Of a DNA stretch of 64,000 nt, positions 1 to 64,000 are shown in pieces. The stretch covers positions 322 to 64,321 of the forward strand of contig NZ_AXAS01000003.1 of assembly GCF_000472925.1 (NCBI RefSeq). Reading direction: 5' to 3'. This DNA comes from Bradyrhizobium sp. Ec3.3. GTDB lineage: Bacteria > Pseudomonadota > Alphaproteobacteria > Rhizobiales > Xanthobacteraceae. The position numbers were made by a program, and so were the translations under genes. Below the pieces are notes generated by a model, which saw only the letters and a list, made by a program, of their open reading frames with translations, searched no databases and was not told where the DNA came from. Numbering within the stretch: position 1 is the first letter of the stretch; every line of letters begins with the position of its first letter.

Positions 1-183
1 ATCCTCGGCAAGATCAACCGCGAAGACAAGGTCACGATCCTGGTGGTCGAGCAGAACGCCCAGCTCGCGCTCGAGCTCGCCGACCAGGCCTATGTGATCG
101 AGACCGGCCGCATCGTGATGTCGGGTAACGCCAAGGACATCGCGAACAACGAGGACATCCGCAAATCCTATCTGGGTTACTGA
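1..183 (+). CDS. livF: Liv-type ABC transporter ATP-binding protein, C-terminal fragment
   Basis: Open from the window edge. The last 60 codons read as the end of a LivF-type ATPase: the ILVVEQN H-loop region (with N where many ABC ATPases have H, as is normal in LivF), then ALELADQAYVIETGRIVMSG and a C-terminal SYLGY. LivF is one of two cytoplasmic ATPases that drive branched-chain amino acid or carboxylate uptake. The livH permease starts 13 bases later on the same strand, so it is in the same operon. Walker motifs lie outside the window. The substrate cannot be read from this fragment. Confidence 0.9.
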   Translation: MLGKINREDKVTILVVEQNAQLALELADQAYVIETGRIVMSGNAKDIANNEDIRKSYLGY

Positions 184-196
184 GGGAGCCGGGACG

Positions 197-1075
197 ATGG
201 AGCTTTTCACCAACCAGGTCCTGGCCGGGATTGCGACCGGCGCGATCTATGCCTGCATGGCGCTCGCAGTGGTCATGATCTACCAGGCGATCGACCATCT
301 CAACTTCGCGCAGGGCGAGATGGCGATGTTCGCGACCTTCATCTCCTGGCAGCTGATGCAATGGGGTGTGCCCTATTGGGCCGCCTTCGTGATCACGCTG
401 GCGTTCGCTTTCGTCGGCGGCATCGCGATCGAGCGCATCCTGTTCAAGCCGCTCGCCAAGGCGCCGATCCTGACCAACGTCGCCGGCTTCATCGCGCTGT
501 TTGCCATCATCAACTCCTCGGCCGGCCTGATCTGGGACTTCACCATCAAGCAATATCCGACCCCGTTCGGCTCCTCGCCGTTCCTCGGCAGCCAGCTCAT
601 CTCGACCCACCAGGCCGGCATGATCGGCGTCACCTTGCTGCTGCTGGTTGGCCTGTTCTTCTTCTTCCAGTACACTCGAATCGGCCTCGCGATGCGGGCA
701 GCTGCCTCGCTGCCTGAATCGGCGCGGCTCGTCGGCATCAACACGAGCTGGATGATCGCGCTCGGCTGGGGCATGGCATCGGCGATCGGCGCGATCGCCG
801 GCATGCTGATCGCCCCGGTGGTATTTCTCGAGCCCAACATGATGGGCGGCGTCCTGATCTACGGCTTTGCCGCGGCCGTGCTCGGCGGCCTGTCGAGCCC
901 GTTCGGCGCGGTGGTCGGCGGCTTCCTGGTCGGCATCTTCGAGAACCTCGCCGGCACCTACATCCCCGGCGTCGGCAATGAGCTGAAGCTCCCGATCGCG
1001 CTCGCGCTGATCATTTCCGTCCTGGTCGTCAAACCCGCTGGCCTGTTCGGCCGGCACATCGTCAAGCGAGTTTGA
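197..1075 (+). CDS. livH: Liv-type ABC transporter permease, LivH family
   Basis: A 292-residue integral membrane protein of normal LivH length. It starts MELFTNQVLAGIATGAIYA and has the run of hydrophobic helices and the conserved loop around GRAMRAA-like residues (IGLAMRAAASLPESARLVGI) seen in LivH/BraD permeases. It would form the inner-membrane channel with LivM. The ATG at 197 follows a purine-rich GAGGGAG. The stop overlaps the region of the livM start, which points to translational coupling. The operon goes on to livM and three binding proteins, so the transporter is complete apart from upstream livG. The Liv family also carries aromatic acids, amides and urea, so the substrate is open. 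Confidence 0.93.
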   Translation: MELFTNQVLAGIATGAIYACMALAVVMIYQAIDHLNFAQGEMAMFATFISWQLMQWGVPYWAAFVITLAFAFVGGIAIERILFKPLAKAPILTNVAGFIALFAIINSSAGLIWDFTIKQYPTPFGSSPFLGSQLISTHQAGMIGVTLLLLVGLFFFFQYTRIGLAMRAAASLPESARLVGINTSWMIALGWGMASAIGAIAGMLIAPVVFLEPNMMGGVLIYGFAAAVLGGLSSPFGAVVGGFLVGIFENLAGTYIPGVGNELKLPIALALIISVLVVKPAGLFGRHIVKRV

Positions 1076-1077
1076 TC

Positions 1078-2097
1078 ATGAGCGCAGCAGAAGAAGTCGT
1101 TGCCGAAGGCCACGAGGCGGTCGAGGCAGTTCCGAAGCGGGCCATGACGCTGAGCACGACCACCTCGCTGGTGGTGCTCGCAGTACTCCTGATCGTTCCG
1201 CTGTTCGCCAAGAACTTCATCATCTTCCAGCTGACGATGCTCCTGATCTACGGGCTCGCAGTGCTGGCGCTGAACATTCTCACCGGCGGGAGCGGCCAGT
1301 TCTCACTCGGCCAGAGCGCGTTCTACGCCGTCGGTGCCTATGTCACTGCGGTGCTGATGGAGCAGTTCAACGTCAACTATGCGCTCACGCTGCCGGTCGC
1401 CGGCGTGATCTGCTTCGGCTTCGGCTTCCTGTTCGGCCAGCCGGCGCTGCGGCTCTCCGGCGTCTATCTCGCGCTCGCGACGTTTGCGCTCGCCACCGCT
1501 ATGCCGCAGCTTCTGAAGCTGAACTTCCTCGAGCACTGGACCGGCGGCGTACAGGGGCTCGTCGTCACCAAGCCGGACGCCCCGTTCGGCCTGCCGATGG
1601 GCCAGGACATGTGGCTCTATTACTTCACGCTCGTCGTCACGCTCGCGATCTACATCTTCTCGGTGAATCTCTTGCGCTCCCGCTCGGGCCGCGCCTTCAT
1701 GGCGATCCGCGACAACGAGATCGCGGCATCCTCAATGGGCGTCAACGTCGCTCTCTACAAGACGCTGGCCTTCGGCGTGTCCGCCGGCATCACCGGTGTC
1801 GCCGGCGGCCTCAGCGCCATCGCGGTGCAGTTCGTCGCACCCGACAGCTACACCATCACGCTCGCGATCTCGCTGTTCCTCGGCATGGTCGTCGGTGGCG
1901 TCGGCTGGCTGCCCGGCTCGTTCGTCGGCGCCGCTTTCATCATCTTCGTGCCGAACATGGCGGAAAGCATCTCAAAAGGCCTCTCCGGCGCAGTGTTCGG
2001 CGTGCTCCTGTTCCTCGTCATCTTCCTGGTGCCGCATGGCGCAAGGCAGGTTGCGATCGTCAGCCAACAGTTGATTGGCAAACTCAAGAAGAACTGA
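1078..2097 (+). CDS. livM: Liv-type ABC transporter permease, LivM family
   Basis: A 339-residue membrane protein with the LivM signature block GGSGQFSLGQSAFYAVGAYVTAVL near the N-terminus and a cytoplasmic loop RSRSGRAFMAIRDNEIAASSMGVN in the middle. It partners LivH in the inner membrane. I start it at the ATG at 1078, two bases after the livH stop. A TTG two codons earlier (1072) is in frame and would overlap the livH stop. The short hydrophilic N-terminal tail (about 20 residues, SAAEEVVAEGHEAVEAVPKR) before the first helix is longer than in many LivM proteins. The next gene starts 20 bases downstream. Confidence 0.93.
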   Translation: MSAAEEVVAEGHEAVEAVPKRAMTLSTTTSLVVLAVLLIVPLFAKNFIIFQLTMLLIYGLAVLALNILTGGSGQFSLGQSAFYAVGAYVTAVLMEQFNVNYALTLPVAGVICFGFGFLFGQPALRLSGVYLALATFALATAMPQLLKLNFLEHWTGGVQGLVVTKPDAPFGLPMGQDMWLYYFTLVVTLAIYIFSVNLLRSRSGRAFMAIRDNEIAASSMGVNVALYKTLAFGVSAGITGVAGGLSAIAVQFVAPDSYTITLAISLFLGMVVGGVGWLPGSFVGAAFIIFVPNMAESISKGLSGAVFGVLLFLVIFLVPHGARQVAIVSQQLIGKLKKN

Positions 2098-2117
2098 AAC
2101 GTCTAAAGGAGACTGAA

Positions 2118-3344
2118 TTGCTGTTCGCAAGAATACTGGGAATCGTCGCTGTCGGAACGGCGGTCGCAACGATCACCTCCGGCGCAGCACTCGCCCAAAA
2201 GAAGTACGATACCGGCGCGACCGACACCGAGATCAAGATCGGCAACATCATGCCGTATAGTGGTCCGGCCTCCGCCTACGGCGTCATCGGCAAGACCGAA
2301 GAAGCCTATTTCAAGATGATCAACGACAAGGGCGGCATCAATGGCCGCAAGGTCAACTTCGTCACCTATGACGACGCTTACTCGCCGCCGAAGGCGGTCG
2401 AGCAGGTCCGCAAGCTCGTCGAGAGCGATGAGGTGCTGGCCGTGTTCAACCCGCTCGGCACGCCCTCCAACACAGCGATCCAGAAATATCTCAACGCCAA
2501 GAAGATCCCGCAGCTGTTCGTCGCGACCGGCGCCACCAAGTGGAACGATCCAAAGAACTTCCCATGGACCATGGGCTGGCAGCCCTCCTACCAGAGCGAA
2601 GCGCAAATCTACGCGAAGTGGCTCTTGAGGGAGAAACCCGACGCCAAGGTGGCGGTGCTCTATCAGAACGACGATTTCGGCAAGGACTATCTCAAGGGCA
2701 CCAAGGACGGGTTCGGCGGCAAGGCCTCGAACATCATCATGGAAGAGAGCTATGAGGTGTCCGAGCCGTCGATCGACGGCCATATCGTCAAGATCAAGGC
2801 CGCCAATCCGGACGTGTTCGTGATCTACGCAACGCCGAAATTCGCCGCCCAGGCCATCAAGAAGGTGGCCGAGCTTTCCTGGAAGCCCCTTCAGATCGTC
2901 ACCAACGTTTCGAGCTCGGTCGGCGGCGTGATGAAGCCCGCGGGCCTCGAAAACTCGCAAGGCATCCTGTCTGCCACTTACGGCAAGGACGCCGGCGACC
3001 CGCAGTGGGACAGTGACCCCGGCATGAAGAAGTGGTCGGAGTTCGTCGACAAGTACATGCCTGGCACGGACAAGAACGACAGCTTCGTCGTCTATGGCTA
3101 TGGCGTTGCGCAGACGCTCGCAAAGGTGCTGGAAATGTGCGGCGATGATCTAACCCGCGCAAACGTCATGAAGCAGGCGGCGAGCCTGAAGGACTTCGCT
3201 CCTGACACCTTGCTGCCCGGCGTGAAGATCAATACCAGCGCGACCGATTTTGCCCCCATCAGCCAGCTCCAGATGCAACGCTTCAAGGGCGAGAAATGGG
3301 AACTCTTCGGCGAGATCATCAGCGGCGACGTCCCCTCCCAATGA
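2118..3344 (+). CDS. ABC transporter periplasmic binding protein (first of three paralogues)
   Basis: A 408-residue type I periplasmic binding protein of the LivK class (Peripla_BP_6). A typical Sec signal peptide ends ...SGAALA, giving a mature start QKKYDTGATDTEI. It continues with the conserved IMPYSGPASAYG ligand-loop region and ends GEKWELFGEIISG. I start it at TTG 2118 because an AAGGAGA ribosome site lies just upstream and because this start gives a clean signal peptide; the reading frame stays open far upstream inside livM. It follows livM by 20 bases and presumably delivers ligand to LivHM. The two genes downstream are close copies. Ligand unknown; the family binds amino acids, carboxylates or aromatic acids. 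Confidence 0.9.
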   Translation: MLFARILGIVAVGTAVATITSGAALAQKKYDTGATDTEIKIGNIMPYSGPASAYGVIGKTEEAYFKMINDKGGINGRKVNFVTYDDAYSPPKAVEQVRKLVESDEVLAVFNPLGTPSNTAIQKYLNAKKIPQLFVATGATKWNDPKNFPWTMGWQPSYQSEAQIYAKWLLREKPDAKVAVLYQNDDFGKDYLKGTKDGFGGKASNIIMEESYEVSEPSIDGHIVKIKAANPDVFVIYATPKFAAQAIKKVAELSWKPLQIVTNVSSSVGGVMKPAGLENSQGILSATYGKDAGDPQWDSDPGMKKWSEFVDKYMPGTDKNDSFVVYGYGVAQTLAKVLEMCGDDLTRANVMKQAASLKDFAPDTLLPGVKINTSATDFAPISQLQMQRFKGEKWELFGEIISGDVPSQ

Positions 3345-3374
3345 AGCGCTGACGCAACAGCTTACCAGGTGAGC

Positions 3375-3401
3375 GCCCGCGAGCGATCACGGGGGCTTTT
3401 T
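3375..3401 (+). terminator. Imperfect hairpin with T-run after first binding protein
   Basis: GCCCGCG...CACGGGGGC can pair with two mismatches and is followed by five Ts. It lies 30 bases after the first binding-protein stop and 60 bases before the next start. It is probably a weak or partial terminator, which would lower expression of the downstream copies rather than end the operon. Confidence 0.5.
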
Positions 3402-3460
3402 GTTGACGGCCGGCGCCAATCTTGTTCAATGCAGAGCCGATCCAACCGGGTGGGAGAGCA

Positions 3461-4687
3461 ATGGCTGTCGTCCGTCTTCAGTTCGCGGCCCTGTCGGCCG
3501 CATTCATCTTGTGCACCGCAACGAACGGCACAGCTCTGGCACAAAAGAAATATGACACCGGCGCCACCGACACCGAGATCAGGATCGGCAACATCATGCC
3601 CTACAGCGGTCCGGCCTCCGCCTATGGCGTGATCGGCAAGACCGAAGAGGCCTATTTCAACAAGATCAATGCGGAAGGCGGTATCAACGGTCGCAAGATC
3701 AAGTTCATCTCCTACGACGATGCCTACTCGCCGCCGAAGACGCTTGAACAGGCCCGCAAGCTCGTCGAAAGCGACGAGGTGTTCCTAATCTTCGGATCGC
3801 TCGGCACCTCGACCAACGCCGCCATCCGCAAGTACATGAACGAGAAGAAGGTGCCGCAATTGTTCGTGGCGAGCGGCGCCTCCAAATGGAACGATCCGAA
3901 AAACTACCCATGGACCATGGGCTGGCAACCGAGCTACGCCAGCGAAGCGCGCATCTACGCCAAATACATCATCAAGGAGAAGCCCGAAGCCAGGATCGCC
4001 GTGCTCTACCAGAACGACGATTTCGGCAAGGACTATCTGAGGGGCCTGAAGGACGGCCTCGGGCCGAAGGCCTCGATGATCGTGCTCGAGGACGGCTACG
4101 ACACCTCCGAGCCAGCGATCGACGAGCGCGTCGTGAAGCTAAAGGCCTCGGGCGCCGACGTCTTCATCAGCATTACCACGCCGAAATTCGCCGCCCAGGC
4201 GATCAAGAAGGCGGCCGAGATCAACTGGCATCCGATGCAAATCATCTCCAACGTCTCGGCATCGGTCGGCGGCGTGATCGAGCCGGCGGGCTTCGAGGTG
4301 TCGCAGGGCATCCTCTCGGCGACCTACGTCAAGGACGGCACCGACCCGCAGTGGAACGCCGACGACGGGATGAAGAGGTTCTACGATTTCCTCGCGCAAT
4401 TTGATCCGAAGGCGAACAGGCTCGACGCCGCCGTCGCGTTCGGCTACGGCGCGGCGCAGACGATGGCGAAGGTTCTCCAGATGTGCGGCGACGATCTCAC
4501 GCGCGAGAACGTCATGAGGCAGGCGGCGAGCTTGAAGGATTTCGCTCCGGACACGCTGCTTCCCGGCATCAAGATCAACACCGCGCCGGACAATTTCGCG
4601 CCGATCGCACAGCTCCAGATGATGCGCTTCAAGGGCAGGTCGTGGGAGCTGTTCGGCGACGTCATCTCCAGCGAACTCGGCCACTAG
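3461..4687 (+). CDS. ABC transporter periplasmic binding protein (second of three paralogues)
   Basis: A 408-residue LivK-class binding protein, clearly a tandem copy of the preceding gene. It has the same mature start QKKYDTGATDTEI and the same motifs NDDFGKDYL, TPKFAAQAIKK and SVGGVI.PAGFE, and ends SWELFGDVISSELGH. The signal peptide is MAVVRLQFAALSAAFILCTATNGTALA. I chose ATG 3461, preceded by GGGAGAG, over an in-frame upstream TTG at 3422 that would put charged residues before the signal peptide. Differences from its neighbours cluster in the middle (for example YIIKEKPEARIAVLY and AQFDPKANRLDAAVAFG), so ligand range may differ. It would share the LivFHM machinery. Confidence 0.92.
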   Translation: MAVVRLQFAALSAAFILCTATNGTALAQKKYDTGATDTEIRIGNIMPYSGPASAYGVIGKTEEAYFNKINAEGGINGRKIKFISYDDAYSPPKTLEQARKLVESDEVFLIFGSLGTSTNAAIRKYMNEKKVPQLFVASGASKWNDPKNYPWTMGWQPSYASEARIYAKYIIKEKPEARIAVLYQNDDFGKDYLRGLKDGLGPKASMIVLEDGYDTSEPAIDERVVKLKASGADVFISITTPKFAAQAIKKAAEINWHPMQIISNVSASVGGVIEPAGFEVSQGILSATYVKDGTDPQWNADDGMKRFYDFLAQFDPKANRLDAAVAFGYGAAQTMAKVLQMCGDDLTRENVMRQAASLKDFAPDTLLPGIKINTAPDNFAPIAQLQMMRFKGRSWELFGDVISSELGH

Positions 4688-4852
4688 GGTACGCGGAGTG
4701 CGCGCAACCGAAAATCGCAAGAGACGGTTTGCACAACTTCCATCAACAACATGCTCGGCGCGTGCCGCTATCTCGCAACTGCAACCGGTCACGTGCGCAC
4801 ATCATCCAATGTTTCGCACGCCTCCGCCAAGCGGATGACTACTAAAGGAGCA

Positions 4853-4882
4853 GCCCTCACGACGCCGTCGCGGGGGCTTTTT
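4853..4882 (+). terminator. Rho-independent terminator between second and third binding proteins
   Basis: Stem GCCCTC-A-CGAC, loop GCC, then GTCG-C-GGGGGC, followed by TTTTT. There is a single mismatch in a 10-bp stem. It sits 165 bases after the second binding-protein stop and about 100 bases before the third start, so the third gene may have its own promoter in the gap. The GGGGGCTTTTT tail matches the earlier hairpin at 3391-3401, as expected if the gap was duplicated with the gene. Confidence 0.7.
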
Positions 4883-4986
4883 CTTGATGCTGCAACGCAA
4901 ATCGTATTCAATTGCTGCCACGTCGCAAAAAAAGACCAACGACAAGAAAAGGACGCACACACACCAAGAAAATCAGGGAGACTGGA

Positions 4987-6216
4987 ATGCCCGCTGTCAC
5001 TGGCAAACTTGCTGCCGCGTCAGTCGCGCTTGCGCTGTTCGCGGCCTCGACCTCCACTGCATCCGCCCAGAAGAAATACGATACCGGCGCGACCGACACC
5101 GAGATCAAGATCGGCAACATCATGCCCTATAGCGGCCCTGCGTCCGCCTACGGCATCATCGGCCGCACCGAGGCCGCCTATTTCAAGAAGATCAACGATG
5201 AGGGCGGCATCAACGGCCGCAAGATCAACTTCATCTCCTATGACGACGCCTATTCGCCGCCGAAGACGGTGGAGCAAGCACGCAAGCTCGTCGAGAGCGA
5301 CGAGGTGTTGTTCATCTTCAACTCGCTCGGCACGCCGCCAAACTCGGCGATCCAGAAATACATGAACTCCAAGAAGGTGCCGCAGCTCTTCGTCGCGACC
5401 GGCGCCACCAAGTGGAATGATCCGAAAGACTTCCCCTGGACCATGGGCTGGCAGCCCAACTACCAGAGCGAGACGCAGATCTACGCAAAGTGGCTCTTGA
5501 AGAACAAGCCGGACGCCAAGATCGCGGTGCTGTTCCAGAACGACGACTACGGCAAGGACTATCTCAAGGGCCTCAAGGACGGTCTCGGCGCGAAGGCAGC
5601 GAGCATGATTGTCGCAGAGGAGAGCTATGAAACGTCCGAGCCGACCATCGACAACCATATCGTGAAGCTGAAATCGATCGGCGCCGACGTCTTCATGAAC
5701 ATCACGACGCCGAAATTCGCCGCGCAAGCGATCAAGAAGAACGCCGAGATCGGCTGGAAGCCGCTTCATTTCCTGAACAACGTCTCGGCCTCGGTCGGCA
5801 GCGTGCTCAAGCCCGCGGGCTTCGAGAACTCGCAGGACATCATCTCCGCGGACTATCTGAAGGACGTTTCCGACCCGCAATGGAACAAGGATCCCGGCAT
5901 GAAGGAGTTTCTCGCCTTCATGACGAAGTACTTCCCGGACGGCGACAAGCTCGACCACGGCACCATCGTCGGCTACGGCGTGGCGCAGACCCTGGTGCAG
6001 GTGTTGAAGCAGTGCGGCGACAATCTCACGCGCGAGAACATCATGAAGCAGGCGGCGAGCCTGAAGGACTTCCGGACCGAGGTGCTGCTGCCCGGGATCC
6101 AGATCAATACGTCAGCGACCGACTTCGCGCCGATCAGCCAGCTCCAGCTCGAGAAGTTCAAGGGCGAGAAGTGGGAGCTGTTCGGCGACGTGATCAGCGC
6201 CGACGTCGGCGGCTAG
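4987..6216 (+). CDS. ABC transporter periplasmic binding protein (third of three paralogues)
   Basis: A 409-residue LivK-class binding protein, third member of the tandem set. The signal peptide is MPAVTGKLAAASVALALFAASTSTASA and the mature start QKKYDTGATDTEI. Start ATG 4987 has AGGGAG seven bases upstream; the frame extends back to a TTG at 4912, but the added residues are highly basic and would precede the signal peptide. It differs from the first copy mainly in the second half (EIGWKPLHFLNNVSASVGSVLKPAG and MTKYFPDGDKLDHGTIVGYG). The C-terminus GEKWELFGDVISADVGG is shared. It is the last gene of the ABC operon, before a strong terminator. Specificity is unknown. Confidence 0.92.
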   Translation: MPAVTGKLAAASVALALFAASTSTASAQKKYDTGATDTEIKIGNIMPYSGPASAYGIIGRTEAAYFKKINDEGGINGRKINFISYDDAYSPPKTVEQARKLVESDEVLFIFNSLGTPPNSAIQKYMNSKKVPQLFVATGATKWNDPKDFPWTMGWQPNYQSETQIYAKWLLKNKPDAKIAVLFQNDDYGKDYLKGLKDGLGAKAASMIVAEESYETSEPTIDNHIVKLKSIGADVFMNITTPKFAAQAIKKNAEIGWKPLHFLNNVSASVGSVLKPAGFENSQDIISADYLKDVSDPQWNKDPGMKEFLAFMTKYFPDGDKLDHGTIVGYGVAQTLVQVLKQCGDNLTRENIMKQAASLKDFRTEVLLPGIQINTSATDFAPISQLQLEKFKGEKWELFGDVISADVGG

Positions 6217-6244
6217 CCGCCGGCAGATTGGCCCGCGAAAAACG

Positions 6245-6274
6245 CCCCCCGCGAGAGTCTCGCGGGGGGTTTTC
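6245..6274 (+). terminator. Strong rho-independent terminator ending the Liv operon
   Basis: Perfect 11-bp stem CCCCCCGCGAG / CTCGCGGGGGG with a 3-base loop (AGT), then TTTTC. It starts 29 bases after the third binding-protein stop. Confidence 0.9.
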
Positions 6275-6408
6275 GTTGCCCATCACGCGATCGCATAATC
6301 GAATGATGGGCAAGCCCGCTTACGCTTTGCGCGGCGATGCGCTAGGCAAGGGGCAGGCCTACTCCGGCGAGGTCGCCGGTGCCGCCTCTCCTTGACGAAA
6401 GCATCGCC

Positions 6409-7692
6409 ATGACCGACCGACGTCCCCTGCTCCGCGCCCTATATGACGCCGCCGTTGCCGCCGCCCATCCGAGCACGATTCTCGCACCGCATCTGCGCCC
6501 CGCGCCGAAGGGCCGCGTGATCTGCCTCGCCGCCGGAAAGGGCGCGGGCGCCATGGCCGCGGCCGCAGAGCGGCACTATCTCGATGGGCTCAAGCTCGAT
6601 CCGGAGCGGCTGGTCGGCATCGCCACCACCCGCCACGGCTACGGCGTACCGACGCGACGCATCCGCGTGGTCGAGGCCGGCCATCCCGTGCCGGACGAAG
6701 CCGGCCTGAAGGGCGCCGCTGACACGCTCGCGCTCGCTGGCGAGGCCGGCCCTGATGATCTGCTGCTGGTGCTGCTCACCGGTGGCGGCTCGGCGAACTG
6801 GATCGCGCCGGTGGACGGCATCAGCTTTGCCCAGAAGCAGGCGGTCAACAAGGCGCTGCTCCGCTCGGGCGCGCCGATCGGCGAGATGAATGTCGTCCGC
6901 AAGCATCTGTCGCGCATCAAGGGCGGGCGGCTGGCGCGCGCCGGCAAAAATGCCGCCGAGATCGTCACGCTCGCGATCTCCGACGTGCCGCATGACGATC
7001 CCTCCGCGATCGCCTCCGGCCCCACCGTGCCGGATCCGACCACGCTGGCTGACGCGCGCGCGATCGTCGCGAAATACAAGCTCGACATCGACGATGCCGT
7101 TCGCCGCGCGCTCGACGATCCCGACAACGAAAGCTGCAAGCCCGGCGATGCCGCGTTTGCGCGCGCCCATTTCGAACTGATCGCGCGGCCCAAGCAGTCC
7201 CTCGACGCCGCCGTCAAGCTCGCGAAGGACGCGGGCTATGAGGTGATCGATCTCGGCGCCGATCTCGAAGGCGAGGCGCGCGAGGTTGCCGCCGAGCATG
7301 CGAGGCTGGCCTTGAAGGCGCGCGCCGCTGGCAAACGCACCGCCATCCTCTCCGGCGGCGAGCTCACGGTGACCGTGCGCGGCAATGGCCGCGGCGGCCC
7401 GAACCAGGAATACGCGCTGGCGCTCGCCGGCCTGTTGAAGGACACACCCGACATCGCCGCGCTCGCCGGCGACACTGACGGCGCCGACGGCGGCGCCGGC
7501 AAGCCCACCGACCCCGCCGGCGCACTGATCGATGCTGCAACCTTCGCGAAGATGAAGACGCTGGCGCTCGAGCCGCAGGCCTATCTCGACAACAACGACG
7601 CGACGGCGTTCTTTGCCGCAACAGGAGACTTGCTGCTGCCCGGGCCGACGCTGACCAACGTGAACGACATCAGGGTGATTTTGGTGGATTGA
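6409..7692 (+). CDS. Glycerate 2-kinase (MOFRL family, GckA/TtuD type)
   Basis: A 427-residue protein of the class II glycerate kinase/MOFRL family, often annotated as hydroxypyruvate reductase TtuD. Recognisable blocks are CLAAGKGAGAMAAAAERHY near residue 45, VLLTGGGSANW near 130, NVVRKHLSRIKGGRLA, SDVPHDDPSAIASGPTVPDPTT, and the C-terminal MOFRL segment SGGELTVTVRGNGRGGPNQEYAL with GDTDGADG. It phosphorylates D-glycerate to 2-phosphoglycerate in the cytoplasm, linking tartrate, glyoxylate or serine-cycle carbon to glycolysis. ATG 6409 was chosen over an in-frame upstream start at 6379 (MPPLLDESIA), which lacks family similarity. It stands alone between a terminator and a repeat. Confidence 0.93.
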   Translation: MTDRRPLLRALYDAAVAAAHPSTILAPHLRPAPKGRVICLAAGKGAGAMAAAAERHYLDGLKLDPERLVGIATTRHGYGVPTRRIRVVEAGHPVPDEAGLKGAADTLALAGEAGPDDLLLVLLTGGGSANWIAPVDGISFAQKQAVNKALLRSGAPIGEMNVVRKHLSRIKGGRLARAGKNAAEIVTLAISDVPHDDPSAIASGPTVPDPTTLADARAIVAKYKLDIDDAVRRALDDPDNESCKPGDAAFARAHFELIARPKQSLDAAVKLAKDAGYEVIDLGADLEGEAREVAAEHARLALKARAAGKRTAILSGGELTVTVRGNGRGGPNQEYALALAGLLKDTPDIAALAGDTDGADGGAGKPTDPAGALIDAATFAKMKTLALEPQAYLDNNDATAFFAATGDLLLPGPTLTNVNDIRVILVD

Positions 7693-7737
7693 GAGGCGCC
7701 CTGTCCGGCGTCATCGCCGGGCCAACCTCAACACCGC

Positions 7738-7842
7738 TGTCATTCCCCGCGAAGGCGGGGAATCCAGTACGCCGCGGCCTGTCCGTATCCTCGCACTCTC
7801 TCTGGAATACTGGGATCGCCCGATCAAGTCGGGCGATGACAC
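7738..7842. repeat. Palindromic intergenic repeat, family A
   Basis: An imperfect 105-base inverted repeat: TGTCATTCCCCGCGAAGGCGGGGAATCC on the left, and a right arm with CTGGGATCGCCCGA...TCGGGCGATGACA. Similar elements lie at 24711-24812 and 57785-57889. It fills the gap between two converging genes. No open reading frame is supported in 7693-7884. Confidence 0.75.
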
Positions 7843-7884
7843 CGAGAGTAAGGCGGGCGCGCGCCGCAAACTCGTCAGCGCAGC

Positions 7885-8409
7885 TCACTCCTTGCCGCCG
7901 ACGTGCTCCAGGAGCGCGAGCAGGCCTTTCAGCAGGTCGAGCGGCGACGGCGGGCAGCCCTTGATGTGCAGATCCACCGGAACGACCTCGGACACGCCGC
8001 CGACGCAGGCGTAGCTGCCTTTGAAGATGCCGCCATCAGCGGCGCAGCCGCCCACCGCGACCACCCATTTCGGATCGGGCGTGGCGTTATAGGTCCGCTC
8101 CAGCGCCTGCCTCATGTTCTTCGTCACCGGTCCCGTGACCAGCAGGACGTCGGCATGGCGCGGCGAGGCGACGAAGCGCAGACCGAAACGTTCGATGTCG
8201 TAGAAGGCGTTGGAGAGCGCGTGGATCTCCAGCTCGCAGCCATTGCACGAACCGGCGTCGACCTGGCGGATCGCGAGCGACCGGCCGAGTCTTGCCTGCG
8301 CCGCGCGGTCGACCTTGCTGGCAAGTTCAGCCAGCGCGGTCTCGTCCGGCGCCGGGGCGGGCTCGGTCAGAGAGCCGTGGGTGAGACTTTCGAGCAGGGT
8401 CTTGCGCAT
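7885..8409 (-). CDS. hyfI: HyfI/NuoB-type small iron-sulfur subunit of an Ehr-like membrane complex
   Basis: A 174-residue protein of the NuoB/HycG/HyfI family, which carries the [4Fe-4S] cluster next to the large subunit (N2 in complex I). Cluster ligands look intact: C55 and C58 in SCNGCE, C122 in GGCAADGG, C152 in GCPPSP. So this subunit should still pass electrons. It has an N-terminal extension of about 45 residues before the fold. It is the last gene of a six-subunit operon and starts three bases after the HyfG-type gene. The hyf symbol marks family only; partner residues in the large subunit argue against hydrogenase activity. Confidence 0.9.
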   Translation of the reverse strand: MRKTLLESLTHGSLTEPAPAPDETALAELASKVDRAAQARLGRSLAIRQVDAGSCNGCELEIHALSNAFYDIERFGLRFVASPRHADVLLVTGPVTKNMRQALERTYNATPDPKWVVAVGGCAADGGIFKGSYACVGGVSEVVPVDLHIKGCPPSPLDLLKGLLALLEHVGGKE

Positions 8410-8412
8410 GGC

Positions 8413-9921
8413 TCAGAGATCCGCGCCCGAATAGGAACAGTTGAACGATTTGTTGCAGAGCGGGAAGTCGGCGATGATGTTGCCCTCGATCGCGGTCTCC
8501 AGCAGCGGCCACTGGAACCAGGAGGCATCGCGCAGGTGGCAGCGCTGCACGCGCAACTCCCGGTCCAGCCTGAGCCAGACCAGCACGTCACCGCGAAACG
8601 CTTCGGTCACAGCCAGGCCTTCGCATTCGCCGTGCCCGGCCGGCAGCGCGCTCATGATCTCGCCCGGTGCCATCAGGTCCAGAATCTGCGCGATCAGCGC
8701 AACGCTCTGCTCGACCTCGCGGATGCGGATCCAGACCCGCGCATTGACGTCGCCCGCCTCGAGCACCGGCACCTCGAACGACAGCCGATCGTAGGGGGCG
8801 TAGGCAAGCATGCGCCGCGCATCGAAATTGCGCCCCGAGGCACGGCCGACATAGCCGCCGGCGCCGAACTGGCGCGCATATTCCGTTTTCACGATGCCCG
8901 TGGTGACGGTGCGGTCCTGAAGCGACGCCGTGTTGTCGTAGAGTTCGATCAGGCGTGGAAACACCTTGTCGATTTCGGCAAGCAGCGTGCGCAGTGCCGC
9001 AATGCCGTCCGGTGCGATGTCGCGCACCACGCCGCCGGGCACGATGACGTCCATCATTAACCGATGGCCGAATGCAGCATCGGCGGCGCGCAGGCAGCGC
9101 TCGCGCAAAATGCCGGTCTGCGCATGCATCAACGCGAAAGAGGCGTCGTTGCAGATCGCGCCGATGTCGCCGAAATGATTGGCAAGCCGCTCCAGTTCCG
9201 CCATCAGCGCCCGCAAGTGCGTCGCGTGCGGCGGCGCCTCGATGTCGAGCGCTGCCTCGGCAGCGCGCGCAAAGGCAAAAGCGTAGGCGACGGCGCTGTC
9301 GCCAGAGGTACGATTGGCGAGCTTTGCCGCAGCCTCAAGGTTCGCGCCCTGCAGCAGGGATTCGACGCCCTTATGGGTATAGCCAAGCCATTGCTCCAGC
9401 CGCACCACATGCTCGCCATTGGCGGTGAAGCGGAAATGGCCGGGCTCGATGATGCCGGCATGGACGGGTCCCACCGCAACCTGATGCAGTGCTTCGCCTT
9501 CGGCCGGTAGGAACCGATACAGGACCGCCTCGCGCGGCGCGTCGCGGCTGCCGAGCGGGAACGATTTGTCCCAGACGTAATGGTCGAGCCACGGCCGCAC
9601 ATCGTCCGCGCTGGTTGACGTCAGCCCGAACAGGTCGTGGATGGTACGCTCCAGCCGCAGCGCGGGCGGATGATGGCGGGCGACGCTTGGAAAGCTACCC
9701 GCCGCACATTCGTAGGTGACGACCGCGATCTCGGCGACGGCTTCATCGAGCAGCGCCATGTGGACAACGGCCGGCTCACCCCAGAGGCCAAGCAGGGTCA
9801 GACGGCCGGCGGCCAGTTCGTCGACTGCGGCCCGCCAGCCCGCTTCTGCCACGACGACACGCGGCCAGGGGCGGTGCGACGGCACCGCGTGAACATGGGG
9901 GATGCTGTCGAGGATACCCAT
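8413..9921 (-). CDS. hyfG: HyfG/HycE-type large subunit (NuoC-NuoD fusion) lacking [NiFe] ligands
   Basis: A 502-residue protein with an N-terminal NuoC-like part (about 1-140) fused to a NuoD/hydrogenase-large-subunit part. The block GPVHAGIIEPGHFRF at 151-165 is typical of group 4 hydrogenase large subunits and their relatives. Where [NiFe] enzymes have R-x-C-G-x-C, this protein reads R204-T-S-G-D-S209, so both cysteines are serine. At the C-terminus there is no DPCxxC; instead it ends PLC489NKSFNC495SYSGADL. A hydrogen-activating site is therefore very unlikely. It resembles the energy-converting-hydrogenase-related (Ehr) group. It is co-transcribed with membrane subunits and a HyfI-type partner. 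Substrate unknown. Confidence 0.9.
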   Translation of the reverse strand: MGILDSIPHVHAVPSHRPWPRVVVAEAGWRAAVDELAAGRLTLLGLWGEPAVVHMALLDEAVAEIAVVTYECAAGSFPSVARHHPPALRLERTIHDLFGLTSTSADDVRPWLDHYVWDKSFPLGSRDAPREAVLYRFLPAEGEALHQVAVGPVHAGIIEPGHFRFTANGEHVVRLEQWLGYTHKGVESLLQGANLEAAAKLANRTSGDSAVAYAFAFARAAEAALDIEAPPHATHLRALMAELERLANHFGDIGAICNDASFALMHAQTGILRERCLRAADAAFGHRLMMDVIVPGGVVRDIAPDGIAALRTLLAEIDKVFPRLIELYDNTASLQDRTVTTGIVKTEYARQFGAGGYVGRASGRNFDARRMLAYAPYDRLSFEVPVLEAGDVNARVWIRIREVEQSVALIAQILDLMAPGEIMSALPAGHGECEGLAVTEAFRGDVLVWLRLDRELRVQRCHLRDASWFQWPLLETAIEGNIIADFPLCNKSFNCSYSGADL

Positions 9922-9924
9922 CGC

Positions 9925-11364
9925 CTATCCCAGCAGCTTTGCGACGTTAGTAAAGCCGGTCACCAGGACCGGCGGCAGATAGATCCCCGCCATCGCGACC
10001 AGCGCCAGATGCGTGAACATCGGCACGTAGGAGGCCTCCGCCGGCGCGGTCTTGCCTTTGGGCTCGCCGAACATCACGACGCCGATCCGCAGCAAGAGCC
10101 CGCCGAGCGCGATGATGATACCGAGCACCAGGATCGCGGTCAGCCATGGCGCGCGGGAAAAGGTCGAGCTGACGACCAGGAACTCGCTCATGAAGATGCC
10201 GAGCGGCGGCAGGCCGACGATGGCGATGACGCCGAGCATCAGGCCCCAGCCGAGCACCGGGTTGGTCACCGTGAGCCCACCAATGTCGGCGATCTTCTGC
10301 GTACCCTTGACCTGCGCGATGTGACCGACCGCGAAGAAGATCGCGGACTTGGTCAGCGAGTGCATGGTCATGTGCAGAAGGCCCGCGAAGTTCGCGAGCG
10401 GCCCGCCCATGCCGAAGGCAAACACGATGATGCCCATGTGCTCGATCGAGGAATAAGCGAACATGCGCTTGATGTCGCGGCGGCGGTACAGCATCAGCGC
10501 CGCGAAGATCACCGAGATCAGGCCCATCGTCACCATCAGCGGCCCCGGCGCGATCGCCGCCGAATTGACCGCGAGCATCATCTTGAAGCGCAGAAGCGCA
10601 TAGAGCGCGACATTCAGCAGAAGGCCCGAGAGCACCGCGGAGATCGGCGTTGGGCCTTCGGCGTGCGCGTCGGGCAGCCAGGCGTGCAGCGGCGCGAGGC
10701 CGACCTTCGTGCCGTAGCCAAGCAGCAGGAAGACGAAGGCGACGTTGAGCAGCGCCGGATCGAATGCGGCGGCGTGCTGGACCAGCACGGTCCACACCAT
10801 GCCGTCGAGCCCTTCGCCCACCGCAGGACGCGCCGCCATGTAGACCAGGATGGTGCCGAACAGCGCCAGCGCGATGCCGACGCTGCCGAGGATGAAATAC
10901 TTCCACGCGGCTTCGAGCGCCTCATGGGTACGGTAGATACCGACCATCAGCACGGTCGTCAGCGTCGCGACCTCGACCGCAACCCACATCAGGCCGATAT
11001 TGTTGGCGATGAGCGCGAGGTTCATCGCGAACATCAGGATCTGGTACATCGCGTGATAGAAGCGCAGGAAGGCCGGCGTCAACCGTCCGGTCTCGATTTC
11101 GTGATGGATGTAGCTCGCGCTGAACACGGATGTGGTGAAGCCGACGAAGGTCGTCAGCACGATGAAGACCTTGTTGAGGTCGTCGAGCAGCAGATATTGC
11201 CCTGACGTCGGTTCGATCACGAACAGCGAGAGCGAGGTGAGGAAGGTCGCGAGCGCCGCAACGACGTTGAGCTTTGCCGTCAGGAAGTAGCCGGGCAGTA
11301 TCGCGAGCAGCGCGGCCGAGATGGCCGGGATCAACAGGATGGCACCGAGCGCGTCGATCGTCAT
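9925..11364 (-). CDS. hyfF: HyfF-type proton-translocating membrane subunit (NuoN/MrpD family)
   Basis: A 479-residue polytopic protein of the proton-conducting antiporter-like family (Proton_antipo_M). Key charged residues of the half-channels are present: E131 in WVAVEVATL, K220 and H227 in GYGTKVGLAPLHAWLPDAHAEGPTPIS. It should move H+ (or Na+) across the inner membrane, driven by redox change in the HyfG/HyfI arm. It is the second antiporter-like subunit of the operon beside the HyfB type. Its start overlaps the HyfE-type stop by four bases (11361-11364), which suggests translational coupling. Confidence 0.93.
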   Translation of the reverse strand: MTIDALGAILLIPAISAALLAILPGYFLTAKLNVVAALATFLTSLSLFVIEPTSGQYLLLDDLNKVFIVLTTFVGFTTSVFSASYIHHEIETGRLTPAFLRFYHAMYQILMFAMNLALIANNIGLMWVAVEVATLTTVLMVGIYRTHEALEAAWKYFILGSVGIALALFGTILVYMAARPAVGEGLDGMVWTVLVQHAAAFDPALLNVAFVFLLLGYGTKVGLAPLHAWLPDAHAEGPTPISAVLSGLLLNVALYALLRFKMMLAVNSAAIAPGPLMVTMGLISVIFAALMLYRRRDIKRMFAYSSIEHMGIIVFAFGMGGPLANFAGLLHMTMHSLTKSAIFFAVGHIAQVKGTQKIADIGGLTVTNPVLGWGLMLGVIAIVGLPPLGIFMSEFLVVSSTFSRAPWLTAILVLGIIIALGGLLLRIGVVMFGEPKGKTAPAEASYVPMFTHLALVAMAGIYLPPVLVTGFTNVAKLLG

Positions 11365-12023
11365 CGCCGCTCTCCCCTGAAGCGGTCGAGCGCCTGCACA
11401 TCGACACTGTCGAAACGCTCGCGGATGCGAAACAGGAAGATGCCGATCACGATGAAGGCGATCAGCACCGAAAAGGCGACGCTGATCTCGACCACCAGCG
11501 GCATGCCCTTGGCACCAGTCGCCGCCAGCACGAGGCCATTCTCCAGCGACATGAAACCGACCACCTGGCTCACGGCATTGCGCCGCGTCACCATGATCAG
11601 GAGCCCGAGCAGCACCACCGACAGCGCGAAGGCCAGATCCTCGCGCGCGAGCGCATCCGCGCCCGGCGTCACCCGCAGCATCACCACCATCGACAGCGCG
11701 ACGAGGCCGATGCCGGCCATCATGGTGAGCCCGATGCCGATCACGTTCTCGATCTCGCGGTGAATGCCGAGCCGCCGGATGATCCGGTGCAGCGCTACCG
11801 GAATGATGATGGCCTTGAAAACGAGAGCGATCAGCGCGGTGACATAGAGATGCGGCGCCGCCTGCACATAGGCCTGCCAGGCCACCGACAACGCCAGCAC
11901 GCCGGCGTGCAGCGCATAGACGTTGAGCAGCGCATAGAGCCGGTCCTGGTAAAGCAGCATGAAGCTCGCCAGCACGAGCGATCCGGCGAGCAGGTGGGCG
12001 ATATCGAATTGCAGGCTGCTCAT
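11361..12023 (-). CDS. hyfE: HyfE-type membrane subunit (NuoK-like)
   Basis: A 220-residue membrane protein of the HyfE family, with about six predicted helices. The second half resembles NuoK/MnhC (AVSQVVGFMSLENGLVLAAT), including the membrane-buried glutamate, while the first half (LLAGSLVLASFMLLYQDRLYALLNVYALHAGVLAL) is the HyfE-specific part. It links the antiporter-like subunits in the membrane arm. It is placed between the HyfC- and HyfF-type genes with gaps of three bases and a four-base overlap. Length is normal for HyfE. Confidence 0.92.
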   Translation of the reverse strand: MSSLQFDIAHLLAGSLVLASFMLLYQDRLYALLNVYALHAGVLALSVAWQAYVQAAPHLYVTALIALVFKAIIIPVALHRIIRRLGIHREIENVIGIGLTMMAGIGLVALSMVVMLRVTPGADALAREDLAFALSVVLLGLLIMVTRRNAVSQVVGFMSLENGLVLAATGAKGMPLVVEISVAFSVLIAFIVIGIFLFRIRERFDSVDVQALDRFRGERR

Positions 12024-12026
12024 GTC

Positions 12027-12983
12027 CTACAGGCTCCCCGACACGAAGCGCAGCAGCGTCGCGAGCAGCGCCAGCATCAGCGCCGCCCCCAAAAACTCCG
12101 GAATACGGAATACGCGCATCTTGGCGATCGACGTCTCGAACAGCGCGAGCAGGAAGCCAAGAACTGCAAGCTTGCCGAAATAGAGCAGCGCGCCGAACGC
12201 CAGTGTCGCGACGCTCGCATCCGCAGTCGCGGTGCCCCAGGGCAGGAACACGCAGGCGATCAGCGAGACGTAGAGCAGCAGCTTGAGCTGCGACGACAGG
12301 TCGATCAGCGCAAGATGCCGCCCCGAATATTCCAGCACCATGGCCTCATGAACCATCGTGAGCTCGAGATGGGTCGCGGGATTGTCGACGGGGATGCGGG
12401 CATTCTCCGCCAGCGCCACAATGGTCAGCGCGACGAACGCCATGCCGAGCGACACGCGCAGACCGACCGCGTCCGAGCCCATGAACTCGGCAACGTTGGA
12501 AAGCTGGGTCGAGCCCGCGATCATGGCGACCGCGAACACCGTTATCAGGATGGCAGGCTCGGCCAGGGTCGCGATCATCACCTCGCGGCTGGAGCCGATG
12601 CCGCCGAAGGCGGTGCCGACATCCATGCCGGCAAGCGCCTGGAAGAAACGCGCGCTGCCGAGCAGCGCAATGATGGCGATGAGGTCGGCGGTACCGGAGA
12701 ACAACAGACCGTTGCCGAAGGTCGGCACCAGCGAAGCCGCTACCCAGGTGCCGGCAAACATCAGATAGGGAATGACGCGGAACAGCCATGAAGCGTTGTC
12801 CGCGAGCACGACGTCCTTGCGCATCAGGCGGACGAGGTCGCGATAGGGCTGAACCAGCGGCGGTCCGCGCCGGCGGAGCAGCCGCGCCTTCACCTTGCGG
12901 ACAAAGCCGGTCAGCAGCGGGGCGAGCAGCAGCACCAGCAGCATCTGCGCGCCCTGCGAGAGGATGTCGCGCAGCGCGGTCAT
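12027..12983 (-). CDS. hyfC: HyfC/NuoH-type membrane anchor subunit
   Basis: A 318-residue NuoH/HycD/HyfC-family protein. It has the early loop RRRGPPLVQPYRDLVRLMRKD and the conserved cytoplasmic loop AENARIPVDNPATHLELTMVHEAMVLEYSG with several carboxylates that connect the redox arm to the proton path in complex I. The start MTALRDILSQG at 12983 overlaps the HyfB-type stop by ATGA; longer open frame upstream is antisense-like and arginine-rich and was ignored. It anchors the HyfG/HyfI module to the membrane. Confidence 0.92.
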   Translation of the reverse strand: MTALRDILSQGAQMLLVLLLAPLLTGFVRKVKARLLRRRGPPLVQPYRDLVRLMRKDVVLADNASWLFRVIPYLMFAGTWVAASLVPTFGNGLLFSGTADLIAIIALLGSARFFQALAGMDVGTAFGGIGSSREVMIATLAEPAILITVFAVAMIAGSTQLSNVAEFMGSDAVGLRVSLGMAFVALTIVALAENARIPVDNPATHLELTMVHEAMVLEYSGRHLALIDLSSQLKLLLYVSLIACVFLPWGTATADASVATLAFGALLYFGKLAVLGFLLALFETSIAKMRVFRIPEFLGAALMLALLATLLRFVSGSL

Positions 12984-14980
12984 AGCGCCACCACCAGGAG
13001 CAGAACGATGAGCGCTCCGAAGACCAGCGTCAGATAGCGGCGGATGGTGAGGAATTGCAGGGTGTTGATGCGTTCGGTGGCGAAGCCGATGATCGTCGCG
13101 ATCGGCGCGTAGAGCGCGTCCCAGATCAGATCGTGCAGTTCGACCTTGAGCCGTGCAGGCAGCGGCGATGATGGCGGTGGCATCTCGCCGATCTCGCGTG
13201 CCGCAAAGATCACGCTGCCGAACACGCGGCGGATCGGCTGCGAGAAGCTCGAGGCGGAGTATTGGATCGTGGGGTCGGGGTCGGGATACCCGCAATCCCA
13301 GGCGGGCGCGCGGCGCAGGCGATCGGAGGCGAGGCGGTGAATGGCCGACGCCGCGGCGGTGCCGCAGAGCGCAACGAACAGGAAGACGAGAAGGCCGTTA
13401 TAAGAGCTGCGGCTTTCCGCGATCGGCACGATCGTGAGCCATTCCAGCCCGGTCTGATGCGGCATGACGTTGCCGACCATGGCCTTGCTCACCGGCGCCA
13501 GCGCGTCGATGAACAGGCCGGGCAGGATGCCGGCGACGAGGCAGAGTGCCGCAAGCGCGAACATCGCAGCCAGCGAGAAGCGATCGGTCTCATGCGCGCT
13601 TGCGGCGACATCCGTGCGCGGCCGGCCGAGGAAGCTGATGCCATAGAGTTTGACGAAGCAGGCCGCGGCGAAAGCCGCCGCCAGCGCCAGGAGGCCGCCG
13701 ACCGCGGGGATGGCGAGCTTCAAACCCCAGGATGGCAGTTGCGGCGACAGCAGGATTGCCTGGAAGGTCAGCCATTCCGAGACAAAACCGTTGAAGGGCG
13801 GCAGCGCCGAGATCGCGACGCAGCCGACCAGCATCGCGAAGGCCGTGCGTGGCATGCGATGGATCAGCCCGCCGAGCTTCTCCATGTCGCGCGCGCCGGT
13901 TGCCTCCAGCACCGCGCCGGCGCCGAAGAACAGAAGGCTCTTGAACAGCGCGTGATTGAAGACGTGCAGCATCGCCGCGGTGAAGGCGAGCGCCGCCACC
14001 CAGTCGAGCCCCTGCGCCTTGAAAGCGAGCGCGAGCCCGAGGCCGGTGAAGATGATGCCGATGTTCTCGATGGTCGAATAGGCCAGCACGCGCTTGATGT
14101 CGCGCTGCATCAGCGCATAGAGCACGCCCAGCGTCGCGGTGGGGCCGCCGACCAGCAGCACCACCATGCTCCACCACCACTCAGGCTCCGGCAACAGGTC
14201 AAACACGATGCGGACGAAACCATAGACGGCGACCTTGGTCATCACGCCGCTCATGAGGGCCGAGACGTGGCTGGGAGCGGCGGGATGAGCAAGTGGCAGC
14301 CAGGCGTGCAGCGGCACGACGCCCGCCTTCGAGCCGGCGCCGAGCAGGACGAGGATCACCACCATGCCGGCGAGCGCGGCCGAGGGATGCGAAGCGCGGA
14401 TCGCGTCGAAATCGTAACCGGCACCGCTCGCAAGCAGACCGAAGGCGAGCAGCAGGACCAGCGTGCCGAAGCTTGCCATCAGGAGATAGACATAGCCGGC
14501 ACGGATATTCTCCGCCTCGCGGTGGTGCGACACCACCAGAGCCCAGGAGGTCAGCGACATGAACTCCCACGCCACCAGAAAGCTGAAGGCGTCGTTGGCG
14601 AGCACGACCGTATTCATGCCGGCGAGATAGGCGGGATAGAACGGCAGCACGCGACCGGGAGATTCTTCATGCGCGCCGTAGCCGAGCGCGAACAGGCTGG
14701 CGGCCGCGCCACCAAGATTGATCACGACCAGGAAGAAGGCCGACAGCGCATCGAGACGGAAGTGAGCCCCCAGCCAGGGCAGGCCGATCGGCAGAGTGGC
14801 ACTCAACACGGGATGGGCCGAATCGAGCAGGTGAAGGAGCGCGGTGACGCAGAGTGCCGCGGTGACGACCAGGCAGGCGCCATAGAGCACGGCCGAACCG
14901 CGCGGGTACGACGACAGCACGATCCCGACCGGCGCCAGCGCCAGCAGCAGTGCCACCGACCATAGCGCCACCGAGATCAT
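12980..14980 (-). CDS. hyfB: HyfB-type proton-translocating membrane subunit (NuoL family)
   Basis: A 666-residue NuoL/HyfB-family protein, the largest membrane subunit of the operon. Conserved channel residues are visible: E139 in VAWEFMSLTSW, K218 and H225 in GAGSKAGVVPLHAWLPLAHPAAPSHVSALMSG, K249 in MTKVAVYG. A long C-terminal region follows (about residue 500 on), with a hydrophilic part WDCGYPDPDPTIQYSASSFSQPIRRVFG typical of HyfB. GGGAG lies just upstream of ATG 14980. It is the first structural gene after the XRE regulator (34-base gap). It should pump protons or sodium ions. Confidence 0.94.
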   Translation of the reverse strand: MISVALWSVALLLALAPVGIVLSSYPRGSAVLYGACLVVTAALCVTALLHLLDSAHPVLSATLPIGLPWLGAHFRLDALSAFFLVVINLGGAAASLFALGYGAHEESPGRVLPFYPAYLAGMNTVVLANDAFSFLVAWEFMSLTSWALVVSHHREAENIRAGYVYLLMASFGTLVLLLAFGLLASGAGYDFDAIRASHPSAALAGMVVILVLLGAGSKAGVVPLHAWLPLAHPAAPSHVSALMSGVMTKVAVYGFVRIVFDLLPEPEWWWSMVVLLVGGPTATLGVLYALMQRDIKRVLAYSTIENIGIIFTGLGLALAFKAQGLDWVAALAFTAAMLHVFNHALFKSLLFFGAGAVLEATGARDMEKLGGLIHRMPRTAFAMLVGCVAISALPPFNGFVSEWLTFQAILLSPQLPSWGLKLAIPAVGGLLALAAAFAAACFVKLYGISFLGRPRTDVAASAHETDRFSLAAMFALAALCLVAGILPGLFIDALAPVSKAMVGNVMPHQTGLEWLTIVPIAESRSSYNGLLVFLFVALCGTAAASAIHRLASDRLRRAPAWDCGYPDPDPTIQYSASSFSQPIRRVFGSVIFAAREIGEMPPPSSPLPARLKVELHDLIWDALYAPIATIIGFATERINTLQFLTIRRYLTLVFGALIVLLLVVAL

Positions 14981-15014
14981 TAGAGCTCCCGGATTGCGAG
15001 TTGTGCGCGCGTCG

Positions 15015-15287
15015 TCATTTGTTGTCCTCGCCCGCGCTGGGCTGGGATTTCAGCCGTACGCCGCGGCCACTTCCGGTCGAGGGCGCGCCCTCGCCGATCA
15101 GCTCGATGCCCGCGGCCGCGAGCGCCTCGACCAGCTTCATCAGGGAATCGACATTGCCGCGAATGACGCCCTCGGAGGCCTCCATGCGCTGGATCGTCGG
15201 CAGCGACAGCGAGCAGCGCTGCGCCAGCTCGCGCTGGTCGATCCCGAGCAGGGCGCGAGCGGCCCGAAGCTGCGCGGCGGTAATCAC
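15015..15287 (-). CDS. XRE-family helix-turn-helix regulator heading the Ehr-like operon
   Basis: A 90-residue protein that is mostly one HTH_3 domain: ITAAQLRAARALLGIDQRELAQRCSLSLPTIQRME, followed by a short helix-rich segment (DSLMKLVEALAAAGIELIGEG) and a basic tail. I chose the GTG at 15287 because GGGAGGT lies seven bases upstream; an in-frame start at 15329 would place that ribosome site inside the gene and add an unrelated MLYQSRRLPWEVLS. It is the first gene of the operon, 34 bases before the HyfB-type gene, so it probably controls its own transcript. The matching palindrome lies at 15317-15365. Confidence 0.85.
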   Translation of the reverse strand: MITAAQLRAARALLGIDQRELAQRCSLSLPTIQRMEASEGVIRGNVDSLMKLVEALAAAGIELIGEGAPSTGSGRGVRLKSQPSAGEDNK

Positions 15288-15316
15288 TGACAGCACCTCC
15301 CATGGCAAGCGCCGTG

Positions 15317-15369
15317 ATTGATAAAGCAAGCATATGACATCTAAAATGATGTATCAAGCATCAATTATA
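15317..15369 (-). promoter_or_regulatory. Promoter and nested palindromic operator of the XRE/Ehr operon
   Basis: Read on the minus strand, a consensus TATAAT (15364-15369) lies 76 bases before the GTG start. Just downstream is ACATC-N6-GATGT (15337-15352) nested inside ATTGAT...ATCAAT (15317-15322 and 15360-15365). A dyad overlapping the expected transcription start fits autorepression by the XRE protein. No good -35 is visible, so an activator or an alternative sigma factor may be needed. Confidence 0.5.
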
Positions 15370-15404
15370 CCGCATTGCACATCAGGAGGCGGTTGCCTGC
15401 CCGC

Positions 15405-15419
15405 TGCAATCTCATTGCA
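15405..15419. promoter_or_regulatory. Perfect inverted repeat upstream of the GGDEF-EAL gene
   Basis: TGCAAT-CTC-ATTGCA is a perfect 6-bp dyad about 120 bases before the GGDEF-EAL start, in the gap between divergent genes. It may bind a regulator of either gene. There is no direct evidence beyond the symmetry. Confidence 0.3.
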
Positions 15420-15537
15420 TCCCTTAACGTGAAATTCGCTGCAACTTCAGGAACCTGCCTGCGCGGGAGGCAGATCGTGGAGACCGTTCACCGGCCTCTG
15501 CTCTAATGCTTTCCGCGCTTGAAGGGGGCGAACATAC

Positions 15538-17652
15538 ATGGAGGATCGCGACAGGCAGGTCGCCGACAACGGCCCGCCGGAGCCGCTCGGCTCGCTCGCC
15601 TTGGGCGGGTTGCTCGAGCAGGCCGTCAACAATCTTTGGCTTGGCATCATCCTGTTCAACCGGAGCCGCGAAGTCATCTACTGCAACCAGCGCTACATGG
15701 ACATGTACGGGCTTGCGCCGGACGAAGTGCGGCCGGGCACACCGGTCAGCAATCTGATCCAGCACCGGCTCAAGCTCGGATTGAAGGTCCGCGGCGAGGC
15801 CGATGACTATGTTCGTGCCCGCACGGAGCGCACGATCGTCAGCGAACGGGCCGTGCAGGACTTCGCGGACGGGCGGATCATCGCCTATACCGTTCACCCT
15901 CTGCCGGACGGCGGCGGCATGGCCACCCACGAGGACATCACCGAGCGCGAGGAGCTCAGCGCACGGCTGCAACAGCGCAACATGCAGTTCGACATCGCGA
16001 TCAACAACATGTCGCACGGGCTGTGCTTCTTCGATGCCAATCACCGGCTGATCGTGTGCAACAAGGACTTCATCGACATGTACGGGCTGCCGCCTGAGCG
16101 TGTCCGTCCCGGCACGCCCCTGTCGGACATCGTCGACATGCGCTTTGAGGCCGGCAGCGTGCCCGCGATGTCGCGGGCCGAGTACATGAAATGGCGCACC
16201 GGCGTCGTGGTTTCGGCCGAGCCCGTCGACAGCATCGTCGAGATGCGAAACGGGCGTACCTTCAAGATCCGCCATCGCCCGATGCCGGACCTCGGCTGGG
16301 TGGCGACCCACGAAGACATCACCGAGCAGCGGCGGACCGAGCTCAGAATCGCGCATATGGCGCATCACGACGCGCTGACGGATCTTGCCAATCGCGCCCT
16401 GCTCAACCAGCGGCTCGAGCAGGCGTTCGCATCGAACCAGACCTTTGCCGTGCATCACATCGACCTCGACAAGTTCAAGTCGGTGAACGACACGCTGGGG
16501 CATCATGCCGGCGATGCCCTGCTCAAGGGCGTGAGCGAGCGTCTGCGCCGCCTCGTTCGTCCCGGCGACACGATCGCCCGGATGGGCGGCGACGAATTCG
16601 TCGTCCTGCAAAGCCCGATCAGCGAGGCAAGCGAAGCAAGCACGCTTGCACAGCGCATTATCGGGCAGATGAGCGCGCCGTTCGAGATCGACGCTCAGCA
16701 GACGATCGCGGGGGCAAGCATCGGAATCGCCATTGCGCCGACCGATGGAGCAACACCCGAGCAATTGCTGCGCAACGCCGACCTTGCGCTCTACCGGGCC
16801 AAGAGCGACGGTCGGGGCATGTACCGCTTTTTCGAGCCGGCGATGGACGAGCAGGTGCAAAGCCGCCGCGCATTGGAGCTCGATCTGCGCAAAGCGCTCG
16901 CTGGCGGCGAATTCGAGCTTCACTATCAGCCGCTGGTGAAGAGCCACAGCGGCGCGATCAGCGGCTTCGAGGCGTTGATCCGCTGGCAGCATCCGCAGCG
17001 CGGACTGATCCCTCCGGGCAGCTTCATTCCGCTTGCCGAGGAGATCGGCCTGATCGTGCCGATCGGCGAGTGGGTGATCCGGCAGGCCTGCATGACCGCC
17101 AGCCGGTGGCCAAAGTACCTCCACGTCGCCGTCAACATATCGGCCGTACAATTCCGTTACGCCGGTCTTGCCGAGGTGATCGTGGGCGCGCTCGCGGCCG
17201 CGGGGCTGGACGCCAGCCGGCTCGAAATCGAGATCACCGAGAGCGTCCTCTTGCAGGACAAGGAGGGGACGCTCGCCACGCTGCACCGGCTGCGCGAGCT
17301 CGGGATCCGGATCGCGATGGACGATTTCGGCACCGGCTATTCGTCGCTGACCTATCTGCAATGTTTTCCGTTCGACAAGATCAAGATCGACCGCTCCTTC
17401 GTGCGCGACGTCGCCACCGATGCCGGATCACTCAACATCGTGCGGGCGATTGCTGCGCTCGCAAGCGGGTTGGGAATGACGGCGACGGCGGAAGGCGTCG
17501 AAACGCACGAGCAGCTCGACCGGATCGCGGCGGAAGGATGCACGGAAATGCAGGGCTATCTGTTCAGCCGCCCACTGCCCGCAGCCGAAATCGAGCGCCG
17601 CTTCCTGTCCCCGGAAGCGCCCGCCTTGCCCGACCGGATCGCTGCGGCGTAA
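15538..17652 (+). CDS. PAS-PAS-GGDEF-EAL cyclic-di-GMP turnover protein
   Basis: A 704-residue cytoplasmic signalling protein. Two PAS-type repeats (about 28-140 and 150-270) share the motif DMYGL.P..VRPGTP.S and both end HEDITE. Then GGDEF: DLDKFKSVNDTLG, the inhibitory-site RPGD at 341-344, and intact GGDEF at 350-354. Then EAL from about 460: GFEALIRW at 476-483, EITESVLL, DDFGTGYSSL, KIDRSFV. Both catalytic domains keep their key residues, so it could make and break c-di-GMP. No membrane segments. ATG 15538 has GAAGGGGG upstream. The PAS pair may sense a small ligand, redox state or oxygen. Confidence 0.94.
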   Translation: MEDRDRQVADNGPPEPLGSLALGGLLEQAVNNLWLGIILFNRSREVIYCNQRYMDMYGLAPDEVRPGTPVSNLIQHRLKLGLKVRGEADDYVRARTERTIVSERAVQDFADGRIIAYTVHPLPDGGGMATHEDITEREELSARLQQRNMQFDIAINNMSHGLCFFDANHRLIVCNKDFIDMYGLPPERVRPGTPLSDIVDMRFEAGSVPAMSRAEYMKWRTGVVVSAEPVDSIVEMRNGRTFKIRHRPMPDLGWVATHEDITEQRRTELRIAHMAHHDALTDLANRALLNQRLEQAFASNQTFAVHHIDLDKFKSVNDTLGHHAGDALLKGVSERLRRLVRPGDTIARMGGDEFVVLQSPISEASEASTLAQRIIGQMSAPFEIDAQQTIAGASIGIAIAPTDGATPEQLLRNADLALYRAKSDGRGMYRFFEPAMDEQVQSRRALELDLRKALAGGEFELHYQPLVKSHSGAISGFEALIRWQHPQRGLIPPGSFIPLAEEIGLIVPIGEWVIRQACMTASRWPKYLHVAVNISAVQFRYAGLAEVIVGALAAAGLDASRLEIEITESVLLQDKEGTLATLHRLRELGIRIAMDDFGTGYSSLTYLQCFPFDKIKIDRSFVRDVATDAGSLNIVRAIAALASGLGMTATAEGVETHEQLDRIAAEGCTEMQGYLFSRPLPAAEIERRFLSPEAPALPDRIAAA

Positions 17653-17751
17653 TCGCTTCCGGCAGCGGGGCCGAGCAAGCGATCGCCTTGGCATCAAACG
17701 CAAACCGCCAAGCCCGCGAGCATCGAGTCTCTTGCCGCGCGACAGGTGCGT

Positions 17752-17921
17752 TCCCTCCCCCCTTGCGGGGGAGGGCTAGGGAGGAGGGTGCCGCACGGCG
17801 CGCTCTCTCGGATCTGGCGAAGGGCGACCGCGAGTCCTTGTTGGGGGCATCGCGAGAATCTCGCGCACCTTTTGCTGGGCTACCCCCCTCCCCTGCCCTC
17901 CCCCGCAAGGGGGGAGGGAGC
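17752..17921. repeat. Intergenic inverted repeat, family E (CTCCCC...GGGGAG)
   Basis: CCCTCCCCCCTTGCGGGGGAGGG at the left and CCCTCCCCCGCAAGGGGGGAGGG at the right flank a spacer of about 120 bases. It fills most of the 316-base gap between converging genes (17653-17968); I see no gene there. Related copies are at 22224-22375, 27297-27470 and 50570-50752. Confidence 0.7.
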
Positions 17922-17968
17922 GCAGGGTGTTGCGGGGCGAGAACCGAGCTCCGGGGTGACGAGATCGC

Positions 17969-18487
17969 TCAAAACTCGTTGGCGATCTTGGAGAGCATCG
18001 CGATCAGGGACTCGCGGTTGGCCCCACCCAACAGCTCGTTCAACCGCGCCTCATGCTTGGTGGCGACGAGCTTTTTGGCGCGGCCAAGCACGGCCTTGCC
18101 CTTGTCGGTCAGGACCAGGATGTGCGAGCGACGATCGTTGGTGGAACGGATCCGCGCGCAAAGGTCGCGACTCTCGAGATTATCCAGCATGGCCACGAAA
18201 TTCGGGCGCAGGATGCCGAGCGTGGAGGCGATCTCGGTTTGATTGCGGCCGGGATTCTTTTCGACCAGCAACAGCACGGAAAACTGCGCCGGCGTGAGCT
18301 GGAGCGAAGCCATGCAGCGCAGGAAGTTCTCGAATACCTTGAGCTGGGCGCGCTTGAGCACGTAGCCGAGCTGTTCGGAGAGCTCGCCAAGCTGAAGCGC
18401 CTCGCCGGCTTCATCGCTGGCGTCCCTGCGCGCCCTGGCTGCCTCCGCGCCCTTTGCCGTTGCTTCCGCCGCCTTGGAAACGGTCAT
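17969..18487 (-). CDS. MarR-family transcriptional regulator
   Basis: A 172-residue MarR-type winged-helix protein. After an alanine-rich leader of about 30 residues, the DNA-binding part reads LTPAQFSVLLLVEKNPGRNQTEIASTLGILRPNFVAMLDNLESRDLCARIRSTNDRRSHILVLTDKGKAVL. The wing DRRSHILVLTDKG is typical. It is divergent from a Liv-type ABC operon (174-base gap with an AT-rich dyad region), so it likely controls that transporter in response to an aromatic or other carboxylic ligand or its CoA thioester. That role is inferred from position only. Confidence 0.9.
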   Translation of the reverse strand: MTVSKAAEATAKGAEAARARRDASDEAGEALQLGELSEQLGYVLKRAQLKVFENFLRCMASLQLTPAQFSVLLLVEKNPGRNQTEIASTLGILRPNFVAMLDNLESRDLCARIRSTNDRRSHILVLTDKGKAVLGRAKKLVATKHEARLNELLGGANRESLIAMLSKIANEF

Positions 18488-18540
18488 CGCCTGTTGCTCG
18501 CAATCCCGTTAGATTTAAGCCCGGTGTTCCCCGGCCCTTG

Positions 18541-18580
18541 AAGTTATATTCGATAATTGTTATTGACCATATCAAATATC
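18541..18580. promoter_or_regulatory. AT-rich dyad region between marR and the second ABC operon
   Basis: In a GC-rich genome this 40-base AT-rich patch stands out. It contains ATAA-TTG-TTAT (18553-18563), TTGA-CCATA-TCAA (18563-18575) and ATAT-CAA-ATAT (18569-18579) as overlapping inverted repeats, and a -35-like TTGACC at 18563. It is the best candidate for the MarR operator and for the promoters of both divergent units. Confidence 0.45.
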
Positions 18581-18661
18581 GTCAGCGATTTTCAATGGCT
18601 GTGAGGGACGATCCACCGCGAAACGGGGATCGGTCCGGATCTTAAGGGGGAGCGTCCGGTC

Positions 18662-19702
18662 TTGAATACCACCATCCTGCTGTTCCTTCTCCAGGACGGC
18701 ATCACCAACGGCGCGATCTACGCGCTGCTCGGACTGGCGCTGGTGCTGGTGTTCGCCGTCACCCGCGTCATCCTGATTCCACAAGGCGAATTCGTCACGT
18801 ATGGCGCGCTGACCTATGCCTCGCTCGCCTCCGGCCAGATGCCGGGCACGGCCAAGCTTGCGCTCGCGATGGGCATCGTCGCCTTTGTGTTCGACCTTTT
18901 CGCGGCGCGCAAAGCGCTGCACGGGCGGTTGATCCTCCGCACCTTCCTCACCAACATCGTGCTGCCGGGAATCGTGCTGGCGGCGATCCTTTACTTCGCC
19001 GGCCAGAAGCCGCCGGTTGCGATCTCGATGGCGCTGTCGCTCGTCATCGTCGCGCTGATCGGCGTATCGCTCTATCGCATCGTCTTCCAGCCACTGGCGC
19101 ACACCTCGGTGCTCGTGCTGCTGATCGCCTCCGTCGGCGTCCATCTTGCGCTGCAGGGCCTCGGCCTTCTGTTCTTCGGCGCCGAAGGCCAGCGCGGACC
19201 GGCGGTGCTGTCGACGGCCTTCACGCTCGGCGCGTTGCGCTTCACCGGCCAGAGCATCACGGTCTACGGCATCACCATCGCCTTCATCGTCGGCCTCTGG
19301 CTGTTCTTCGGCTTCACGCGCTACGGCAAGGCGCTGCGCGCGACCGCCGTCAACCGGCTGGGGGCGCGGCTCGCCGGCATCCGCACCTCGCTGTCGGGGC
19401 AGATCGCCTTCCTGCTGGCGTCCGTGATCGGTGCGCTGTCGGGCATACTGATCGTCCCGATTACAACTCTCTACTACGACAGCGGCTTCCTGATCGGCCT
19501 GAAGGGCTTCGTCGCCGCGATCATCGGCGGCCTCGTCAGCTATCCCTTGACGGCGATCGCCGCGCTCTTTGTCGGCATCGTCGAGGCGTTCTCGTCCTTC
19601 TACGCCAGCAACTACAAGGAGGTCATCGTCTTCATGCTCCTGATCCCGGTGCTGCTGCTGCGCTCGCTCGCGGCCCCCGCGGTCGAGGAAGAGAAGGACT
19701 GA
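18662..19702 (+). CDS. livH: Liv-type ABC transporter permease, LivH family (second operon)
   Basis: A 346-residue LivH-type permease, longer than the 292-residue one at the left of the window. The N-terminus MNTTILLFLLQDGITNGAIYALLGLALVLVFAVTRVILIPQGEFVTYGAL is typical. The usual cytoplasmic loop appears as FTRYGKALRATAVNRLGARLAGI. About 50 extra residues lie between the first helices (YASLASGQMPGTAKLALAMGIVAFVFDLFAARKAL). The start is TTG 18662, about 11 bases after AAGGGGGA. It is followed after 5 bases by a fused LivM-LivG gene. The operon has no binding protein in view. Confidence 0.9.
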   Translation: MNTTILLFLLQDGITNGAIYALLGLALVLVFAVTRVILIPQGEFVTYGALTYASLASGQMPGTAKLALAMGIVAFVFDLFAARKALHGRLILRTFLTNIVLPGIVLAAILYFAGQKPPVAISMALSLVIVALIGVSLYRIVFQPLAHTSVLVLLIASVGVHLALQGLGLLFFGAEGQRGPAVLSTAFTLGALRFTGQSITVYGITIAFIVGLWLFFGFTRYGKALRATAVNRLGARLAGIRTSLSGQIAFLLASVIGALSGILIVPITTLYYDSGFLIGLKGFVAAIIGGLVSYPLTAIAALFVGIVEAFSSFYASNYKEVIVFMLLIPVLLLRSLAAPAVEEEKD

Positions 19703-19707
19703 GCGCG

Positions 19708-21477
19708 ATGAACGGCCGGCTCCCCATTCTCGTCTTCGCGCTTGTCATGGCGGCGATCCCGTTCATTCCCGGCATGCCGCCGTTCTGGATCGTGCTCCTG
19801 GACAATATCGGCCTCGCCGCGCTGGTCGCGATGGGCCTCGTGCTGCTGACCGGCGTCGGCGGCCTCACCTCGTTCGGACAGGCGGCCTTCGTCGGCTTCG
19901 GCGCCTACACTACTGCAGTGCTGTCGACGGCGTATGGCCTGTCGCCCTGGCTGACCTTGCCGCTTTCGCTGCTCGTCAGCGGCCTGTTCGCGGTGCTGCT
20001 CGGGCTGATCACGGTCCGCCTTTCGGGCCACTATCTTCCGCTCGGCACGCTGGCCTGGGGGCTCGGACTGTTCTACCTCTTCAGCAAGCTCGAATTTCTG
20101 GGGCGTAACGACGGCATCTCCGCGATCCCCCCGCTATCGATCGGCACGTTCAAGATGCTCTCACCCGGCTCGATCTATTACGCGATCTGGGTTGCGGTGA
20201 TCGTCTCGGCGCTGCTCACCATGAACCTGCTGGACTCCCGCACCGGCCGCGCCATCCGCGCGCTCAGGCGTGGGCATGTCGCAGCCGAAGCCTTTGGCGT
20301 GCAGACGCCGCGTGCCAAGCTGCTGGTGTTCATCCATGCCGCCGTGCTCGCAGGTCTCTCCGGCTGGCTCTATGCGCATCTCCAGCGCGCCGTGAATCCG
20401 ACGCCGTTCGGCGCGCAGGCGGGCATCGAGTATCTCTTCATCGCAGTGGTCGGCGGCGCCGGCTATGTCTGGGGCGGCGTTCTCGGCGCAGCGATCGTCG
20501 TGATCCTGAAGGAGGTGCTGCAGAGCTATCTGCCGCTCATCCTGCCGGGCTCAGGACAGGTCGAGACCATCGTGTTCGGCATCATGCTGGTGGCGCTCTT
20601 GCAGCTTGCGCCCGGCGGCGTCTGGCCGTGGCTGATGTCGTTCCTGCCGCAGAAGGCAGGCGGCAGGAAGCCCGACACCTCGCTGACCCTGCCGGCACGC
20701 TTCCGCGCGCCCGGCGAGGCAAGCGTGCTGCTCCAGGTCGAAAAGGCGCGAAAGCAGTTCGGCGGCGTGATCGCGGTGAACAATGTCTCCTTCGACGTCC
20801 AGGCCCGCGAGATCGTCGCGCTGATCGGCCCGAACGGCGCCGGAAAGAGCACGACGTTCAACCTGATCACCGGTGTGCTGTCGGCCACTTCGGGCTCGAT
20901 CTCGGTGCTCGGCAAGAAGGTCGACAAGGCCCCGCCTCAGGAGATCGTCAAGCTCGGCATTTCCCGCACCTTCCAGCACGTGAAGCTGGTGCCCGACATG
21001 ACCGTGCTGGAAAACGTCGCGATCGGCGCGCATCTGCGCGGCCATTCCGGCCCCATTGCCTCGATGCTGCGGCTCGACCGCGCTGACGAGGCGCGGCTGC
21101 TGGCGGAAGCCGCGCGCCAGATCGAGCGCGTCGGCTTGGGCGAGCAGATGCATCAGCTCGCGGGCTCGCTCTCGCTCGGACAACAGCGCATCGTCGAGAT
21201 CGCACGCGCGTTGTGCGTCGATCCGATGCTGCTGCTGCTGGACGAACCGGCCGCCGGCCTGCGCCACATGGAGAAGCAGCAGCTCGCCAAGCTGCTGCGC
21301 GACTTGCGCGACGGCGGCATGAGCGTGCTGCTGGTCGAGCACGACATGGGCTTCGTGATGAATCTGGCCGACCGGATCGTGGTGCTCGATTTCGGTACCA
21401 AGATCGCGGAAGGCACGCCCGCCACGATCAAGACCAATCCCGAAGTGATCAAGGCCTATCTCGGAGTGGCGGCATGA
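19708..21477 (+). CDS. Fused LivM permease-LivG ATPase
   Basis: A 589-residue fusion. Residues 1-320 form a LivM permease ([24 protein letters not shown]; loop [23 protein letters not shown]). Residues from about 340 form a LivG ATPase with Walker [10 protein letters not shown], the Q-loop region [20 protein letters not shown], signature LSLGQQR, Walker [12 protein letters not shown] and switch [10 protein letters not shown] linker with [21 protein letters not shown] joins them. Such fusions are known in the HAAT transporters. It sits between livH and livF, overlapping livF by ATGA. Confidence 0.94.
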
Positions 21478-22205
21478 GCGCGCTGTTGTCAGTCACCGAC
21501 GCGCATGTGTCGTACGGCAAGGTCGAGGCGGTCCGCTCGGCCTCGCTCGAGGTCGGAGCGAACGAGATCGTCACCATCGTCGGCGCCAACGGCGCCGGCA
21601 AGACCACGCTGCTCTCCGCCATCATGGGTATCCTGCCGCTGAAGGGCCGCGTCGCCTTTGCCGGGCAGGATCTCGCCCGGCTCGACATCGAGGACCGCGT
21701 CGCGATGGGGCTAGGGCTCGTGCCGGAGCACCGCGAATTGTTCGTGACCATGAATGTCGAGGACAATCTGGAGCTCGGGGCCTTCCGCATCGAGAAGAGC
21801 AGGGCGAAGAGCTCGATCGAGCGCGTCTACGCGCTGTTCCCGCGGCTGAAGGAGCGGCGCAAGCAGCTCGCCGGCACGTTGTCCGGCGGCGAGCAGCAGA
21901 TGCTCGCAATGGGCCGCGCGCTGATGGGAGAACCGAAACTGCTGATGCTGGACGAGCCGAGCCTGGGCCTGGCTCCGATTATCGTCGCCGACATTTTCCG
22001 CATCGTCATCGAGCTGCGCGCCAGCGGCGTCTCGGTGTTGCTGGTCGAGCAGAATGCACAGGCCGCGCTGAAGATCGCTGACAAGGCTTACGTGATGGAG
22101 CTCGGCGAGTTCGTGCTAAGCGGAAAGGCCAGCGACATCGCGGCCAACGAGCGCGTCGCGGCGAGCTATCTCGGCTTCCAGCACGAAGGTGAGAGTGCGC
22201 TGTAG
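21474..22205 (+). CDS. livF: Liv-type ABC transporter ATP-binding protein, LivF family (second operon)
   Basis: A 243-residue LivF ATPase. Walker A GANGAGKTT, signature TLSGGEQQMLAMGRAL, Walker B LLMLDEPSLGLAP, and the LivF-type switch VLLVEQNAQAAL. ATG 21474 overlaps the stop of the LivM-LivG fusion. Together with livH and the fusion this makes a full membrane and ATPase set, so the binding protein must come from elsewhere, for example another locus or one of the orphan binding proteins of this window. An upstream in-frame extension is antisense-like and was dropped. Confidence 0.94.
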   Translation: MSALLSVTDAHVSYGKVEAVRSASLEVGANEIVTIVGANGAGKTTLLSAIMGILPLKGRVAFAGQDLARLDIEDRVAMGLGLVPEHRELFVTMNVEDNLELGAFRIEKSRAKSSIERVYALFPRLKERRKQLAGTLSGGEQQMLAMGRALMGEPKLLMLDEPSLGLAPIIVADIFRIVIELRASGVSVLLVEQNAQAALKIADKAYVMELGEFVLSGKASDIAANERVAASYLGFQHEGESAL

Positions 22206-22223
22206 TCTTGCCGCGAACTCCAC

Positions 22224-22375
22224 TTCCCTTCTCCCCTTGTGGGAGAAGGTGGCGCGAAGCGCCGGATGAGGGGTTCTATCCGCGAATTCATGCGAGAGAT
22301 TTACTCGTGGAGAGAGACCCCTCACCCGTCTCGCCGCTACGCGGCGAGCCACCCTCTCCCACAAGGGGAGAGGGG
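22224..22375. repeat. Intergenic inverted repeat, family E
   Basis: The left arm has TTCTCCCCTTGTGGGAGAAGG, the right arm CCCTCTCCCACAAGGGGAGAGGG, with GGATGAGGGG and CCCCTCAC half-sites between them. It lies between the livF end and the converging PNPOx-like gene, and may act as a bidirectional terminator. Confidence 0.7.
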
Positions 22376-22410
22376 CAGCGTCTTCGCTGCGCTAGTTTGA
22401 ATGCGACACT

Positions 22411-23034
22411 TCAGCTAACCACCGTCCGCCCCTTCAGCGCCGCCACCTCCGCCTCCAGCTCCGCAATCCTTGCATCGCGTGCCGCGAGTGCTGCGGCGAC
22501 ATCCGCCGCGTCGAATTTCTGCGGGATGTGCTGCGGGCAGTTGGTGTCCCAGGCTTCGATCCTGAACACGATGACCTGCTCGGGGCGGGCCTTGTAGCCT
22601 TTTGGCATCAGCGACTGCGTCAGCGCAGGATCGTCCTCCACCACGCGCGCTTCGCCCCAGATCTTCACCCTGCGGCGATGGGCGTAGTCCATCACGAAGA
22701 TATAGGCTTTTGGATTTTCGGAGAGATTTCCTTGCGTGAGGTACTGCCGGTTGCCGGCGTAGTCGGCGAAGGCGAGCGTCTGCTTGTCCAGCACCTTCAA
22801 AAAGCCCTTGGGACCACCGCGGTGCTGGATATAGGGCTGGCCGTCGGCTGAGGCCGTGGCGAGATAGAAACTGCTGGCATCGGCCAGAAACGCCGCGAGA
22901 TTTTCGTCGACCTCCGTGCGCCAACCGCGCTGCTCGGCGTGGGAATAGGCCTCGCGCGAGCCTTTTCGCGTCTGAATCGATTTGACTGCCGGCGTGAAGG
23001 CGACGTCGCTGGCATAGGTATGGGCGGACGGCAT
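22411..23034 (-). CDS. Pyridoxamine 5'-phosphate oxidase-like flavin-binding protein
   Basis: A 207-residue split-barrel protein of the PNPOx-like superfamily. Family-like blocks are FLADASSFYLATASADGQPYIQHRGGPKGFLKVLD, FADYAGNRQYLTQGNL and VKIWGEARVVEDD. The C-terminal 35 residues are a coiled-coil-like tail (DVAAALAARDARIAELEAEVAALKG). Such proteins bind FMN or F420 and act on unknown small molecules. GGAGGT precedes ATG 23034. It is divergent from a LysR gene 118 bases away, which probably regulates it. It is not likely to be true PdxH. Confidence 0.85.
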   Translation of the reverse strand: MPSAHTYASDVAFTPAVKSIQTRKGSREAYSHAEQRGWRTEVDENLAAFLADASSFYLATASADGQPYIQHRGGPKGFLKVLDKQTLAFADYAGNRQYLTQGNLSENPKAYIFVMDYAHRRRVKIWGEARVVEDDPALTQSLMPKGYKARPEQVIVFRIEAWDTNCPQHIPQKFDAADVAAALAARDARIAELEAEVAALKGRTVVS

Positions 23035-23152
23035 CGGAGCACCTCCAAGACACCTGGCGCGTTCTCGCGTCTCTCACACGCGAGAATATGGCCTCCTTTC
23101 GATTTAGAACAATCAGCCCGCTTGACACTTCATCGTTGCGATATATGCAATA

Positions 23153-24043
23153 ATGGCCATGGACAGGCTCGAGGCCATGCACGTCTTCGTCACCGTCGCG
23201 GAGCTGCGCGGCTTTGCGCCGGCGGCACGAAAACTGCGGCTGTCGCCCTCGGCGGTGACGCGGCTGATCGCGGCGCTGGAGGAACATCTCGGCGCCCGGC
23301 TGTTGCAGCGGACCACGCGGCAGGTCACGCTGACCGACGTCGGCACGCGCTATCTGGAGCGCGCGCGGCGGATCCTCGCCGATGTCGAGGAGGCCGACAG
23401 CTCCGCGCGGGAGGAGCGCAACCGGCCGAGCGGACGTCTCGTGGTGTCGGCACCGGTCGGGTTCGGCCGGCTCCATGTCGGGCCGGTCATGACCGCCTAT
23501 CTCAAGCGCTATCCCGAAGTCGCCTGCGAACTCAGGCTGTCGGATCATCTCGTCAACCTCGTGGAAGACGCCGTCGATGCCGCGGTGCGGATCGGCCATC
23601 TCGCCGACTCGTCTCTGGTCGCGCGCCAGGTCGGCGAGATGAGGCGCATCGTCGTGGCCTCGCCCGGCTATCTGAAGCGGTACGGCGAACCAAAGACGCC
23701 GGAGGCGCTGCTCGAGCATCAGACCATCCAGTTCGGCCCGGCGACCGACCGACGCTTCCTGCGCGACGGGCGCGAGATCGAGGTGACACCGTCTCCCCGC
23801 TTCATCAGCAACAGCGCCGACGCGGCCCTGCAATATGCCGAAGCCGGCGGCGGCGTGACGCGCGTGCTGGCCTATCAGGCCGCCGAGGGCTTGAGGCGCG
23901 GCCGCCTGAAAATCGTGCTGGCGAAGTATGAGCTGCCGGCGCTGCCGATCCACATCGTCTATCCGACCTCGCGGCTGCTCTCGGCCAAGGTGCGCGCATT
24001 CATCGATCTCGTGGTGGAGACGACGAACTGGCGGTTCGGGTAG
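23153..24043 (+). CDS. LysR-family transcriptional regulator
   Basis: A 296-residue LysR protein. The N-terminal HTH is MDRLEAMHVFVTVAELRGFAPAARKLRLSPSAVTRLIAALEEHLGARLLQRTTRQVTLTDVG, and the effector-binding domain follows from about residue 90. The short motif STRLLSAKVRAFIDLVVE at the end is typical of the CrgA/DmlR-like subgroup. It is divergent from the PNPOx-like gene. A TTGACA at 23122 could be a -35, but the gap to the start is too short for an ordinary promoter with leader. ATG 23153 or 23159 may be used. Confidence 0.92.
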   Translation: MAMDRLEAMHVFVTVAELRGFAPAARKLRLSPSAVTRLIAALEEHLGARLLQRTTRQVTLTDVGTRYLERARRILADVEEADSSAREERNRPSGRLVVSAPVGFGRLHVGPVMTAYLKRYPEVACELRLSDHLVNLVEDAVDAAVRIGHLADSSLVARQVGEMRRIVVASPGYLKRYGEPKTPEALLEHQTIQFGPATDRRFLRDGREIEVTPSPRFISNSADAALQYAEAGGGVTRVLAYQAAEGLRRGRLKIVLAKYELPALPIHIVYPTSRLLSAKVRAFIDLVVETTNWRFG

Positions 24044-24047
24044 CTCT

Positions 24048-24156
24048 CGTGCCCCGGACGCGGCGGAGCAGGCACTGATGCGGCCCATCTCTTCGCGGAC
24101 GCATGGGTCCCGGCTCTGCGGAGCGGCACTTCGCGCCGCACCGCGTCCGGGACACA
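24048..24156. repeat. Intergenic inverted repeat, family C (CCCCGGACGC...GCGTCCGGGACAC)
   Basis: GTGCCCCGGACGCGGCGGAGC on the left pairs imperfectly with CGCACCGCGTCCGGGACAC on the right; an inner GGGTCCCGGCTCTGCGGAGCGGCAC pairs with parts of the left arm. Copies at 44423-44535, 47163-47281 and 55336-55499. It sits between converging genes. Confidence 0.7.
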
Positions 24157-24163
24157 AGACCGT

Positions 24164-24583
24164 TCACTCCTTCTTCGGCACCACGCGGAACGTGCCGCTG
24201 GCCCGCGCGATCACGACGTCGTCGGCCTTGATCAACGACTGCGCGAAGCAGATGGTGCTGCCGGTCTTGATCACCTCGCTCTCGACCGCACACCACTGGC
24301 CGATCTCGGCCGCGCCGACATAGTCGACGGCGAGCGAGATCGTCACGAAGGAGGTCCTCCAGCCCGTCGCCTGCGCGCAGCTATAGCCCATCGCGGCATC
24401 GGCAAGGGCGGCAATGAGACCGCCGTGAATGAGCCCGCGCGCGTTCGTGTGCGGCTTTGCCAGCCGCAACCCAACGATCACGGCCTTGTCGGTGCGCTTT
24501 GAATAGAGCGGCTCCCAGGGATCGGTGAGTGGGCTTTTGCGGAAATGCGGCTCGAAGCCGTCGGGAATGGCGGTGGCGCTCAT
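24164..24583 (-). CDS. PaaI-type hotdog thioesterase
   Basis: A 139-residue hotdog-fold protein of the PaaI/YdiI type. The motif ARGLIHGGLIAALADAAMGYSC has the conserved HGG and the acidic residue of this family. It hydrolyses acyl- or aryl-CoA thioesters in the cytoplasm. I chose ATG 24583; ATG 24589, two codons earlier, leaves no room for the GCGAG upstream. It lies near pobA but is separated by a repeat, and transcription of both is on the minus strand. Its substrate is unknown; phenylacetyl-CoA or ring-hydroxylated aryl-CoA are family examples. Confidence 0.88.
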   Translation of the reverse strand: MSATAIPDGFEPHFRKSPLTDPWEPLYSKRTDKAVIVGLRLAKPHTNARGLIHGGLIAALADAAMGYSCAQATGWRTSFVTISLAVDYVGAAEIGQWCAVESEVIKTGSTICFAQSLIKADDVVIARASGTFRVVPKKE

Positions 24584-24710
24584 ATGCATCTCGCATCGTT
24601 GATTGCCGCCATTGAACGCGATGGACGTGACGGATGCATCACCTACAAAGTTTTAAACGACATTTGCGCGGGCGTTTGAAATGGGCACTCGGCTGTCACG
24701 TCACGAAGAT

Positions 24711-24812
24711 TGTCATCACCCGCGAAAGCGGGCGATCCAGTATTCCAGAGACAGCGATGGGATACGGAGAGGCCGCGGGCGTACTGGATGCCCGCTTTCG
24801 CGGGGCATGACA
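24711..24812. repeat. Palindromic intergenic repeat, family A
   Basis: TGTCATCACCCGCGAAAGCGGGCGATCCAG on the left; CTGGATGCCCGCTTTCGCGGGGCATGACA on the right. The arms pair almost fully. It ends a few bases after the pobA stop (minus strand), so it may also end pobA transcription. Confidence 0.8.
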
Positions 24813-24819
24813 CCTGTGG

Positions 24820-26181
<1,362 letters not shown>

Positions 26182-26201
26182 TTATATAACATGTTAAATA
26201 A
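26182..26201. promoter_or_regulatory. 20-bp near-perfect palindrome upstream of the TRAP operon
   Basis: TTATATAACATGTTAAATAA reads the same on both strands except for one symmetric pair (TAACATGTTA core is perfect). It lies 49 bases before the dctP start. The size and symmetry fit a MarR- or TetR-type operator. Related sites are at 26058-26070 and 30232-30246. Confidence 0.6.
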
Positions 26202-26250
26202 CGAGACCGGGCCGAAGAAGCCTGCGGTCAAGAACAGGGAGAGACGAGCA

Positions 26251-27267
26251 ATGAGGAAAGCCTGTCTGGCGTTGCTGCTGGCAGCAAGCGTGACGCCTGC
26301 CTTCGCGCAGGACAAGAATTTCGATCTGAAGATCTCGCACTGGGTGCCGGCCTCGCATCCGCTTCAGAAATCGCTGGAAGACTGGGCTGCCGCGGTGGAG
26401 AAGGATTCCGGCGGCACCATCAAGAGCAAGGTGTTCCCGGCGCAGCAACTCGGCAAGGCGTTCGACCATTATGACATGGCCCGCGACGGCATCGCCGATG
26501 TCACCTATGTCAATCCGGGCTACCAGCCCGGCCGCTTCCCAATCGTCGGCGCCGGCGAATTGCCGTTCCTGGTCTCGGACGCCAAGGGCGGCTCGATGGG
26601 GCTCGATGCCTGGTATCGCAAATATGCCGAGAAGGAGATGAAGGACGTCAAATACTGTCTCGCCTTCGTCCACTCGCCCTCCTCGTTCCACTCCCGCACC
26701 AAGAAGATCGTGGTGCCGGAGGACGTGAAGGGGCTGAAGATCCGCCCGGCCCACGCCACCATGGCGAATTTCGTCACCTCGCTCGGCGGCACCAACGTGC
26801 AGTCCTCCGCGCCCGAAGTGCGCGACATCATCGAGCGCGGCGTCGCCGACGGCGTCACCTTCCCGTGGGGCTCGCTGTTGCTGTTCGGCATCGACAAGGT
26901 GACGAAGTACGACATGGAGGCGCCGCTCTATGTCACGACGTTCGTCTTCGTGATGAACAAGGACAAATACAATGCGATGTCCGACAGGCAGAAGGCGGCG
27001 ATCGACAAGAACTGCACGACCGAGATGGCCGGCGTGGTCGGCGAGCACTGGGGCAAGTTCGAGGACGCCGGCATCGACAAGATCAAGGCGGAGGAAGGCC
27101 ACGAGGTCTACAAGCTGAACCCGGAGCAGACCGCGTCCTGGAAGAAGGCCGCCGTGCCGCTGGTCAAGACCTGGGGCGAGGGCGTGAAGAAGACCGGCAC
27201 TGATCCGGACGCAGCGCTTGCCGAGCTGAAGGCCTCGCTGAAGAAATACAACGCGCTGGCGGAGTGA
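26251..27267 (+). CDS. dctP: TRAP transporter substrate-binding protein, DctP family
   Basis: A 338-residue periplasmic protein with signal peptide MRKACLALLLAASVTPAFA. DctP features include ISHWVPASHPLQKSLEDWAAAVEKDSGGTIKSKVFPAQQLG, the arginine-bearing KGLKIRPAHATMANFVTSLGG (carboxylate anchor region), and VTFVFVMNKDKYNAMS-like segments. The start ATG 26251 has GGGAGAG upstream. It captures a carboxylate for the DctQM permease. The pobA neighbour suggests a ligand such as hydroxybenzoate or hydroxycinnamate; that is inference. The gap to dctQ is 260 bases and holds a repeat. Confidence 0.93.
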   Translation: MRKACLALLLAASVTPAFAQDKNFDLKISHWVPASHPLQKSLEDWAAAVEKDSGGTIKSKVFPAQQLGKAFDHYDMARDGIADVTYVNPGYQPGRFPIVGAGELPFLVSDAKGGSMGLDAWYRKYAEKEMKDVKYCLAFVHSPSSFHSRTKKIVVPEDVKGLKIRPAHATMANFVTSLGGTNVQSSAPEVRDIIERGVADGVTFPWGSLLLFGIDKVTKYDMEAPLYVTTFVFVMNKDKYNAMSDRQKAAIDKNCTTEMAGVVGEHWGKFEDAGIDKIKAEEGHEVYKLNPEQTASWKKAAVPLVKTWGEGVKKTGTDPDAALAELKASLKKYNALAE

Positions 27268-27296
27268 CGCGACGCCGTCGCGGGAGAGCTCTTCTT

Positions 27297-27470
27297 CCCC
27301 CTCTCCCCGTTCTTGCGGGGCCGCGACGAGCTTCGCTCGCGCTGGGAGGGTTGGGGTGAGGGGCAGCTTCCGCAGATATGGTGACAGACAGACTCGCGGA
27401 GACTCCCCCTCACCCGGAATCCGCGCTTACGCGCGCATTCCGACCTCTCCCCGCAAGCAGGGCGAGGTGA
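27297..27470. repeat. Intergenic inverted repeat, family E
   Basis: CCCCCTCTCCCCGTTCTTGCGGGG and GACCTCTCCCCGCAAGCAGGGCGAGGTG flank an inner GGTGAGGGGC...CCCCTCACC pair. It sits inside the TRAP operon between dctP and dctQ and could lower read-through, so binding protein would exceed permease. Confidence 0.65.
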
Positions 27471-27527
27471 AGTACGCGGCGAGACCGGACACAAGCAAAT
27501 GACATCACGCAAAGGGATCACCACCCC

Positions 27528-28037
27528 ATGAAGCGCGCCTGGATGGATCGCTTTATCGACACGATCGAATGGATCGCGGCCGGCTTCGTCGGCCTCGTCG
27601 CGCTCGACATCTTCGTTTCTGTCCTGCTGCGCAACACGCTGAACTATTCGATCCCCGACAGCTTCGACATCGGCCGCATGCTGCTCGGCATCCTGATCTT
27701 CTGGGGCATCGCCGCGACCTCCTATCGCGGCACGCACATCACGGTCGACCTGATCTGGGCCAATTCAAGCCCGCGCTACCAGCGCTGGATCGACGTGTTC
27801 GCAACGCTGGTGCTGCTGTTCGTCGTCACGGTGCAGACCTGGACGCTGTTCGACAAGGTACGCGGCACTTACAACGACAACGTCCAGACCTTCGACATGC
27901 ACATGCCGACCTGGCCGTTCTTTGCGATCGCCTGGATCGGCGACGTCTCGGCGGTGCTGCTGATCGCGATCCGCACCTACCGGCTGATCTTCCACCCCGA
28001 AGAAATGCACGATCCCAAGCTGAAGGCGACGGAGTAA
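27528..28037 (+). CDS. dctQ: TRAP transporter small permease, DctQ family
   Basis: A 169-residue protein with four predicted helices, normal for DctQ: FIDTIEWIAAGFVGLVALDIFVSVLLRN, FDIGRMLLGILIFWGIAATSYRGTHITVDLIW, a third at VFATLVLLFVVTVQTW, and a fourth in AWIGDVSAVLLIAIRTYRLI. The GTHITVDL motif is typical. It stabilises the large permease. It follows dctP across a repeat and precedes dctM by two bases. Confidence 0.93.
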   Translation: MKRAWMDRFIDTIEWIAAGFVGLVALDIFVSVLLRNTLNYSIPDSFDIGRMLLGILIFWGIAATSYRGTHITVDLIWANSSPRYQRWIDVFATLVLLFVVTVQTWTLFDKVRGTYNDNVQTFDMHMPTWPFFAIAWIGDVSAVLLIAIRTYRLIFHPEEMHDPKLKATE

Positions 28038-28039
28038 TC

Positions 28040-29359
28040 ATGAGCACCGATGCCGTCGCCGTAATCGGCTTCGTTTCCTTGTTTCTCCTGATGCTGCTGC
28101 GCGTGCCGGTCGGCATGGCCATGGGCCTCGTCGGCGTGTCCGGCTTCTCCTATCTGGTCGGCGCCACGCCGGCGCTGAAACTGGTCGGCCAGACGTCGAT
28201 GCGCACGGTCACCGACTACACTTTTGGCGTCATCCCGATGTTCTTGCTGATGGGCTCCTTCGTCAGCAATTCCGGCATGAGCCGCGAGCTATTCCGCGCC
28301 GCCAACGGCTTCGTCGGCCATCTGCGCGGCGGCCTCGGCATCGCGACCGTCGGCGCCTGCGGCGGCTTTGCCGCGATCTGCGGCTCCTCCGTCGCAACAG
28401 CAGCGACCTTCTCCGCCGTCGCCTACCCCGAGATGCGCCGCTTCGGCTATCCGCAATCCTTTGCCACCGGCGTGATCGCGGCCGGCGGCACGCTAGGTGC
28501 AATGCTGCCGCCCTCCACCGTGCTCGCGGTCTACGGCATCATCACCGAACAGGACATCGGAAAGCTCTTCATCGCCGGCATCATCCCTGGCCTGCTCGCG
28601 ATGAGCATGTACATGATCACCATCGGCCTGATCGGATACTTCCGTCCGGATTTTTTGCCAAAGGGCAAGAAGCTGCCATGGAACGAGCGCTTTGCGGGCC
28701 TGAAGGACATCTGGGCGCCGGTCTTGCTGTTCATCTTCGTCATCGGCGGCCTCTACGGCCTGCCCTTCCTGCCGCGCTTCACGCCGACCGAAGCCGGCGG
28801 CGTCGGCGCCACCGGCGCCTTCATCATCGGCGTGCTCACCGGGCGGCTCGACCGCGAGAAGATTTTGGCCTCGCTCCTGCAAGCGACGCGCACCGCGGCC
28901 GCCGTGTTTACCGTGCTGATCGGCGCGCTGATCTTCGGCTATTTCCTCACGGTGACGCAGACCCCGCAGAAGGTCACGGAATTCCTCACTGGCCTCGGCC
29001 TCGGCTCTTATGGCGTGCTGGCGCTGATCATGGTGATGTATCTCGTGCTCGGCTGCCTGATGGACGCCATGGCGATGATCATCCTGACCGTGCCGATCAT
29101 CTTCCCCGTGATCACACATCTCGGCTTCGATCCGATCTGGTTCGGCGTCATCATCGTGATGACGGTCGAGCTCGGCCTGATCCACCCGCCGGTCGGCATG
29201 AACGTCTTCGTCATCAAGAGCGTGGTGAAGGATGTGTCCTTCTCCACCATCTTCAAGGGCGTGATCCCGTTCGTGGCCACCGACCTGGTGCGCCTCGTGA
29301 TCCTGATCGCCTTCCCGCTGCTTGCGACCTGGCTGCCGACGCGGATGATGGCGCATTAG
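28040..29359 (+). CDS. dctM: TRAP transporter large permease, DctM family
   Basis: A 439-residue protein of about 12 helices. DctM hallmarks are VGVSGFSYLVG, GGFAAICGSSVATAATFSAVAYPEMRRFGY, GGTLGAMLPPSTVLAVYGIITEQDIGKLFIAGIIPG, PTEAGGVGATGAFIIG and LIHPPVGMNVFVI. It carries out Na+-coupled uptake. ATG 28040 lies two bases after the dctQ stop. The three TRAP genes and the DUF3237 gene form one operon. Confidence 0.95.
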   Translation: MSTDAVAVIGFVSLFLLMLLRVPVGMAMGLVGVSGFSYLVGATPALKLVGQTSMRTVTDYTFGVIPMFLLMGSFVSNSGMSRELFRAANGFVGHLRGGLGIATVGACGGFAAICGSSVATAATFSAVAYPEMRRFGYPQSFATGVIAAGGTLGAMLPPSTVLAVYGIITEQDIGKLFIAGIIPGLLAMSMYMITIGLIGYFRPDFLPKGKKLPWNERFAGLKDIWAPVLLFIFVIGGLYGLPFLPRFTPTEAGGVGATGAFIIGVLTGRLDREKILASLLQATRTAAAVFTVLIGALIFGYFLTVTQTPQKVTEFLTGLGLGSYGVLALIMVMYLVLGCLMDAMAMIILTVPIIFPVITHLGFDPIWFGVIIVMTVELGLIHPPVGMNVFVIKSVVKDVSFSTIFKGVIPFVATDLVRLVILIAFPLLATWLPTRMMAH

Positions 29360-29368
29360 GGGGTGGCG

Positions 29369-29830
29369 ATGACCACGCCTGAGCTCGAGACAAAGTACGT
29401 CTTCACGATCACCGCCCGTATCGGTGACGTCATCACCGCCGGCGAAACCGGCACGGGTGTCCGCCGCATCATCCCGATCATCGGCGGCGAGGTGCGGGGT
29501 GCTGTCAACGGCAAGGTCTTGCCGTTCGGCGCCGACTTCCAGATCATCCGCCCCAGCGAGCTGATCGACCTGGAAGCCAAGTACGCCTTCGAAACCGATG
29601 ACGGCGCCATTGTCTATGTCGAGAACAAGGGCATCCGCTTCGGCCCGGTGGACCTGCTGCAGAAGCTCAAGCGCGGCGAGCCCGTCGACCCCGAGCTGAT
29701 CTACTTCCGCACCGTGCCGAGGTTCGAGACCGGGCACGAGAAGTACCGCTGGCTGATGCAGCACATCTTCGTCGCCTCAGCCGCGCGGCACGCGGACCGC
29801 GTGGTGATCGACGTGCATCAGGTGATGTGA
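29369..29830 (+). CDS. DUF3237 family protein
   Basis: A 153-residue protein of the DUF3237 family: LETKYVFTITARIGDVITAGETGTGVRRIIPIIGGEVRG near the start and GPVDLLQKLKRGEPVDPELIYFRTVPRFET later. Such proteins often lie with TRAP or aromatic-degradation genes and have no proven role. ATG 29369 was preferred to GTG 29363 because AGGGGG sits at the right distance. It follows dctM by nine bases, so it is in the TRAP operon and may act on the imported compound. Confidence 0.85.
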   Translation: MTTPELETKYVFTITARIGDVITAGETGTGVRRIIPIIGGEVRGAVNGKVLPFGADFQIIRPSELIDLEAKYAFETDDGAIVYVENKGIRFGPVDLLQKLKRGEPVDPELIYFRTVPRFETGHEKYRWLMQHIFVASAARHADRVVIDVHQVM

Positions 29831-29874
29831 GGTCTTTTCGCGAGCGCCGCAACTGGATCGCAATTCTGCCCCCT

Positions 29875-29960
29875 CGTCATTGCGCGGAGCGAAACGAGGA
29901 AGCAATCCAGAATTCCTCCGCGGAAAGACCCTGGATTGCTTCGCTGCGCTCGCAATGACG
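29875..29960. repeat. Intergenic inverted repeat, family B (CGTCATTGCG...CGCAATGACG)
   Basis: CGTCATTGCGCGGAGCGAAACGAGGAAGCAATCCAG on the left; CTGGATTGCTTCGCTGCGCTCGCAATGACG on the right, with CCGCGGAAAGA in the loop. A very similar copy is at 43103-43182. The 435-base gap 29831-30265 holds this, a family G element and the crotonase promoter; no gene. Confidence 0.8.
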
Positions 29961-29994
29961 AGGATATTGCATCAGCAGCGCCTCACACTCCGCT

Positions 29995-30157
29995 CGTCGT
30001 CCCGGAGCGCGACAAAGTCGCGAGCCCGGGCCCCATAACTCCGGGATAGAGTTGTTGGGGAAATTCGGGCCACGAGCCTTCGCCAAACTTCTCCCTGGGG
30101 TTATCTCGACGAGCGCAAGCGCATGCGCGGGGGTCCCGGCCTTCGCCGGGACGACAC
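29995..30157. repeat. Intergenic repeat, family G (GTCGTCCCGG...CCGGGACGAC)
   Basis: GTCGTCCCGGAGCGCGACAAAGTCGCGAGCCCGGG and GGGGTCCCGGCCTTCGCCGGGACGAC form the two ends, with GGGGTTATCTCGACGAGCGCAAGCGCATGCGC inside. Partial copies are at 42994-43074 and 53618-53758. Confidence 0.6.
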
Positions 30158-30231
30158 CGGATGTGGACCGCCCCCGCCTACCCAGCTGATGCCCGGAACT
30201 CGCCACCCCCGTATTGACTCCCCCGAAATTC

Positions 30232-30246
30232 GTTATACAACATAAC
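30232..30246. promoter_or_regulatory. Palindrome in front of the crotonase-ligase operon
   Basis: GTTAT-ACAAC-ATAAC, a perfect 5-bp dyad ending 19 bases before the crotonase start. A -35-like TTGACT lies at 30214-30219. The dyad resembles those at 26058 and 26182 (AT-rich, TATA and ACATAA elements), so one regulator may act at all three. Confidence 0.5.
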
Positions 30247-30265
30247 TATTCTGAAAAGGACGCAA

Positions 30266-31075
30266 ATGACCCAGGGAAACGCCGATACCGCAGCAGCGGG
30301 ACCTGATGCGCTGCTCAAGATCGAGAGGGCGGACAAGGTCTTGACCGTGGGCCTGAACCGGCCGGCCAAGCGCAATGCGCTCAATGACGGTATCATTCAC
30401 GCGATCGGCGACTGCTTTGCGACGCTGCCGGACGACATCGGCGCGGTCGTCATCCATGGCATCGGCGACCATTTCTCCTCCGGCCTCGATCTCTCCGAGC
30501 TGACCGACCACGACGCCACTGGCGGCCTCCTTCACTCCCAGATGTGGCACCGGGTGTTCGACCGCATCCAGTACAGTCGCGTGCCCGTGATTGCTGCGCT
30601 GAAGGGTGCTGTGATCGGCGGCGGGCTGGAGCTGGCCTGCGCCGCGCATATCCGCGTCGCCGAGCCCTCGACCTATTTTGCGCTGCCGGAGGGCCAGCGC
30701 GGCATCTTCGTCGGAGGCGGCGGCTCGGTGCGGCTGCCGCGCCTGATCGGCGTCGCGCGAATGATGGACATGATGCTGACCGGCCGCGTCTATCCCGCGA
30801 CCGAAGGCGCCTCCTACGGCTTTGCGCAATATCTGACCGAGGAAGGCGGCTCGCTGACGAAGTCGCTCGAGCTCGCCGCGCGCATCGCCTCGAACGCGCC
30901 GCTGACGAATTTCGCCGTGCTCCAGGCGCTACCGATGATCGCCGAGGCCAATCCGCAGGCCGGCCTGTTGATGGAATCGCTGATGGCGACGGTTGCCCAG
31001 AGCGACAAGGAAGCCAAGCGCCGGATCCGCGAGTTCCTCGAGCACAAGACCGCCAAGGTGAAGCCCAAGTCATGA
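30266..31075 (+). CDS. Crotonase/enoyl-CoA hydratase family protein
   Basis: A 269-residue crotonase. Acyl-CoA loop GDHFSSGLDLSEL and the oxyanion-hole region VIAALKGAVIGGGLELACAAHIRVAE are present. Both glutamates of true hydratases can be placed: E in GGGLELA and E in ALPEGQRGIF. It is the first gene of an operon with a feruloyl-CoA-synthetase-like ligase (ATGA overlap), so it probably hydrates a cinnamoyl-type CoA ester. It could also be a hydratase-lyase; the pattern differs from Pseudomonas Ech as I recall it, so this is open. AAAAGGA precedes ATG 30266. Confidence 0.88.
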   Translation: MTQGNADTAAAGPDALLKIERADKVLTVGLNRPAKRNALNDGIIHAIGDCFATLPDDIGAVVIHGIGDHFSSGLDLSELTDHDATGGLLHSQMWHRVFDRIQYSRVPVIAALKGAVIGGGLELACAAHIRVAEPSTYFALPEGQRGIFVGGGGSVRLPRLIGVARMMDMMLTGRVYPATEGASYGFAQYLTEEGGSLTKSLELAARIASNAPLTNFAVLQALPMIAEANPQAGLLMESLMATVAQSDKEAKRRIREFLEHKTAKVKPKS

Positions 31076-32955
31076 GCGCGAAGCCGTCCTCTTCCACCAC
31101 GGAGCGCGGGGCGAGCACCTCCCCGCTGCGGCCGATCTCGTTCGGCGATCCCGTCGTCAACATCGAGCGGCGCGATGACGGCACGATTTACTTGCGGCCG
31201 AAACAGCCGCTCGGCGACTATCCGGTACGCATCACCGACCGCCTGCATCATTGGGCGAAGACGACGCCGGATCGCGTCTTCATGGCCGAGCGCGAAGGCG
31301 GCCGCGACTGGCGCAAGATCACCTATGCCGAGCTCCTCACCGCGAGCCGGCACATCGCATCTAGCCTGATCCAGCGTGGCCTGTCGGCAGAGAAGCCCGT
31401 CGTCATCCTCTCCGGCAATTCGATCGACCACGCGCTGCTCGCCTTCGGCGCGTACTATGCCGGCGTGCCGTTCTGCCCGGTCTCGCCGGCCTATTCGCTG
31501 GTCTCGAAGGACTACGGCAAGCTCTCTTATCTGATGAAGCTGCTGACGCCCGGCCTCGTCTTTGCCGAGGACGCCGACAGGTTTGCGGACGCGCTTGCCA
31601 CCAACGTCTCGCCCGGCACCGAGATCGCCGCGTCCTACGGCACCGTGCCGGGACGCAACGTCACGCTGCTCGCCGACCTCATGGCAACGCCAATCCATCC
31701 TGCACTCGACGAGCTGCACGGGAGAATCGGCCCCGACACGATCGCCAAATTCCTGCTGACGTCAGGCTCGACCGGCAATCCCAAGGCCGTCATCAACACG
31801 CAGCGCATGATCTGCGCCAACCAGGTGATGCTGCGCGAGACACTGGCGTTCCTGAAGGACGAGCCGCCGGTCATCATCGACTGGCTGCCCTGGAACCACA
31901 CCTTTGGCGGCAATCACAATATAGGCCTGACGCTCTATAACGGCGGCTCGATGTATCTCGATGCCGGCAAGCCGGTGCCTGGAGGCATCGAGGAGACCGT
32001 GCGCAATCTCCAGGAGATTTCGCCGACGGTCTATTTCAACGTGCCGAAGGGCTACGAATCGCTGCTGCCCTATTTGCGCGACGACCAGGGCTTGCGCGCA
32101 AAGTTCTTCGACCGCCTGCATGCGATGTTCTTCTCCGGCGCGGCGCTCTCGCCCTTCGTCTGGAACAGCCTCGACGAGCTCGCGGTAAAGGAGAAGGGCT
32201 ATCGCGTGCCGATGCTCACGGGCTTAGGCGCCACCGAGACTGCGCCGTTCTTCATGTCGGTCAATCCACGCACCAGCCGCTCCGGCCATGTCGGCCTGCC
32301 CGTCTCCGGCAATGACGCCAAGCTCGTGCCGAACAACGGCAAGCTGGAAGTGCGTGCCAAGGGCCCGAACGTCATGCCCGGCTACTGGCGCCAGCCCGAC
32401 GTCACGGCAAAATCCTTCGACGAGGAAGGTTTCTACAAGCTCGGCGATGCGCTGAAGCCCGCCGATCCTGATGACCTCAATGCCGGCTTCGACTTCGACG
32501 GCCGCGTCAGTGAGGACTTCAAGCTCGCGAGCGGCACCTGGGTCAGCGTCGGCCCCCTGCGCGCGCGCTTCGTTGCGGCCTGCGCGCCGCTGGTGCGCGA
32601 CGTCGTCATCGCCGGCATCAACCGCGACGAGATTTCCGCGCTCGTGGTGCTCGACCTCGACGGCTGCCGCCTGATCAACCCGACGCTGCCGGCGGACGAT
32701 CTCGTCGTCACCACGCGTGACCGTCTCGTCCGCGAGGCGTTCCGCGAGCGCCTCACCCAGTTCCTCGGCTCGGCCACCGGCTCCTCGACCAGGATCACCC
32801 GTGCGATCCTTCTGGACGCGCCGCTCTCGATCGACAAGGGCGAGGTTACCGACAAAGGCTCGATCAACCAGCGCGCCGTGATCGAGCATCGCAGCCTCCT
32901 GATTGACGAGCTCTATGCTGCAAATCCATCGGACCGTGTGATATCGGTCGCCTAG
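31072..32955 (+). CDS. Feruloyl-CoA-synthetase-like AMP-dependent ligase
   Basis: A 627-residue adenylate-forming enzyme of the feruloyl-CoA synthetase type (PRK08180-like). P-loop [17 protein letters not shown], the block [39 protein letters not shown], and the C-terminal [16 protein letters not shown] typical of this subfamily. It would form the CoA ester of a hydroxycinnamate or related acid using ATP. ATG 31072 overlaps the crotonase stop; the longer open frame upstream is a shadow. A homologue of nearly the same length lies at 48574-50445. Confidence 0.9.
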
Positions 32956-32980
32956 AAACAATCCGCCAAAGGAGAACGCC

Positions 32981-33742
32981 ATGTTGTTGAAGGATCAGGC
33001 AGCCATCGTCACCGGCGGTGCATCGGGACTGGGTGCGGCGACCGCACGCAAGCTGGCGGCGCAGGGCGCCAAGGTCGCGGTGTGCGACCTCAATACCAAG
33101 CTCGCCGAAACCGTTGCGGCAGAGATCAAGGGCGTGGCCGTGACCTGCGACGTCTCCGACGCCGCCTCGGCCGAAGCCGCGATCGCGGCGGCCACCAAGG
33201 CCCACGGTCCACCCCGCGTGCTCGTCAACTGCGCCGGCATCGGCGTTGCCAAACGCGTGGTCGGCCGCGACGGTCCGATGGCGCTTGCCGATTTCGACAA
33301 GGTGATCAAGGTCAACCTGATCGGCACCTTCAACATGCTGCGTCTTGCCGCCACCGAGATGTCCAAGCTCGAGCCGCAGGCCAGCGGCGAGCGCGGTGTC
33401 ATCATCAACACCGCTTCCGTCGCCGCCTATGACGGCCAGATCGGCCAGTCCGCCTATTCGGCGTCCAAGGGCGGCATCGTCGGCATGACGCTGCCGATCG
33501 CGCGCGAGCTAGCGCAGTTCGGCGTCCGCGTGCTGACCATTGCCCCCGGCCTGTTCCTCACGCCGCTGCTTGCCAACCTGCCGCAGGAGGCGCAGGACTC
33601 GCTCGCCGCCGCGATCCCGTTCCCGCGCCGCCTTGGCAATGCCGACGAGTTCGCCGCGCTTGCACTGCATATGGTCGAGAATGCCTATCTCAACGGCGAG
33701 GTGGTGCGGCTCGACGGCTCGCTGCGCATGGCGCCGAAGTAA
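32981..33742 (+). CDS. SDR-type 3-hydroxyacyl-CoA dehydrogenase (HSD10-like)
   Basis: A 253-residue classical [32 protein letters not shown] (NAD(H)-type Rossmann start with aspartate), [43 protein letters not shown] (catalytic S, Y, K), and [12 protein letters not shown]. This matches the 3-hydroxyacyl-CoA dehydrogenase type II branch, the step after a crotonase in beta-oxidation. It begins 25 bases after the ligase with AAAGGAG upstream. A close paralogue is at 50766-51524. Confidence 0.9.
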
Positions 33743-33779
33743 ACCGAATGACTGAATTTGTAGCCGCGATTTCAACCTT

Positions 33780-33799
33780 ACCTCTCCCTCGGGAGAGGT
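33780..33799. repeat. Short hairpin, family E half-element
   Basis: ACCTCTCCC-TC-GGGAGAGGT, a perfect 9-bp stem 38 bases after the SDR stop and 30 bases before the thioesterase start. No T-run follows. It is a fragment of the family E repeat. Confidence 0.6.
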
Positions 33800-33828
33800 G
33801 GGGCGCAGCATTAGTGGGTACATAACGC

Positions 33829-34248
33829 ATGTTCGTTCATCGGCGCGACGTTCAGATCCAGTGGGGCGACTGCGACCCCGCCAACATCGTCTATTACCCG
33901 CGCTACTTCTCGATGTTCGACGATTCGACCTCGGTCCTGTTCGAGAAGGCCGGCTTCTCGAAGCAGGACCTGATCCACAAATGCGGCCTGGTCGGCATTC
34001 CCATGGTCGACACGCGGGCGAAGTTCTACATCCCCTCGACCCATGGCGACTGGATCACCATCGAGACGAAGATCGAGAGCATCAAGCGCTCGAGCTTCGA
34101 GGTGAAGCACAACGTCTACAAGGGCGAGGCCCTGGCAATCGAGGCCTTCGAGACCCGCGTCCTCGTCGGCCGCGACCCGGCCAATCCCGACAAGCTGAAA
34201 TCCGCGCCGTTTCCGCCGGAGATGGTGGCCAAATTCGTGGGCAACTAG
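33829..34248 (+). CDS. 4-hydroxybenzoyl-CoA-thioesterase-like hotdog protein
   Basis: A 139-residue hotdog thioesterase. The N-terminal IQWGDCDPANIVYYPRYFSMFDDST is the signature of the 4-hydroxybenzoyl-CoA thioesterase family, including the catalytic-type aspartate in GDCDP. It would release 4-hydroxybenzoate (or a relative) from its CoA ester. It follows ligase, crotonase and SDR on the same strand, and PobA, which uses free 4-hydroxybenzoate, is about 8 kb upstream on the other strand. The role in that pathway is inference; the family call is firm. Confidence 0.9.
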   Translation: MFVHRRDVQIQWGDCDPANIVYYPRYFSMFDDSTSVLFEKAGFSKQDLIHKCGLVGIPMVDTRAKFYIPSTHGDWITIETKIESIKRSSFEVKHNVYKGEALAIEAFETRVLVGRDPANPDKLKSAPFPPEMVAKFVGN

Positions 34249-34339
34249 ATTCTGGAGCTAAATCGCCGCACCGCCCAAAGACGGGGCTGAATTCGATCAC
34301 AAAGTCTGCTTTCAAAGACACACCTTAAGGGAGGAAAGA

Positions 34340-35491
34340 ATGAAACGGTTTTACCTGAGCGCCGCGATAACAGCGGCAACACTGGCTCTGCCGGCGCTGC
34401 CCGCGATGGCCCAGACCAACGAACTCACCATCGGCATCACCACCACCACGACCGGCCCGGGCGCGGCGCTCGGCATTCCCGAGCGCAACGCGCTGGAGTT
34501 CGTGCCGAAGGAAATCGCCGGCGTGCCGCTGAAGGTGATCGTGCTCGATGACGGCGGCGATCCGACCACTGCGACCACCAACGCGCGGCGCTTCGTCACG
34601 GAATCCAAGGCCGACATCATCATGGGCTCGGCGCTGACGCCGCCGACGATCGCGGTTTCCAATGTCGCCAACGAAGCCGGCATTCCGCATTTCGGCCTCG
34701 CCCCCTTCCCGATCACGCCGGAGCGGGCGAAGTGGTCGGTCGCGATGCCACAGCCGATCCCGATCGTGGGCAAGGTGTTGTACGATCACATGAAGACCAA
34801 GGGCGTGAAGACGGTCGGCTACATCGGCTATTCTGACTCCTATGGCGACCTCTGGTTCAACGACCTGAAGGCGCAGACCGGGCCGATGGGCATCACCATC
34901 GCGGACGAGGAGCGCTTCGCGCGTCCCGATACGTCGGTGACCGGACAGGTGCTCAAGCTCGTCGCGGCCAATCCCGATGCGATCCTGGTCGGCGCGTCCG
35001 GCACCGCGGCGGCACTGCCGCAGACGGAGCTGCGTGAGCGCGGCTATCAGGGCCTGATCTACCAGACCCATGGTGCGGCGAGCATGGACTTCATCCGCAT
35101 TGCCGGCAAGGCGGCGGAAGGCGTGCTGATGGCCTCGGGGCCCGTGATGGATCCGGAAGACCAGCCGGACGAGGCGCAGACCAAGAAGCCGGGTCTTGCG
35201 CTCAACACCGCCTATGAAGGCAAGTATGGCCCGAACAGCCGCAGCCAGTTCGCCGGCCACTCCTACGACGCCTTCGAGCTCCTGAAGCGCATCATTCCGA
35301 CGGCGCTGAAGACCGCCAAGCCGGGCACGCCGGAATTCCGCGAGGCGATCCGCCAGGCCCTGCTGTCGGAGAAGGAATTGGCCGCAAGCCAGGGCGTCTA
35401 CAACTTCACCGAAAAGGATCGCTACGGCCTCGACGAGCGCTCGCGCATCCTGCTCACGGTATCGAACGGCAAGTACAAGCTGGTGAAGTGA
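34340..35491 (+). CDS. ABC transporter periplasmic binding protein, aromatic-acid type candidate
   Basis: A 383-residue LivK-class binding protein with signal peptide MKRFYLSAAITAATLALPALPAMA and mature start QTNELTIGITTTTTGPGAALG. It is only distantly related to the three copies at 2118-6216. No permease lies beside it, so it must work with a transporter elsewhere (for example the LivH/LivMG/LivF set at 18662, which lacks one). Its place after the ligase/crotonase/thioesterase genes suggests hydroxycinnamate-like ligands, as for CouP-type proteins. GGGAGG lies seven bases before ATG 34340. Confidence 0.9.
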   Translation: MKRFYLSAAITAATLALPALPAMAQTNELTIGITTTTTGPGAALGIPERNALEFVPKEIAGVPLKVIVLDDGGDPTTATTNARRFVTESKADIIMGSALTPPTIAVSNVANEAGIPHFGLAPFPITPERAKWSVAMPQPIPIVGKVLYDHMKTKGVKTVGYIGYSDSYGDLWFNDLKAQTGPMGITIADEERFARPDTSVTGQVLKLVAANPDAILVGASGTAAALPQTELRERGYQGLIYQTHGAASMDFIRIAGKAAEGVLMASGPVMDPEDQPDEAQTKKPGLALNTAYEGKYGPNSRSQFAGHSYDAFELLKRIIPTALKTAKPGTPEFREAIRQALLSEKELAASQGVYNFTEKDRYGLDERSRILLTVSNGKYKLVK

Positions 35492-35517
35492 GCGCGCCCA
35501 TCATTCGAGCCCGATCA

Positions 35518-35545
35518 GAGCCGGCCCCTTGGGCCGGCTCCTTTT
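35518..35545. terminator. Terminator between converging genes
   Basis: Stem GAGCCGGCC / GGCCGGCTC (9 bp, perfect), loop CCTTG, then CTTTTC. It ends the catabolic operon on the plus strand, 27 bases after its last stop, and lies next to the end of the GST gene on the minus strand. Confidence 0.85.
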
Positions 35546-35550
35546 CTTTG

Positions 35551-36279
35551 TCACGCCGCCTGCCGCAGCTTCGTCCAGGCGAACTCCGGATAGTACTGAT
35601 CCATCATGCGGTCGACATAGGCGGTGAGGTTCGGAAACTCTTCCGCACGCTCGCGCAGCTTGGATTCGAAGAACGGCGTCAAAATTCCCGCGAGCGCACC
35701 GAAGGCGGTGGCGTCGACGCCTGAGGGCTTGTTGCCCATCAAATAGGCCTTGTCGCCGAGCTGCACGGACAGTGCAAACAGCGAGCGCACGGCGAGATCG
35801 ACGTCGTCATCGGGCGCGTGGCGGCCAAGACCTGACAGCAGATAGTTCTCGGCGACGCGGAATTGCGCATCCTCCCGTAGCTTCTCGCGGTTGTGCTCCG
35901 GCGCGCCATCGAAGAAATGCGCCGGGCCCTTGGCGAAATTGACCGGGTCCACCCAGCGCGCGCCGACCAGTCCCCAATAGACGTGATGTTCGATCATGCG
36001 CTCGAAGGCCCAGGCCTGGGCGCGTTCCTGCAATGACAGGCCGGCATCGAAGTCGAAACCATAGCGACGTTCGATATGCGCCCGGATGAAGGTGGAATCG
36101 GCAACTGCCTCGCCATCGTCGTCGATGAACGGCAACTGCCCCTTGGGCGAAGCGGGCGGCATCGCCCGTTCCTTCCGGTAGGGCAGTCCTGCCATCTTCA
36201 ACTGCACCTCAGTCTTGGTGACGAAGGGGCTGATTTCCGGCAGGCCGAAGCCGATGCCAAAGCCGTAAAGCGTGATCAT
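35551..36279 (-). CDS. Glutathione S-transferase family protein
   Basis: A 242-residue protein with an N-terminal thioredoxin-like part (ITLYGFGIGFGLPEISPFVTKTEVQLKMAGLPYRKE, then KGQLPFIDDDGEAVADSTFIRAHIERRYG, which is the glutathione-binding P and S region) and an all-helical C-terminal part with NKPSGVDATAFGALAGIL. The overall pattern is like the metaxin/FAXC-type GSTs. The target is unknown. GGAG precedes ATG 36279. The next gene upstream on the same strand is a small unknown, then a divergent WYL regulator; the set may be one regulon. Confidence 0.88.
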   Translation of the reverse strand: MITLYGFGIGFGLPEISPFVTKTEVQLKMAGLPYRKERAMPPASPKGQLPFIDDDGEAVADSTFIRAHIERRYGFDFDAGLSLQERAQAWAFERMIEHHVYWGLVGARWVDPVNFAKGPAHFFDGAPEHNREKLREDAQFRVAENYLLSGLGRHAPDDDVDLAVRSLFALSVQLGDKAYLMGNKPSGVDATAFGALAGILTPFFESKLRERAEEFPNLTAYVDRMMDQYYPEFAWTKLRQAA

Positions 36280-36315
36280 GCTATTGCTCCTGATCCCCGA
36301 AACCGTTGTTGGAAC

Positions 36316-36579
36316 CTACCGACCGGCTGCTGCCACCATGGTGGCAGCAGCCGTGATATCCTGCGCGAAACGGGCCCCCTGCCAGGCGCGGCCCATGACG
36401 TGGCGAACCACGGCGTCCGCAGCCCCGAGCAGCGAGCGTGCGATGAGAGCGACGATCGCGAGACGGAGATCGACGAACATGAGAGCGAACGCGCCGAGAC
36501 GGCCAAGAGTGAAGGTTTGCAGCAAGGCCTGCACCCGCCACAGCGGGCTCGCCTGGCTAAAGGTGGTGGGAAGCATCAT
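36316..36579 (-). CDS. Small conserved-looking hypothetical protein
   Basis: An 87-residue protein, MMLPTTFSQASPLWRVQALLQTFTLGRLGAFALMFVDLRLAIVALIARSLLGAADAVVRHVMG..., with a hydrophobic stretch around residues 30-55 that could be one membrane helix. I start at ATG 36579, with AGAGGA six bases upstream; a TTG at 36585 is also in frame. It is 36 bases upstream of the GST on the same strand and divergent from the WYL gene. I do not recognise a family. Confidence 0.6.
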   Translation of the reverse strand: MMLPTTFSQASPLWRVQALLQTFTLGRLGAFALMFVDLRLAIVALIARSLLGAADAVVRHVMGRAWQGARFAQDITAAATMVAAAGR

Positions 36580-36628
36580 GGACAAATCCTCTTCATTCGA
36601 AGTGTTGTCCCGGTATAAAACTCCCCTG

Positions 36629-36650
36629 CTGCCAACATCCTGTCAGCATC
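36629..36650. promoter_or_regulatory. Tandem 11-bp direct repeats, likely operator of the WYL regulator
   Basis: CTGCCAACATC followed immediately by CTGTCAGCATC (minus-strand reading GATGCTGACAG and GATGTTGGCAG). Nine of eleven bases agree. The pair lies between the divergent GST-side operon and the WYL gene. Tandem head-to-tail sites fit a WYL-type regulator. A TATAAA lies at 36614-36619. Confidence 0.55.
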
Positions 36651-36692
36651 CGCGCGCCGGTTTTTAAACGGCGCCAAATCGGAAGACGTGTC

Positions 36693-37391
36693 ATGAGACG
36701 TGCCGACCGGCTGTTTCAGATCATCCAGGTGCTACGGCGCAGCCGCAAACCGCTGACGGCGGACGCGATCGCGGCCGAGCTCGAGACCTCCAAGCGCACC
36801 GTCTATCGGGACATCGCAACGCTGATCGGCCAGCGCGTGCCGATCCGCGGCGAGGCAGGCATGGGCTACATCCTGGAAAAGGGTTTTGATCTGCCGCCCT
36901 TGATGCTGACACCCGACGAGATCGAGGCCGCGGTGCTGGGCGCGCAATGGGTTGCCGGCCACGCCGACACGGCGCTGGCGCGCGCCGCCGAGGATCTGAT
37001 GGCGAAGATCGCCGACACAGTGCCCGAGCGCCTGCGTCCCTTCGTGCTGGAGCCGGCAAGCCGCGCGCGACCGAGCTGGAATCGTGAACCCGACCGCATG
37101 GACATGGTGCGCACGCGCACGCAAATCCATGAGGGCAAGAAGATCACGTTGCGCTATCGCGACGAGCAAGGCCGCGACAGCCAGCGCACGATCTGGCCGA
37201 TTGCGGTCGGCTATCTCGAAGCAGTGCGGCTGCTTGCAGCCTGGTGCGAGCTGCGCAACGATTTCCGCAGCTTCCGCACCGACCGTGTGGTGGATGCGAC
37301 CTATCTCGACGAGAGATATCCGGAGCGGCGCGACGTGTTGCGCGCCAAGTGGCGGCAGAGCCTGGTCTGGGGTCCGCCAAAGGACAATTGA
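36693..37391 (+). CDS. WYL-domain HTH regulator (YafY family)
   Basis: A 232-residue protein: N-terminal HTH_11 MRRADRLFQIIQVLRRSRKPLTADAIAAELETSKRTVYRDIATLIGQRVPIRGEAGMGYIL, then a WYL-type C-terminal part with IHEGKKITLRYRDEQGRDSQRTIWPIAVGYLEAVRLLAAWCELRNDFRSFRTDRV. The order of elements fits a transcription repressor that binds a small ligand. It is divergent from the GST genes, with tandem repeats in the gap, and is followed by the YkgJ-type gene five bases downstream. Confidence 0.92.
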   Translation: MRRADRLFQIIQVLRRSRKPLTADAIAAELETSKRTVYRDIATLIGQRVPIRGEAGMGYILEKGFDLPPLMLTPDEIEAAVLGAQWVAGHADTALARAAEDLMAKIADTVPERLRPFVLEPASRARPSWNREPDRMDMVRTRTQIHEGKKITLRYRDEQGRDSQRTIWPIAVGYLEAVRLLAAWCELRNDFRSFRTDRVVDATYLDERYPERRDVLRAKWRQSLVWGPPKDN

Positions 37392-37396
37392 GCGAC

Positions 37397-37723
37397 ATGG
37401 ACCAGAATTCCGCGACCGACCCGTCGCAGCTCTGCCAGGCTTGCGGCGCCTGCTGCGCCTATTCGGCGAACTGGCCGCGCTTCTCGATCGAGAGCGAGGA
37501 GGAGCTCGCAGCTATCCCGCAAGCGTTCGTCAACGAGAGGCAATCGGGCATGCGCTGCGACGGCGATCGCTGTTCGGCGCTGAAAGGGAAGATCGGGGAT
37601 GCGACTGGCTGCGGCATCTATGCCGTGCGGCCGGAGGTGTGCCGTACTTGCATGCCTGGCGATGCCGAATGCGCGATGGCGCGGCGGAAGTTCGGACTGC
37701 CGGTGATCGAGATCGGCGCTTAA
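37397..37723 (+). CDS. YkgJ-family cysteine cluster protein
   Basis: A 108-residue protein with the YkgJ/CxxCxxCC pattern: LCQACGACCAY near residue 17, then CDGDRCSAL, GCGIYAVRPEVCRTCMPG and CAMARRKFGL. The cysteines probably bind zinc or an iron-sulfur centre. ATG 37397 is five bases after the WYL stop; an upstream frame extension overlapping the WYL gene was dropped. Function unknown. Co-transcribed with the WYL regulator. Confidence 0.88.
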   Translation: MDQNSATDPSQLCQACGACCAYSANWPRFSIESEEELAAIPQAFVNERQSGMRCDGDRCSALKGKIGDATGCGIYAVRPEVCRTCMPGDAECAMARRKFGLPVIEIGA

Positions 37724-37835
37724 AGCATGACCCGGAAAAGTGTGAAACGGTTTTCCCTCGCGACAAACGCGGGAGGCGTTTGCGCGGAGATCATGCGCAG
37801 ACTAAAGAACTAAAGCGCGATCTATCGCGCTTTAG
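37722..37835. repeat. Rhizobiales intergenic repeat (AAAGCATGACCCGGAAAAGTGTGAA type)
   Basis: TTAAAGCATGACCCGGAAAAGTGTGAAACGGTTTTCC...GATCATGCGC...TAAAGCGCGAT is a form of the short repeat that occurs many times in Rhizobiales genomes (recognised from memory). It ends in a 12-bp dyad listed separately as a terminator. Confidence 0.7.
37810..37835. terminator. Bidirectional terminator-like 12-bp dyad
   Basis: CTAAAGCGCGAT-CT-ATCGCGCTTTAG is a perfect inverted repeat with a two-base spacer. It overlaps the stop codon of the minus-strand gene beside it and follows the YkgJ-type gene, so it could end both transcripts. Confidence 0.55.
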
Positions 37836-38230
37836 GCTGGAACGGCTTCAGCGAGATCGTCGTCGAACTCGTCCTCGAGCGGCGCAAGCACCGAGAGCGG
37901 TTTGGTCGACAGCGTGATCGGCTTGCGGCTGCCCGACAGCGCCGGCGATGCCTTGGCCGTGCTTTCACGCGACAGCGTGTAAAGCGTGGAGCCGACGCGC
38001 CCCCCGCTCTCGATCAGTTCGCGCTCCGTGCAGCTCGCCGCGATCGCGACCGCCAGCGAATGCAGATGGCTGCGGCGGTAGCAGAACAAGGCCAGCCTGG
38101 CGCGAGCCTCGGGGGCAACACTCTCGACCAGCCTCGGCAGGCCGCTCTCGCTGGCGCGATACATCTCGCCAAGGAGCTCGTCGCGGACCGGGCAGAAATC
38201 GCTTTCGTAGGCGTCTCGGCTTGAAAACAT
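37832..38230 (-). CDS. Hypothetical protein
   Basis: A 132-residue protein, MFSSRDAYESDFCPVRDELLGEMYRASESGLPRLVESVAPEARARLALFCYRRSHLHSLAVAIAASC.... The first 90 residues look like a compact helical domain; the last 40 (SGSRKPITLSTKPLSVLAPLEDEFDDDLAEAVPA) are polar and acidic. No signal peptide or membrane segment. I do not recognise a family. Codon and base use are like the neighbours, which supports a real gene. Confidence 0.65.
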   Translation of the reverse strand: MFSSRDAYESDFCPVRDELLGEMYRASESGLPRLVESVAPEARARLALFCYRRSHLHSLAVAIAASCTERELIESGGRVGSTLYTLSRESTAKASPALSGSRKPITLSTKPLSVLAPLEDEFDDDLAEAVPA

Positions 38231-38356
38231 TGCGGTTCTCCCTCGTATGCGGAAGATGCCGCGCGACTCTCTAACGAAAGGTTAACCACACGGGCCGGTA
38301 TGTCCCGGGGTCATGCGCCCGATTTACGAATCAGAACGCAGCCGAAGCCGGCGGGG

Positions 38357-38743
38357 TCAGTTCGCCGCCATGAAGATCGACAGGCCGAACCCGGTGAGGT
38401 GGTGCAGTGCCTGGTCCACGCCGATCAGGGTCCAGAACCAGGGATGCTCCTGGTTGACTCCGAAATTCGCGGAGACCAGCCCCTTGGCCCGATCAACGGT
38501 GATGTGGATCGCAAAATCGATCAGGGCGACGAACCAGAATCTTGGAGCGACCAACAGGATCAGCGGCAGCGCAACCGCAAGGTGAACGAGGCAGTGCACC
38601 AGGAGCGGCAGGGCCCAGCCATGCTTCTGGTCCTTGCCGTGCGCCATCCAGGCGGTCTGCAGGACGAAGTCGGCGATGATGTGCTTGAAGGTGAGCAGCA
38701 GCATCCAGCCAATGAGCGCTTCGACCGGAACCGCCGATGACAT
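38357..38743 (-). CDS. DUF3307 family membrane protein
   Basis: A 128-residue protein with about four predicted helices. The segment LLTFKHIIADFVLQTAWMAHGKDQKHGWALPLLVHCLVH has the DUF3307 pattern (H..AD..LQ...M...K and a later H). The middle (FWFVALIDFAIHITVDRAKG) also fits. Function unknown. ATG 38743 chosen; a TTG five codons earlier is in frame. Confidence 0.82.
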   Translation of the reverse strand: MSSAVPVEALIGWMLLLTFKHIIADFVLQTAWMAHGKDQKHGWALPLLVHCLVHLAVALPLILLVAPRFWFVALIDFAIHITVDRAKGLVSANFGVNQEHPWFWTLIGVDQALHHLTGFGLSIFMAAN

Positions 38744-39103
38744 GGGTGGAAACGACAAAGCTGGACGCCCTCATTGAACGTGGAAGAAAAAATGGAGCGT
38801 TCAGTGCGACTTCTTCTTGGGTCCGGCCAAATCGCCGAGATCGCGCTTTTATGACATCTCTCGCGGCGGAATGCACCCCGGAAGGAACCGGAATATCGCA
38901 AGGTGTGGCCGAACGACGATAGGGACGGACCGCCGCCACGCCCCTCGCGGTAACGTTACCTGCGGCTCGAAATTTGCATTCTGCCGCCAGGGAGCTATCA
39001 TCCCGAGGTAGAAGATTATCGTACTTTTTCAGGCGTTTACGAATTTTCGGACGGCCTTTGCCGGCAAGCCGGCCCGCCGCCTGGCAACGGAATAAGGCCA
39101 GCC
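38744..39103. other. 360-base gap with no gene recognised
   Basis: The gap separates divergent genes (DUF3307 on minus, TAXI on plus). It contains no ORF with family character and no repeat of the families seen elsewhere. An AT-rich patch around 39010-39045 (AGAAGATTATCGTACTTTTTC) probably holds the TAXI promoter. ATAAGG before ATG 39104 is its ribosome site. Confidence 0.5.
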
Positions 39104-40558
39104 ATGAGTGCTGAAGGCCAGATGTCATCGACCGAGCAGACCCCACAGTCGCGCCCGAAGGTCATCAAGACCAATCAGCAGCAGGTCGTGCTCTATGTCG
39201 TGCTGACCTTGATCCTGTCGCTTGCCACCGTTTGGGGCGGCCGGGCCATGCTTCGCAGTTCGGAGACCCTGATCTTTGCCGTCGGCGATGCCAATAGCGA
39301 CGAGGCGCGTTTCGCCAATAAGCTCGCCGCCGTGCTCAAGAACAATGCGTCGCGGTTCCGGATCAAGATCGTCAGCAATCCTGACAACGCCAAGGCGATT
39401 GCCCAATTCGACCGCAAGCAGGCCGATCTCGCCATCCTGCGCACCGACGGCAAGGTGCCGCCGCGGGCGCGCGCGCTCGCCATCCTCGAGCACGATCTCG
39501 TGCTGCTGCTCGGCCCCGGCAACAAGAAGGTCAAGTCGCTCGCGGAACTGAAAAAGAAGAAGATCGCGGTGCTCGCCGAGAACGATTCTTCGCTCGCCTT
39601 CGTCCGCAGCATCCTCGACGTCCCCGACACGCCGGACGCTGCGGCACGCGTGCAGATGGCCCCGCAGGGCGTAACGCTGGACAAGCTGCTCGCACCCGCA
39701 AGCGGCTATAGCGCGGTGATTGCCATCGTCCACGCCTCGAAGGCGGTGCGCGACAAGGCCTATGAGCAGGTCGCCAGGCGCGGCGGATTCACACTGAACG
39801 CCATCGACGAGGCCAAGGCGCTGGCGCGCAAGATTCCCGGCATTTCCGAGGAAACCCTGACGGCGGGAACGCTGTCGGCCTCGCCGGAGATTCCCGACGA
39901 CGATCTCGACACGATCGGGCTCGAATGGCTGCTGGTCGCGCAGTCGAAGATGTCGCTGTCCACCGCGGGCGATCTCGCGCGCATCGTCTACGAGAACAAG
40001 TCCGAGCTCGGCCTCGAAAGCGGGTTCGCGACCCGGATCGAGCCGGCCTCCGTCGACAAGGACGCCTTCGTCATGGCGCACCAGGGCGCGGCAGACTACA
40101 TCAACGACGACACCAAGTCGTTCATGGATAAATACAGCGACATGATGTATCTGGGCGCCGGCGCGCTCAGCGTCATCGGCTCGATCTTCGCGGCGATCTA
40201 CGCCAAGGTCACCAGGATCGCACCGGAGAAGGCCAGCGAGCTCTCCACGGCCATCCTCGATGTCGGCGAGCGCATCGAGCATGCCCATTCGCTCGACGAG
40301 CTCGAGTGCCTGGCGGACGAGCTCGAAGCGATCCTGCGTAGAGCCGTGGTGGGACTGAGAGACGGCACCATCAGTACCGACGGGCTCGATACATTCAAGC
40401 TCGGCTATGAATTCGTCCGCGACGAGATCGGCATGCGGCGCGAGCATCTGAAGCGGCACGCAGGCGATGCAGAGAAGCCTGGCGACGCCACAGCGCGCGA
40501 GGCTCTCGCGCATGACGACACCAACGTGGTGGTGGTGAAGACCGCACAGAGCGCCTGA
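39104..40558 (+). CDS. TAXI-family solute-binding protein with two membrane segments
   Basis: A 484-residue protein of the TAXI (TRAP-associated extracytoplasmic immunogenic) family. Unlike soluble TAXI proteins it has a 27-residue polar leader, a membrane segment at about 28-46 (VVLYVVLTLILSLATVWGG), the binding domain from about 55 to 340, a second membrane segment at 347-366 (MMYLGAGALSVIGSIFAAIY) and a cytoplasmic tail of 118 residues. No TRAP permease lies nearby. It may be a sensor or anchor rather than a transporter part. It has no signal-peptide cleavage site that I can see. Confidence 0.85.
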   Translation: MSAEGQMSSTEQTPQSRPKVIKTNQQQVVLYVVLTLILSLATVWGGRAMLRSSETLIFAVGDANSDEARFANKLAAVLKNNASRFRIKIVSNPDNAKAIAQFDRKQADLAILRTDGKVPPRARALAILEHDLVLLLGPGNKKVKSLAELKKKKIAVLAENDSSLAFVRSILDVPDTPDAAARVQMAPQGVTLDKLLAPASGYSAVIAIVHASKAVRDKAYEQVARRGGFTLNAIDEAKALARKIPGISEETLTAGTLSASPEIPDDDLDTIGLEWLLVAQSKMSLSTAGDLARIVYENKSELGLESGFATRIEPASVDKDAFVMAHQGAADYINDDTKSFMDKYSDMMYLGAGALSVIGSIFAAIYAKVTRIAPEKASELSTAILDVGERIEHAHSLDELECLADELEAILRRAVVGLRDGTISTDGLDTFKLGYEFVRDEIGMRREHLKRHAGDAEKPGDATAREALAHDDTNVVVVKTAQSA

Positions 40559-40667
40559 AGCCTGGCCTCGCATGCGGCGCGGGGAACCCGCGCGCGCGAC
40601 GGCGCCCGCGGACCTGGAACTGACTTGATCTGCAACCGTTGATGCTCCGCGCAACCGGAGATCGGCC

Positions 40668-40886
40668 ATGCGTTCACTGCTCATCATCATCCTGCTCGCG
40701 ATGCTCGCCGGCGTCGGCTATTTCGCCTACTCTGCCCTGTCGGTCGACGGTGAGCCGATTCCGACCGAAGGCTACGTGGCGCTCGCGCTGGGCGCGGGCT
40801 TCTCGGTGATCGTCGGCGTCGGGCTCATGGCGCTGCTGTTCTTCTCGAGCCGCCGCGGCTACGACGAGCCGCCCCATTTCAAATAG
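40668..40886 (+). CDS. Small two-helix membrane protein
   Basis: A 72-residue protein: MRSLLIIILLAMLAGVGYFAYSALSVDGEPIPTEGYVALALGAGFSVIVGVGLMALLFFSSRRGYDEPPHFK. Two hydrophobic helices (about 4-23 and 36-59) flank a short polar loop; a basic-acidic tail follows. Lies between the TAXI gene and the K+ channel gene on the same strand. No known family that I can name. Base use resembles coding DNA. Confidence 0.7.
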   Translation: MRSLLIIILLAMLAGVGYFAYSALSVDGEPIPTEGYVALALGAGFSVIVGVGLMALLFFSSRRGYDEPPHFK

Positions 40887-41045
40887 CGGTCTCGGCCATT
40901 TCGTCCCCAGGATTGCGGCTTGCATGGCAGGCGCCGATAACGCTGTCAGCGTCCTGTCGTTGACGGCCTTCGCCTGCGAAGGCACTTTGGCGCGGCAGTC
41001 CCAACCGGGACAGGCAAACCAGCCAAGACCGGACCTCAATCCCGT

Positions 41046-42155
41046 ATGTCCAAGCCGTTGACCCCCGCTCTGGCGAAATTCGTGGCCGCGACGGCCGGCC
41101 GGAACATGACCACGGCGGCCTATGTCGCGGTCACGGTCGGCGTCGTGACCACGATGCTGTTGACGGTCGACCCGGCCTATGAAGCCGCGCATCACTGGGC
41201 GAATGCGTTGCTCTGGGCGTGTCTGGCCTATTTCGTGTTCGAATGGCTGGTCCGGCTGCGCCACATGGCAAGACAGCAGCGGCTTGGGGTCTACCTGCTG
41301 TCCTCGAGCGGGCTGGTCGATGCGATCGGGGCGCTGGCGGTGCCGGTCGCGCTGGTGCTGGGCGTCGAACCCAAGACGGCCTGGCTCCTCAGCGTGCTCT
41401 GGGTGCTCAAGGTCGTGCCGGGCATCCCCGGCCTGCGCCAGCTTCGCCGCGTGCTGGTGCTGGAATCGGGGCCGCTGCTCAGCGTGCTCGTGATCTTCCT
41501 GATGGTGGTGTTTCTCGCCTCCGTTGCCGAGTATTTCCTGGAGCGCGACGTGCAGCCCCAGACCTTCGGCAGCGTGCCGTCGGCATTATGGTGGGCGGTG
41601 GTGACGCTGACGACGACCGGCTATGGCGACGTCGTGCCGGTGACGCCGCTCGGGCGGATGGTGGCCGCGCTGGTGATGATCTCCGGCCTTGGCGTGTTCG
41701 GCCTCTGGACCGGTATTCTGGCGACCGGCTTTGCCGCCGAGACGCGCCGCGACAACTTCCTCAAGACCTGGGAGACCGTCAGCAAGGTGCCGTTCTTTGC
41801 CGCTCTCGGACCTTCCGCGATCGCCGATGTCACCCATATGCTGCGCACCATGGACCTGCCGGCCCGCACCATGATCATCAGGAAGGGCGCGCAGGGCGAC
41901 TGCATGTATTTCATCGCCTCCGGCGAGGTTGAGGTCGACCTGCCCGGCAAGAAGGTGGCGCTCGGCGAAGGTGCGTTCTTCGGCGAGATGGCGCTGCTCG
42001 GCAACAATGTGCGCGGCGCCAACGTCACGACCGTCACGGTCTCGCGGCTGCTCGTGCTCGACCTCGTCGATTTCCGCGTGCTGATGGCACGGCATCCCGA
42101 TCTCGCCGAGACCATCGATGCCGAAGCCAAACGCCGCGCGCTCGAAAACAAGTAA
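41046..42155 (+). CDS. Cyclic-nucleotide-gated potassium channel (MlotiK1-like)
   Basis: A 369-residue channel with a membrane part of six helices (voltage-sensor-like S1-S4 then S5-pore-S6) and a C-terminal CNB domain. The filter reads TTTGYGD at 189-195, giving K+ selectivity. The inner helix MISGLGVFGLWTGILATGF resembles MlotiK1. The nucleotide site is LGEGAFFGEMALLGNNVRGANV (313-325), with the conserved GE and arginine for the cyclic phosphate. Length is close to MlotiK1. It would open on cAMP or cGMP binding. The next gene is a crotonase homologue 12 bases downstream; the link is unclear. Confidence 0.94.
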   Translation: MSKPLTPALAKFVAATAGRNMTTAAYVAVTVGVVTTMLLTVDPAYEAAHHWANALLWACLAYFVFEWLVRLRHMARQQRLGVYLLSSSGLVDAIGALAVPVALVLGVEPKTAWLLSVLWVLKVVPGIPGLRQLRRVLVLESGPLLSVLVIFLMVVFLASVAEYFLERDVQPQTFGSVPSALWWAVVTLTTTGYGDVVPVTPLGRMVAALVMISGLGVFGLWTGILATGFAAETRRDNFLKTWETVSKVPFFAALGPSAIADVTHMLRTMDLPARTMIIRKGAQGDCMYFIASGEVEVDLPGKKVALGEGAFFGEMALLGNNVRGANVTTVTVSRLLVLDLVDFRVLMARHPDLAETIDAEAKRRALENK

Positions 42156-42167
42156 GTGGAGACAGCA

Positions 42168-42953
42168 ATGTCGGATGCGGCCGAGACCGCCAGCACGCCC
42201 CTGCTCGACATCGACGGCGCGCGCGCCACCATCCGCCTCAACCGGCCGAGGCATCTCAACCGGTTGCAGGCCGAAGATCTCGGCGAGCTCTTAAAACTGT
42301 TCGACCGGATCGAGGCCGATGCCGCCATCCGCGTGCTGGTGCTGACCGGCACCGGGCGCGCCTTCTCCGCCGGCTACGATCTCAATTCGGTAGCCGAGCG
42401 TGCGGTGAGCGCCAGGGAGCGGCAGAGCGCGGGTTCGGCGTTCGAGGTCGTGGTCAACCGGCTGGAGGATCTCGGCGTGCCCACGATCTGCCGCCTCAAC
42501 GGCGGCGTCTATGGCGGCTCGACCGACCTTGCGCTCGCCTGCGATTTCCGCATCGGCGCCGACACTGCCGAGATGTTCATGCCGGCTGCACGGTTGGGAC
42601 TTCACTACTACACCAGCGGTATCAAGCGTTATGTGACGCGGCTCGGCGTCGATAACGCCAAAATGCTGTTCCTGACCGCGCAAAGGATCAGCGCGCCGGA
42701 AATGCTGCGCATCGGCTATCTCACCGCCATGGTGGCGCCAGAGCTTCTCGACGAGGAAGTCGACAAGCTCGCCAATATCCTCGCCGGCAACGCGCCGATC
42801 GCGATGCGCGGCATGAAGCGCGCCATCAACGAATTCGCCCGTGGCGCGCTCGACGAGGACGCCGCCGACCGCCGCCATCGCGAAAGCATGCGCAGCGACG
42901 AGATCAAGGAAGGCATCAAGGCGTTTGCGGAGAAGAGGTCGCCGCGGTTCTGA
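42168..42953 (+). CDS. Crotonase family protein without the catalytic glutamates
   Basis: A 261-residue enoyl-CoA hydratase homologue. The acyl-CoA pocket and oxyanion region are present (TGRAFSAGYDLNSV, ICRLNGGVYGGSTDLALACDFRIG). But the two glutamates of true hydratases appear to be replaced: GGSTDLALAC where GGxxELAxxC is usual, and MPAARLGL where xPExxxGL is usual. It may be an isomerase, hydrolase or dehalogenase-type crotonase, or bind CoA without hydration. ATG 42168 follows GTGGAGA. It is transcribed with the K+ channel. Confidence 0.85.
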   Translation: MSDAAETASTPLLDIDGARATIRLNRPRHLNRLQAEDLGELLKLFDRIEADAAIRVLVLTGTGRAFSAGYDLNSVAERAVSARERQSAGSAFEVVVNRLEDLGVPTICRLNGGVYGGSTDLALACDFRIGADTAEMFMPAARLGLHYYTSGIKRYVTRLGVDNAKMLFLTAQRISAPEMLRIGYLTAMVAPELLDEEVDKLANILAGNAPIAMRGMKRAINEFARGALDEDAADRRHRESMRSDEIKEGIKAFAEKRSPRF

Positions 42954-42993
42954 CTTCGGCAAAATCGGCAACCGCGATCTCGCGCCACAACAC

Positions 42994-43074
42994 CTTCCTG
43001 TGGTTATCGCGACGAGCGCAGCGCGCTCGCGCGGAGGTCCCGGGCTCGCGCTTGGCGCGCCCGGGACGACGAGT
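42994..43074. repeat. Intergenic repeat, family G
   Basis: TTCCTGTGGTTATCGCGACGAGCGCAGCGCGCTCGCGCGGAGGTCCCGGG at the left and CGCCCGGGACGACGAG at the right. It shares GGTTATC.CGACGAGCGCA with the element at 29995-30157. Confidence 0.6.
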
Positions 43075-43102
43075 GGAGATTGAGCTCAACTGCCCTCCCA
43101 CA

Positions 43103-43182
43103 CGTCATTGCGAGCGCAGCTAAGCAATCCAGACTGTCGCCGCGGAAAGATTCTGGATTGCTTCGCTGCGCTCGCAATGACG
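43103..43182. repeat. Intergenic inverted repeat, family B
   Basis: CGTCATTGCGAGCGCAGCTAAGCAATCCAG on the left; TTCTGGATTGCTTCGCTGCGCTCGCAATGACG on the right. It shares the CCGCGGAAAGA centre with 29875-29960. The gap 42954-43408 is otherwise empty; 43183-43408 holds the promoter region of the small secreted protein gene and nothing else I can name. Confidence 0.8.
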
Positions 43183-43408
43183 GAAGAGAGATGGTGACGC
43201 CACCCTCATACAGTTGACCGCTGCTCGCCGCCGGAACGGCGCGCGGCGCCGCATCGCGACGCGCAAAACCCAGAGGCCGGCCCGCCTCCCGCTCTCCACG
43301 AAACAATCCTGAAACACGATTCTTCTCGGCGCATGTGAACGCGTTTCGGAGTCACACCGACCGAGATGCAGGGACACAACGGCTTCGTGCCTCACTGGAG
43401 AGAAGAGA

Positions 43409-43648
43409 ATGTTTCGTAAGCTTGCCCTTGGTCTCGTCGCCGCCGGTTCGCTCGGCGTTGCTGCCCTTGCGCCCAGCGCCGCGTCGGCCCACGGCTTCCA
43501 TCATCATTGGGGTCCCGGCTGGGGCTGGGGTTATGGCGGCATCTATGTCAACACCGGCGCGAGCGGCTGCTACCAGCAACGCGTGGTGCCCACCCGGCAC
43601 GGCCCGCGCGTGCGCGTCGTGAACGTCTGCGCGTACGGGATCTACTGA
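43409..43648 (+). CDS. Small secreted His/Gly/Trp-rich protein
   Basis: A 79-residue protein with signal peptide MFRKLALGLVAAGSLGVAALAPSAASA, then a mature part of about 50 residues beginning HGFHHHWGPGWGWGYGGIYVNTGASGCYQQRVVPTRHG. The His-rich stretch could bind metal. It has two cysteines (a possible disulfide). No known family; similar small secreted peptides are common in Bradyrhizobium. It is closed by its own terminator. GGAGAGAAGAG lies before ATG 43409. Confidence 0.75.
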   Translation: MFRKLALGLVAAGSLGVAALAPSAASAHGFHHHWGPGWGWGYGGIYVNTGASGCYQQRVVPTRHGPRVRVVNVCAYGIY

Positions 43649-43668
43649 GCTACAAGGTCTAATAGCGA

Positions 43669-43696
43669 AGCCCCGATCTTGGCGATCGGGGCTTTC
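43669..43696 (+). terminator. Rho-independent terminator after the small secreted protein
   Basis: AGCCCCGATC-TTGGC-GATCGGGGCT, a perfect 10-bp stem with a 5-base loop, followed by TTCG. It lies 21 bases after the stop and also just past the end of the converging nitroreductase gene. Confidence 0.8.
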
Positions 43697-43708
43697 GTCG
43701 TCCGCAGC

Positions 43709-44407
43709 TCACTCGTCGACGAACGTCACGGTATCAGCTACGCCCGCCCGCGAGGTACGGTAGCTGTTGACCTTGTGATCATGGTCGGCATAGCCGAACG
43801 AGATGCCGCACACGACGCGGCGGTCGTCGGCCAAATTGAAATGCCGGCGGATCAGGCCGGAATGACGCGCCAGCGCGGCCTGCGGAATCGTGCCGAGCCC
43901 GAGCGCCTGCGCGGCCAGCATGAAATTGCTGACATAGGCGCCGCAATCGATCGCACCATAAATGCCGAGCGGCTCGTTGGTGTGGATGATCGCGACATGC
44001 GGCGCACCAAAGAAGTTGTAGTTCTCCAGCGCCTGTTTCGCGTAGGCGGCCTTGTCGCCGCGGGCGATGCCCAGCGTGTTGTAGAGCTGAAAGCCGCTCT
44101 CGCGGCGGCGCTCGAGATACGCGCCGACATATTCGCGCGGCGGGGTGAAATCGTAGTCATCGCCGAGGCCGCCTGAGGCCTCCTGATAGATCGCCTTGCG
44201 AAACCGCTCCTTGGCCTCACCGCTCGCGATGACGACCTGCCAGGGCTGGCTGTTGCACCAGGATGCGGTGCGCTGGGCCGTCGTCAGAACATGCGCGATA
44301 GTCGCGCGATCGACCTCCTTCGGCAGGAAGGCGCGCACCGAATAGCGCTCGTTGAGGAGCTCTTCGAGCACGCCGATGCGGTCTTTTTGGTTCACGCTTG
44401 CGTCCAT
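43709..44407 (-). CDS. Nitroreductase family protein
   Basis: A 232-residue FMN-dependent nitroreductase-family protein: LNERYSVRAFLPKEVDRATIAHVLTTAQRTASWCNSQPWQVVIASG has the FMN-binding R.S.R.F and the SN.QPW patterns, and PQAALARHSGLIRRHFNL and VVCGISFGYAD fit the C-terminal flavin loop. It reduces quinones, nitroaromatics or enones. It is the end of a minus-strand run with acyl-CoA dehydrogenases, but a repeat separates it. Role in that pathway is open. Confidence 0.9.
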   Translation of the reverse strand: MDASVNQKDRIGVLEELLNERYSVRAFLPKEVDRATIAHVLTTAQRTASWCNSQPWQVVIASGEAKERFRKAIYQEASGGLGDDYDFTPPREYVGAYLERRRESGFQLYNTLGIARGDKAAYAKQALENYNFFGAPHVAIIHTNEPLGIYGAIDCGAYVSNFMLAAQALGLGTIPQAALARHSGLIRRHFNLADDRRVVCGISFGYADHDHKVNSYRTSRAGVADTVTFVDE

Positions 44408-44422
44408 GGATCAACTCGCTTT

Positions 44423-44535
44423 CGTGCCCCGGACGCAGCGCAGCGCGAAGTGGTGCGCTGCAGAGCCGGGGCCCATTGTGCTGGGTCCCGGCTCTGCGAA
44501 GCAGCACTGCGTGCTGCATCGCGTCCGGGACACGA
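44423..44535. repeat. Intergenic inverted repeat, family C
   Basis: CGTGCCCCGGACGCAGCGCAGCGCGAAGTGGTGCGCTGCAGAGCCGGGGCCC on the left; GGGTCCCGGCTCTGCGAAGCAGCACTGCGTGCTGCATCGCGTCCGGGACACG on the right. The two halves pair almost base for base. It lies between the nitroreductase and acyl-CoA dehydrogenase genes. Confidence 0.75.
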
Positions 44536-44541
44536 GAGATT

Positions 44542-45786
44542 TCACCGCCCCTTGGTCGGGATCTTGTTATATGGCACGTCCTTGTCGACACGAATGTCAC
44601 CGGGCAGGCCCAGCACGCGCTCGGCGATGATGTTGCGCAAGATCTCGTCGGTGCCACCCGCAATACGCATCGAGGGCGATGACAGCAGCATCTGCTGGAA
44701 CTGGCCGTGGACGGTTTCCTCGTCCGCGCCTGTGAGAACGCCAGCCGCGCCTTGCAGGTCCATCGCATAGGTCGCGATGTCCTGGAGCATCATGCCCGAG
44801 ACCAGCTTGCCGATGGAGTTTTCCGGGCCCGGACGCTCGCCCTTCGACAGCGCCGAGATCGCGCGGTAGCTGGTATATTTCAGCCCGCTCGATTTCACCG
44901 CCCAGCTCGCAAGTTTCGACCGCACGGCGGGATCGTCGATCGCAAGGCCATCCTCCAGCATCAGGTTCGAGCAGAACTCGAACATTTCCGGCACGCCGGT
45001 CGCAAGCCGCGAGCCGATCGACATGCGCTCGTTCATCAGCGTGGTCAGCGACGCGTTCCAGCCGTCGCCGACGGCGCCCAGGCGCTGGCTGTCCGGGATT
45101 ACCACGTCGGTGAAATAGACCTCGTTGAACTCCTGCATGCCGTTGGCCTGCCTGATCGGCCGCACCTCCACGCCCGGGCTCTTCATGCTGAGGAAGAACA
45201 TGGTGAGGCCCTTGTGCTTGGCCACGTTGGGATCGGTCCGCGCAATCAGGAGCCCATAGTCCGAATAATGCGCGCCCGACGTCCAGATCTTCTGGCCATT
45301 GACGACCCAGTTGTCGCCCTTCTTCTCGGCGCGGGTGCGCAAGCCCGCAACGTCGGAGCCGGCCGACGGCTCGGAGAAAAGCTGGCACCAGATTTCCTCG
45401 CCCGAGGCGAGCTTCGGCAGGTAACGGCGCTTCGCCTCCTCGCTGCCCCAGGCCATCACGGTCGGGCCGCACATGCCTTCGCCGATCTGGAACGGCTGCG
45501 TCAGCTTGCCGTAGACGCCCTCTTCCTGCTGCCAGATCACACGCTCGATCGGCGTTGCGCCACGACCGCCATATTCCTTCGGCCAGTGCAGGCAGGCCCA
45601 ACCCGCCTCCGATTTCTTCTTCTGCCAGGCCTTGCCGACCTCGACCATGTCGTGTTTCGCAAGCCGGATGCGACCGAGCGAGGACTTTGACAGCTCCTCC
45701 TCGAACTCCTTCGGCGCGTTGGCGGCGACCCAGGTACGGGCCGTAGCTCGAAACTCGGCTTCCTGCGGCGTGTCGTCGAAATTCAT
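44542..45786 (-). CDS. Acyl-CoA dehydrogenase family protein, copy 1
   Basis: A 414-residue flavoprotein. Family motifs include WCQLFSEPSAGSDVAGLRTRAEKKGDNWVVNGQKIWTSGAHYSDYGLLIART, MNERMSIGSRLATGVPEMF, and GGTDEILRNIIAERVLGLPGDIR near the end. The GGT in place of the EGT of MCAD-type enzymes moves the catalytic base elsewhere, as in steroid-type heteromeric ACADs. ATG 45786 begins MNFDDTPQEAEFRATARTW; a longer frame to 45849 is spurious. Tandem with a very similar copy at 45898-47145, with a repeat between. Confidence 0.92.
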   Translation of the reverse strand: MNFDDTPQEAEFRATARTWVAANAPKEFEEELSKSSLGRIRLAKHDMVEVGKAWQKKKSEAGWACLHWPKEYGGRGATPIERVIWQQEEGVYGKLTQPFQIGEGMCGPTVMAWGSEEAKRRYLPKLASGEEIWCQLFSEPSAGSDVAGLRTRAEKKGDNWVVNGQKIWTSGAHYSDYGLLIARTDPNVAKHKGLTMFFLSMKSPGVEVRPIRQANGMQEFNEVYFTDVVIPDSQRLGAVGDGWNASLTTLMNERMSIGSRLATGVPEMFEFCSNLMLEDGLAIDDPAVRSKLASWAVKSSGLKYTSYRAISALSKGERPGPENSIGKLVSGMMLQDIATYAMDLQGAAGVLTGADEETVHGQFQQMLLSSPSMRIAGGTDEILRNIIAERVLGLPGDIRVDKDVPYNKIPTKGR

Positions 45787-45804
45787 GGCGCTTCCCTTTT
45801 TCTT

Positions 45805-45896
45805 GTCATTCCGGGGCGCGCGAAGCGCGAACCCGGAATCTCGATCCACAACCTCTGGATTCCGGGCTCGATGCTTCGCATCGCCCCGGAATGACG
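45805..45896. repeat. Intergenic inverted repeat, family D (GTCATTCCGGG...CCCGGAATGACG)
   Basis: GTCATTCCGGGGCGCGCGAAGCGCGAACCCGGAATC and GATTCCGGGCTCGATGCTTCGCATCGCCCCGGAATGACG. The two are inverted copies. It lies between the two tandem acyl-CoA dehydrogenase genes. A close copy is at 48454-48554. Confidence 0.8.
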
Positions 45897-45897
45897 G

Positions 45898-47145
45898 CTA
45901 AGTTCTCCCCTTCGTCGGGATCTTGTTGAATGGCACGTCCTTGTCGACGCGGATGTCGCCGGGCAGGCCCAGCACGCGCTCCGCGATGATGTTGCGCATG
46001 ATCTCGTCCGTGCCGCCCTCGACGCGGGTGCCAGGCGCGCGCAGCAGCATGGCCTGGAAGCGGCCTGCGACTTCGGCATCCTCGGGGCCGCTGACGACGC
46101 CGGCCGCGCCCTGCAGGTCGAGCGCGTACATCGCGACCTCCTGGATCATGGAGCCTGCGACCAGCTTGCCGATGGAGTTTTCCGGCCCCGGACGCTCGCC
46201 GCGCGACAGCGCGGAGATCGCGCGCATGCTGGTGTACTTCAGGCCGCTCGCCCTCACCGCGTAATTTGCAAGCTTTGAGCGCACGCTACGGTCTTCGATC
46301 GCCGGACCCTCGTCGAGCATCAAGCTCGCGCAATAGTCGAACAGCTCCGGGAAACCGGTGGCAACGCCGGCACCGATCGACATCCGCTCGTTCATCAGCG
46401 TGGTCAGCGAGACGTTCCAGCCGTCATTGACCTCGCCGAGACGCTGGTGATCGGGAATGCGGACATTGGTGAAATAGACTTCGTTGAAGTCGGAATTGCC
46501 GTTGGCCTGCCTGATCGGCCGCACCTCGACACCCGGACTCTTCATGTCCAGGAAGAACATGGTGAGCCCCTTGTGCTTGGGCACGTTGGGATCGGTACGG
46601 GTGAGCAGGATGCCGTAGTCGGAATAATGCGCGCCCGAGGTCCAGATCTTCTGGCCGTTGATCACCCAGTCGTCGCCGTCCTTCTCGGCGCGGGTGCGCA
46701 GGCCTGCGACGTCCGAGCCGCCGGCCGGCTCGGAGAAGAGCTGGCACCAGATCTTCTCGCCGGAGGCAAGTGGCGGCAAAAATTTGCGCTTATGCTCCTC
46801 GCGCGCGAACGCCATCATGGTCGGCCCGCACATGCCGTGGCCGATGATGAACATCGCCGAGAGCTTGCCGAATACGCCCTCTTCCTGCTGCCAGATCACG
46901 CGTTCGATCGGGGAAGCGCCACGGCCGCCGTAGTCCTTCGGCCAGTGCAGACAGGCCCAGCCCGCATCCGCTTTCTTCTTCTGCCAGGCTTTTGCGACGT
47001 CCAGGATGTCAGCGTTCCTGAGCTGCGTGCGGCCGAGCGAGGATTTGCGTAGCTCGTCCTCATACTGCTTCGGCGCATTCGCGGCGATCCATGCGCGCGC
47101 CGTGGCGCGGAACGCGGCTTCCTGCGGGGTGTCGTCGAAGTTCAT
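45898..47145 (-). CDS. Acyl-CoA dehydrogenase family protein, copy 2
   Basis: A 415-residue close paralogue of copy 1: WCQLFSEPAGGSDVAGLRTRAEKDGDDWVINGQKIWTSGAHYSDYGILLTRT and GGTDEIMRNIIAERVLGLPGDIR. The start MNFDDTPQEAAFRATARAW (ATG 47145) matches that of copy 1. Residues around the substrate region differ (for example FGKLSAMFIIGHGMCGPTMMAFAREEHKRK against YGKLTQPFQIGEGMCGPTVMAWGSEEAKRR), so acyl specificity may have diverged after duplication. Minus-strand run with copy 3 and the ligase upstream. Confidence 0.92.
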   Translation of the reverse strand: MNFDDTPQEAAFRATARAWIAANAPKQYEDELRKSSLGRTQLRNADILDVAKAWQKKKADAGWACLHWPKDYGGRGASPIERVIWQQEEGVFGKLSAMFIIGHGMCGPTMMAFAREEHKRKFLPPLASGEKIWCQLFSEPAGGSDVAGLRTRAEKDGDDWVINGQKIWTSGAHYSDYGILLTRTDPNVPKHKGLTMFFLDMKSPGVEVRPIRQANGNSDFNEVYFTNVRIPDHQRLGEVNDGWNVSLTTLMNERMSIGAGVATGFPELFDYCASLMLDEGPAIEDRSVRSKLANYAVRASGLKYTSMRAISALSRGERPGPENSIGKLVAGSMIQEVAMYALDLQGAAGVVSGPEDAEVAGRFQAMLLRAPGTRVEGGTDEIMRNIIAERVLGLPGDIRVDKDVPFNKIPTKGRT

Positions 47146-47162
47146 CTTCTTGTCTCTCGGTT

Positions 47163-47281
47163 CGTTCCCCGGACGCAGCGCAGCACGAAGTGGTGCGCTG
47201 CTGATCCGGGGTCCATTGCGGCCACCTGGGTCCCGGCTCTGCGAAGCGGCACTACGTGCCGCATCGCGTCCGGGACACGAA
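47163..47281. repeat. Intergenic inverted repeat, family C
   Basis: CGTTCCCCGGACGCAGCGCAGCACGAAGTGGTGCGCTGCTGATCCGGGG at the left; TCCCGGCTCTGCGAAGCGGCACTACGTGCCGCATCGCGTCCGGGACACG at the right. It matches 44423-44535 closely. Confidence 0.75.
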
Positions 47282-47288
47282 CGGCACG

Positions 47289-48416
47289 TTACGCCGCGTT
47301 CTTCTTGCGCATGCGGTCGATCAGCTGATCTTCCCAATACGATAGGCTGCCGAGCCCCAGCGCGAGCGCGTTGGCGCGGCGGTAGTACATGTGACAGTCG
47401 AACTCCCAGGTGAAACCCATGCCGCCGTGAACCTGGATGTTGTTCTTGGCGCAATGCTGGAACGCCTGCGTCGCGCTGATGCGCGCGGCGGCAGCGGCCT
47501 CCGGCAGCTCGGATGCATTGGTCGAAAGCGCCCAGGCGCCGTAGTAGCTGTTGGAGCGCGCCAGCGTTGCCGCGACATACATGTCCGCCAACATGTGCTT
47601 GATCGCCTGGAACGAGCCGATCGGACGGCCGAAGGCGATGCGGTCGAGCGCGTAGTCGCGCCCCATCTCCAGCGCGCGATCGGCGCCGCCGACCTGCTCG
47701 AAGGCCGTAAGCACCGCGGCGCGATCGAGCACCTGGGTCAGGATGCTCCAGCCTTCACCCGCGGCCCCCAGCGGCTCGGCCTTGCAGTTCTTGAAAGTGA
47801 GCTCGGCCTGCACGCGCGTCGGATCGAGATTGGTGAGGCTCCTCGCCTCGACGCCGCCAGCCTTGAGATCGACGAGGAACAGCGAGATATCGTTATCGCG
47901 ACCGCTGGATCCGGTGCGCGCAGCAAGGATCGCGAAATCGGCAATCGCGCCATCCGGCACCGGCTTCTTCACACCGTTGAGCAAACCGTTGGAAGCGGCA
48001 AGCTTGATGTTCTTCGGCGACGGATTACCCGTGCCCTCGAAAAGCGCCAGCGTACCGATGGCCTCACCGGAGGCGATCGCTGGCAACCATTTTGTCTTCT
48101 GCGCGTCGCTCCCGGCGATCAGCAACGTTTCGGCCGCGAGATAGACCGTGGAGGAGAACGGCACTGGCGCGTTCGCCCGGCCCATCTCCTCGGCGATCAC
48201 GCAGAGTTCGAGATGGCCGGCGCCCGCGCCGCCGAACTCCTCGGGAATGGCGACACCGAGGAAGCCCATCTCGGCGAGGCCCTTCCACAGCTCCTTGTCA
48301 TAGGGCACCTTGCCATCGAGCACGACGCGCACCGCCTTGGGCGAGCATTTTTCACTGAGGAATTTGCGCGCCTGGTCGCGGAGCTGCTTTTGGTCATCAG
48401 AGAAATCGAAGTTCAT
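47289..48416 (-). CDS. Acyl-CoA dehydrogenase family protein, shorter type (copy 3)
   Basis: A 375-residue member of the shorter ACAD branch: MNFDFSDDQKQLRDQARKFLSEKCSPKAVRVVL at the start, FLGVAIPEEFGGAGAGHLELCVIAEEMGRANAPVPFSSTVYLAAETL, and HGGMGFTWEFDCHMYYRRANALAL near the end. The final part resembles the beta-type partner of heteromeric ACADs (GF.WE...H...RR). A complex of copy 1 or 2 with copy 3 is therefore plausible. It is upstream of copy 2 on the minus strand. Confidence 0.9.
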   Translation of the reverse strand: MNFDFSDDQKQLRDQARKFLSEKCSPKAVRVVLDGKVPYDKELWKGLAEMGFLGVAIPEEFGGAGAGHLELCVIAEEMGRANAPVPFSSTVYLAAETLLIAGSDAQKTKWLPAIASGEAIGTLALFEGTGNPSPKNIKLAASNGLLNGVKKPVPDGAIADFAILAARTGSSGRDNDISLFLVDLKAGGVEARSLTNLDPTRVQAELTFKNCKAEPLGAAGEGWSILTQVLDRAAVLTAFEQVGGADRALEMGRDYALDRIAFGRPIGSFQAIKHMLADMYVAATLARSNSYYGAWALSTNASELPEAAAAARISATQAFQHCAKNNIQVHGGMGFTWEFDCHMYYRRANALALGLGSLSYWEDQLIDRMRKKNAA

Positions 48417-48453
48417 GGCGGCTTACCTTTTTTATTTTGTCATTAGTTTGTGC

Positions 48454-48554
48454 CGTCATTCCGGGATGGCCCGAAGGGCCAGGCCCGGAATCCATACCCC
48501 CGACTGGTGGTTATGGATTCCGGGCTCGCGACTTCGTCGCGCCCCGGAATGACG
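48454..48554. repeat. Intergenic inverted repeat, family D
   Basis: CGTCATTCCGGGATGGCCCGAAGGGCCAGGCCCGGAATCCATA and TATGGATTCCGGGCTCGCGACTTCGTCGCGCCCCGGAATGACG. The inner TATGG... and the outer arms pair well. It follows the ligase stop on the minus strand. Confidence 0.8.
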
Positions 48555-48573
48555 AGTGGTGAGAGTGTTGATT

Positions 48574-50445
48574 TCATCGCAGCACGATCACGTCGTCATC
48601 AGGGTTCTCGGCATAAAGCCGCTCCACCAGCGCGGCGCGGCGCTCGAGGCCAGCGCGCTGGTTGATGTAGCCTTTGTCTGTCAGCTCATTGCCATCGATC
48701 GATGGCGGTTCGATCATCAGCATGGCGCGGGCAATGATGCGGCTGCTCGCGCCCTCGCATTCCCTGTTGTGTGTCTCCAGCCCACGCCTGAAGCAGGCGA
48801 TCACCTCGGGGTGCTTCACTGCGTCCTCAAAACTCAGCTCCGAATTGCCGACGAGCTGGCGGCATGCATGCAGGTTCGGCCAAGCAAGCAAACCAATGCA
48901 GGCGCGATCCTGTCCGGCGACCAGCGCGTCATGCAAGACCGGCGTCGCGGCCGCGATCGCGTCGGTGCGGAGCGAGCCGACATGCACGAAGGTGCCAGTC
49001 GTGAGCTTGAAATCCTCGACGACGCGCCCCGCGAAGATGATGCCCTGTACCGGATCGGCATCGTCGACGAAGATGCCGGCATCGCCGATGCAGTAAAAAC
49101 CCTCCTCGTCGAACATCTTCCTGGTCAGCTCAGCCTGACCGAAATAACCGGGCGTGACGTTGACGCCGCGCAGACGCAGCTCGTACTTCGAGCCGCATGG
49201 CACCATCTTCAATTCGACGCCAGGGAACGGCAGGCCGATCAGGCCGACGCGCTCGGTGTCCCAATAGGTGCCGGTCGAGGTCGGCGCGGTCTCGGTCGAG
49301 CCCCAGCCGGTGTAGAACACGATGCGTTCGCCGGTGGTTTTCACCGCGAGGGCCTGCATGCGGTCGTAGAGGTCGTCCGGTAGGCGCGCCCCGCCATAGG
49401 CCATGATGGAGAGGTTCTTGAAGAAGGAGCGGCAGAGCGCATCGTCCTTCTCCATCGCGGCAGCGAGCGCGGCGTAACCTGCCGGCACGTTGGCGTAGTA
49501 GGTCGGCGAGATCTCGTGCAAATTGCGCAGCGTCTCCTCGAACTGGCCCGGCATCGGCCGTCCGTCGTCGATATAGAGCGTGCCGCCATCGACCAGGATC
49601 GGATGAAACGCGGCATTGCCGCCCATGGTGTGATTCCAGGGCATCCAGTCGAGCATGGTCGAGATCGGACCATTCGGGTCGCGCGGCCGCACCTGCATCA
49701 TCATCGCCGCGTTGGCACACATCATCGCCTGCGTGTTGATGACGGCCTTGGGCATGCCGGTCGAACCCGACGTAAACAGGAGCTTGCCGACCGTCTGCGG
49801 TGTGATCTGCGCGATCGAGGCATCGACGTCAGCCGTTACCGGCGGTGTCGCAAACTCAGCGAAACTGACGCTGTTGATGCCTTCACAGGGTCGCACGACG
49901 TGAACGACGGTAACGCCGTTGAGGTCGAGCGCTTTCAGCGCCTTCTCGAAAGTCGGACCGTCCTGCACCATCACGACGGCCGGCTTGATCAGGTCGAACA
50001 AATATTTCAGCTTGACGTGATCATGGCTCATCAACGAGTAAGCCGGCGACACCGGCGCGGCCGGCGAACGCGCCTGCATCGCAGCCTGCGTCATCAGCGC
50101 GTGCTCGATCGAATTGCCGGAGAGGATCGCAACGGGCCGGCCGTCGAGACCGAGATTGAGCAGCCCTTGCGTCAGCGCATCCACCGTTCGCTTGGCTTCA
50201 CCGTAGGACACCTTGCGCCATGCGCGATCCGGGCCGCCGCGCTGCGCGAGCCAGATGCGCTCGGGCGCTTCCCTCGCCCATTTCGCCAGCGAGGCGGGAA
50301 TGTGCGTCTCGTAAGGCTGCAGCGGAATGCGCGACTTCAGCACCACCGTGCCGTCGTCGCGCCGCTCGACGTCGATGTCGCGCGGCAGCCATTCGATCTT
50401 GCGAAAAGCGGGCTTCGTCATCACCGCTGCCGCATTCCCACTCAT
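48574..50445 (-). CDS. Feruloyl-CoA-synthetase-like AMP-dependent ligase (second)
   Basis: A 623-residue adenylate-forming ligase of the same type as 31072-32955. P-loop [71 protein letters not shown] and C-terminal IDGNELTDKGYINQRAGLERR. The two proteins differ across most other stretches, so they likely activate different acids. ATG 50445; the gene is the third in a minus-strand run that starts with TetR and SDR upstream (50766-52271). It activates an unknown carboxylic acid with CoA for the acyl-CoA dehydrogenases downstream. Confidence 0.9.
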   Translation of the reverse strand: MSGNAAAVMTKPAFRKIEWLPRDIDVERRDDGTVVLKSRIPLQPYETHIPASLAKWAREAPERIWLAQRGGPDRAWRKVSYGEAKRTVDALTQGLLNLGLDGRPVAILSGNSIEHALMTQAAMQARSPAAPVSPAYSLMSHDHVKLKYLFDLIKPAVVMVQDGPTFEKALKALDLNGVTVVHVVRPCEGINSVSFAEFATPPVTADVDASIAQITPQTVGKLLFTSGSTGMPKAVINTQAMMCANAAMMMQVRPRDPNGPISTMLDWMPWNHTMGGNAAFHPILVDGGTLYIDDGRPMPGQFEETLRNLHEISPTYYANVPAGYAALAAAMEKDDALCRSFFKNLSIMAYGGARLPDDLYDRMQALAVKTTGERIVFYTGWGSTETAPTSTGTYWDTERVGLIGLPFPGVELKMVPCGSKYELRLRGVNVTPGYFGQAELTRKMFDEEGFYCIGDAGIFVDDADPVQGIIFAGRVVEDFKLTTGTFVHVGSLRTDAIAAATPVLHDALVAGQDRACIGLLAWPNLHACRQLVGNSELSFEDAVKHPEVIACFRRGLETHNRECEGASSRIIARAMLMIEPPSIDGNELTDKGYINQRAGLERRAALVERLYAENPDDDVIVLR

Positions 50446-50569
50446 TTTGCGTCTCCCGGAATTATCGTCCTTTGCGGATCATTCTGGTTCAGCGCTTGAT
50501 ATAGACAGGCTTTCGCTCGTCGAGGAAGTGAACTTCCTGCATCCGCGGCATGAGGTGCCGATTGCTGCG

Positions 50570-50752
50570 CCCTCTCCCCTTGTGGGAGAGGGCATGGATC
50601 GCTGTGAGCCAAGAGTTCGCTTGGGTGAGGGGTTTGTCTCCACGGATAGAGACCCCTCATCCGGCGCCATAGCCGATGCGAAGCATCGGCGTCCTTTTAA
50701 GAACGGCGGCCAAAGGCCGCCTATGCCACCTTCTCCCGCAAGGGGAGAAGGA
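50570..50752. repeat. Intergenic inverted repeat, family E
   Basis: CCCTCTCCCCTTGTGGGAGAGGG and CCTTCTCCCGCAAGGGGAGAAGG flank an inner GGTGAGGGG...CCCCTCATCC pair and a smaller GGCGGCCAAAGGCCGCC hairpin. It occupies most of 50446-50765, in which I see no gene. Confidence 0.7.
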
Positions 50753-50765
50753 AGAAACGCATCAC

Positions 50766-51524
50766 TTACCGCGGCGCCATGCGGATGGCGCCGTCGAGGC
50801 GGATGGTCTCGCCGTTGAGCATGGCGTTCTCGACGATGTGCACGGCGAGCGCGCCGTACTCGGCTGCATCGCCGAGGCGCGAGGGATGCGGCACCTGCGA
50901 GCCAAGGCTCTTCAGTGCCTCTTCGCTCAGGCCCATCAGCAGCGGCGTGAAGAACAGGCCGGGCGCGATGGTATTGACGCGGATCTTCTGGCTCGCCAGA
51001 TCGCGCGCTGCGGGCAGCGTGAGACCGACGACGCCGCCTTTCGAGGCCGAGTAGGCGATCTGGCCGATCTGGCCTTCATAGGCCGCAGCGGACGCGGTGT
51101 TGATGATGACGCCACGCTCCTCGCCGATCGGCTCTGCCGTGACTAGGCGCTCGGCGAACAGGCGCAGGCAGTTGAAGGTGCCGATCAGGTTGACGTTGAT
51201 GATGCGCGCGAACTTCGCCAGCGGATAGACGCCGTCCCTGCCGACGATGCGCTGCGAGCCGCCGATGCCGGCGCAGTTCATCAGCACACGCGCGATGCCA
51301 TGCGCGCTTTCCGCCTTCGCGATCGCGGCCTTGATGCCGTCCTCGTCGGTGACGTCGGCGTGCAGCGCGACGCCCTTTACTTCCGCCGCGACCTTCTCGG
51401 CGTTCTCCTTGCTCTGGTCGATCACGCCGATCCTGGCGCCCTTGGCGGCCATGGCGCGGGCGGTCGCGGCACCAAGGCCCGAACCACCACCGGTGATGAG
51501 AACGGCTACGTCTTTCAACTGCAT
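50766..51524 (-). CDS. SDR-type 3-hydroxyacyl-CoA dehydrogenase (HSD10-like, second)
   Basis: A 252-residue SDR, paralogue of 32981-33742: [101 protein letters not shown]. Catalytic S-Y-K are intact. It oxidises a 3-hydroxyacyl-CoA with NAD+. It lies just downstream of the TetR gene and upstream of the second ligase on the minus strand, the same combination of SDR and ligase as in the other block. Confidence 0.9.
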   Translation of the reverse strand: MQLKDVAVLITGGGSGLGAATARAMAAKGARIGVIDQSKENAEKVAAEVKGVALHADVTDEDGIKAAIAKAESAHGIARVLMNCAGIGGSQRIVGRDGVYPLAKFARIINVNLIGTFNCLRLFAERLVTAEPIGEERGVIINTASAAAYEGQIGQIAYSASKGGVVGLTLPAARDLASQKIRVNTIAPGLFFTPLLMGLSEEALKSLGSQVPHPSRLGDAAEYGALAVHIVENAMLNGETIRLDGAIRMAPR

Positions 51525-51551
51525 CGCTAGTACCTCTCCTTGGGCGTTTCT

Positions 51552-51599
51552 TCTCTGGACTTGAACGTCTCTGGACTTGAACGTCTCTGGATTTGAACG
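51552..51599. repeat. 16-bp tandem repeat, three units
   Basis: TCTCTGGACTTGAACG occurs twice and then once as TCTCTGGATTTGAACG. It lies between the SDR start and the TetR stop. It is a short tandem repeat, possibly variable in copy number between strains. Confidence 0.8.
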
Positions 51600-51611
51600 T
51601 CTTGGGCCGGA

Positions 51612-52271
51612 TTATCCGGCCGCGGCAGCTTCCTCGGCTTGCGTGAGGATGCCGCCGCAGATCAGCGTTTCCATGTGCTTGATGTATTGCCGGCAGACTT
51701 CGTCGGTGACCGGGCCGACGCCGGTCGCGCGAGACATCGCGTGCCGGCCGAAGAACAGGTGATCGCAGGCGCCGATCAGGCTGGTGTAGAACAGCACGGG
51801 ATCGGTGATACGGAACTCGCCGCGGCTGATGCCCTCGGCGAGCAGGCGGCGATGGAAATCGAGCAGCGGCGCGACGAAGAACTTTGAGACCTCGTCGGCG
51901 GACTCCGCCGTGCTCTCATGCAGGAGATAGTGGATCAGCCGGTTCATGTAGGGGAACCGGTGATAGGCGCGGATGATCCCGCCGATATGCAGCCTCAGCT
52001 TCGCGGTCGGCGTGATCGGCTGCACAAGGAGATATTCGAGGTTGGATAGCTCGGTCGCGGCATCACGTGCGAGCAGCGCGAGCAAGAGGCCGTCCTTGTT
52101 GCCGAAATGATATTTGACCAGCGCGGCGTTGGCGCCGGACTTCTGCGCAATGTCGCTGAGCGAAATCTCGATCGACGAGCGTTCGATCATCAGCTCGCTC
52201 GCGGCCACCAGCAGTTTCTCTGCCGTGGAATTTTTGCCGCCCGGAAGCCTGTTCGGTACGCTGGTAGTCAC
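51612..52271 (-). CDS. TetR-family transcriptional regulator
   Basis: A 219-residue TetR protein: N-terminal HTH KNSTAEKLLVAASELMIERSSIEISLSDIAQKSGANAALVKYHFGNKDGLLLALLARDA, then an effector domain. GTG 52271 is the start. It is divergent from a thiolase and upstream of the SDR, second ligase and ACADs, so it is well placed to repress both arms of an acyl-CoA catabolic regulon, probably relieved by an acyl-CoA. A promoter with overlapping dyad lies between the two (52336-52376). Confidence 0.92.
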   Translation of the reverse strand: MTTSVPNRLPGGKNSTAEKLLVAASELMIERSSIEISLSDIAQKSGANAALVKYHFGNKDGLLLALLARDAATELSNLEYLLVQPITPTAKLRLHIGGIIRAYHRFPYMNRLIHYLLHESTAESADEVSKFFVAPLLDFHRRLLAEGISRGEFRITDPVLFYTSLIGACDHLFFGRHAMSRATGVGPVTDEVCRQYIKHMETLICGGILTQAEEAAAAG

Positions 52272-52335
52272 GGAGATCCCTGTCCCGCCGTGTGAAGGGC
52301 CGCAGATAAGCGCATGCAGCGCCTCCCCACAAGAG

Positions 52336-52376
52336 TTAATTGATCGATTGACTAAATCATCATCGACCCCTTTAAT
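52336..52376 (+). promoter_or_regulatory. Thiolase promoter with overlapping operator-like repeats
   Basis: TTGACT (52348-52353), 17-base spacer, TTTAAT (52371-52376): a good sigma-70 type promoter for the thiolase gene. The -35 lies inside TTAATTGATCGATTGACTAA (52336-52355), which carries ATTGA-TCG-ATTGA direct repeats and TTA/TAA ends. The TetR protein encoded next door is the natural candidate to bind here. Confidence 0.6.
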
Positions 52377-52423
52377 CCGCCCCCGACAACCAACCGTTCA
52401 GAAGAATTCAGGGAGAAACCGAT

Positions 52424-53596
52424 ATGGCCGAGGCTTACATCGTCGCCGCCGCGCGAACCGCTGGCGGGCGCAAGGGGGGCCGCCTCGCCGGCTGGCATCC
52501 GGCCGATCTCGCCGCAAAGGTGCTGGACGAGCTGGTCGACCGCAGCAAGGTCGATCCGGCCCAGGTCGAGGACGTCATCATGGGCTGCGTGATGCAGGTC
52601 GGCGAGCAGTCCAACAACGTCGCACGCAACGCGATCATGGCCTCGAAACTGCCGGAGAGCGTGCCGGGCACCTCGATCGACCGGCAGTGCGGCTCCTCGC
52701 AGCAGGCGCTGCATTTCGCTGCGCAAGCCGTGATGTCCGGCGCGATGGACGTCGTGATCGCGGCCGGCGTGGAATCGATGACCCGCGTGCCGATGGGCCT
52801 GTCCTCGCAGCTCGCGGCGAAGAACGGCTTTGGCCACTATAAGAGCCCGGGCATCGAGCAGCGCTATCCGAACATCGTGTTCAGCCAGTTCACCGGCGCG
52901 GAGATGATGGCCGAGAAGTACGGCCTCTCCAAGGACGAACTCGACGAGTATTCCTACAACAGCCATCAGCGCGCGATTGCCGCGACGCAAGCAGGCCACT
53001 TCAAGGACGAGATCGTACCGCTCGAGATCACCCGCGCCGACGGCTCGAAGGACACCCATCACATCGACGAAGGCATCCGGTTCGACGCCAGCCTCGACGG
53101 CATCAAGAGCGTCAAGCTGATCGCCGAGAACGGCAAGCTGACGGCTGCGAGCGCCAGCCAGATCTGCGACGGCGCCTCCGGCGTGATGGTGGTGAACGAG
53201 CGCGGCCTCAAGTCGCTCGGCGTCAAGCCGCTCGCGCGCGTGCATCACATGACCATGACGGGCGGCGATCCCGTGATCATGCTGGATGCGCCGCTGCACG
53301 CCACCAAGCGCGCGCTGGAAAAGGCCGGCATGGCAATCGGCGACATCGACCTGTTCGAGGTCAACGAGGCCTTCGCCTCGGTTCCGACGGCGTGGCTGAA
53401 GGCCACCGGCGCCGATCCCGCCCGCCTCAACGTCAACGGCGGCGCGATCGCGCTCGGCCATCCCCTCGGCGGCTCCGGCACCAAGCTGATGACGACGTTG
53501 CTGCATGCGCTGAAGCAGCGTGGCAAGCGCTATGGCCTCCAGACCATGTGCGAAGGCGGTGGCATGGCGAATGTGACGATCGTTGAAAGACTGTAA
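52424..53596 (+). CDS. Acetyl-CoA C-acyltransferase (thiolase)
   Basis: A 390-residue thiolase with the three active-site elements: C89 in SIDRQCGSSQQA, H346 in NGGAIALGHPLGGSG, and C376 in MCEGGGMAN. It cleaves 3-ketoacyl-CoA to acetyl-CoA and a shortened acyl-CoA. It is divergent from the TetR gene and upstream of an acyl-CoA synthetase on the plus strand. The rest of the beta-oxidation genes lie on the minus strand around it. AGGGAGAAACC precedes ATG 52424. Confidence 0.95.
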   Translation: MAEAYIVAAARTAGGRKGGRLAGWHPADLAAKVLDELVDRSKVDPAQVEDVIMGCVMQVGEQSNNVARNAIMASKLPESVPGTSIDRQCGSSQQALHFAAQAVMSGAMDVVIAAGVESMTRVPMGLSSQLAAKNGFGHYKSPGIEQRYPNIVFSQFTGAEMMAEKYGLSKDELDEYSYNSHQRAIAATQAGHFKDEIVPLEITRADGSKDTHHIDEGIRFDASLDGIKSVKLIAENGKLTAASASQICDGASGVMVVNERGLKSLGVKPLARVHHMTMTGGDPVIMLDAPLHATKRALEKAGMAIGDIDLFEVNEAFASVPTAWLKATGADPARLNVNGGAIALGHPLGGSGTKLMTTLLHALKQRGKRYGLQTMCEGGGMANVTIVERL

Positions 53597-53617
53597 GCTG
53601 CTGCCACAATCAGAAGT

Positions 53618-53758
53618 GTCGTCCGGACCAGCGAGCGTCAGCGAGTGCAGATCCGGGACCATAACCACAGGACGTGGTTTGGCGAAGAGTGGTAACCACT
53701 ATCTCACGCTACAACCTCTCCCTTGAGTTATGGGTCCCCGCCTTCGCGGGGACGACAT
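53618..53758. repeat. Intergenic repeat, family G
   Basis: GTCGTCCGGACCAGCGAGCGTCAGCGAGTGCAGATCCGGGACC at the left and GGGTCCCCGCCTTCGCGGGGACGAC at the right, with ATAACCACAGGACGTGGTTTGGCGAAGAG between. It lies between the thiolase and acyl-CoA synthetase genes. Confidence 0.6.
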
Positions 53759-53783
53759 CTCGTTTGCCTTGGGATCTGCGTCA

Positions 53784-55328
53784 ATGACCCACCCCTCCGT
53801 CTACGCCCGCACCACACCCGACAAGATCGCCTACCAGATGGCCGGAACCGGCAAGGCGATCACTTATCGCGAGCTCGACGAACTCTCGAACCAGGGTGCA
53901 AACCTGTTCCGCTCGCTCGGACTGAAGGCCGGCGATCACATCGCGCTGTTGATGGAGAACCGTCTTGCATTCATGGAGATCTGCTGGGCCGCGCAGCGCA
54001 GCGGGCTCTATTACACCGCGATCAGCCGCTACCTGAAGCAGGACGAGATCGACTACATCATCGGCGATTGCGGCGCCAAGATCGTCATCACCACGCCGAC
54101 ATGCGCCGACCAGATCAAGGGGTTGATCAAGGGCGCAACGGGCGAGCCCATCTTCTACATGATGGACGAGCCGCTGCCCGGCTTCCGCTCCTACGACAAG
54201 GAAGCCGCGGCGCAGCCGGTTACGCCGATCGCGGACGAGGTCGCCGGCTATGACATGCTGTATTCGTCGGGCACCACGGGCCGCCCCAAGGGCATCAAGA
54301 AGGCCTTCGAGGGCAAGCCCATCGACGAGCCGAACGCATTTCTGCGCGTGCTCTGCGCCGACATGTGCGGCATGAACGCCGGGACCATCTATCTGTCACC
54401 CGCCCCGCTCTATCACGCAGCTCCCTTGCGCTTCAACATGATGGCGATCGTGCTCGGCGGCACCTCGATCATCATGGAGCATTTCGACGCCGAGGAGTTC
54501 TTGAAGCTGGTCGAGAAGTACAAGGTGACGCAGTCGCAGCTCGTCCCGACCATGTTCGTGCGCATGCTGAAGCTGCCGGACGAGACCCGCGCGAAGTACA
54601 ATGTCTCCACCCTCAAGGGCGCGATCCATGCTGCCGCGCCCTGCCCGGTCGACGTGAAAGCGAAAATGATCGAATGGTGGGGGCCGATCCTGATCGAGTA
54701 TTATGCGGGCTCGGAAGGCAACGGCGTCACCGTCTGCAACTCCGCGCAATGGCTCGAACATCGCGGCAGCGTGGGCCGCGCGGTGGTCGGCAAGATCAAG
54801 ATTTTGGACGAGAACGACGAGGAGCAACCGGTTGGCGAGATCGGCACGGTCTATTTCGCCGACGCGCCGGCCTTCACCTATCACAACGATCCCGACAAGA
54901 CGAAAAAGGCCTATAACGCCAAGGGCTGGTCGACGCTCGGCGACGTCGGTTATCTCGACAAGGACGGCTTCCTCTATCTCACCGACCGCAAGTCCTACAT
55001 GATCATCTCGGGCGGCGTGAACATCTACCCGCAGGAGACCGAGGACGTGCTGATCAGCCACCCCGAGGTTGCCGACGTCGCCGTGTTCGGCGTGCCGAAC
55101 GAGGAGATGGGCGAGGAGGTGAAGGCGGTGGTGCAGCCGCACGACATGGGCCGCGCCGGCAAGGAACTCGAAGCCGACCTGATCGCCTACTGCAAAAGCC
55201 GCCTCTCCGCCCTCAAGTGCCCGCGCTCGATCGATTTCGAGGCCGAGCTGCCACGCACGCCCACCGGCAAGCTGGTCAAGCGCCATTTGCGCGACCGGTA
55301 TTGGCCGAAGGCGGCGGTGAAGATCTAA
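53784..55328 (+). CDS. Acyl-CoA synthetase (AMP-dependent)
   Basis: A 514-residue adenylate-forming ligase of the common FadD-like length, different from the two 620-residue ligases. P-loop MLYSSGTTGRPKGI, EYYAGSEGNG, LGDVGYLDKDGFLYLTDRKSYMIISGGVNIYPQETEDVL and the C-terminal lysine motif PRTPTGKLVKRHLRDRYW. It gives an acyl-CoA from a fatty or other acid. ATG 53784 chosen; the upstream extension runs through a repeat. The thiolase is its upstream partner across that repeat. Confidence 0.93.
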   Translation: MTHPSVYARTTPDKIAYQMAGTGKAITYRELDELSNQGANLFRSLGLKAGDHIALLMENRLAFMEICWAAQRSGLYYTAISRYLKQDEIDYIIGDCGAKIVITTPTCADQIKGLIKGATGEPIFYMMDEPLPGFRSYDKEAAAQPVTPIADEVAGYDMLYSSGTTGRPKGIKKAFEGKPIDEPNAFLRVLCADMCGMNAGTIYLSPAPLYHAAPLRFNMMAIVLGGTSIIMEHFDAEEFLKLVEKYKVTQSQLVPTMFVRMLKLPDETRAKYNVSTLKGAIHAAAPCPVDVKAKMIEWWGPILIEYYAGSEGNGVTVCNSAQWLEHRGSVGRAVVGKIKILDENDEEQPVGEIGTVYFADAPAFTYHNDPDKTKKAYNAKGWSTLGDVGYLDKDGFLYLTDRKSYMIISGGVNIYPQETEDVLISHPEVADVAVFGVPNEEMGEEVKAVVQPHDMGRAGKELEADLIAYCKSRLSALKCPRSIDFEAELPRTPTGKLVKRHLRDRYWPKAAVKI

Positions 55329-55335
55329 GTGAGCC

Positions 55336-55499
55336 TCGTGTCCCGGACGCGCCGCACCGCGCAAGCGGTGCGGCGCAGAGCCGGGACCCATGGCGATTTT
55401 CTGTATAGTGTCGAAAAGCTGGGCCCCGGACGCAGCGCGTCATTGCATGCCGCGCTGCGTCCGGGGCACGAGAAAGCTCGCTGCGTCCGCGACACGACG
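55336..55499. repeat. Intergenic inverted repeat, family C (two units)
   Basis: CGTGTCCCGGACGCGCCGCACCGCGCAAGCGGTGCGGCGCAGAGCCGGGACCC, then CCCCGGACGCAGCGCGTCATTGCATGCCGCGCTGCGTCCGGGGCACG and a partial third arm. It lies between the acyl-CoA synthetase and the hydrolase. Confidence 0.7.
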
Positions 55500-55509
55500 A
55501 GGAAATGCC

Positions 55510-56670
55510 ATGACCGATCTCCCCGACATCCCCCTGCCCTCCGGCATCCGCTCGCGTTACGTCGATGGTATCAACAGCCTGCGCATGCACGTGCTCGAAG
55601 CCGGCTTCGAGACGCGGGGGCGGCCCTGCGTGCTGCTGCTGCACGGCTTTCCGGAGCTCGCCTTCTCCTGGCGCAAGGTCATGCCGGCGCTCGCCGCTGC
55701 CGGCTATCACGTGATCGCCCCGGACCAGCGCGGCTATGGGCGCACCACCGGATGGCAGGCAGACTACGACGGCGATCTCACGCCCTTCCGGCTCTTCAAC
55801 CTCGTGCGTGACGCACTCGGGCTGGTGTCGGCGCTCGGCTATCGGCGCGTCGACGTGATCGGACATGATTTCGGCAGCCCGGTTGCATCCTGGTGTGCGC
55901 TGCTGCGGCCCGACGTGTTCCGCTCGGTGGTGATGATGAGCGCGCCGTTCGGCGGACCGCCGTCCCTGCCGTTCAACACAGCCGACAAGCCGGCGGCGCC
56001 GCCAGCCGATGATCCCGTGCATCGCGAGCTCGCCGTGCTGCCGCGGCCGCGCAAGCATTACCAATGGTACTATTCGACGCGCGAAGCGAATGCCGACATG
56101 CATCGCGCGCCACAGGGCGTGCACGATTTCCTGCGCGCCTATTATCATCACAAGAGCGCGGACTGGAAAGACAACAAGCCCTATCCGCTGAAATCCTGGT
56201 CCGCCGGCGAGCTCGCAAAGCTGCCGACCTATTACGTGATGGATCTCGGCGAGACCATGCCGCAGACGGTCGCGAAGGAAATGCCCTCGCCTTCCGAGAT
56301 CGCCGCCAACCAGTGGCTGCCGGATCAGGAGCTTGCCTACTATAGTGCCGAATATGGTCGCATTGGATTCCAGGGCGGGCTGCAATGGTACCGCTGCGGC
56401 ACGTCGGGTGCTTTCAATAACGAATTGCAACTGTTCTCCGGCCGCACCATCGACGTGCCCTCCTGCTTCATCTCCGGCAAGCAGGATTGGGGCACGTATC
56501 AGCGTCCTGGCGTGTTCGAGGCGATGCAGGCCCGCGCCTGCACGAACATGCTCGGCTGCCATCTCGTCGATGGCGCCGGTCATTGGGTGCAGCAGGAGCA
56601 GCCCGCCGAGGTCAGCCGGCTGTTGATCGAGTTCCTCGCCCGGGCCCAAACGGCCAGCGGGACGGTTTGA
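55510..56670 (+). CDS. Alpha/beta hydrolase, epoxide-hydrolase-like
   Basis: A 386-residue alpha/beta hydrolase. Oxyanion motif LLLHGFPELAFSW, nucleophile elbow VIGHDFGSPVASW (aspartate, as in epoxide hydrolases and dehalogenases), and a general-base histidine in GAGHWVQQEQP. A large cap domain is implied by residues 180-290. Substrate unknown; it may open an epoxide or a lactone-like ring in the same catabolic route. Its stop overlaps the -35 of the mbfA promoter. ATG 55510 is preceded by GAGGAAA. Confidence 0.9.
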   Translation: MTDLPDIPLPSGIRSRYVDGINSLRMHVLEAGFETRGRPCVLLLHGFPELAFSWRKVMPALAAAGYHVIAPDQRGYGRTTGWQADYDGDLTPFRLFNLVRDALGLVSALGYRRVDVIGHDFGSPVASWCALLRPDVFRSVVMMSAPFGGPPSLPFNTADKPAAPPADDPVHRELAVLPRPRKHYQWYYSTREANADMHRAPQGVHDFLRAYYHHKSADWKDNKPYPLKSWSAGELAKLPTYYVMDLGETMPQTVAKEMPSPSEIAANQWLPDQELAYYSAEYGRIGFQGGLQWYRCGTSGAFNNELQLFSGRTIDVPSCFISGKQDWGTYQRPGVFEAMQARACTNMLGCHLVDGAGHWVQQEQPAEVSRLLIEFLARAQTASGTV

Positions 56671-56695
56671 CCGCGGAAACTCGGAGCCCTATAAC
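56667..56695 (+). promoter_or_regulatory. mbfA promoter
   Basis: TTGACC (56667-56672), 17-base spacer, TATAAC (56690-56695). It is a good sigma-70 type promoter; the -35 overlaps the stop codon of the upstream hydrolase gene. Confidence 0.7.
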
Positions 56696-56696
56696 A

Positions 56697-56715
56697 CTTT
56701 AGAACCATTCTAAAG
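56697..56715 (+). promoter_or_regulatory. Irr-binding iron control element (ICE) at mbfA
   Basis: CTTTAGAACCATTCTAAAG is a perfect 19-bp palindrome and contains the ICE consensus TTTAGAA-N3-TTCTAAA. It lies just after the -10 and across the likely transcription start, as expected for a repressor site. Irr is known to repress mbfA under low iron in Bradyrhizobium (established for that family). Confidence 0.88.
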
Positions 56716-56729
56716 TTGTTGGACCCGTC

Positions 56730-57701
56730 GTGAAGAATTTCGCCGATCTGACCGAACGCGAGGTGCTCGCGGTCGCCATCGCCTCCGAGGAGGAGGACAG
56801 CCGCATCTACATGGCTTTCGCCGAGGACCTGAAGGACCGCTATCCGGACTCGGCAAAACTGTTCGAGGAGATGGCCGAAGAGGAGCGCGGCCATCGCCAT
56901 ATGCTGCTGGAAATGTATGAGCAGCGCTTCGGACCGCATCTGCCGCCGATCCGCCGCGAGGACGTCAAGGGCTTCCTGCGCCGCCGCCCGATCTGGCTGA
57001 CCAAGAACTTATCCCTCGGCACCATCCGCAAGGAGGTCGAGACGATGGAGCTGCAGGCCGAACGATTCTACATCAAGGCCGCCGAACAGGCCCAGGACGT
57101 CGGCGTGCGCCGGCTCCTGGGCGATCTCGCCGAAGCCGAGAAGGCCCACGAGAAGACCGCAACGCGGCTGACCGGCGAGATCCTCAGTCCCGACGTGCGC
57201 GCCGAAGAAGATCGCACCAGCCGCCGCATGTTCCTGCTGCAATATGTGCAGCCGGGCTTGGCCGGCTTGATGGACGGCTCGGTCTCGACGCTCGCGCCGC
57301 TGTTCGCCGCGGCCTTCGCGACACATCAGAACTGGCAGACGTTTCTGGTCGGCCTTGCAGCTTCGATCGGCGCCGGCATCAGCATGGGCTTTGCGGAAGC
57401 CTTGTCGGACGACGGCTCGCTCACCGGCCGCGGCTCACCCTGGCTGCGCGGCGTCACCTGCGGCCTGATGACGACGCTCGGCGGGCTAGGCCACACCATG
57501 CCCTATCTCCTCCCGGACTCCTGGCCCAACGCGTTCTGGATCGCCACCGTGATCGCCTGCGTCGTCGTGTTCTTCGAATTGTGGGCGATCGCATTCATCC
57601 GCGCGCGCTACATGGATACGCCGTTCCTCCAGGCGGTGTTCCAGATCGTGCTCGGCGGCGCCATCGTGCTCGGAGTCGGGATATTGATAGGCGCGGCGTA
57701 G
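56730..57701 (+). CDS. mbfA: Membrane-bound ferritin A, iron exporter
   Basis: A 323-residue fusion of an N-terminal ferritin-like (rubrerythrin-type) domain (about 1-165) and a C-terminal VIT1/CCC1-like membrane domain (about 170-323) with about five helices. Diiron ligand motifs are visible: E52-x-x-H55 in AEEERGHRH, E137-x-x-H140 in EAEKAHEK. MbfA exports iron and protects against iron overload and peroxide. GTG 56730 is the start. The promoter holds a perfect Irr box, so expression should rise when iron is high. Confidence 0.96.
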   Translation: MKNFADLTEREVLAVAIASEEEDSRIYMAFAEDLKDRYPDSAKLFEEMAEEERGHRHMLLEMYEQRFGPHLPPIRREDVKGFLRRRPIWLTKNLSLGTIRKEVETMELQAERFYIKAAEQAQDVGVRRLLGDLAEAEKAHEKTATRLTGEILSPDVRAEEDRTSRRMFLLQYVQPGLAGLMDGSVSTLAPLFAAAFATHQNWQTFLVGLAASIGAGISMGFAEALSDDGSLTGRGSPWLRGVTCGLMTTLGGLGHTMPYLLPDSWPNAFWIATVIACVVVFFELWAIAFIRARYMDTPFLQAVFQIVLGGAIVLGVGILIGAA

Positions 57702-57784
57702 GTCTTGCTGCGTTCCTGCGTCCCACCGCAATCACCGTCAAACGGCGGCTGCGGCGTTCGGCCAAGCTGCGCACCACTCTCCGC

Positions 57785-57889
57785 TGTCATGCCCCGGCTC
57801 GACCGGGGCATCCAGTATTCCAGAGGCCGCGAGGCCTACAACAACTGCCGCGGCGTACTGGATCGCCCGGTCAAGCCGGGCGATGACAC
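57785..57889. repeat. Palindromic intergenic repeat, family A
   Basis: TGTCATGCCCCGGCTCGACCGGGGCATCCAGTATTCCAGAGGCCGCGAGGCC at the left; CTGGATCGCCCGGTCAAGCCGGGCGATGACAC at the right. Same family as 7738-7842 and 24711-24812. It separates the converging mbfA and alcohol dehydrogenase genes. Confidence 0.8.
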
Positions 57890-57925
57890 CTGAATTGGGG
57901 CAGCAACGCTGAGTTCGCGTCGGCA

Positions 57926-59014
57926 CTAGCTATCGAACATGATCACGCTGCGCAGCGTCTTGCCGACTTTCATGTTGGCGAAGCCTTCGTTGATTTCGGA
58001 GAGTTTCAGCTTGGCGGAGATCCAATCTTCCAGGTGCAGGCGGCCGCGCAGATAGAAATCGACCAAACGCGGCATGTCGACGCGAAAATGGTTCGAGCCC
58101 ATCGAGGAGCCCTGGATCTTGCGCTCGCGCAGGAAGTCGAAGCCATGCAGCTCGATCTTCTGGCCGAACGGGATCATGCCGACGATCGTCGCGGTGCCGC
58201 CGGCGGCGAGCATGCCGAACGCCTGCTCGGCGGTCTCCTTGCGTCCGAGCACCTCGAAGGAATGATGCACTCCGCCATTGGTGAGGTCGCGCACCTGCTT
58301 CACAACGTCGCCCTCAGTGGGATTGATGATGTCGGTCGCCCCTAACTTGGTCGCGAGCTGGAGTTTTGCCGGGTTGGTATCGATGGCGATGATGCGGCCG
58401 GCACCCGCAATCTCGGCGCCGTTGATCGCGGCCATGCCGACGCCGCCGCAGCCGATCACCGCCACGGTCTCGCCCGCCTGGACTTTTGCGGTGTTCACGA
58501 CCGCGCCGTAGCCGGTGATCACGCCGCAACCGATCAGCGCGGCAAGCTCGAGCGGCATGTCCTTGCGGATTTTGACGATAGCGTTCTCGTGCACCAGCAT
58601 CTGCTCGGCGAAGGACGACAGGTTGAGGAACTGGTGCAGCTTCTCCGGCTTCGACCACTGCATCCGATCGGAGACGCCCGGCAGCATCTTGACCGTGGTG
58701 TCGGTGCAGAGCACGGTGCGTCCCGTCGTGCAATTGTCACAGGTGCCGCAGAACACGGAGAGACAGGTGACGACGTGATCGCCCGGCTTCACATAGGTGA
58801 CATCGGAGCCCACCTGCTCGACGACACCAGCCGATTCATGGCCGAGCACCGCGGGCAGCGGATGCGGATAGAGCCCTTCCATGAAGTGCAGGTCGGAGTG
58901 GCAGAGGCCCGCGACCGCGGTGCGGATCAAAACCTCGCGCGGGCCCGGCTTCGACAGGCTGACATCCTCGATGACGAGCGGCTTGTTGACTTCATGGAGA
59001 ACGGCAGCCTTCAT
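57926..59014 (-). CDS. Zinc-dependent alcohol dehydrogenase
   Basis: A 362-residue medium-chain dehydrogenase. Catalytic zinc region GLCHSDLHFMEG and LGHESAG, structural zinc cysteines FCGTCDNCTTGRTVLC, and NAD-binding VIGCGGVGMAAINGAEIAGAGRIIAID. It is of the class often annotated NDMA-dependent or Rxyl_3153-like. It oxidises an alcohol to an aldehyde in the cytoplasm. ATG 59014 begins MKAAVLHEVNKPLVIED; the longer frame upstream is spurious. The AidB-like gene upstream is on the same strand 75 bases away. Confidence 0.93.
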   Translation of the reverse strand: MKAAVLHEVNKPLVIEDVSLSKPGPREVLIRTAVAGLCHSDLHFMEGLYPHPLPAVLGHESAGVVEQVGSDVTYVKPGDHVVTCLSVFCGTCDNCTTGRTVLCTDTTVKMLPGVSDRMQWSKPEKLHQFLNLSSFAEQMLVHENAIVKIRKDMPLELAALIGCGVITGYGAVVNTAKVQAGETVAVIGCGGVGMAAINGAEIAGAGRIIAIDTNPAKLQLATKLGATDIINPTEGDVVKQVRDLTNGGVHHSFEVLGRKETAEQAFGMLAAGGTATIVGMIPFGQKIELHGFDFLRERKIQGSSMGSNHFRVDMPRLVDFYLRGRLHLEDWISAKLKLSEINEGFANMKVGKTLRSVIMFDS

Positions 59015-59056
59015 CGGTCTTTCCTCGTTTTTTTGATTTCGTTGGGTGCAGGCCCC

Positions 59057-59079
59057 CACCTCTCCCATCGGGAGAGGTG
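59057..59079. repeat. Short hairpin, family E half-element
   Basis: CACCTCTCCC-ATC-GGGAGAGGTG, a perfect 10-bp stem. It lies between the AidB-like gene and the alcohol dehydrogenase on the minus strand. No clear T-run follows. Confidence 0.6.
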
Positions 59080-59089
59080 AAGGACGAGC

Positions 59090-60874
59090 CTACGCCGCCA
59101 GAACCAGCTCGCCAACCTCGGGCATCGCAGCCGCACGCTCGCCCAGCAGCAGCGACACGATGGCTTGTTGCGTCGGATTTTCCGTGACCCGGAACGGATC
59201 GCTCGCCGAGACCCGATGATCGATCACGAGCCGCGACAACAGCAGCCGTCGGGCATCGCCGCGCATCTCGTGGATGCGATGTGATTCCCATGCGAGCGCG
59301 ACCGCGCTTGCGACATGATAGAGCAGGCTGGTGGCGCGCCGCGCATCGGCTTCATTGTCGGCGCTATCAGCGACCTCGCGCGCGAAGCCGACGGCACGAT
59401 CGGTAAGCCCGTGCAGGCGATCGCGCCAGGCCTGCGGCACGGATGCGCTGTCGTTCAGCCGGGCATGCAGATCGGCGGCGAGTGCGGCTTCTGCGCCATG
59501 ACGGCCGATCGCTCGCGTCAAGGCGTCGATCGCCACGATGTTGCCGGTGCCTTCCCAGATCGAGCCGAGATGGGCATCGCGCAACAGGCGCGCGGTGGCG
59601 AACTCCTCGATATAGCCGATGCCGCCGCGCATCTCGAGCGCATCGCCGCAGACCTTTCGCGCATCGCGCGTGGCGCGGAACTTCAGCGTCGGGGTGAGGA
59701 TGCGCAGCAGCGCTGCTGCATCCTGGCTGCCGGCCTCGGCGCGGTCGAGTGCGTCGGCGGTCAGAAAGCTCATCGACAACGCCTGCTCGACCGGCAGCAG
59801 GATCTTCATCATCTGCCGCCGTCCGAGCGGCAGGTCGATGATGCGCTTACCGAACACGACGCGATTGGTCGCCACAGTCATCGCATCGTGGTAGGCGCGG
59901 CGCATCAGCGCCGTCGACTTCACGCCGTTCGAGAGCCGCGAGGAGTTGACCATCTCAGCCATCTGCACGAAGCCGCGTTCGAGCTTGCCGACAGCATAGG
60001 CGATCGCGCCTTCGAGCTTGATCTCGCCCGAGGCCATCGAGCGGGTGCCGAGCTTGTCCTTCAGCCGCACGATCCGGTAGTGATTTTGCGAACCGTCATC
60101 GAGGAAGCGTGGCATCAGGAACAGGCCGACACCACGTGTGCCGGGACCGGCGCCTTCAGGACGCGCCAGCAGCATCACGACTTTAGCGTCGGCATTCGAG
60201 CAGAACCATTTTTCGCCGTGGAGCCGCCAATGATCGCCCTCCGACACGGCGCGCGTCGTCAACGTGCCGACATCGGAGCCGCCCTCCTTCTCCGTCATGA
60301 ACTGGCCGCCTTGCGTCAATTTGGTCATGTCGGTCTGGGTCAGGCCGTCCAGATATTTCGCCTTCAGCGCCTCACTGCCGAAATTCGCCAGAAGCTTGGC
60401 GCAGCCGTCGGTGACGTTGATCGGGCAGCCCATGCCGAATTCGGTCTGGTTGAACAGGAAGGTGAAGGCGTGTTTTGCCACGACGGGATATTTGTCCGGC
60501 CAACCCATGATGCCCTTGCGGATCGACAGCGCGTGAATGCCGAACTCGCCGAACGCAGCTCTCTCGAGTTCGCGATAGGCCGGATGATATTCGATCCACT
60601 GCACGTCGCGCCCGAACTTGTCGCGCTGATGCAGCACCGGCGTATGCCGGTCGGCGAGCCGCGCACATTCGTCGAGAGTGCCGCCGGCGAGCTCGCCGAG
60701 ACGATCGAGATGCGGCTCGATGTGACGGAACAACGGATCGGGCAAGTGGATGCGCAACAGGTCCGTCAACGCCCGATCGGCGCGATAGAAATTCATGCCT
60801 GTGGTGTCGGGCGCAAGCAGGCCCGGCTGCTCGGCCGCGACGCTTTCCTGCTGCGACGTACCCGGCTTGTGCAT
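59090..60874 (-). CDS. AidB-like acyl-CoA dehydrogenase
   Basis: A 594-residue ACAD of the longer AidB-like type. Motifs are MTEKEGGSDVGTLTTRA, HGEKWFCSNADAKVVMLLARPEGAGPGTRGVGLFLMPRFLDDGS, RMGG-like CGDALEMRGGIGYIEEFATARLLRDAHLGSIWEGTGNIVAIDALTRAI. The C-terminal extra helical part (from about 450) is typical of AidB. AidB protects DNA from alkylation in E. coli, but many such proteins have unknown roles. It is transcribed toward the alcohol dehydrogenase and divergent from an SDR. Confidence 0.9.
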   Translation of the reverse strand: MHKPGTSQQESVAAEQPGLLAPDTTGMNFYRADRALTDLLRIHLPDPLFRHIEPHLDRLGELAGGTLDECARLADRHTPVLHQRDKFGRDVQWIEYHPAYRELERAAFGEFGIHALSIRKGIMGWPDKYPVVAKHAFTFLFNQTEFGMGCPINVTDGCAKLLANFGSEALKAKYLDGLTQTDMTKLTQGGQFMTEKEGGSDVGTLTTRAVSEGDHWRLHGEKWFCSNADAKVVMLLARPEGAGPGTRGVGLFLMPRFLDDGSQNHYRIVRLKDKLGTRSMASGEIKLEGAIAYAVGKLERGFVQMAEMVNSSRLSNGVKSTALMRRAYHDAMTVATNRVVFGKRIIDLPLGRRQMMKILLPVEQALSMSFLTADALDRAEAGSQDAAALLRILTPTLKFRATRDARKVCGDALEMRGGIGYIEEFATARLLRDAHLGSIWEGTGNIVAIDALTRAIGRHGAEAALAADLHARLNDSASVPQAWRDRLHGLTDRAVGFAREVADSADNEADARRATSLLYHVASAVALAWESHRIHEMRGDARRLLLSRLVIDHRVSASDPFRVTENPTQQAIVSLLLGERAAAMPEVGELVLAA

Positions 60875-61118
60875 GGTCGACCTCTTTCGTTTCCGTCCCG
60901 CGGCATTTCCTGCCGCTTTGGTGCTTGCTGCTTTGGATGATGTCGATCATGCTCCAGGCGAGGCTGTCGATAAAGCCGCAAATCGTCAGGGAGGCATGAG
61001 CGTGGCGATGGCCGGGACCGCTCTGCGGAATTGTGATCGACCGCCTCAGTGGACGCGGCTGGTCGTCCGAGCGAAGCATGCATAGATCCGCTGTTCCCGC
61101 TCCCCATAGGATCGCACC

Positions 61119-61820
61119 ATGGAACATCCCAAATACAACATCGCGCTCATCGTCGGTGCCGGCGAAGGTTTGAGCGCCTCGCTGGCACGGCTGTTGTCCG
61201 CCCGGGGCCTGCGCGTAGCGCTCGCCGCGCGGAAGATCGAAAAGCTCGGCGCACTCTGCGGCGAGACAGGCGCTAAGGCCTATATTTGTGACGCAAGCAA
61301 GCCGGAGGAGGTCGAACGCCTGTTCGGCCTCGTCGAGCGCGAGATCGGCACGCCCGACGTCGTGGTCTACAACGCGAGCGGCCGGACGCGCGGGCCGTTC
61401 GTCGAGCTCGTCGCAGCCGATGTCGCGCAGTCGATCACGGTCAGCGCCTTCGGCGGTTTCCTGGTGGCGCAAGAGGCGGCCAAACGCATGCTGCCCAACA
61501 AGCACGGCGCGATCCTGTTCACGGGCGCATCGGCGAGCGTCAAGGGCTATGCGCAGTCGGCACCATTTGCGATGGGCAAGTTCGCGCTACGCGGGCTCGC
61601 GCAGAGCATGGCGCGCGAGCTCGCGCCGCAGGGCATTCACGTCGCACATTTCGTCATTGACGGCGGCATCCGTAGCGCAGCGCGCACGGAGGCGCCGGAC
61701 AGGCCGGATTCGATGCTCGATCCCGATGCGATCGCACAGAGCTACTGGAACGTCCTGCAACAGCCGCGCAGCGCCTGGACCTGGGAAATGGAGCTGCGCC
61801 CCTGGGTGGAGAAGTTTTGA
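61119..61820 (+). CDS. SDR-family protein with phenylalanine at the catalytic tyrosine
   Basis: A 233-residue SDR: ALIVGAGEGLSASLARLLSARGLRVALAARKIEKL at the start, NASGRTRGPFVELVAADV in the middle, and SASVKGYAQSAPFAMGKFALRGLAQSMARELAPQGIHVAHFVIDG. The usual YxxxK is FAMGK, so the catalytic tyrosine is a phenylalanine. It may be a poor dehydrogenase or bind NAD(P) for another purpose. GAACC precedes ATG 61119. It is divergent from the AidB-like gene. Confidence 0.88.
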   Translation: MEHPKYNIALIVGAGEGLSASLARLLSARGLRVALAARKIEKLGALCGETGAKAYICDASKPEEVERLFGLVEREIGTPDVVVYNASGRTRGPFVELVAADVAQSITVSAFGGFLVAQEAAKRMLPNKHGAILFTGASASVKGYAQSAPFAMGKFALRGLAQSMARELAPQGIHVAHFVIDGGIRSAARTEAPDRPDSMLDPDAIAQSYWNVLQQPRSAWTWEMELRPWVEKF

Positions 61821-61830
61821 GGTGAACTGC

Positions 61831-61926
61831 CGTAGGGTGGGCAAAGGCGCGCAGCGCCGTGCCCACCCCTCATGATCACACGGGATGCAGAAGCGGTGGG
61901 CACGCTGCGCTTTGCCTACCCTACGG
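61831..61926. repeat. Intergenic inverted repeat, family F (GTAGGGTGGGC...GCCTACCCTAC)
   Basis: CGTAGGGTGGGCAAAGGCGCGCAGCGCCGTGCCCACC and GGTGGGCACGCTGCGCTTTGCCTACCCTACG are nearly perfect inverses with a 28-base spacer. It is between the SDR and the crotonase genes. Confidence 0.85.
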
Positions 61927-61938
61927 GAGCATGGAAGC

Positions 61939-62769
61939 ATGACCATCGAAACCACCATCGACACCGGCACCGACGAACTCCTCTGCGTCATTCGCGACCG
62001 CGTCGCGGTGATCACGCTGAACCGGCCCGAGGCGCGCAACTCGCTGTCGGACACGCTGACGCCGGCGCTGCGCGCCATGATCCGGACCTGCGGCGAGGAT
62101 CAAAGTGTCGGCGCGCTGCTGATCACCGGTGCCGGCGCCGCCTTCTGCGCCGGCGGCAACGTCAAGGGCATGGGCGCGCATCGCGACAAGGCCAAGCTCG
62201 AAATGTCCTTCGACGACCGGGTCGCCGATTTGCAGGAGCGGCAGCGGCTCCTCACCGGCGCGCTGGTCTCCGTGCGCAAGCCGACAATCGCGGCCCTGTC
62301 CGGGCCCGCGGTCGGCGCGGGGCTCGCAATCGCCATGGCCTGTGACATCCGCATCGCCGCGCAATCGGCGTTCGTTGCCACCGGCTATGCTCGCGTTGCG
62401 CTCAGCGGCGACTACGGCATCGCCTGGTTGCTCACGCGTCTGGTCGGCACGGCACGAGCGCGCGAATTGATGTTCACGGGCGACAAGGTCGATGCCATCA
62501 GGTGCGAGGCGATTGGCCTCGTCAATCGCGTCGTGCCGGACGACAAATTGCAGGAGGAGGCGTTCGCACTGGCCAAATCGCTGGCCGAGGGCCCGCGGCT
62601 CGCGCTGCGTTACATGAAGGACAATCTGGACGAAGCGTTGCTGTTCGATTTCGAGACCGCCCGCGACCACGAGGCCGGGCGGCTGATCCGCCTGACCGCG
62701 ACGGCCGATCACAAGGAAGCGGTGCAGGCCTTCATCGAGAAGCGCAAGCCGGTGTTCACGGGGAAGTAA
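61939..62769 (+). CDS. Enoyl-CoA hydratase/isomerase family protein
   Basis: A 276-residue crotonase. Acyl-CoA region GAAFCAGGNVKGMG, oxyanion-hole region TIAALSGPAVGAGLAIAMACDIRIAA, then TGYARVALSGDYGIAWLLTRLVG. The first glutamate position is alanine (GAGLAIAMAC for GGGxELAxxC) and the second is not a glutamate either (ARVALSGDYG), which is more like the isomerase or other-function crotonases. ATG 61939 begins MTIETTIDTGTDE. It is followed by a converging LysR gene. Confidence 0.88.
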   Translation: MTIETTIDTGTDELLCVIRDRVAVITLNRPEARNSLSDTLTPALRAMIRTCGEDQSVGALLITGAGAAFCAGGNVKGMGAHRDKAKLEMSFDDRVADLQERQRLLTGALVSVRKPTIAALSGPAVGAGLAIAMACDIRIAAQSAFVATGYARVALSGDYGIAWLLTRLVGTARARELMFTGDKVDAIRCEAIGLVNRVVPDDKLQEEAFALAKSLAEGPRLALRYMKDNLDEALLFDFETARDHEAGRLIRLTATADHKEAVQAFIEKRKPVFTGK

Positions 62770-62837
62770 CGCGCTTCGCCGTTCATTCGGCAGCGATCGA
62801 TATTTCGCAGCCCGGATTGCGCTTCGCTCCGGCCGGG

Positions 62838-63728
62838 CTACGCGGCAGGCGTCCGTGCGAAATCGACGAAGGCCCGTAGTGCTGCCGGCAATTGCCGGCG
62901 GCTCGGATAGTACAGGAAGAAACCCGGATAGGCCGGGCACCAGTCGGCAAGCACGCGGACCAGCTTGCGCTTCGCGAGCAACTCTTCCACCTGCCCTTCG
63001 AGCACATAGGCAAGGCCGGCACCGTCGAGCGCTGCATCGACCATGAGGTCCTGGTCGTTCAGCGTCAGCGGTCCCATGACGTCGATATCGACCTCGATGC
63101 CTCCGCGCTCGAACTCCCAATGATAGAGCGCACCGCTGGTGAAGCGGTAGCGGATGCAGGGCAGTGCTTTCAGGTCGTGCGGCGTCGCCGGCGTCTTGTA
63201 GGATCTGAAGAAAGCAGGCGAGCCGATCACTGCAAAGCGATGACGCGGGCCGATCGGCACCGCGATCATGTCTGCAGCGATGGTCTCGCCAAAGCGCACG
63301 CCGGCATCGAAGCCGGCCGCGACCATGTCGATCAGGGCATCGTTGATCATGATCTCGATGCTGACGTCCGGAAACGCCTTGAGGAAACGCGTCACGATCG
63401 GCAACAGCACGAGCTGCGCCGACTGGCGCGCGGCGGTGAAGCGCAGCGTGCCGGCCGGCTTGCCGCGGAAATTGTTGAGGTCTTCGAGCGCGTCGTCGAT
63501 ATCGCGAAACGCCGGCTTGATGCGGGCAAACAGACGCTCGCCGGCTTCGGTCAAGGCCACGCTCCGCGTGGTGCGGTTCACCAGCCGCAGGCCGAGCCGT
63601 TCCTCGATGTTGCGCAGCGCATGGGACAACGCCGATGGCGTGACACCGAGCTCGGTCGCCGCCGCCCGAAAGCTGCGGTGACGGGCAATGGCGAGGAAGG
63701 TCGCGAGGTCGGATGGGTCGATCCGCAT
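62838..63728 (-). CDS. LysR-family transcriptional regulator
   Basis: A 296-residue LysR protein: DLATFLAIARHRSFRAAATELGVTPSALSHALRNIEERLGLRLVNRTTRSVALTEAGERL as the HTH, then an effector domain with LPPIVTRFLKAFPDVSIEI-like and FDAGVRFGETIAADMIAVPIGP blocks. It is divergent from the SDR at the right edge. ATAGC-N11-GCTAT lies between the two, as expected for a LysR binding site. Confidence 0.93.
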   Translation of the reverse strand: MRIDPSDLATFLAIARHRSFRAAATELGVTPSALSHALRNIEERLGLRLVNRTTRSVALTEAGERLFARIKPAFRDIDDALEDLNNFRGKPAGTLRFTAARQSAQLVLLPIVTRFLKAFPDVSIEIMINDALIDMVAAGFDAGVRFGETIAADMIAVPIGPRHRFAVIGSPAFFRSYKTPATPHDLKALPCIRYRFTSGALYHWEFERGGIEVDIDVMGPLTLNDQDLMVDAALDGAGLAYVLEGQVEELLAKRKLVRVLADWCPAYPGFFLYYPSRRQLPAALRAFVDFARTPAA

Positions 63729-63760
63729 TGATGAATTTTGCTCACTAACTTGAAGAATAT

Positions 63761-63781
63761 ATAGCGGATTATCTCAGCTAT
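63761..63781. promoter_or_regulatory. LysR-type binding site between LysR and SDR genes
   Basis: ATAGC-GGATTATCTCA-GCTAT: a perfect 5-bp dyad with an 11-base spacer, which contains the T-N11-A pattern of LysR sites. It lies 33 bases upstream of the LysR start and about 70 bases upstream of the SDR start. Confidence 0.65.
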
Positions 63782-63852
63782 GGCGAGGCGCTACACGTTT
63801 GTCCATCAGCTTCGGCACGTCGTCGGGGCCTCAAATGGAAAGAGCAAACACC

Positions 63853-64000
63853 ATGCGTGTCTGGTTCATCACAGGAGCGTCCCGCGGATTTGGCGCGTTG
63901 ATAGCCGAAGCGGCACTCAAGGCTGGCGATGCCGTAGTCGCGACCGCGCGCGATCCCTCGACCGTCACCGCGCGGCTCGGCAGTCACGAGCGCCTGCTGG
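63853..64000 (+). CDS. SDR-family oxidoreductase, N-terminal fragment
   Basis: The first 49 codons run off the window. MRVWFITGASRGFGALIAEAALKAGDAVVATARDPSTVTARLGSHERLL has the TGxxxGFG cofactor loop and an arginine after the second strand (TARD), which points to NADP(H). It is divergent from LysR and is the obvious target gene. GGAAAG lies before ATG 63853. Confidence 0.9.
   Translation, partial: MRVWFITGASRGFGALIAEAALKAGDAVVATARDPSTVTARLGSHERLL

Follow-up and report, generated by a model that had tools for sequence, protein, structure and literature searches.

An Ehr complex of Bradyrhizobium sp. Ec3.3 with a hydrogenase-like large subunit that lacks the [NiFe] ligands

The operon described here raises the question of what a complex built like a group 4 [NiFe] hydrogenase does once the ligands of its metal site have been lost. 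It lies on the minus strand of a 64,000-nt stretch of the Bradyrhizobium sp. Ec3.3 genome (the window), in the order HTH regulator, hyfB, hyfC, hyfE, hyfF, hyfG and hyfI, and no plus-strand open reading frame across 8413-9921 was found in the window's ORF list. Group 4-like complexes without [NiFe] ligands are described as Ehr in the available portions of three papers (PMC6349859, PMC10284858, PMC12342949), and the window's complex belongs to this known class; what is new is the anatomical detail. Both the Ehr assignment and a rebuilt active site had been proposed in the original prediction, and both are upheld by the ligand alignment, family models, a tree and published Ehr descriptions. The features of the locus, in window coordinates, are the following.

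8413..9921, minus strand: Ehr large subunit (502 aa), a HyfG/HycE-like, NuoC- plus NuoD-like fusion without [NiFe] ligands, identified by family models, PDB match and alignment
9295..9312, minus strand: RTSGDS, residues 204-209 of the large subunit, with S206 and S209 at HycE C241 and C244; D208 is new and found in 94/94 loci
8416..8469, minus strand: C-terminal DFPLCNKSFNCSYSGADL, residues 485-502, with K491, N494, S496 and G499 at HycE G526, D529, C531 and C534; it ends at the HycE cleavage point
7885..8409, minus strand: Ehr small subunit (174 aa), HyfI/NuoB-like, with [4Fe-4S] cysteines C55, C58, C122 and C152
8344..8409, minus strand: residues 1-22 of the small subunit, an N-terminal segment with a helix predicted at 2-10 and with likeness to the N-terminus of HycF-type ferredoxin subunits
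9925..11364, minus strand: HyfF-like antiporter subunit (hydrogenase 4 subunit F, 846.8 bits, cut-off 533)
11361..12023, minus strand: HyfE-like membrane subunit (88.4 bits, under the cut-off of 136)
12027..12983, minus strand: HyfC/NuoH-like membrane subunit (PF00146, 139.9 bits; start placed by its overlap with hyfB)
12980..14980, minus strand: HyfB/NuoL-like antiporter subunit (hydrogenase 4 subunit B, 873.1 bits, cut-off 667)
15015..15287, minus strand: HTH_3 regulator directly upstream of hyfB (putative GTG start at 15287, read from the sequence)

The large subunit carries RTSGDS, GPVHAGIIEPGHFRF at 151-165 and PLCNKSFNCSYSGADL at 487-502, and its cysteines are at positions 72, 257, 276, 433, 461, 489 and 495. 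It was aligned with HycE, MbhL, three HycE-like proteins, two NuoD and Ehr relatives; subtraction of a 12-residue tag from the HycE numbering reproduces the residues named in the available text of the cryo-EM paper (PMC9474812). HycE C241, C244, C531 and C534 were found to align with S206, S209, S496 and G499, that is with three serines and one glycine, and no cysteine of the window's protein aligned to any of these four ligand positions. The predicted RTSGDS and the predicted loss of the C-terminal DPCxxC are thus both seen, and the alignment to HycE and NuoD that had been proposed as a check placed no other cysteine pair at the [NiFe] ligand positions. By comparison, the suggestion that C489 and C495 might be new metal ligands was not supported, as these residues align with HycE I524 and P530, neither of which is a ligand position, and are partly lost in the family.

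Conservation was assessed in 94 loci, comprising the window, 80 relatives (the best 80 among the matches listed by a sequence-pattern search, where 585 of at least 590 matches listed encode relatives), the Rhizobium johnstonii locus L136 and 12 loci of group B; the labels A (the window's group, n=82) and B (n=12) are our own and were assigned by score. E159, D208, N248, R360, E402, R443, D485, N490, K491, S492, N494 and Y497 were each found in all 94 loci, H249 and F493 each in 93, S206 in 91 (Cys in two, Ala in one), S496 in 89 and S209 in 88 (Cys in one), while G499 and D501 were present in 93/93 covered loci. N490 and Y497 are nonetheless not universal, because L106, a divergent relative outside the 94-locus set, reads LLLKSFNPSHAG; another locus, L105, has Ala in place of G207. 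The antiporter Glu/Lys and HyfC acidic residues were also invariant or nearly so, and comparison of the six genes with their counterparts in two Bradyrhizobium homologues gave dN/dS values of 0.03-0.16, indicating purifying selection. This conservation and the low dN/dS show that the RTSGDS-type pocket is not a chance feature. Three cysteines differed between the groups: C489 (81/82 in A vs 2/12 in B), C495 (82/82 vs 7/12) and C257 (82/82 vs 8/12). A replacement metal site at C489/C495 was therefore rejected as a family feature, being off the ligand positions and lost in part of the family.

The C-terminus adds to this picture. The protein ends at the equivalent of HycE R537, with D501 aligned to D536, whereas the three HycE-like proteins of the formate hydrogenlyase loci L128-L130 extend beyond this point. 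The available text of PMC7384014 places the maturation cleavage between R and MTVV in HycE and between R and VTLV in HyfG; the Ehr protein is therefore made without a maturation tail, and the C-terminal extension removed in nickel maturation is absent from the window's large subunit. A true group 4 hydrogenase, with ligands supplied by other cysteines, could be argued from HyfB and HyfF, which exceed the NCBIfam cut-offs for hydrogenase 4 subunits B and F, and from public records that name the large subunit a hydrogenase; against the empty ligand positions, the loss of C489/C495 in group B members and the missing propeptide, we consider this extremely improbable. Judged from the sequences, the complex most likely makes no H2.

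Around the lost site, the cavity is partly kept and partly changed. The canopy arginine R478 of HycE is retained as R443, while D529, called strictly conserved in the available text of PMC9474812, is replaced by N494, and the position of G526 is taken by K491. The HycE residues E193, H284, E437 and R395, to which the same text assigns roles in the proton path, are kept as E159, H249, E402 and R360. The large subunit exceeds no NCBIfam cut-off; its best score is to NuoD (203.3 bits vs 360), with a second NuoD-type score of 154 against a cut-off of 459.35. Among Pfam models, Complex1_49kDa and Complex1_30kDa were passed and PF00374 fell below gathering (22.7 vs 25.8). An AlphaFold2 model of the protein (mean pLDDT 79.3) matched the fold of HycE best (7z0s_E, Z 36.5, rmsd 3.0 over 461 residues, 25% identity), with the best of the complex I 49-kDa chains (Z 34-36) tying with HycE within 1 Z unit. 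Since pLDDT fell below 50 in stretches 138-164, 170-181, 257-260 and 479-502, the loops that hold most cavity residues, no cavity is claimed from the model.

A likeness to complex I on this scale could also be read as a quinone-reactive, complex I-like enzyme, with quinone in the cavity and a soluble carrier as donor, which would be a special case of the one-electron pump proposed below. The NuoD models cover residues 147-425, the 49-kDa fold scores come close to that of HycE, and NuoI is found in most Ehr genomes, so that complex I and quinones are presumably present there. The histidine of the complex I beta1-beta2 loop, however, has no counterpart in the window's protein, where the loop carries the hydrogenase-type E159, and the NuoD score is far under its cut-off. 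What we take to be the position of the quinone-binding tyrosine of complex I is G207 here. On balance, this reading is possible but doubtful.

Further analysis of the gene set showed hyfBCEFGI to be contiguous in 78 of the 94 loci, 62 of these with at least 1.5 kb on either side, and an HTH gene precedes the operon in 55 of the 78. In the other 16 loci the sequence breaks off at the hyfB side in 13 and after hyfG in one, L076; in the remaining two, L073 and L074 from Rhodopila, it breaks off at the hyfB side as well, and no small-subunit gene was found downstream of hyfG in the 3.7 kb available in L073 (6084-9735) or the 10 kb in L074 (4992-14992), both genomes having two or more close HyfI homologues on other contigs. 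The same six genes are found in the annotation of Rhizobium johnstonii and Burkholderia pyrrocinia. While the available text of PMC2864759 describes hyfBCEFGI of Cupriavidus metallidurans as resembling an incomplete operon, the contiguity counts suggest that the six genes are a whole unit and are conserved as such. Conserved neighbours were considered as Ehr partners and rejected, as no protein cluster besides the operon and the HTH gene exceeded 15/81 loci among the top 45 clusters inspected, with genes called by a crude GC-based method; the frequent clusters were Bradyrhizobium neighbours like those of the window itself, or antisense ORFs. In Methylocapsa acidiphila, about 0.9 kb separates the Ehr large- and small-subunit genes (L026:11501-12374). 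Elsewhere in the window, on the plus strand at 2103-6216, a pair of permease-like genes precedes tandem genes for three near-alike ABC-type substrate-binding proteins, each with KKYDTGATDTEI. Other contigs of the window's genome yield a NuoD-like match and, over its full length, a PF00374 match.

No homologue of HycF, HycB/HyfA or NuoI was found by tblastn (E 1e-3) in the 94 Ehr loci, 16 of which are truncated, while the same searches matched all four control loci, i.e., the three formate hydrogenlyase loci and a complex I locus (L135). A scan for ferredoxin motifs gave three ORFs in the Ehr loci (in L022, L043 and L077), all well away from the operon and unmatched by the HycF, HycB and NuoI searches. 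NuoI itself was found above cut-off elsewhere in 58/62 Ehr genomes (61 at E 1e-5), and sharing with Ehr is therefore possible; the four genomes without it decide nothing, because completeness is 78-89% in three of them and the fourth spans only 0.9 Mb. Accordingly, the complex could include as a stable subunit either NuoI on loan from complex I or a ferredoxin encoded elsewhere. This seems very unlikely to us, as an N-terminal helix of the small subunit that resembles HycF may fill the same place.

That helix (residues 2-10; block pLDDT 73 in the model) stands at the start of the HyfI-like protein; in all three formate hydrogenlyase loci, a ferredoxin gene separates the large-subunit gene from that of the small subunit. 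A profile of the N-terminus was made from 90 small subunits, the number given by the 94 loci, with starts set by a script that favoured ATG and a position some 46 residues ahead of the first cluster motif, and was compared with 889 control ORFs called in the same loci, some of them surely spurious. The HycF N-termini scored 15.4, 15.0 and 8.2 bits against a control maximum of 10.2, so that two of the three exceeded all 889 controls, and when anchored at the start all three did (control maximum 5.5), the third HycF being counted from the later of two adjacent Met codons. With the group B profile alone the three gave 17.8, 17.4 and 12.1 (control maximum 9.9). With that of group A alone they were not prominent (3.3, 0.3 and -1.1; control 99th percentile 8.2, maximum 11.8), and the ferredoxin subunit picked out by group A (17.4; 5.7 with group B) was that of a group 4 hydrogenase set on an Azospirillum thermophilum plasmid (L161). 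None of the three HycG N-termini scored with the 90-sequence profile, and no NuoI among 20 from complex I scored above every control, four ranking in the top 1%. Among five ferredoxin-fused small subunits, three gave no score, and those of Mycobacterium branderi (7.7) and Allomeiothermus (10.1) were in the top 0.4% but below the maximum. We hold with moderate confidence that the ferredoxin domain was lost and its N-terminus kept on the small subunit, a possible deletion scar in a short segment. Consistent with loss on the A+B stem, the ferredoxin-fused relatives from Caballeronia, Burkholderia cenocepacia and Variovorax branch outside A+B (A+B 100/98); a Rhodococcus relative without the domain also branches outside, and the loss may therefore be older or repeated. 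The hydrogenase set at L161:694-10062 has both CxxC pairs (CGIC, DPCISC) and adjoins an aldehyde ferredoxin oxidoreductase gene.

The small subunit of the window has C135 in addition to C55, C58, C122 and C152, the cluster ligands that had been predicted to be kept and that are indeed present. All four cluster cysteines were found in 91/91 small subunits recovered from groups A and B. The description of the complex as redox-competent stands in so far as it has this one [4Fe-4S] site; it is weakened by the lack of a ferredoxin-type subunit in the 94 loci, and by two distant relatives in which the ligands of this cluster are gone. In the small subunits of Allomeiothermus silvanus (Deinococcota; L157:11272-12144) and M. 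branderi (Actinomycetota; L163:8848-9642), all four proximal-cluster ligands are missing, yet the reading frames are open and PF01058 is matched at 77.0 and 63.6 bits. Both proteins were considered as cluster-free and this was rejected, because the fused ferredoxin region keeps CP and CxxCxxC (C50 with C69, C72 and C75 in Allomeiothermus; C52 with C70, C73 and C76 in M. branderi), a set for one ferredoxin-type [4Fe-4S] cluster; the M. branderi protein passes three Pfam Fer4 cut-offs.

Fluoride riboswitches (Rfam RF01734) were found on plasmids of B. cenocepacia (L160:5182-5252) and Caballeronia (L159:5161-5231), about 240 bp upstream of the first gene, and on a plasmid of M. branderi (L163:3600-3673), ahead of a NUDIX gene that precedes the Ehr-type set; all three sets have ferredoxin-fused small subunits, and the three loci hold 13 riboswitches in total. 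Genes annotated nearby encode CrcB, inorganic diphosphatase and DUF190 (L160), and DUF190 and enolase (L163). A riboswitch at the window's own operon was considered and rejected, none being found in the window; none was found in L136, L157, L158, L162, L164 or L165, nor in 15 further Ehr loci (6 of group A, 9 of group B). A search with the B. cenocepacia large subunit matched 72/398 Pseudomonadota genomes, which are the 62 Ehr genomes and ten of a weaker group described below, so that the sample holds no fluoride-type set. The pocket of L159 and L160 reads NEASFG in place of NKSFN, and the ligand of this fluoride-type pocket therefore need not be that of the NKSFN pocket.

These relatives bear on the main rival reading, a non-redox ion pump or antiporter whose cytoplasmic head would take up a small, perhaps anionic, ligand in the K491/R443 cavity and gate or couple the Mrp-like arm, the cluster being structural. 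The absent ferredoxin-type subunit, the two PF01058 proteins without proximal-cluster ligands, the three riboswitches, and the loss of the canopy acid with gain of a lysine in 94/94 loci all agree with it. We nevertheless consider it unlikely, given that the cluster cysteines are complete in every small subunit found in groups A and B, that both relatives retain ferredoxin-type [4Fe-4S] cysteines, that ligand loss and riboswitch coincide in M. branderi only, and that no fluoride riboswitch was found in the window or in the other Ehr loci listed above. A wider version of this idea, which we regard as quite improbable, is that the Ehr family, as a line related to complex I, is shedding redox chemistry at the former active site: [NiFe] would have been lost, the window's group would have given up the ferredoxin domain, with the helix left as a scar, and Allomeiothermus and M. 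branderi the proximal cluster, so that the wire to the pocket would be cut and one ferredoxin-type set kept. What is left would act in ionic or anion stress as an ion pump or antiporter gated by a ligand, fluoride-switched in one branch.

The reading that we prefer, tentatively and at somewhat less than an even chance, is that of a six-subunit, hydrogenase-derived, complex I-like ion pump without [NiFe] ligands, driven by one-electron chemistry at its cluster. A soluble one-electron carrier of ferredoxin or flavodoxin type would dock on the small subunit at the place of the former ferredoxin domain and directly reduce the single [4Fe-4S] cluster. The electron would then reach a small substrate in the former active-site cavity, which is lined by S206, D208, R443, K491, N494 and S496 and has lost one acid and gained one lysine relative to hydrogenase, and protonation through the kept E159 and an H249/E402/R360 relay would drive pumping of H+ (or Na+) by the HyfB/C/E/F arm. 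As no flavin or metal ligands were recognized in the cavity, the substrate should take single electrons, which favours a quinone or a sulfane/disulfide over formate or NAD(P)H. This one-electron pump is suggested by the ligand and proton-path mapping, the 94-locus conservation, the lack of a linked ferredoxin subunit, the HycF-like N-terminus, the HycE fold match and purifying selection; against it are the NuoI found elsewhere in most Ehr genomes, the two Rhodopila loci without a linked small subunit and the two relatives without cluster ligands. In the available portions of the literature, a formate linkage has been suggested for Ehr (PMC6349859, PMC7735108), more Ehr protein is reported in formate-grown Geobacter than in hydrogen-containing conditions (PMC7894505), and the function is given as unknown (PMC10284858; 2025 survey PMC12342949). 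No demonstrated Ehr function was found in the literature searched, the scope of which leaves out most subscription papers.

A profile of 32 family members scored at least 434 bits in 62/398 sampled Pseudomonadota genomes, plus one contig-edge fragment, indicating that Ehr is widespread. The next group was ten genomes at about 240-263 bits, of which the three inspected were HycE-like with both CxxC pairs, and other matches were at most 164. Ehr was present in 5/10 sampled genomes of the window's genus, and also on plasmids, one of which, pRL11 of Rhizobium johnstonii 3841, is typed as conjugative by PLSDB. On plasmid 3 of Variovorax sp. PBL-E5 (L164), two Ehr gene sets lie a few kb apart (2331-9615 and 13027-18603), one with a ferredoxin-fused small subunit and the second cut by the end of the stretch. 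In a tree of 58 large subunits, built without the published Geobacter and Nitrospira Ehr and subject to long-branch warnings, the family formed one clade apart from HycE, MbhL and NuoD (100/100), inside which three very divergent rows (L131-L133) were placed; C. metallidurans CH34 was compared by motif only. Group B was a clade in one tree (99/94), and part of it joined A in another (96/95). L131, L132 and L133 come from one alphaproteobacterial family (f15), and their large and small subunits are strongly diverged members of the same superfamily, the fourth cluster cysteine of the L133 small subunit being a serine. PF00016, which also catches RuBisCO-like proteins, was matched in 40/62 Ehr genomes vs 74/336 others (the contig-edge fragment, in G144, counted as without Ehr). 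Within family f38, in 66 members with any profile match, it was found in 23/30 with Ehr vs 30/36 without, and in genus g1 in 10/10, of which 5 have Ehr. As these within-group counts show no excess, a link of Ehr to CO2 fixation was set aside as shared ancestry.

Public records name the Ehr large subunit NADH-quinone oxidoreductase subunit C, nickel-dependent hydrogenase or HypE, and such names mislead predictions of H2 metabolism. The constant pocket residues, the absent ferredoxin subunit with its possible scar, and the relatives with cluster loss or riboswitches make the question of the reaction specific: whether the cluster is bound, whether it is needed, and which ligand sits at K491/N494/D208.

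Among known systems, HycE of E. coli formate hydrogenlyase-1 is the best PDB sequence match (5.1e-49) as well as the best fold match, and has the proton-path residues in common with the window's protein. Compared with HycE/HycG, however, the window's complex has neither the four [NiFe] ligands nor the canopy Asp nor a C-terminal propeptide, with no HycF/HycB in the loci; of the features of a group 4 [NiFe] hydrogenase, the two CxxC pairs, the C-terminal extension and a ferredoxin-type subunit in the gene set are thus missing. Respiratory complex I shares the fold, a [4Fe-4S] N2-type subunit and NuoH/L/M-like membrane subunits, but differs by its NuoI, not found in Ehr loci, by its quinone-site His and Tyr, neither found at the aligned positions, and by NuoD scores that fall below cut-off. 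The Pyrococcus membrane-bound sulfane reductase (MBS, 6u8y), also group 4-related, is not known to have hydrogenase activity, and sulfane is reduced at its exposed proximal cluster. Its MbsL matches the large subunit at 74.2 bits, and it has a NuoI-type subunit (6u8y_N), whereas none was found in Ehr loci. The closest likeness is to Ehr itself: the window has a group 4-homologous large subunit, no [NiFe] cysteines and Mrp antiporter-like membrane subunits, and the class includes hyfBCEFGI of C. metallidurans CH34, Acidithiobacillus ferrooxidans and Nitrospira, with the same six genes and an Mrp-type arm. The CH34 megaplasmid locus (L165) has the NKSFN motif and a VDAGSCNGCE small subunit, as in the Ehr described here.
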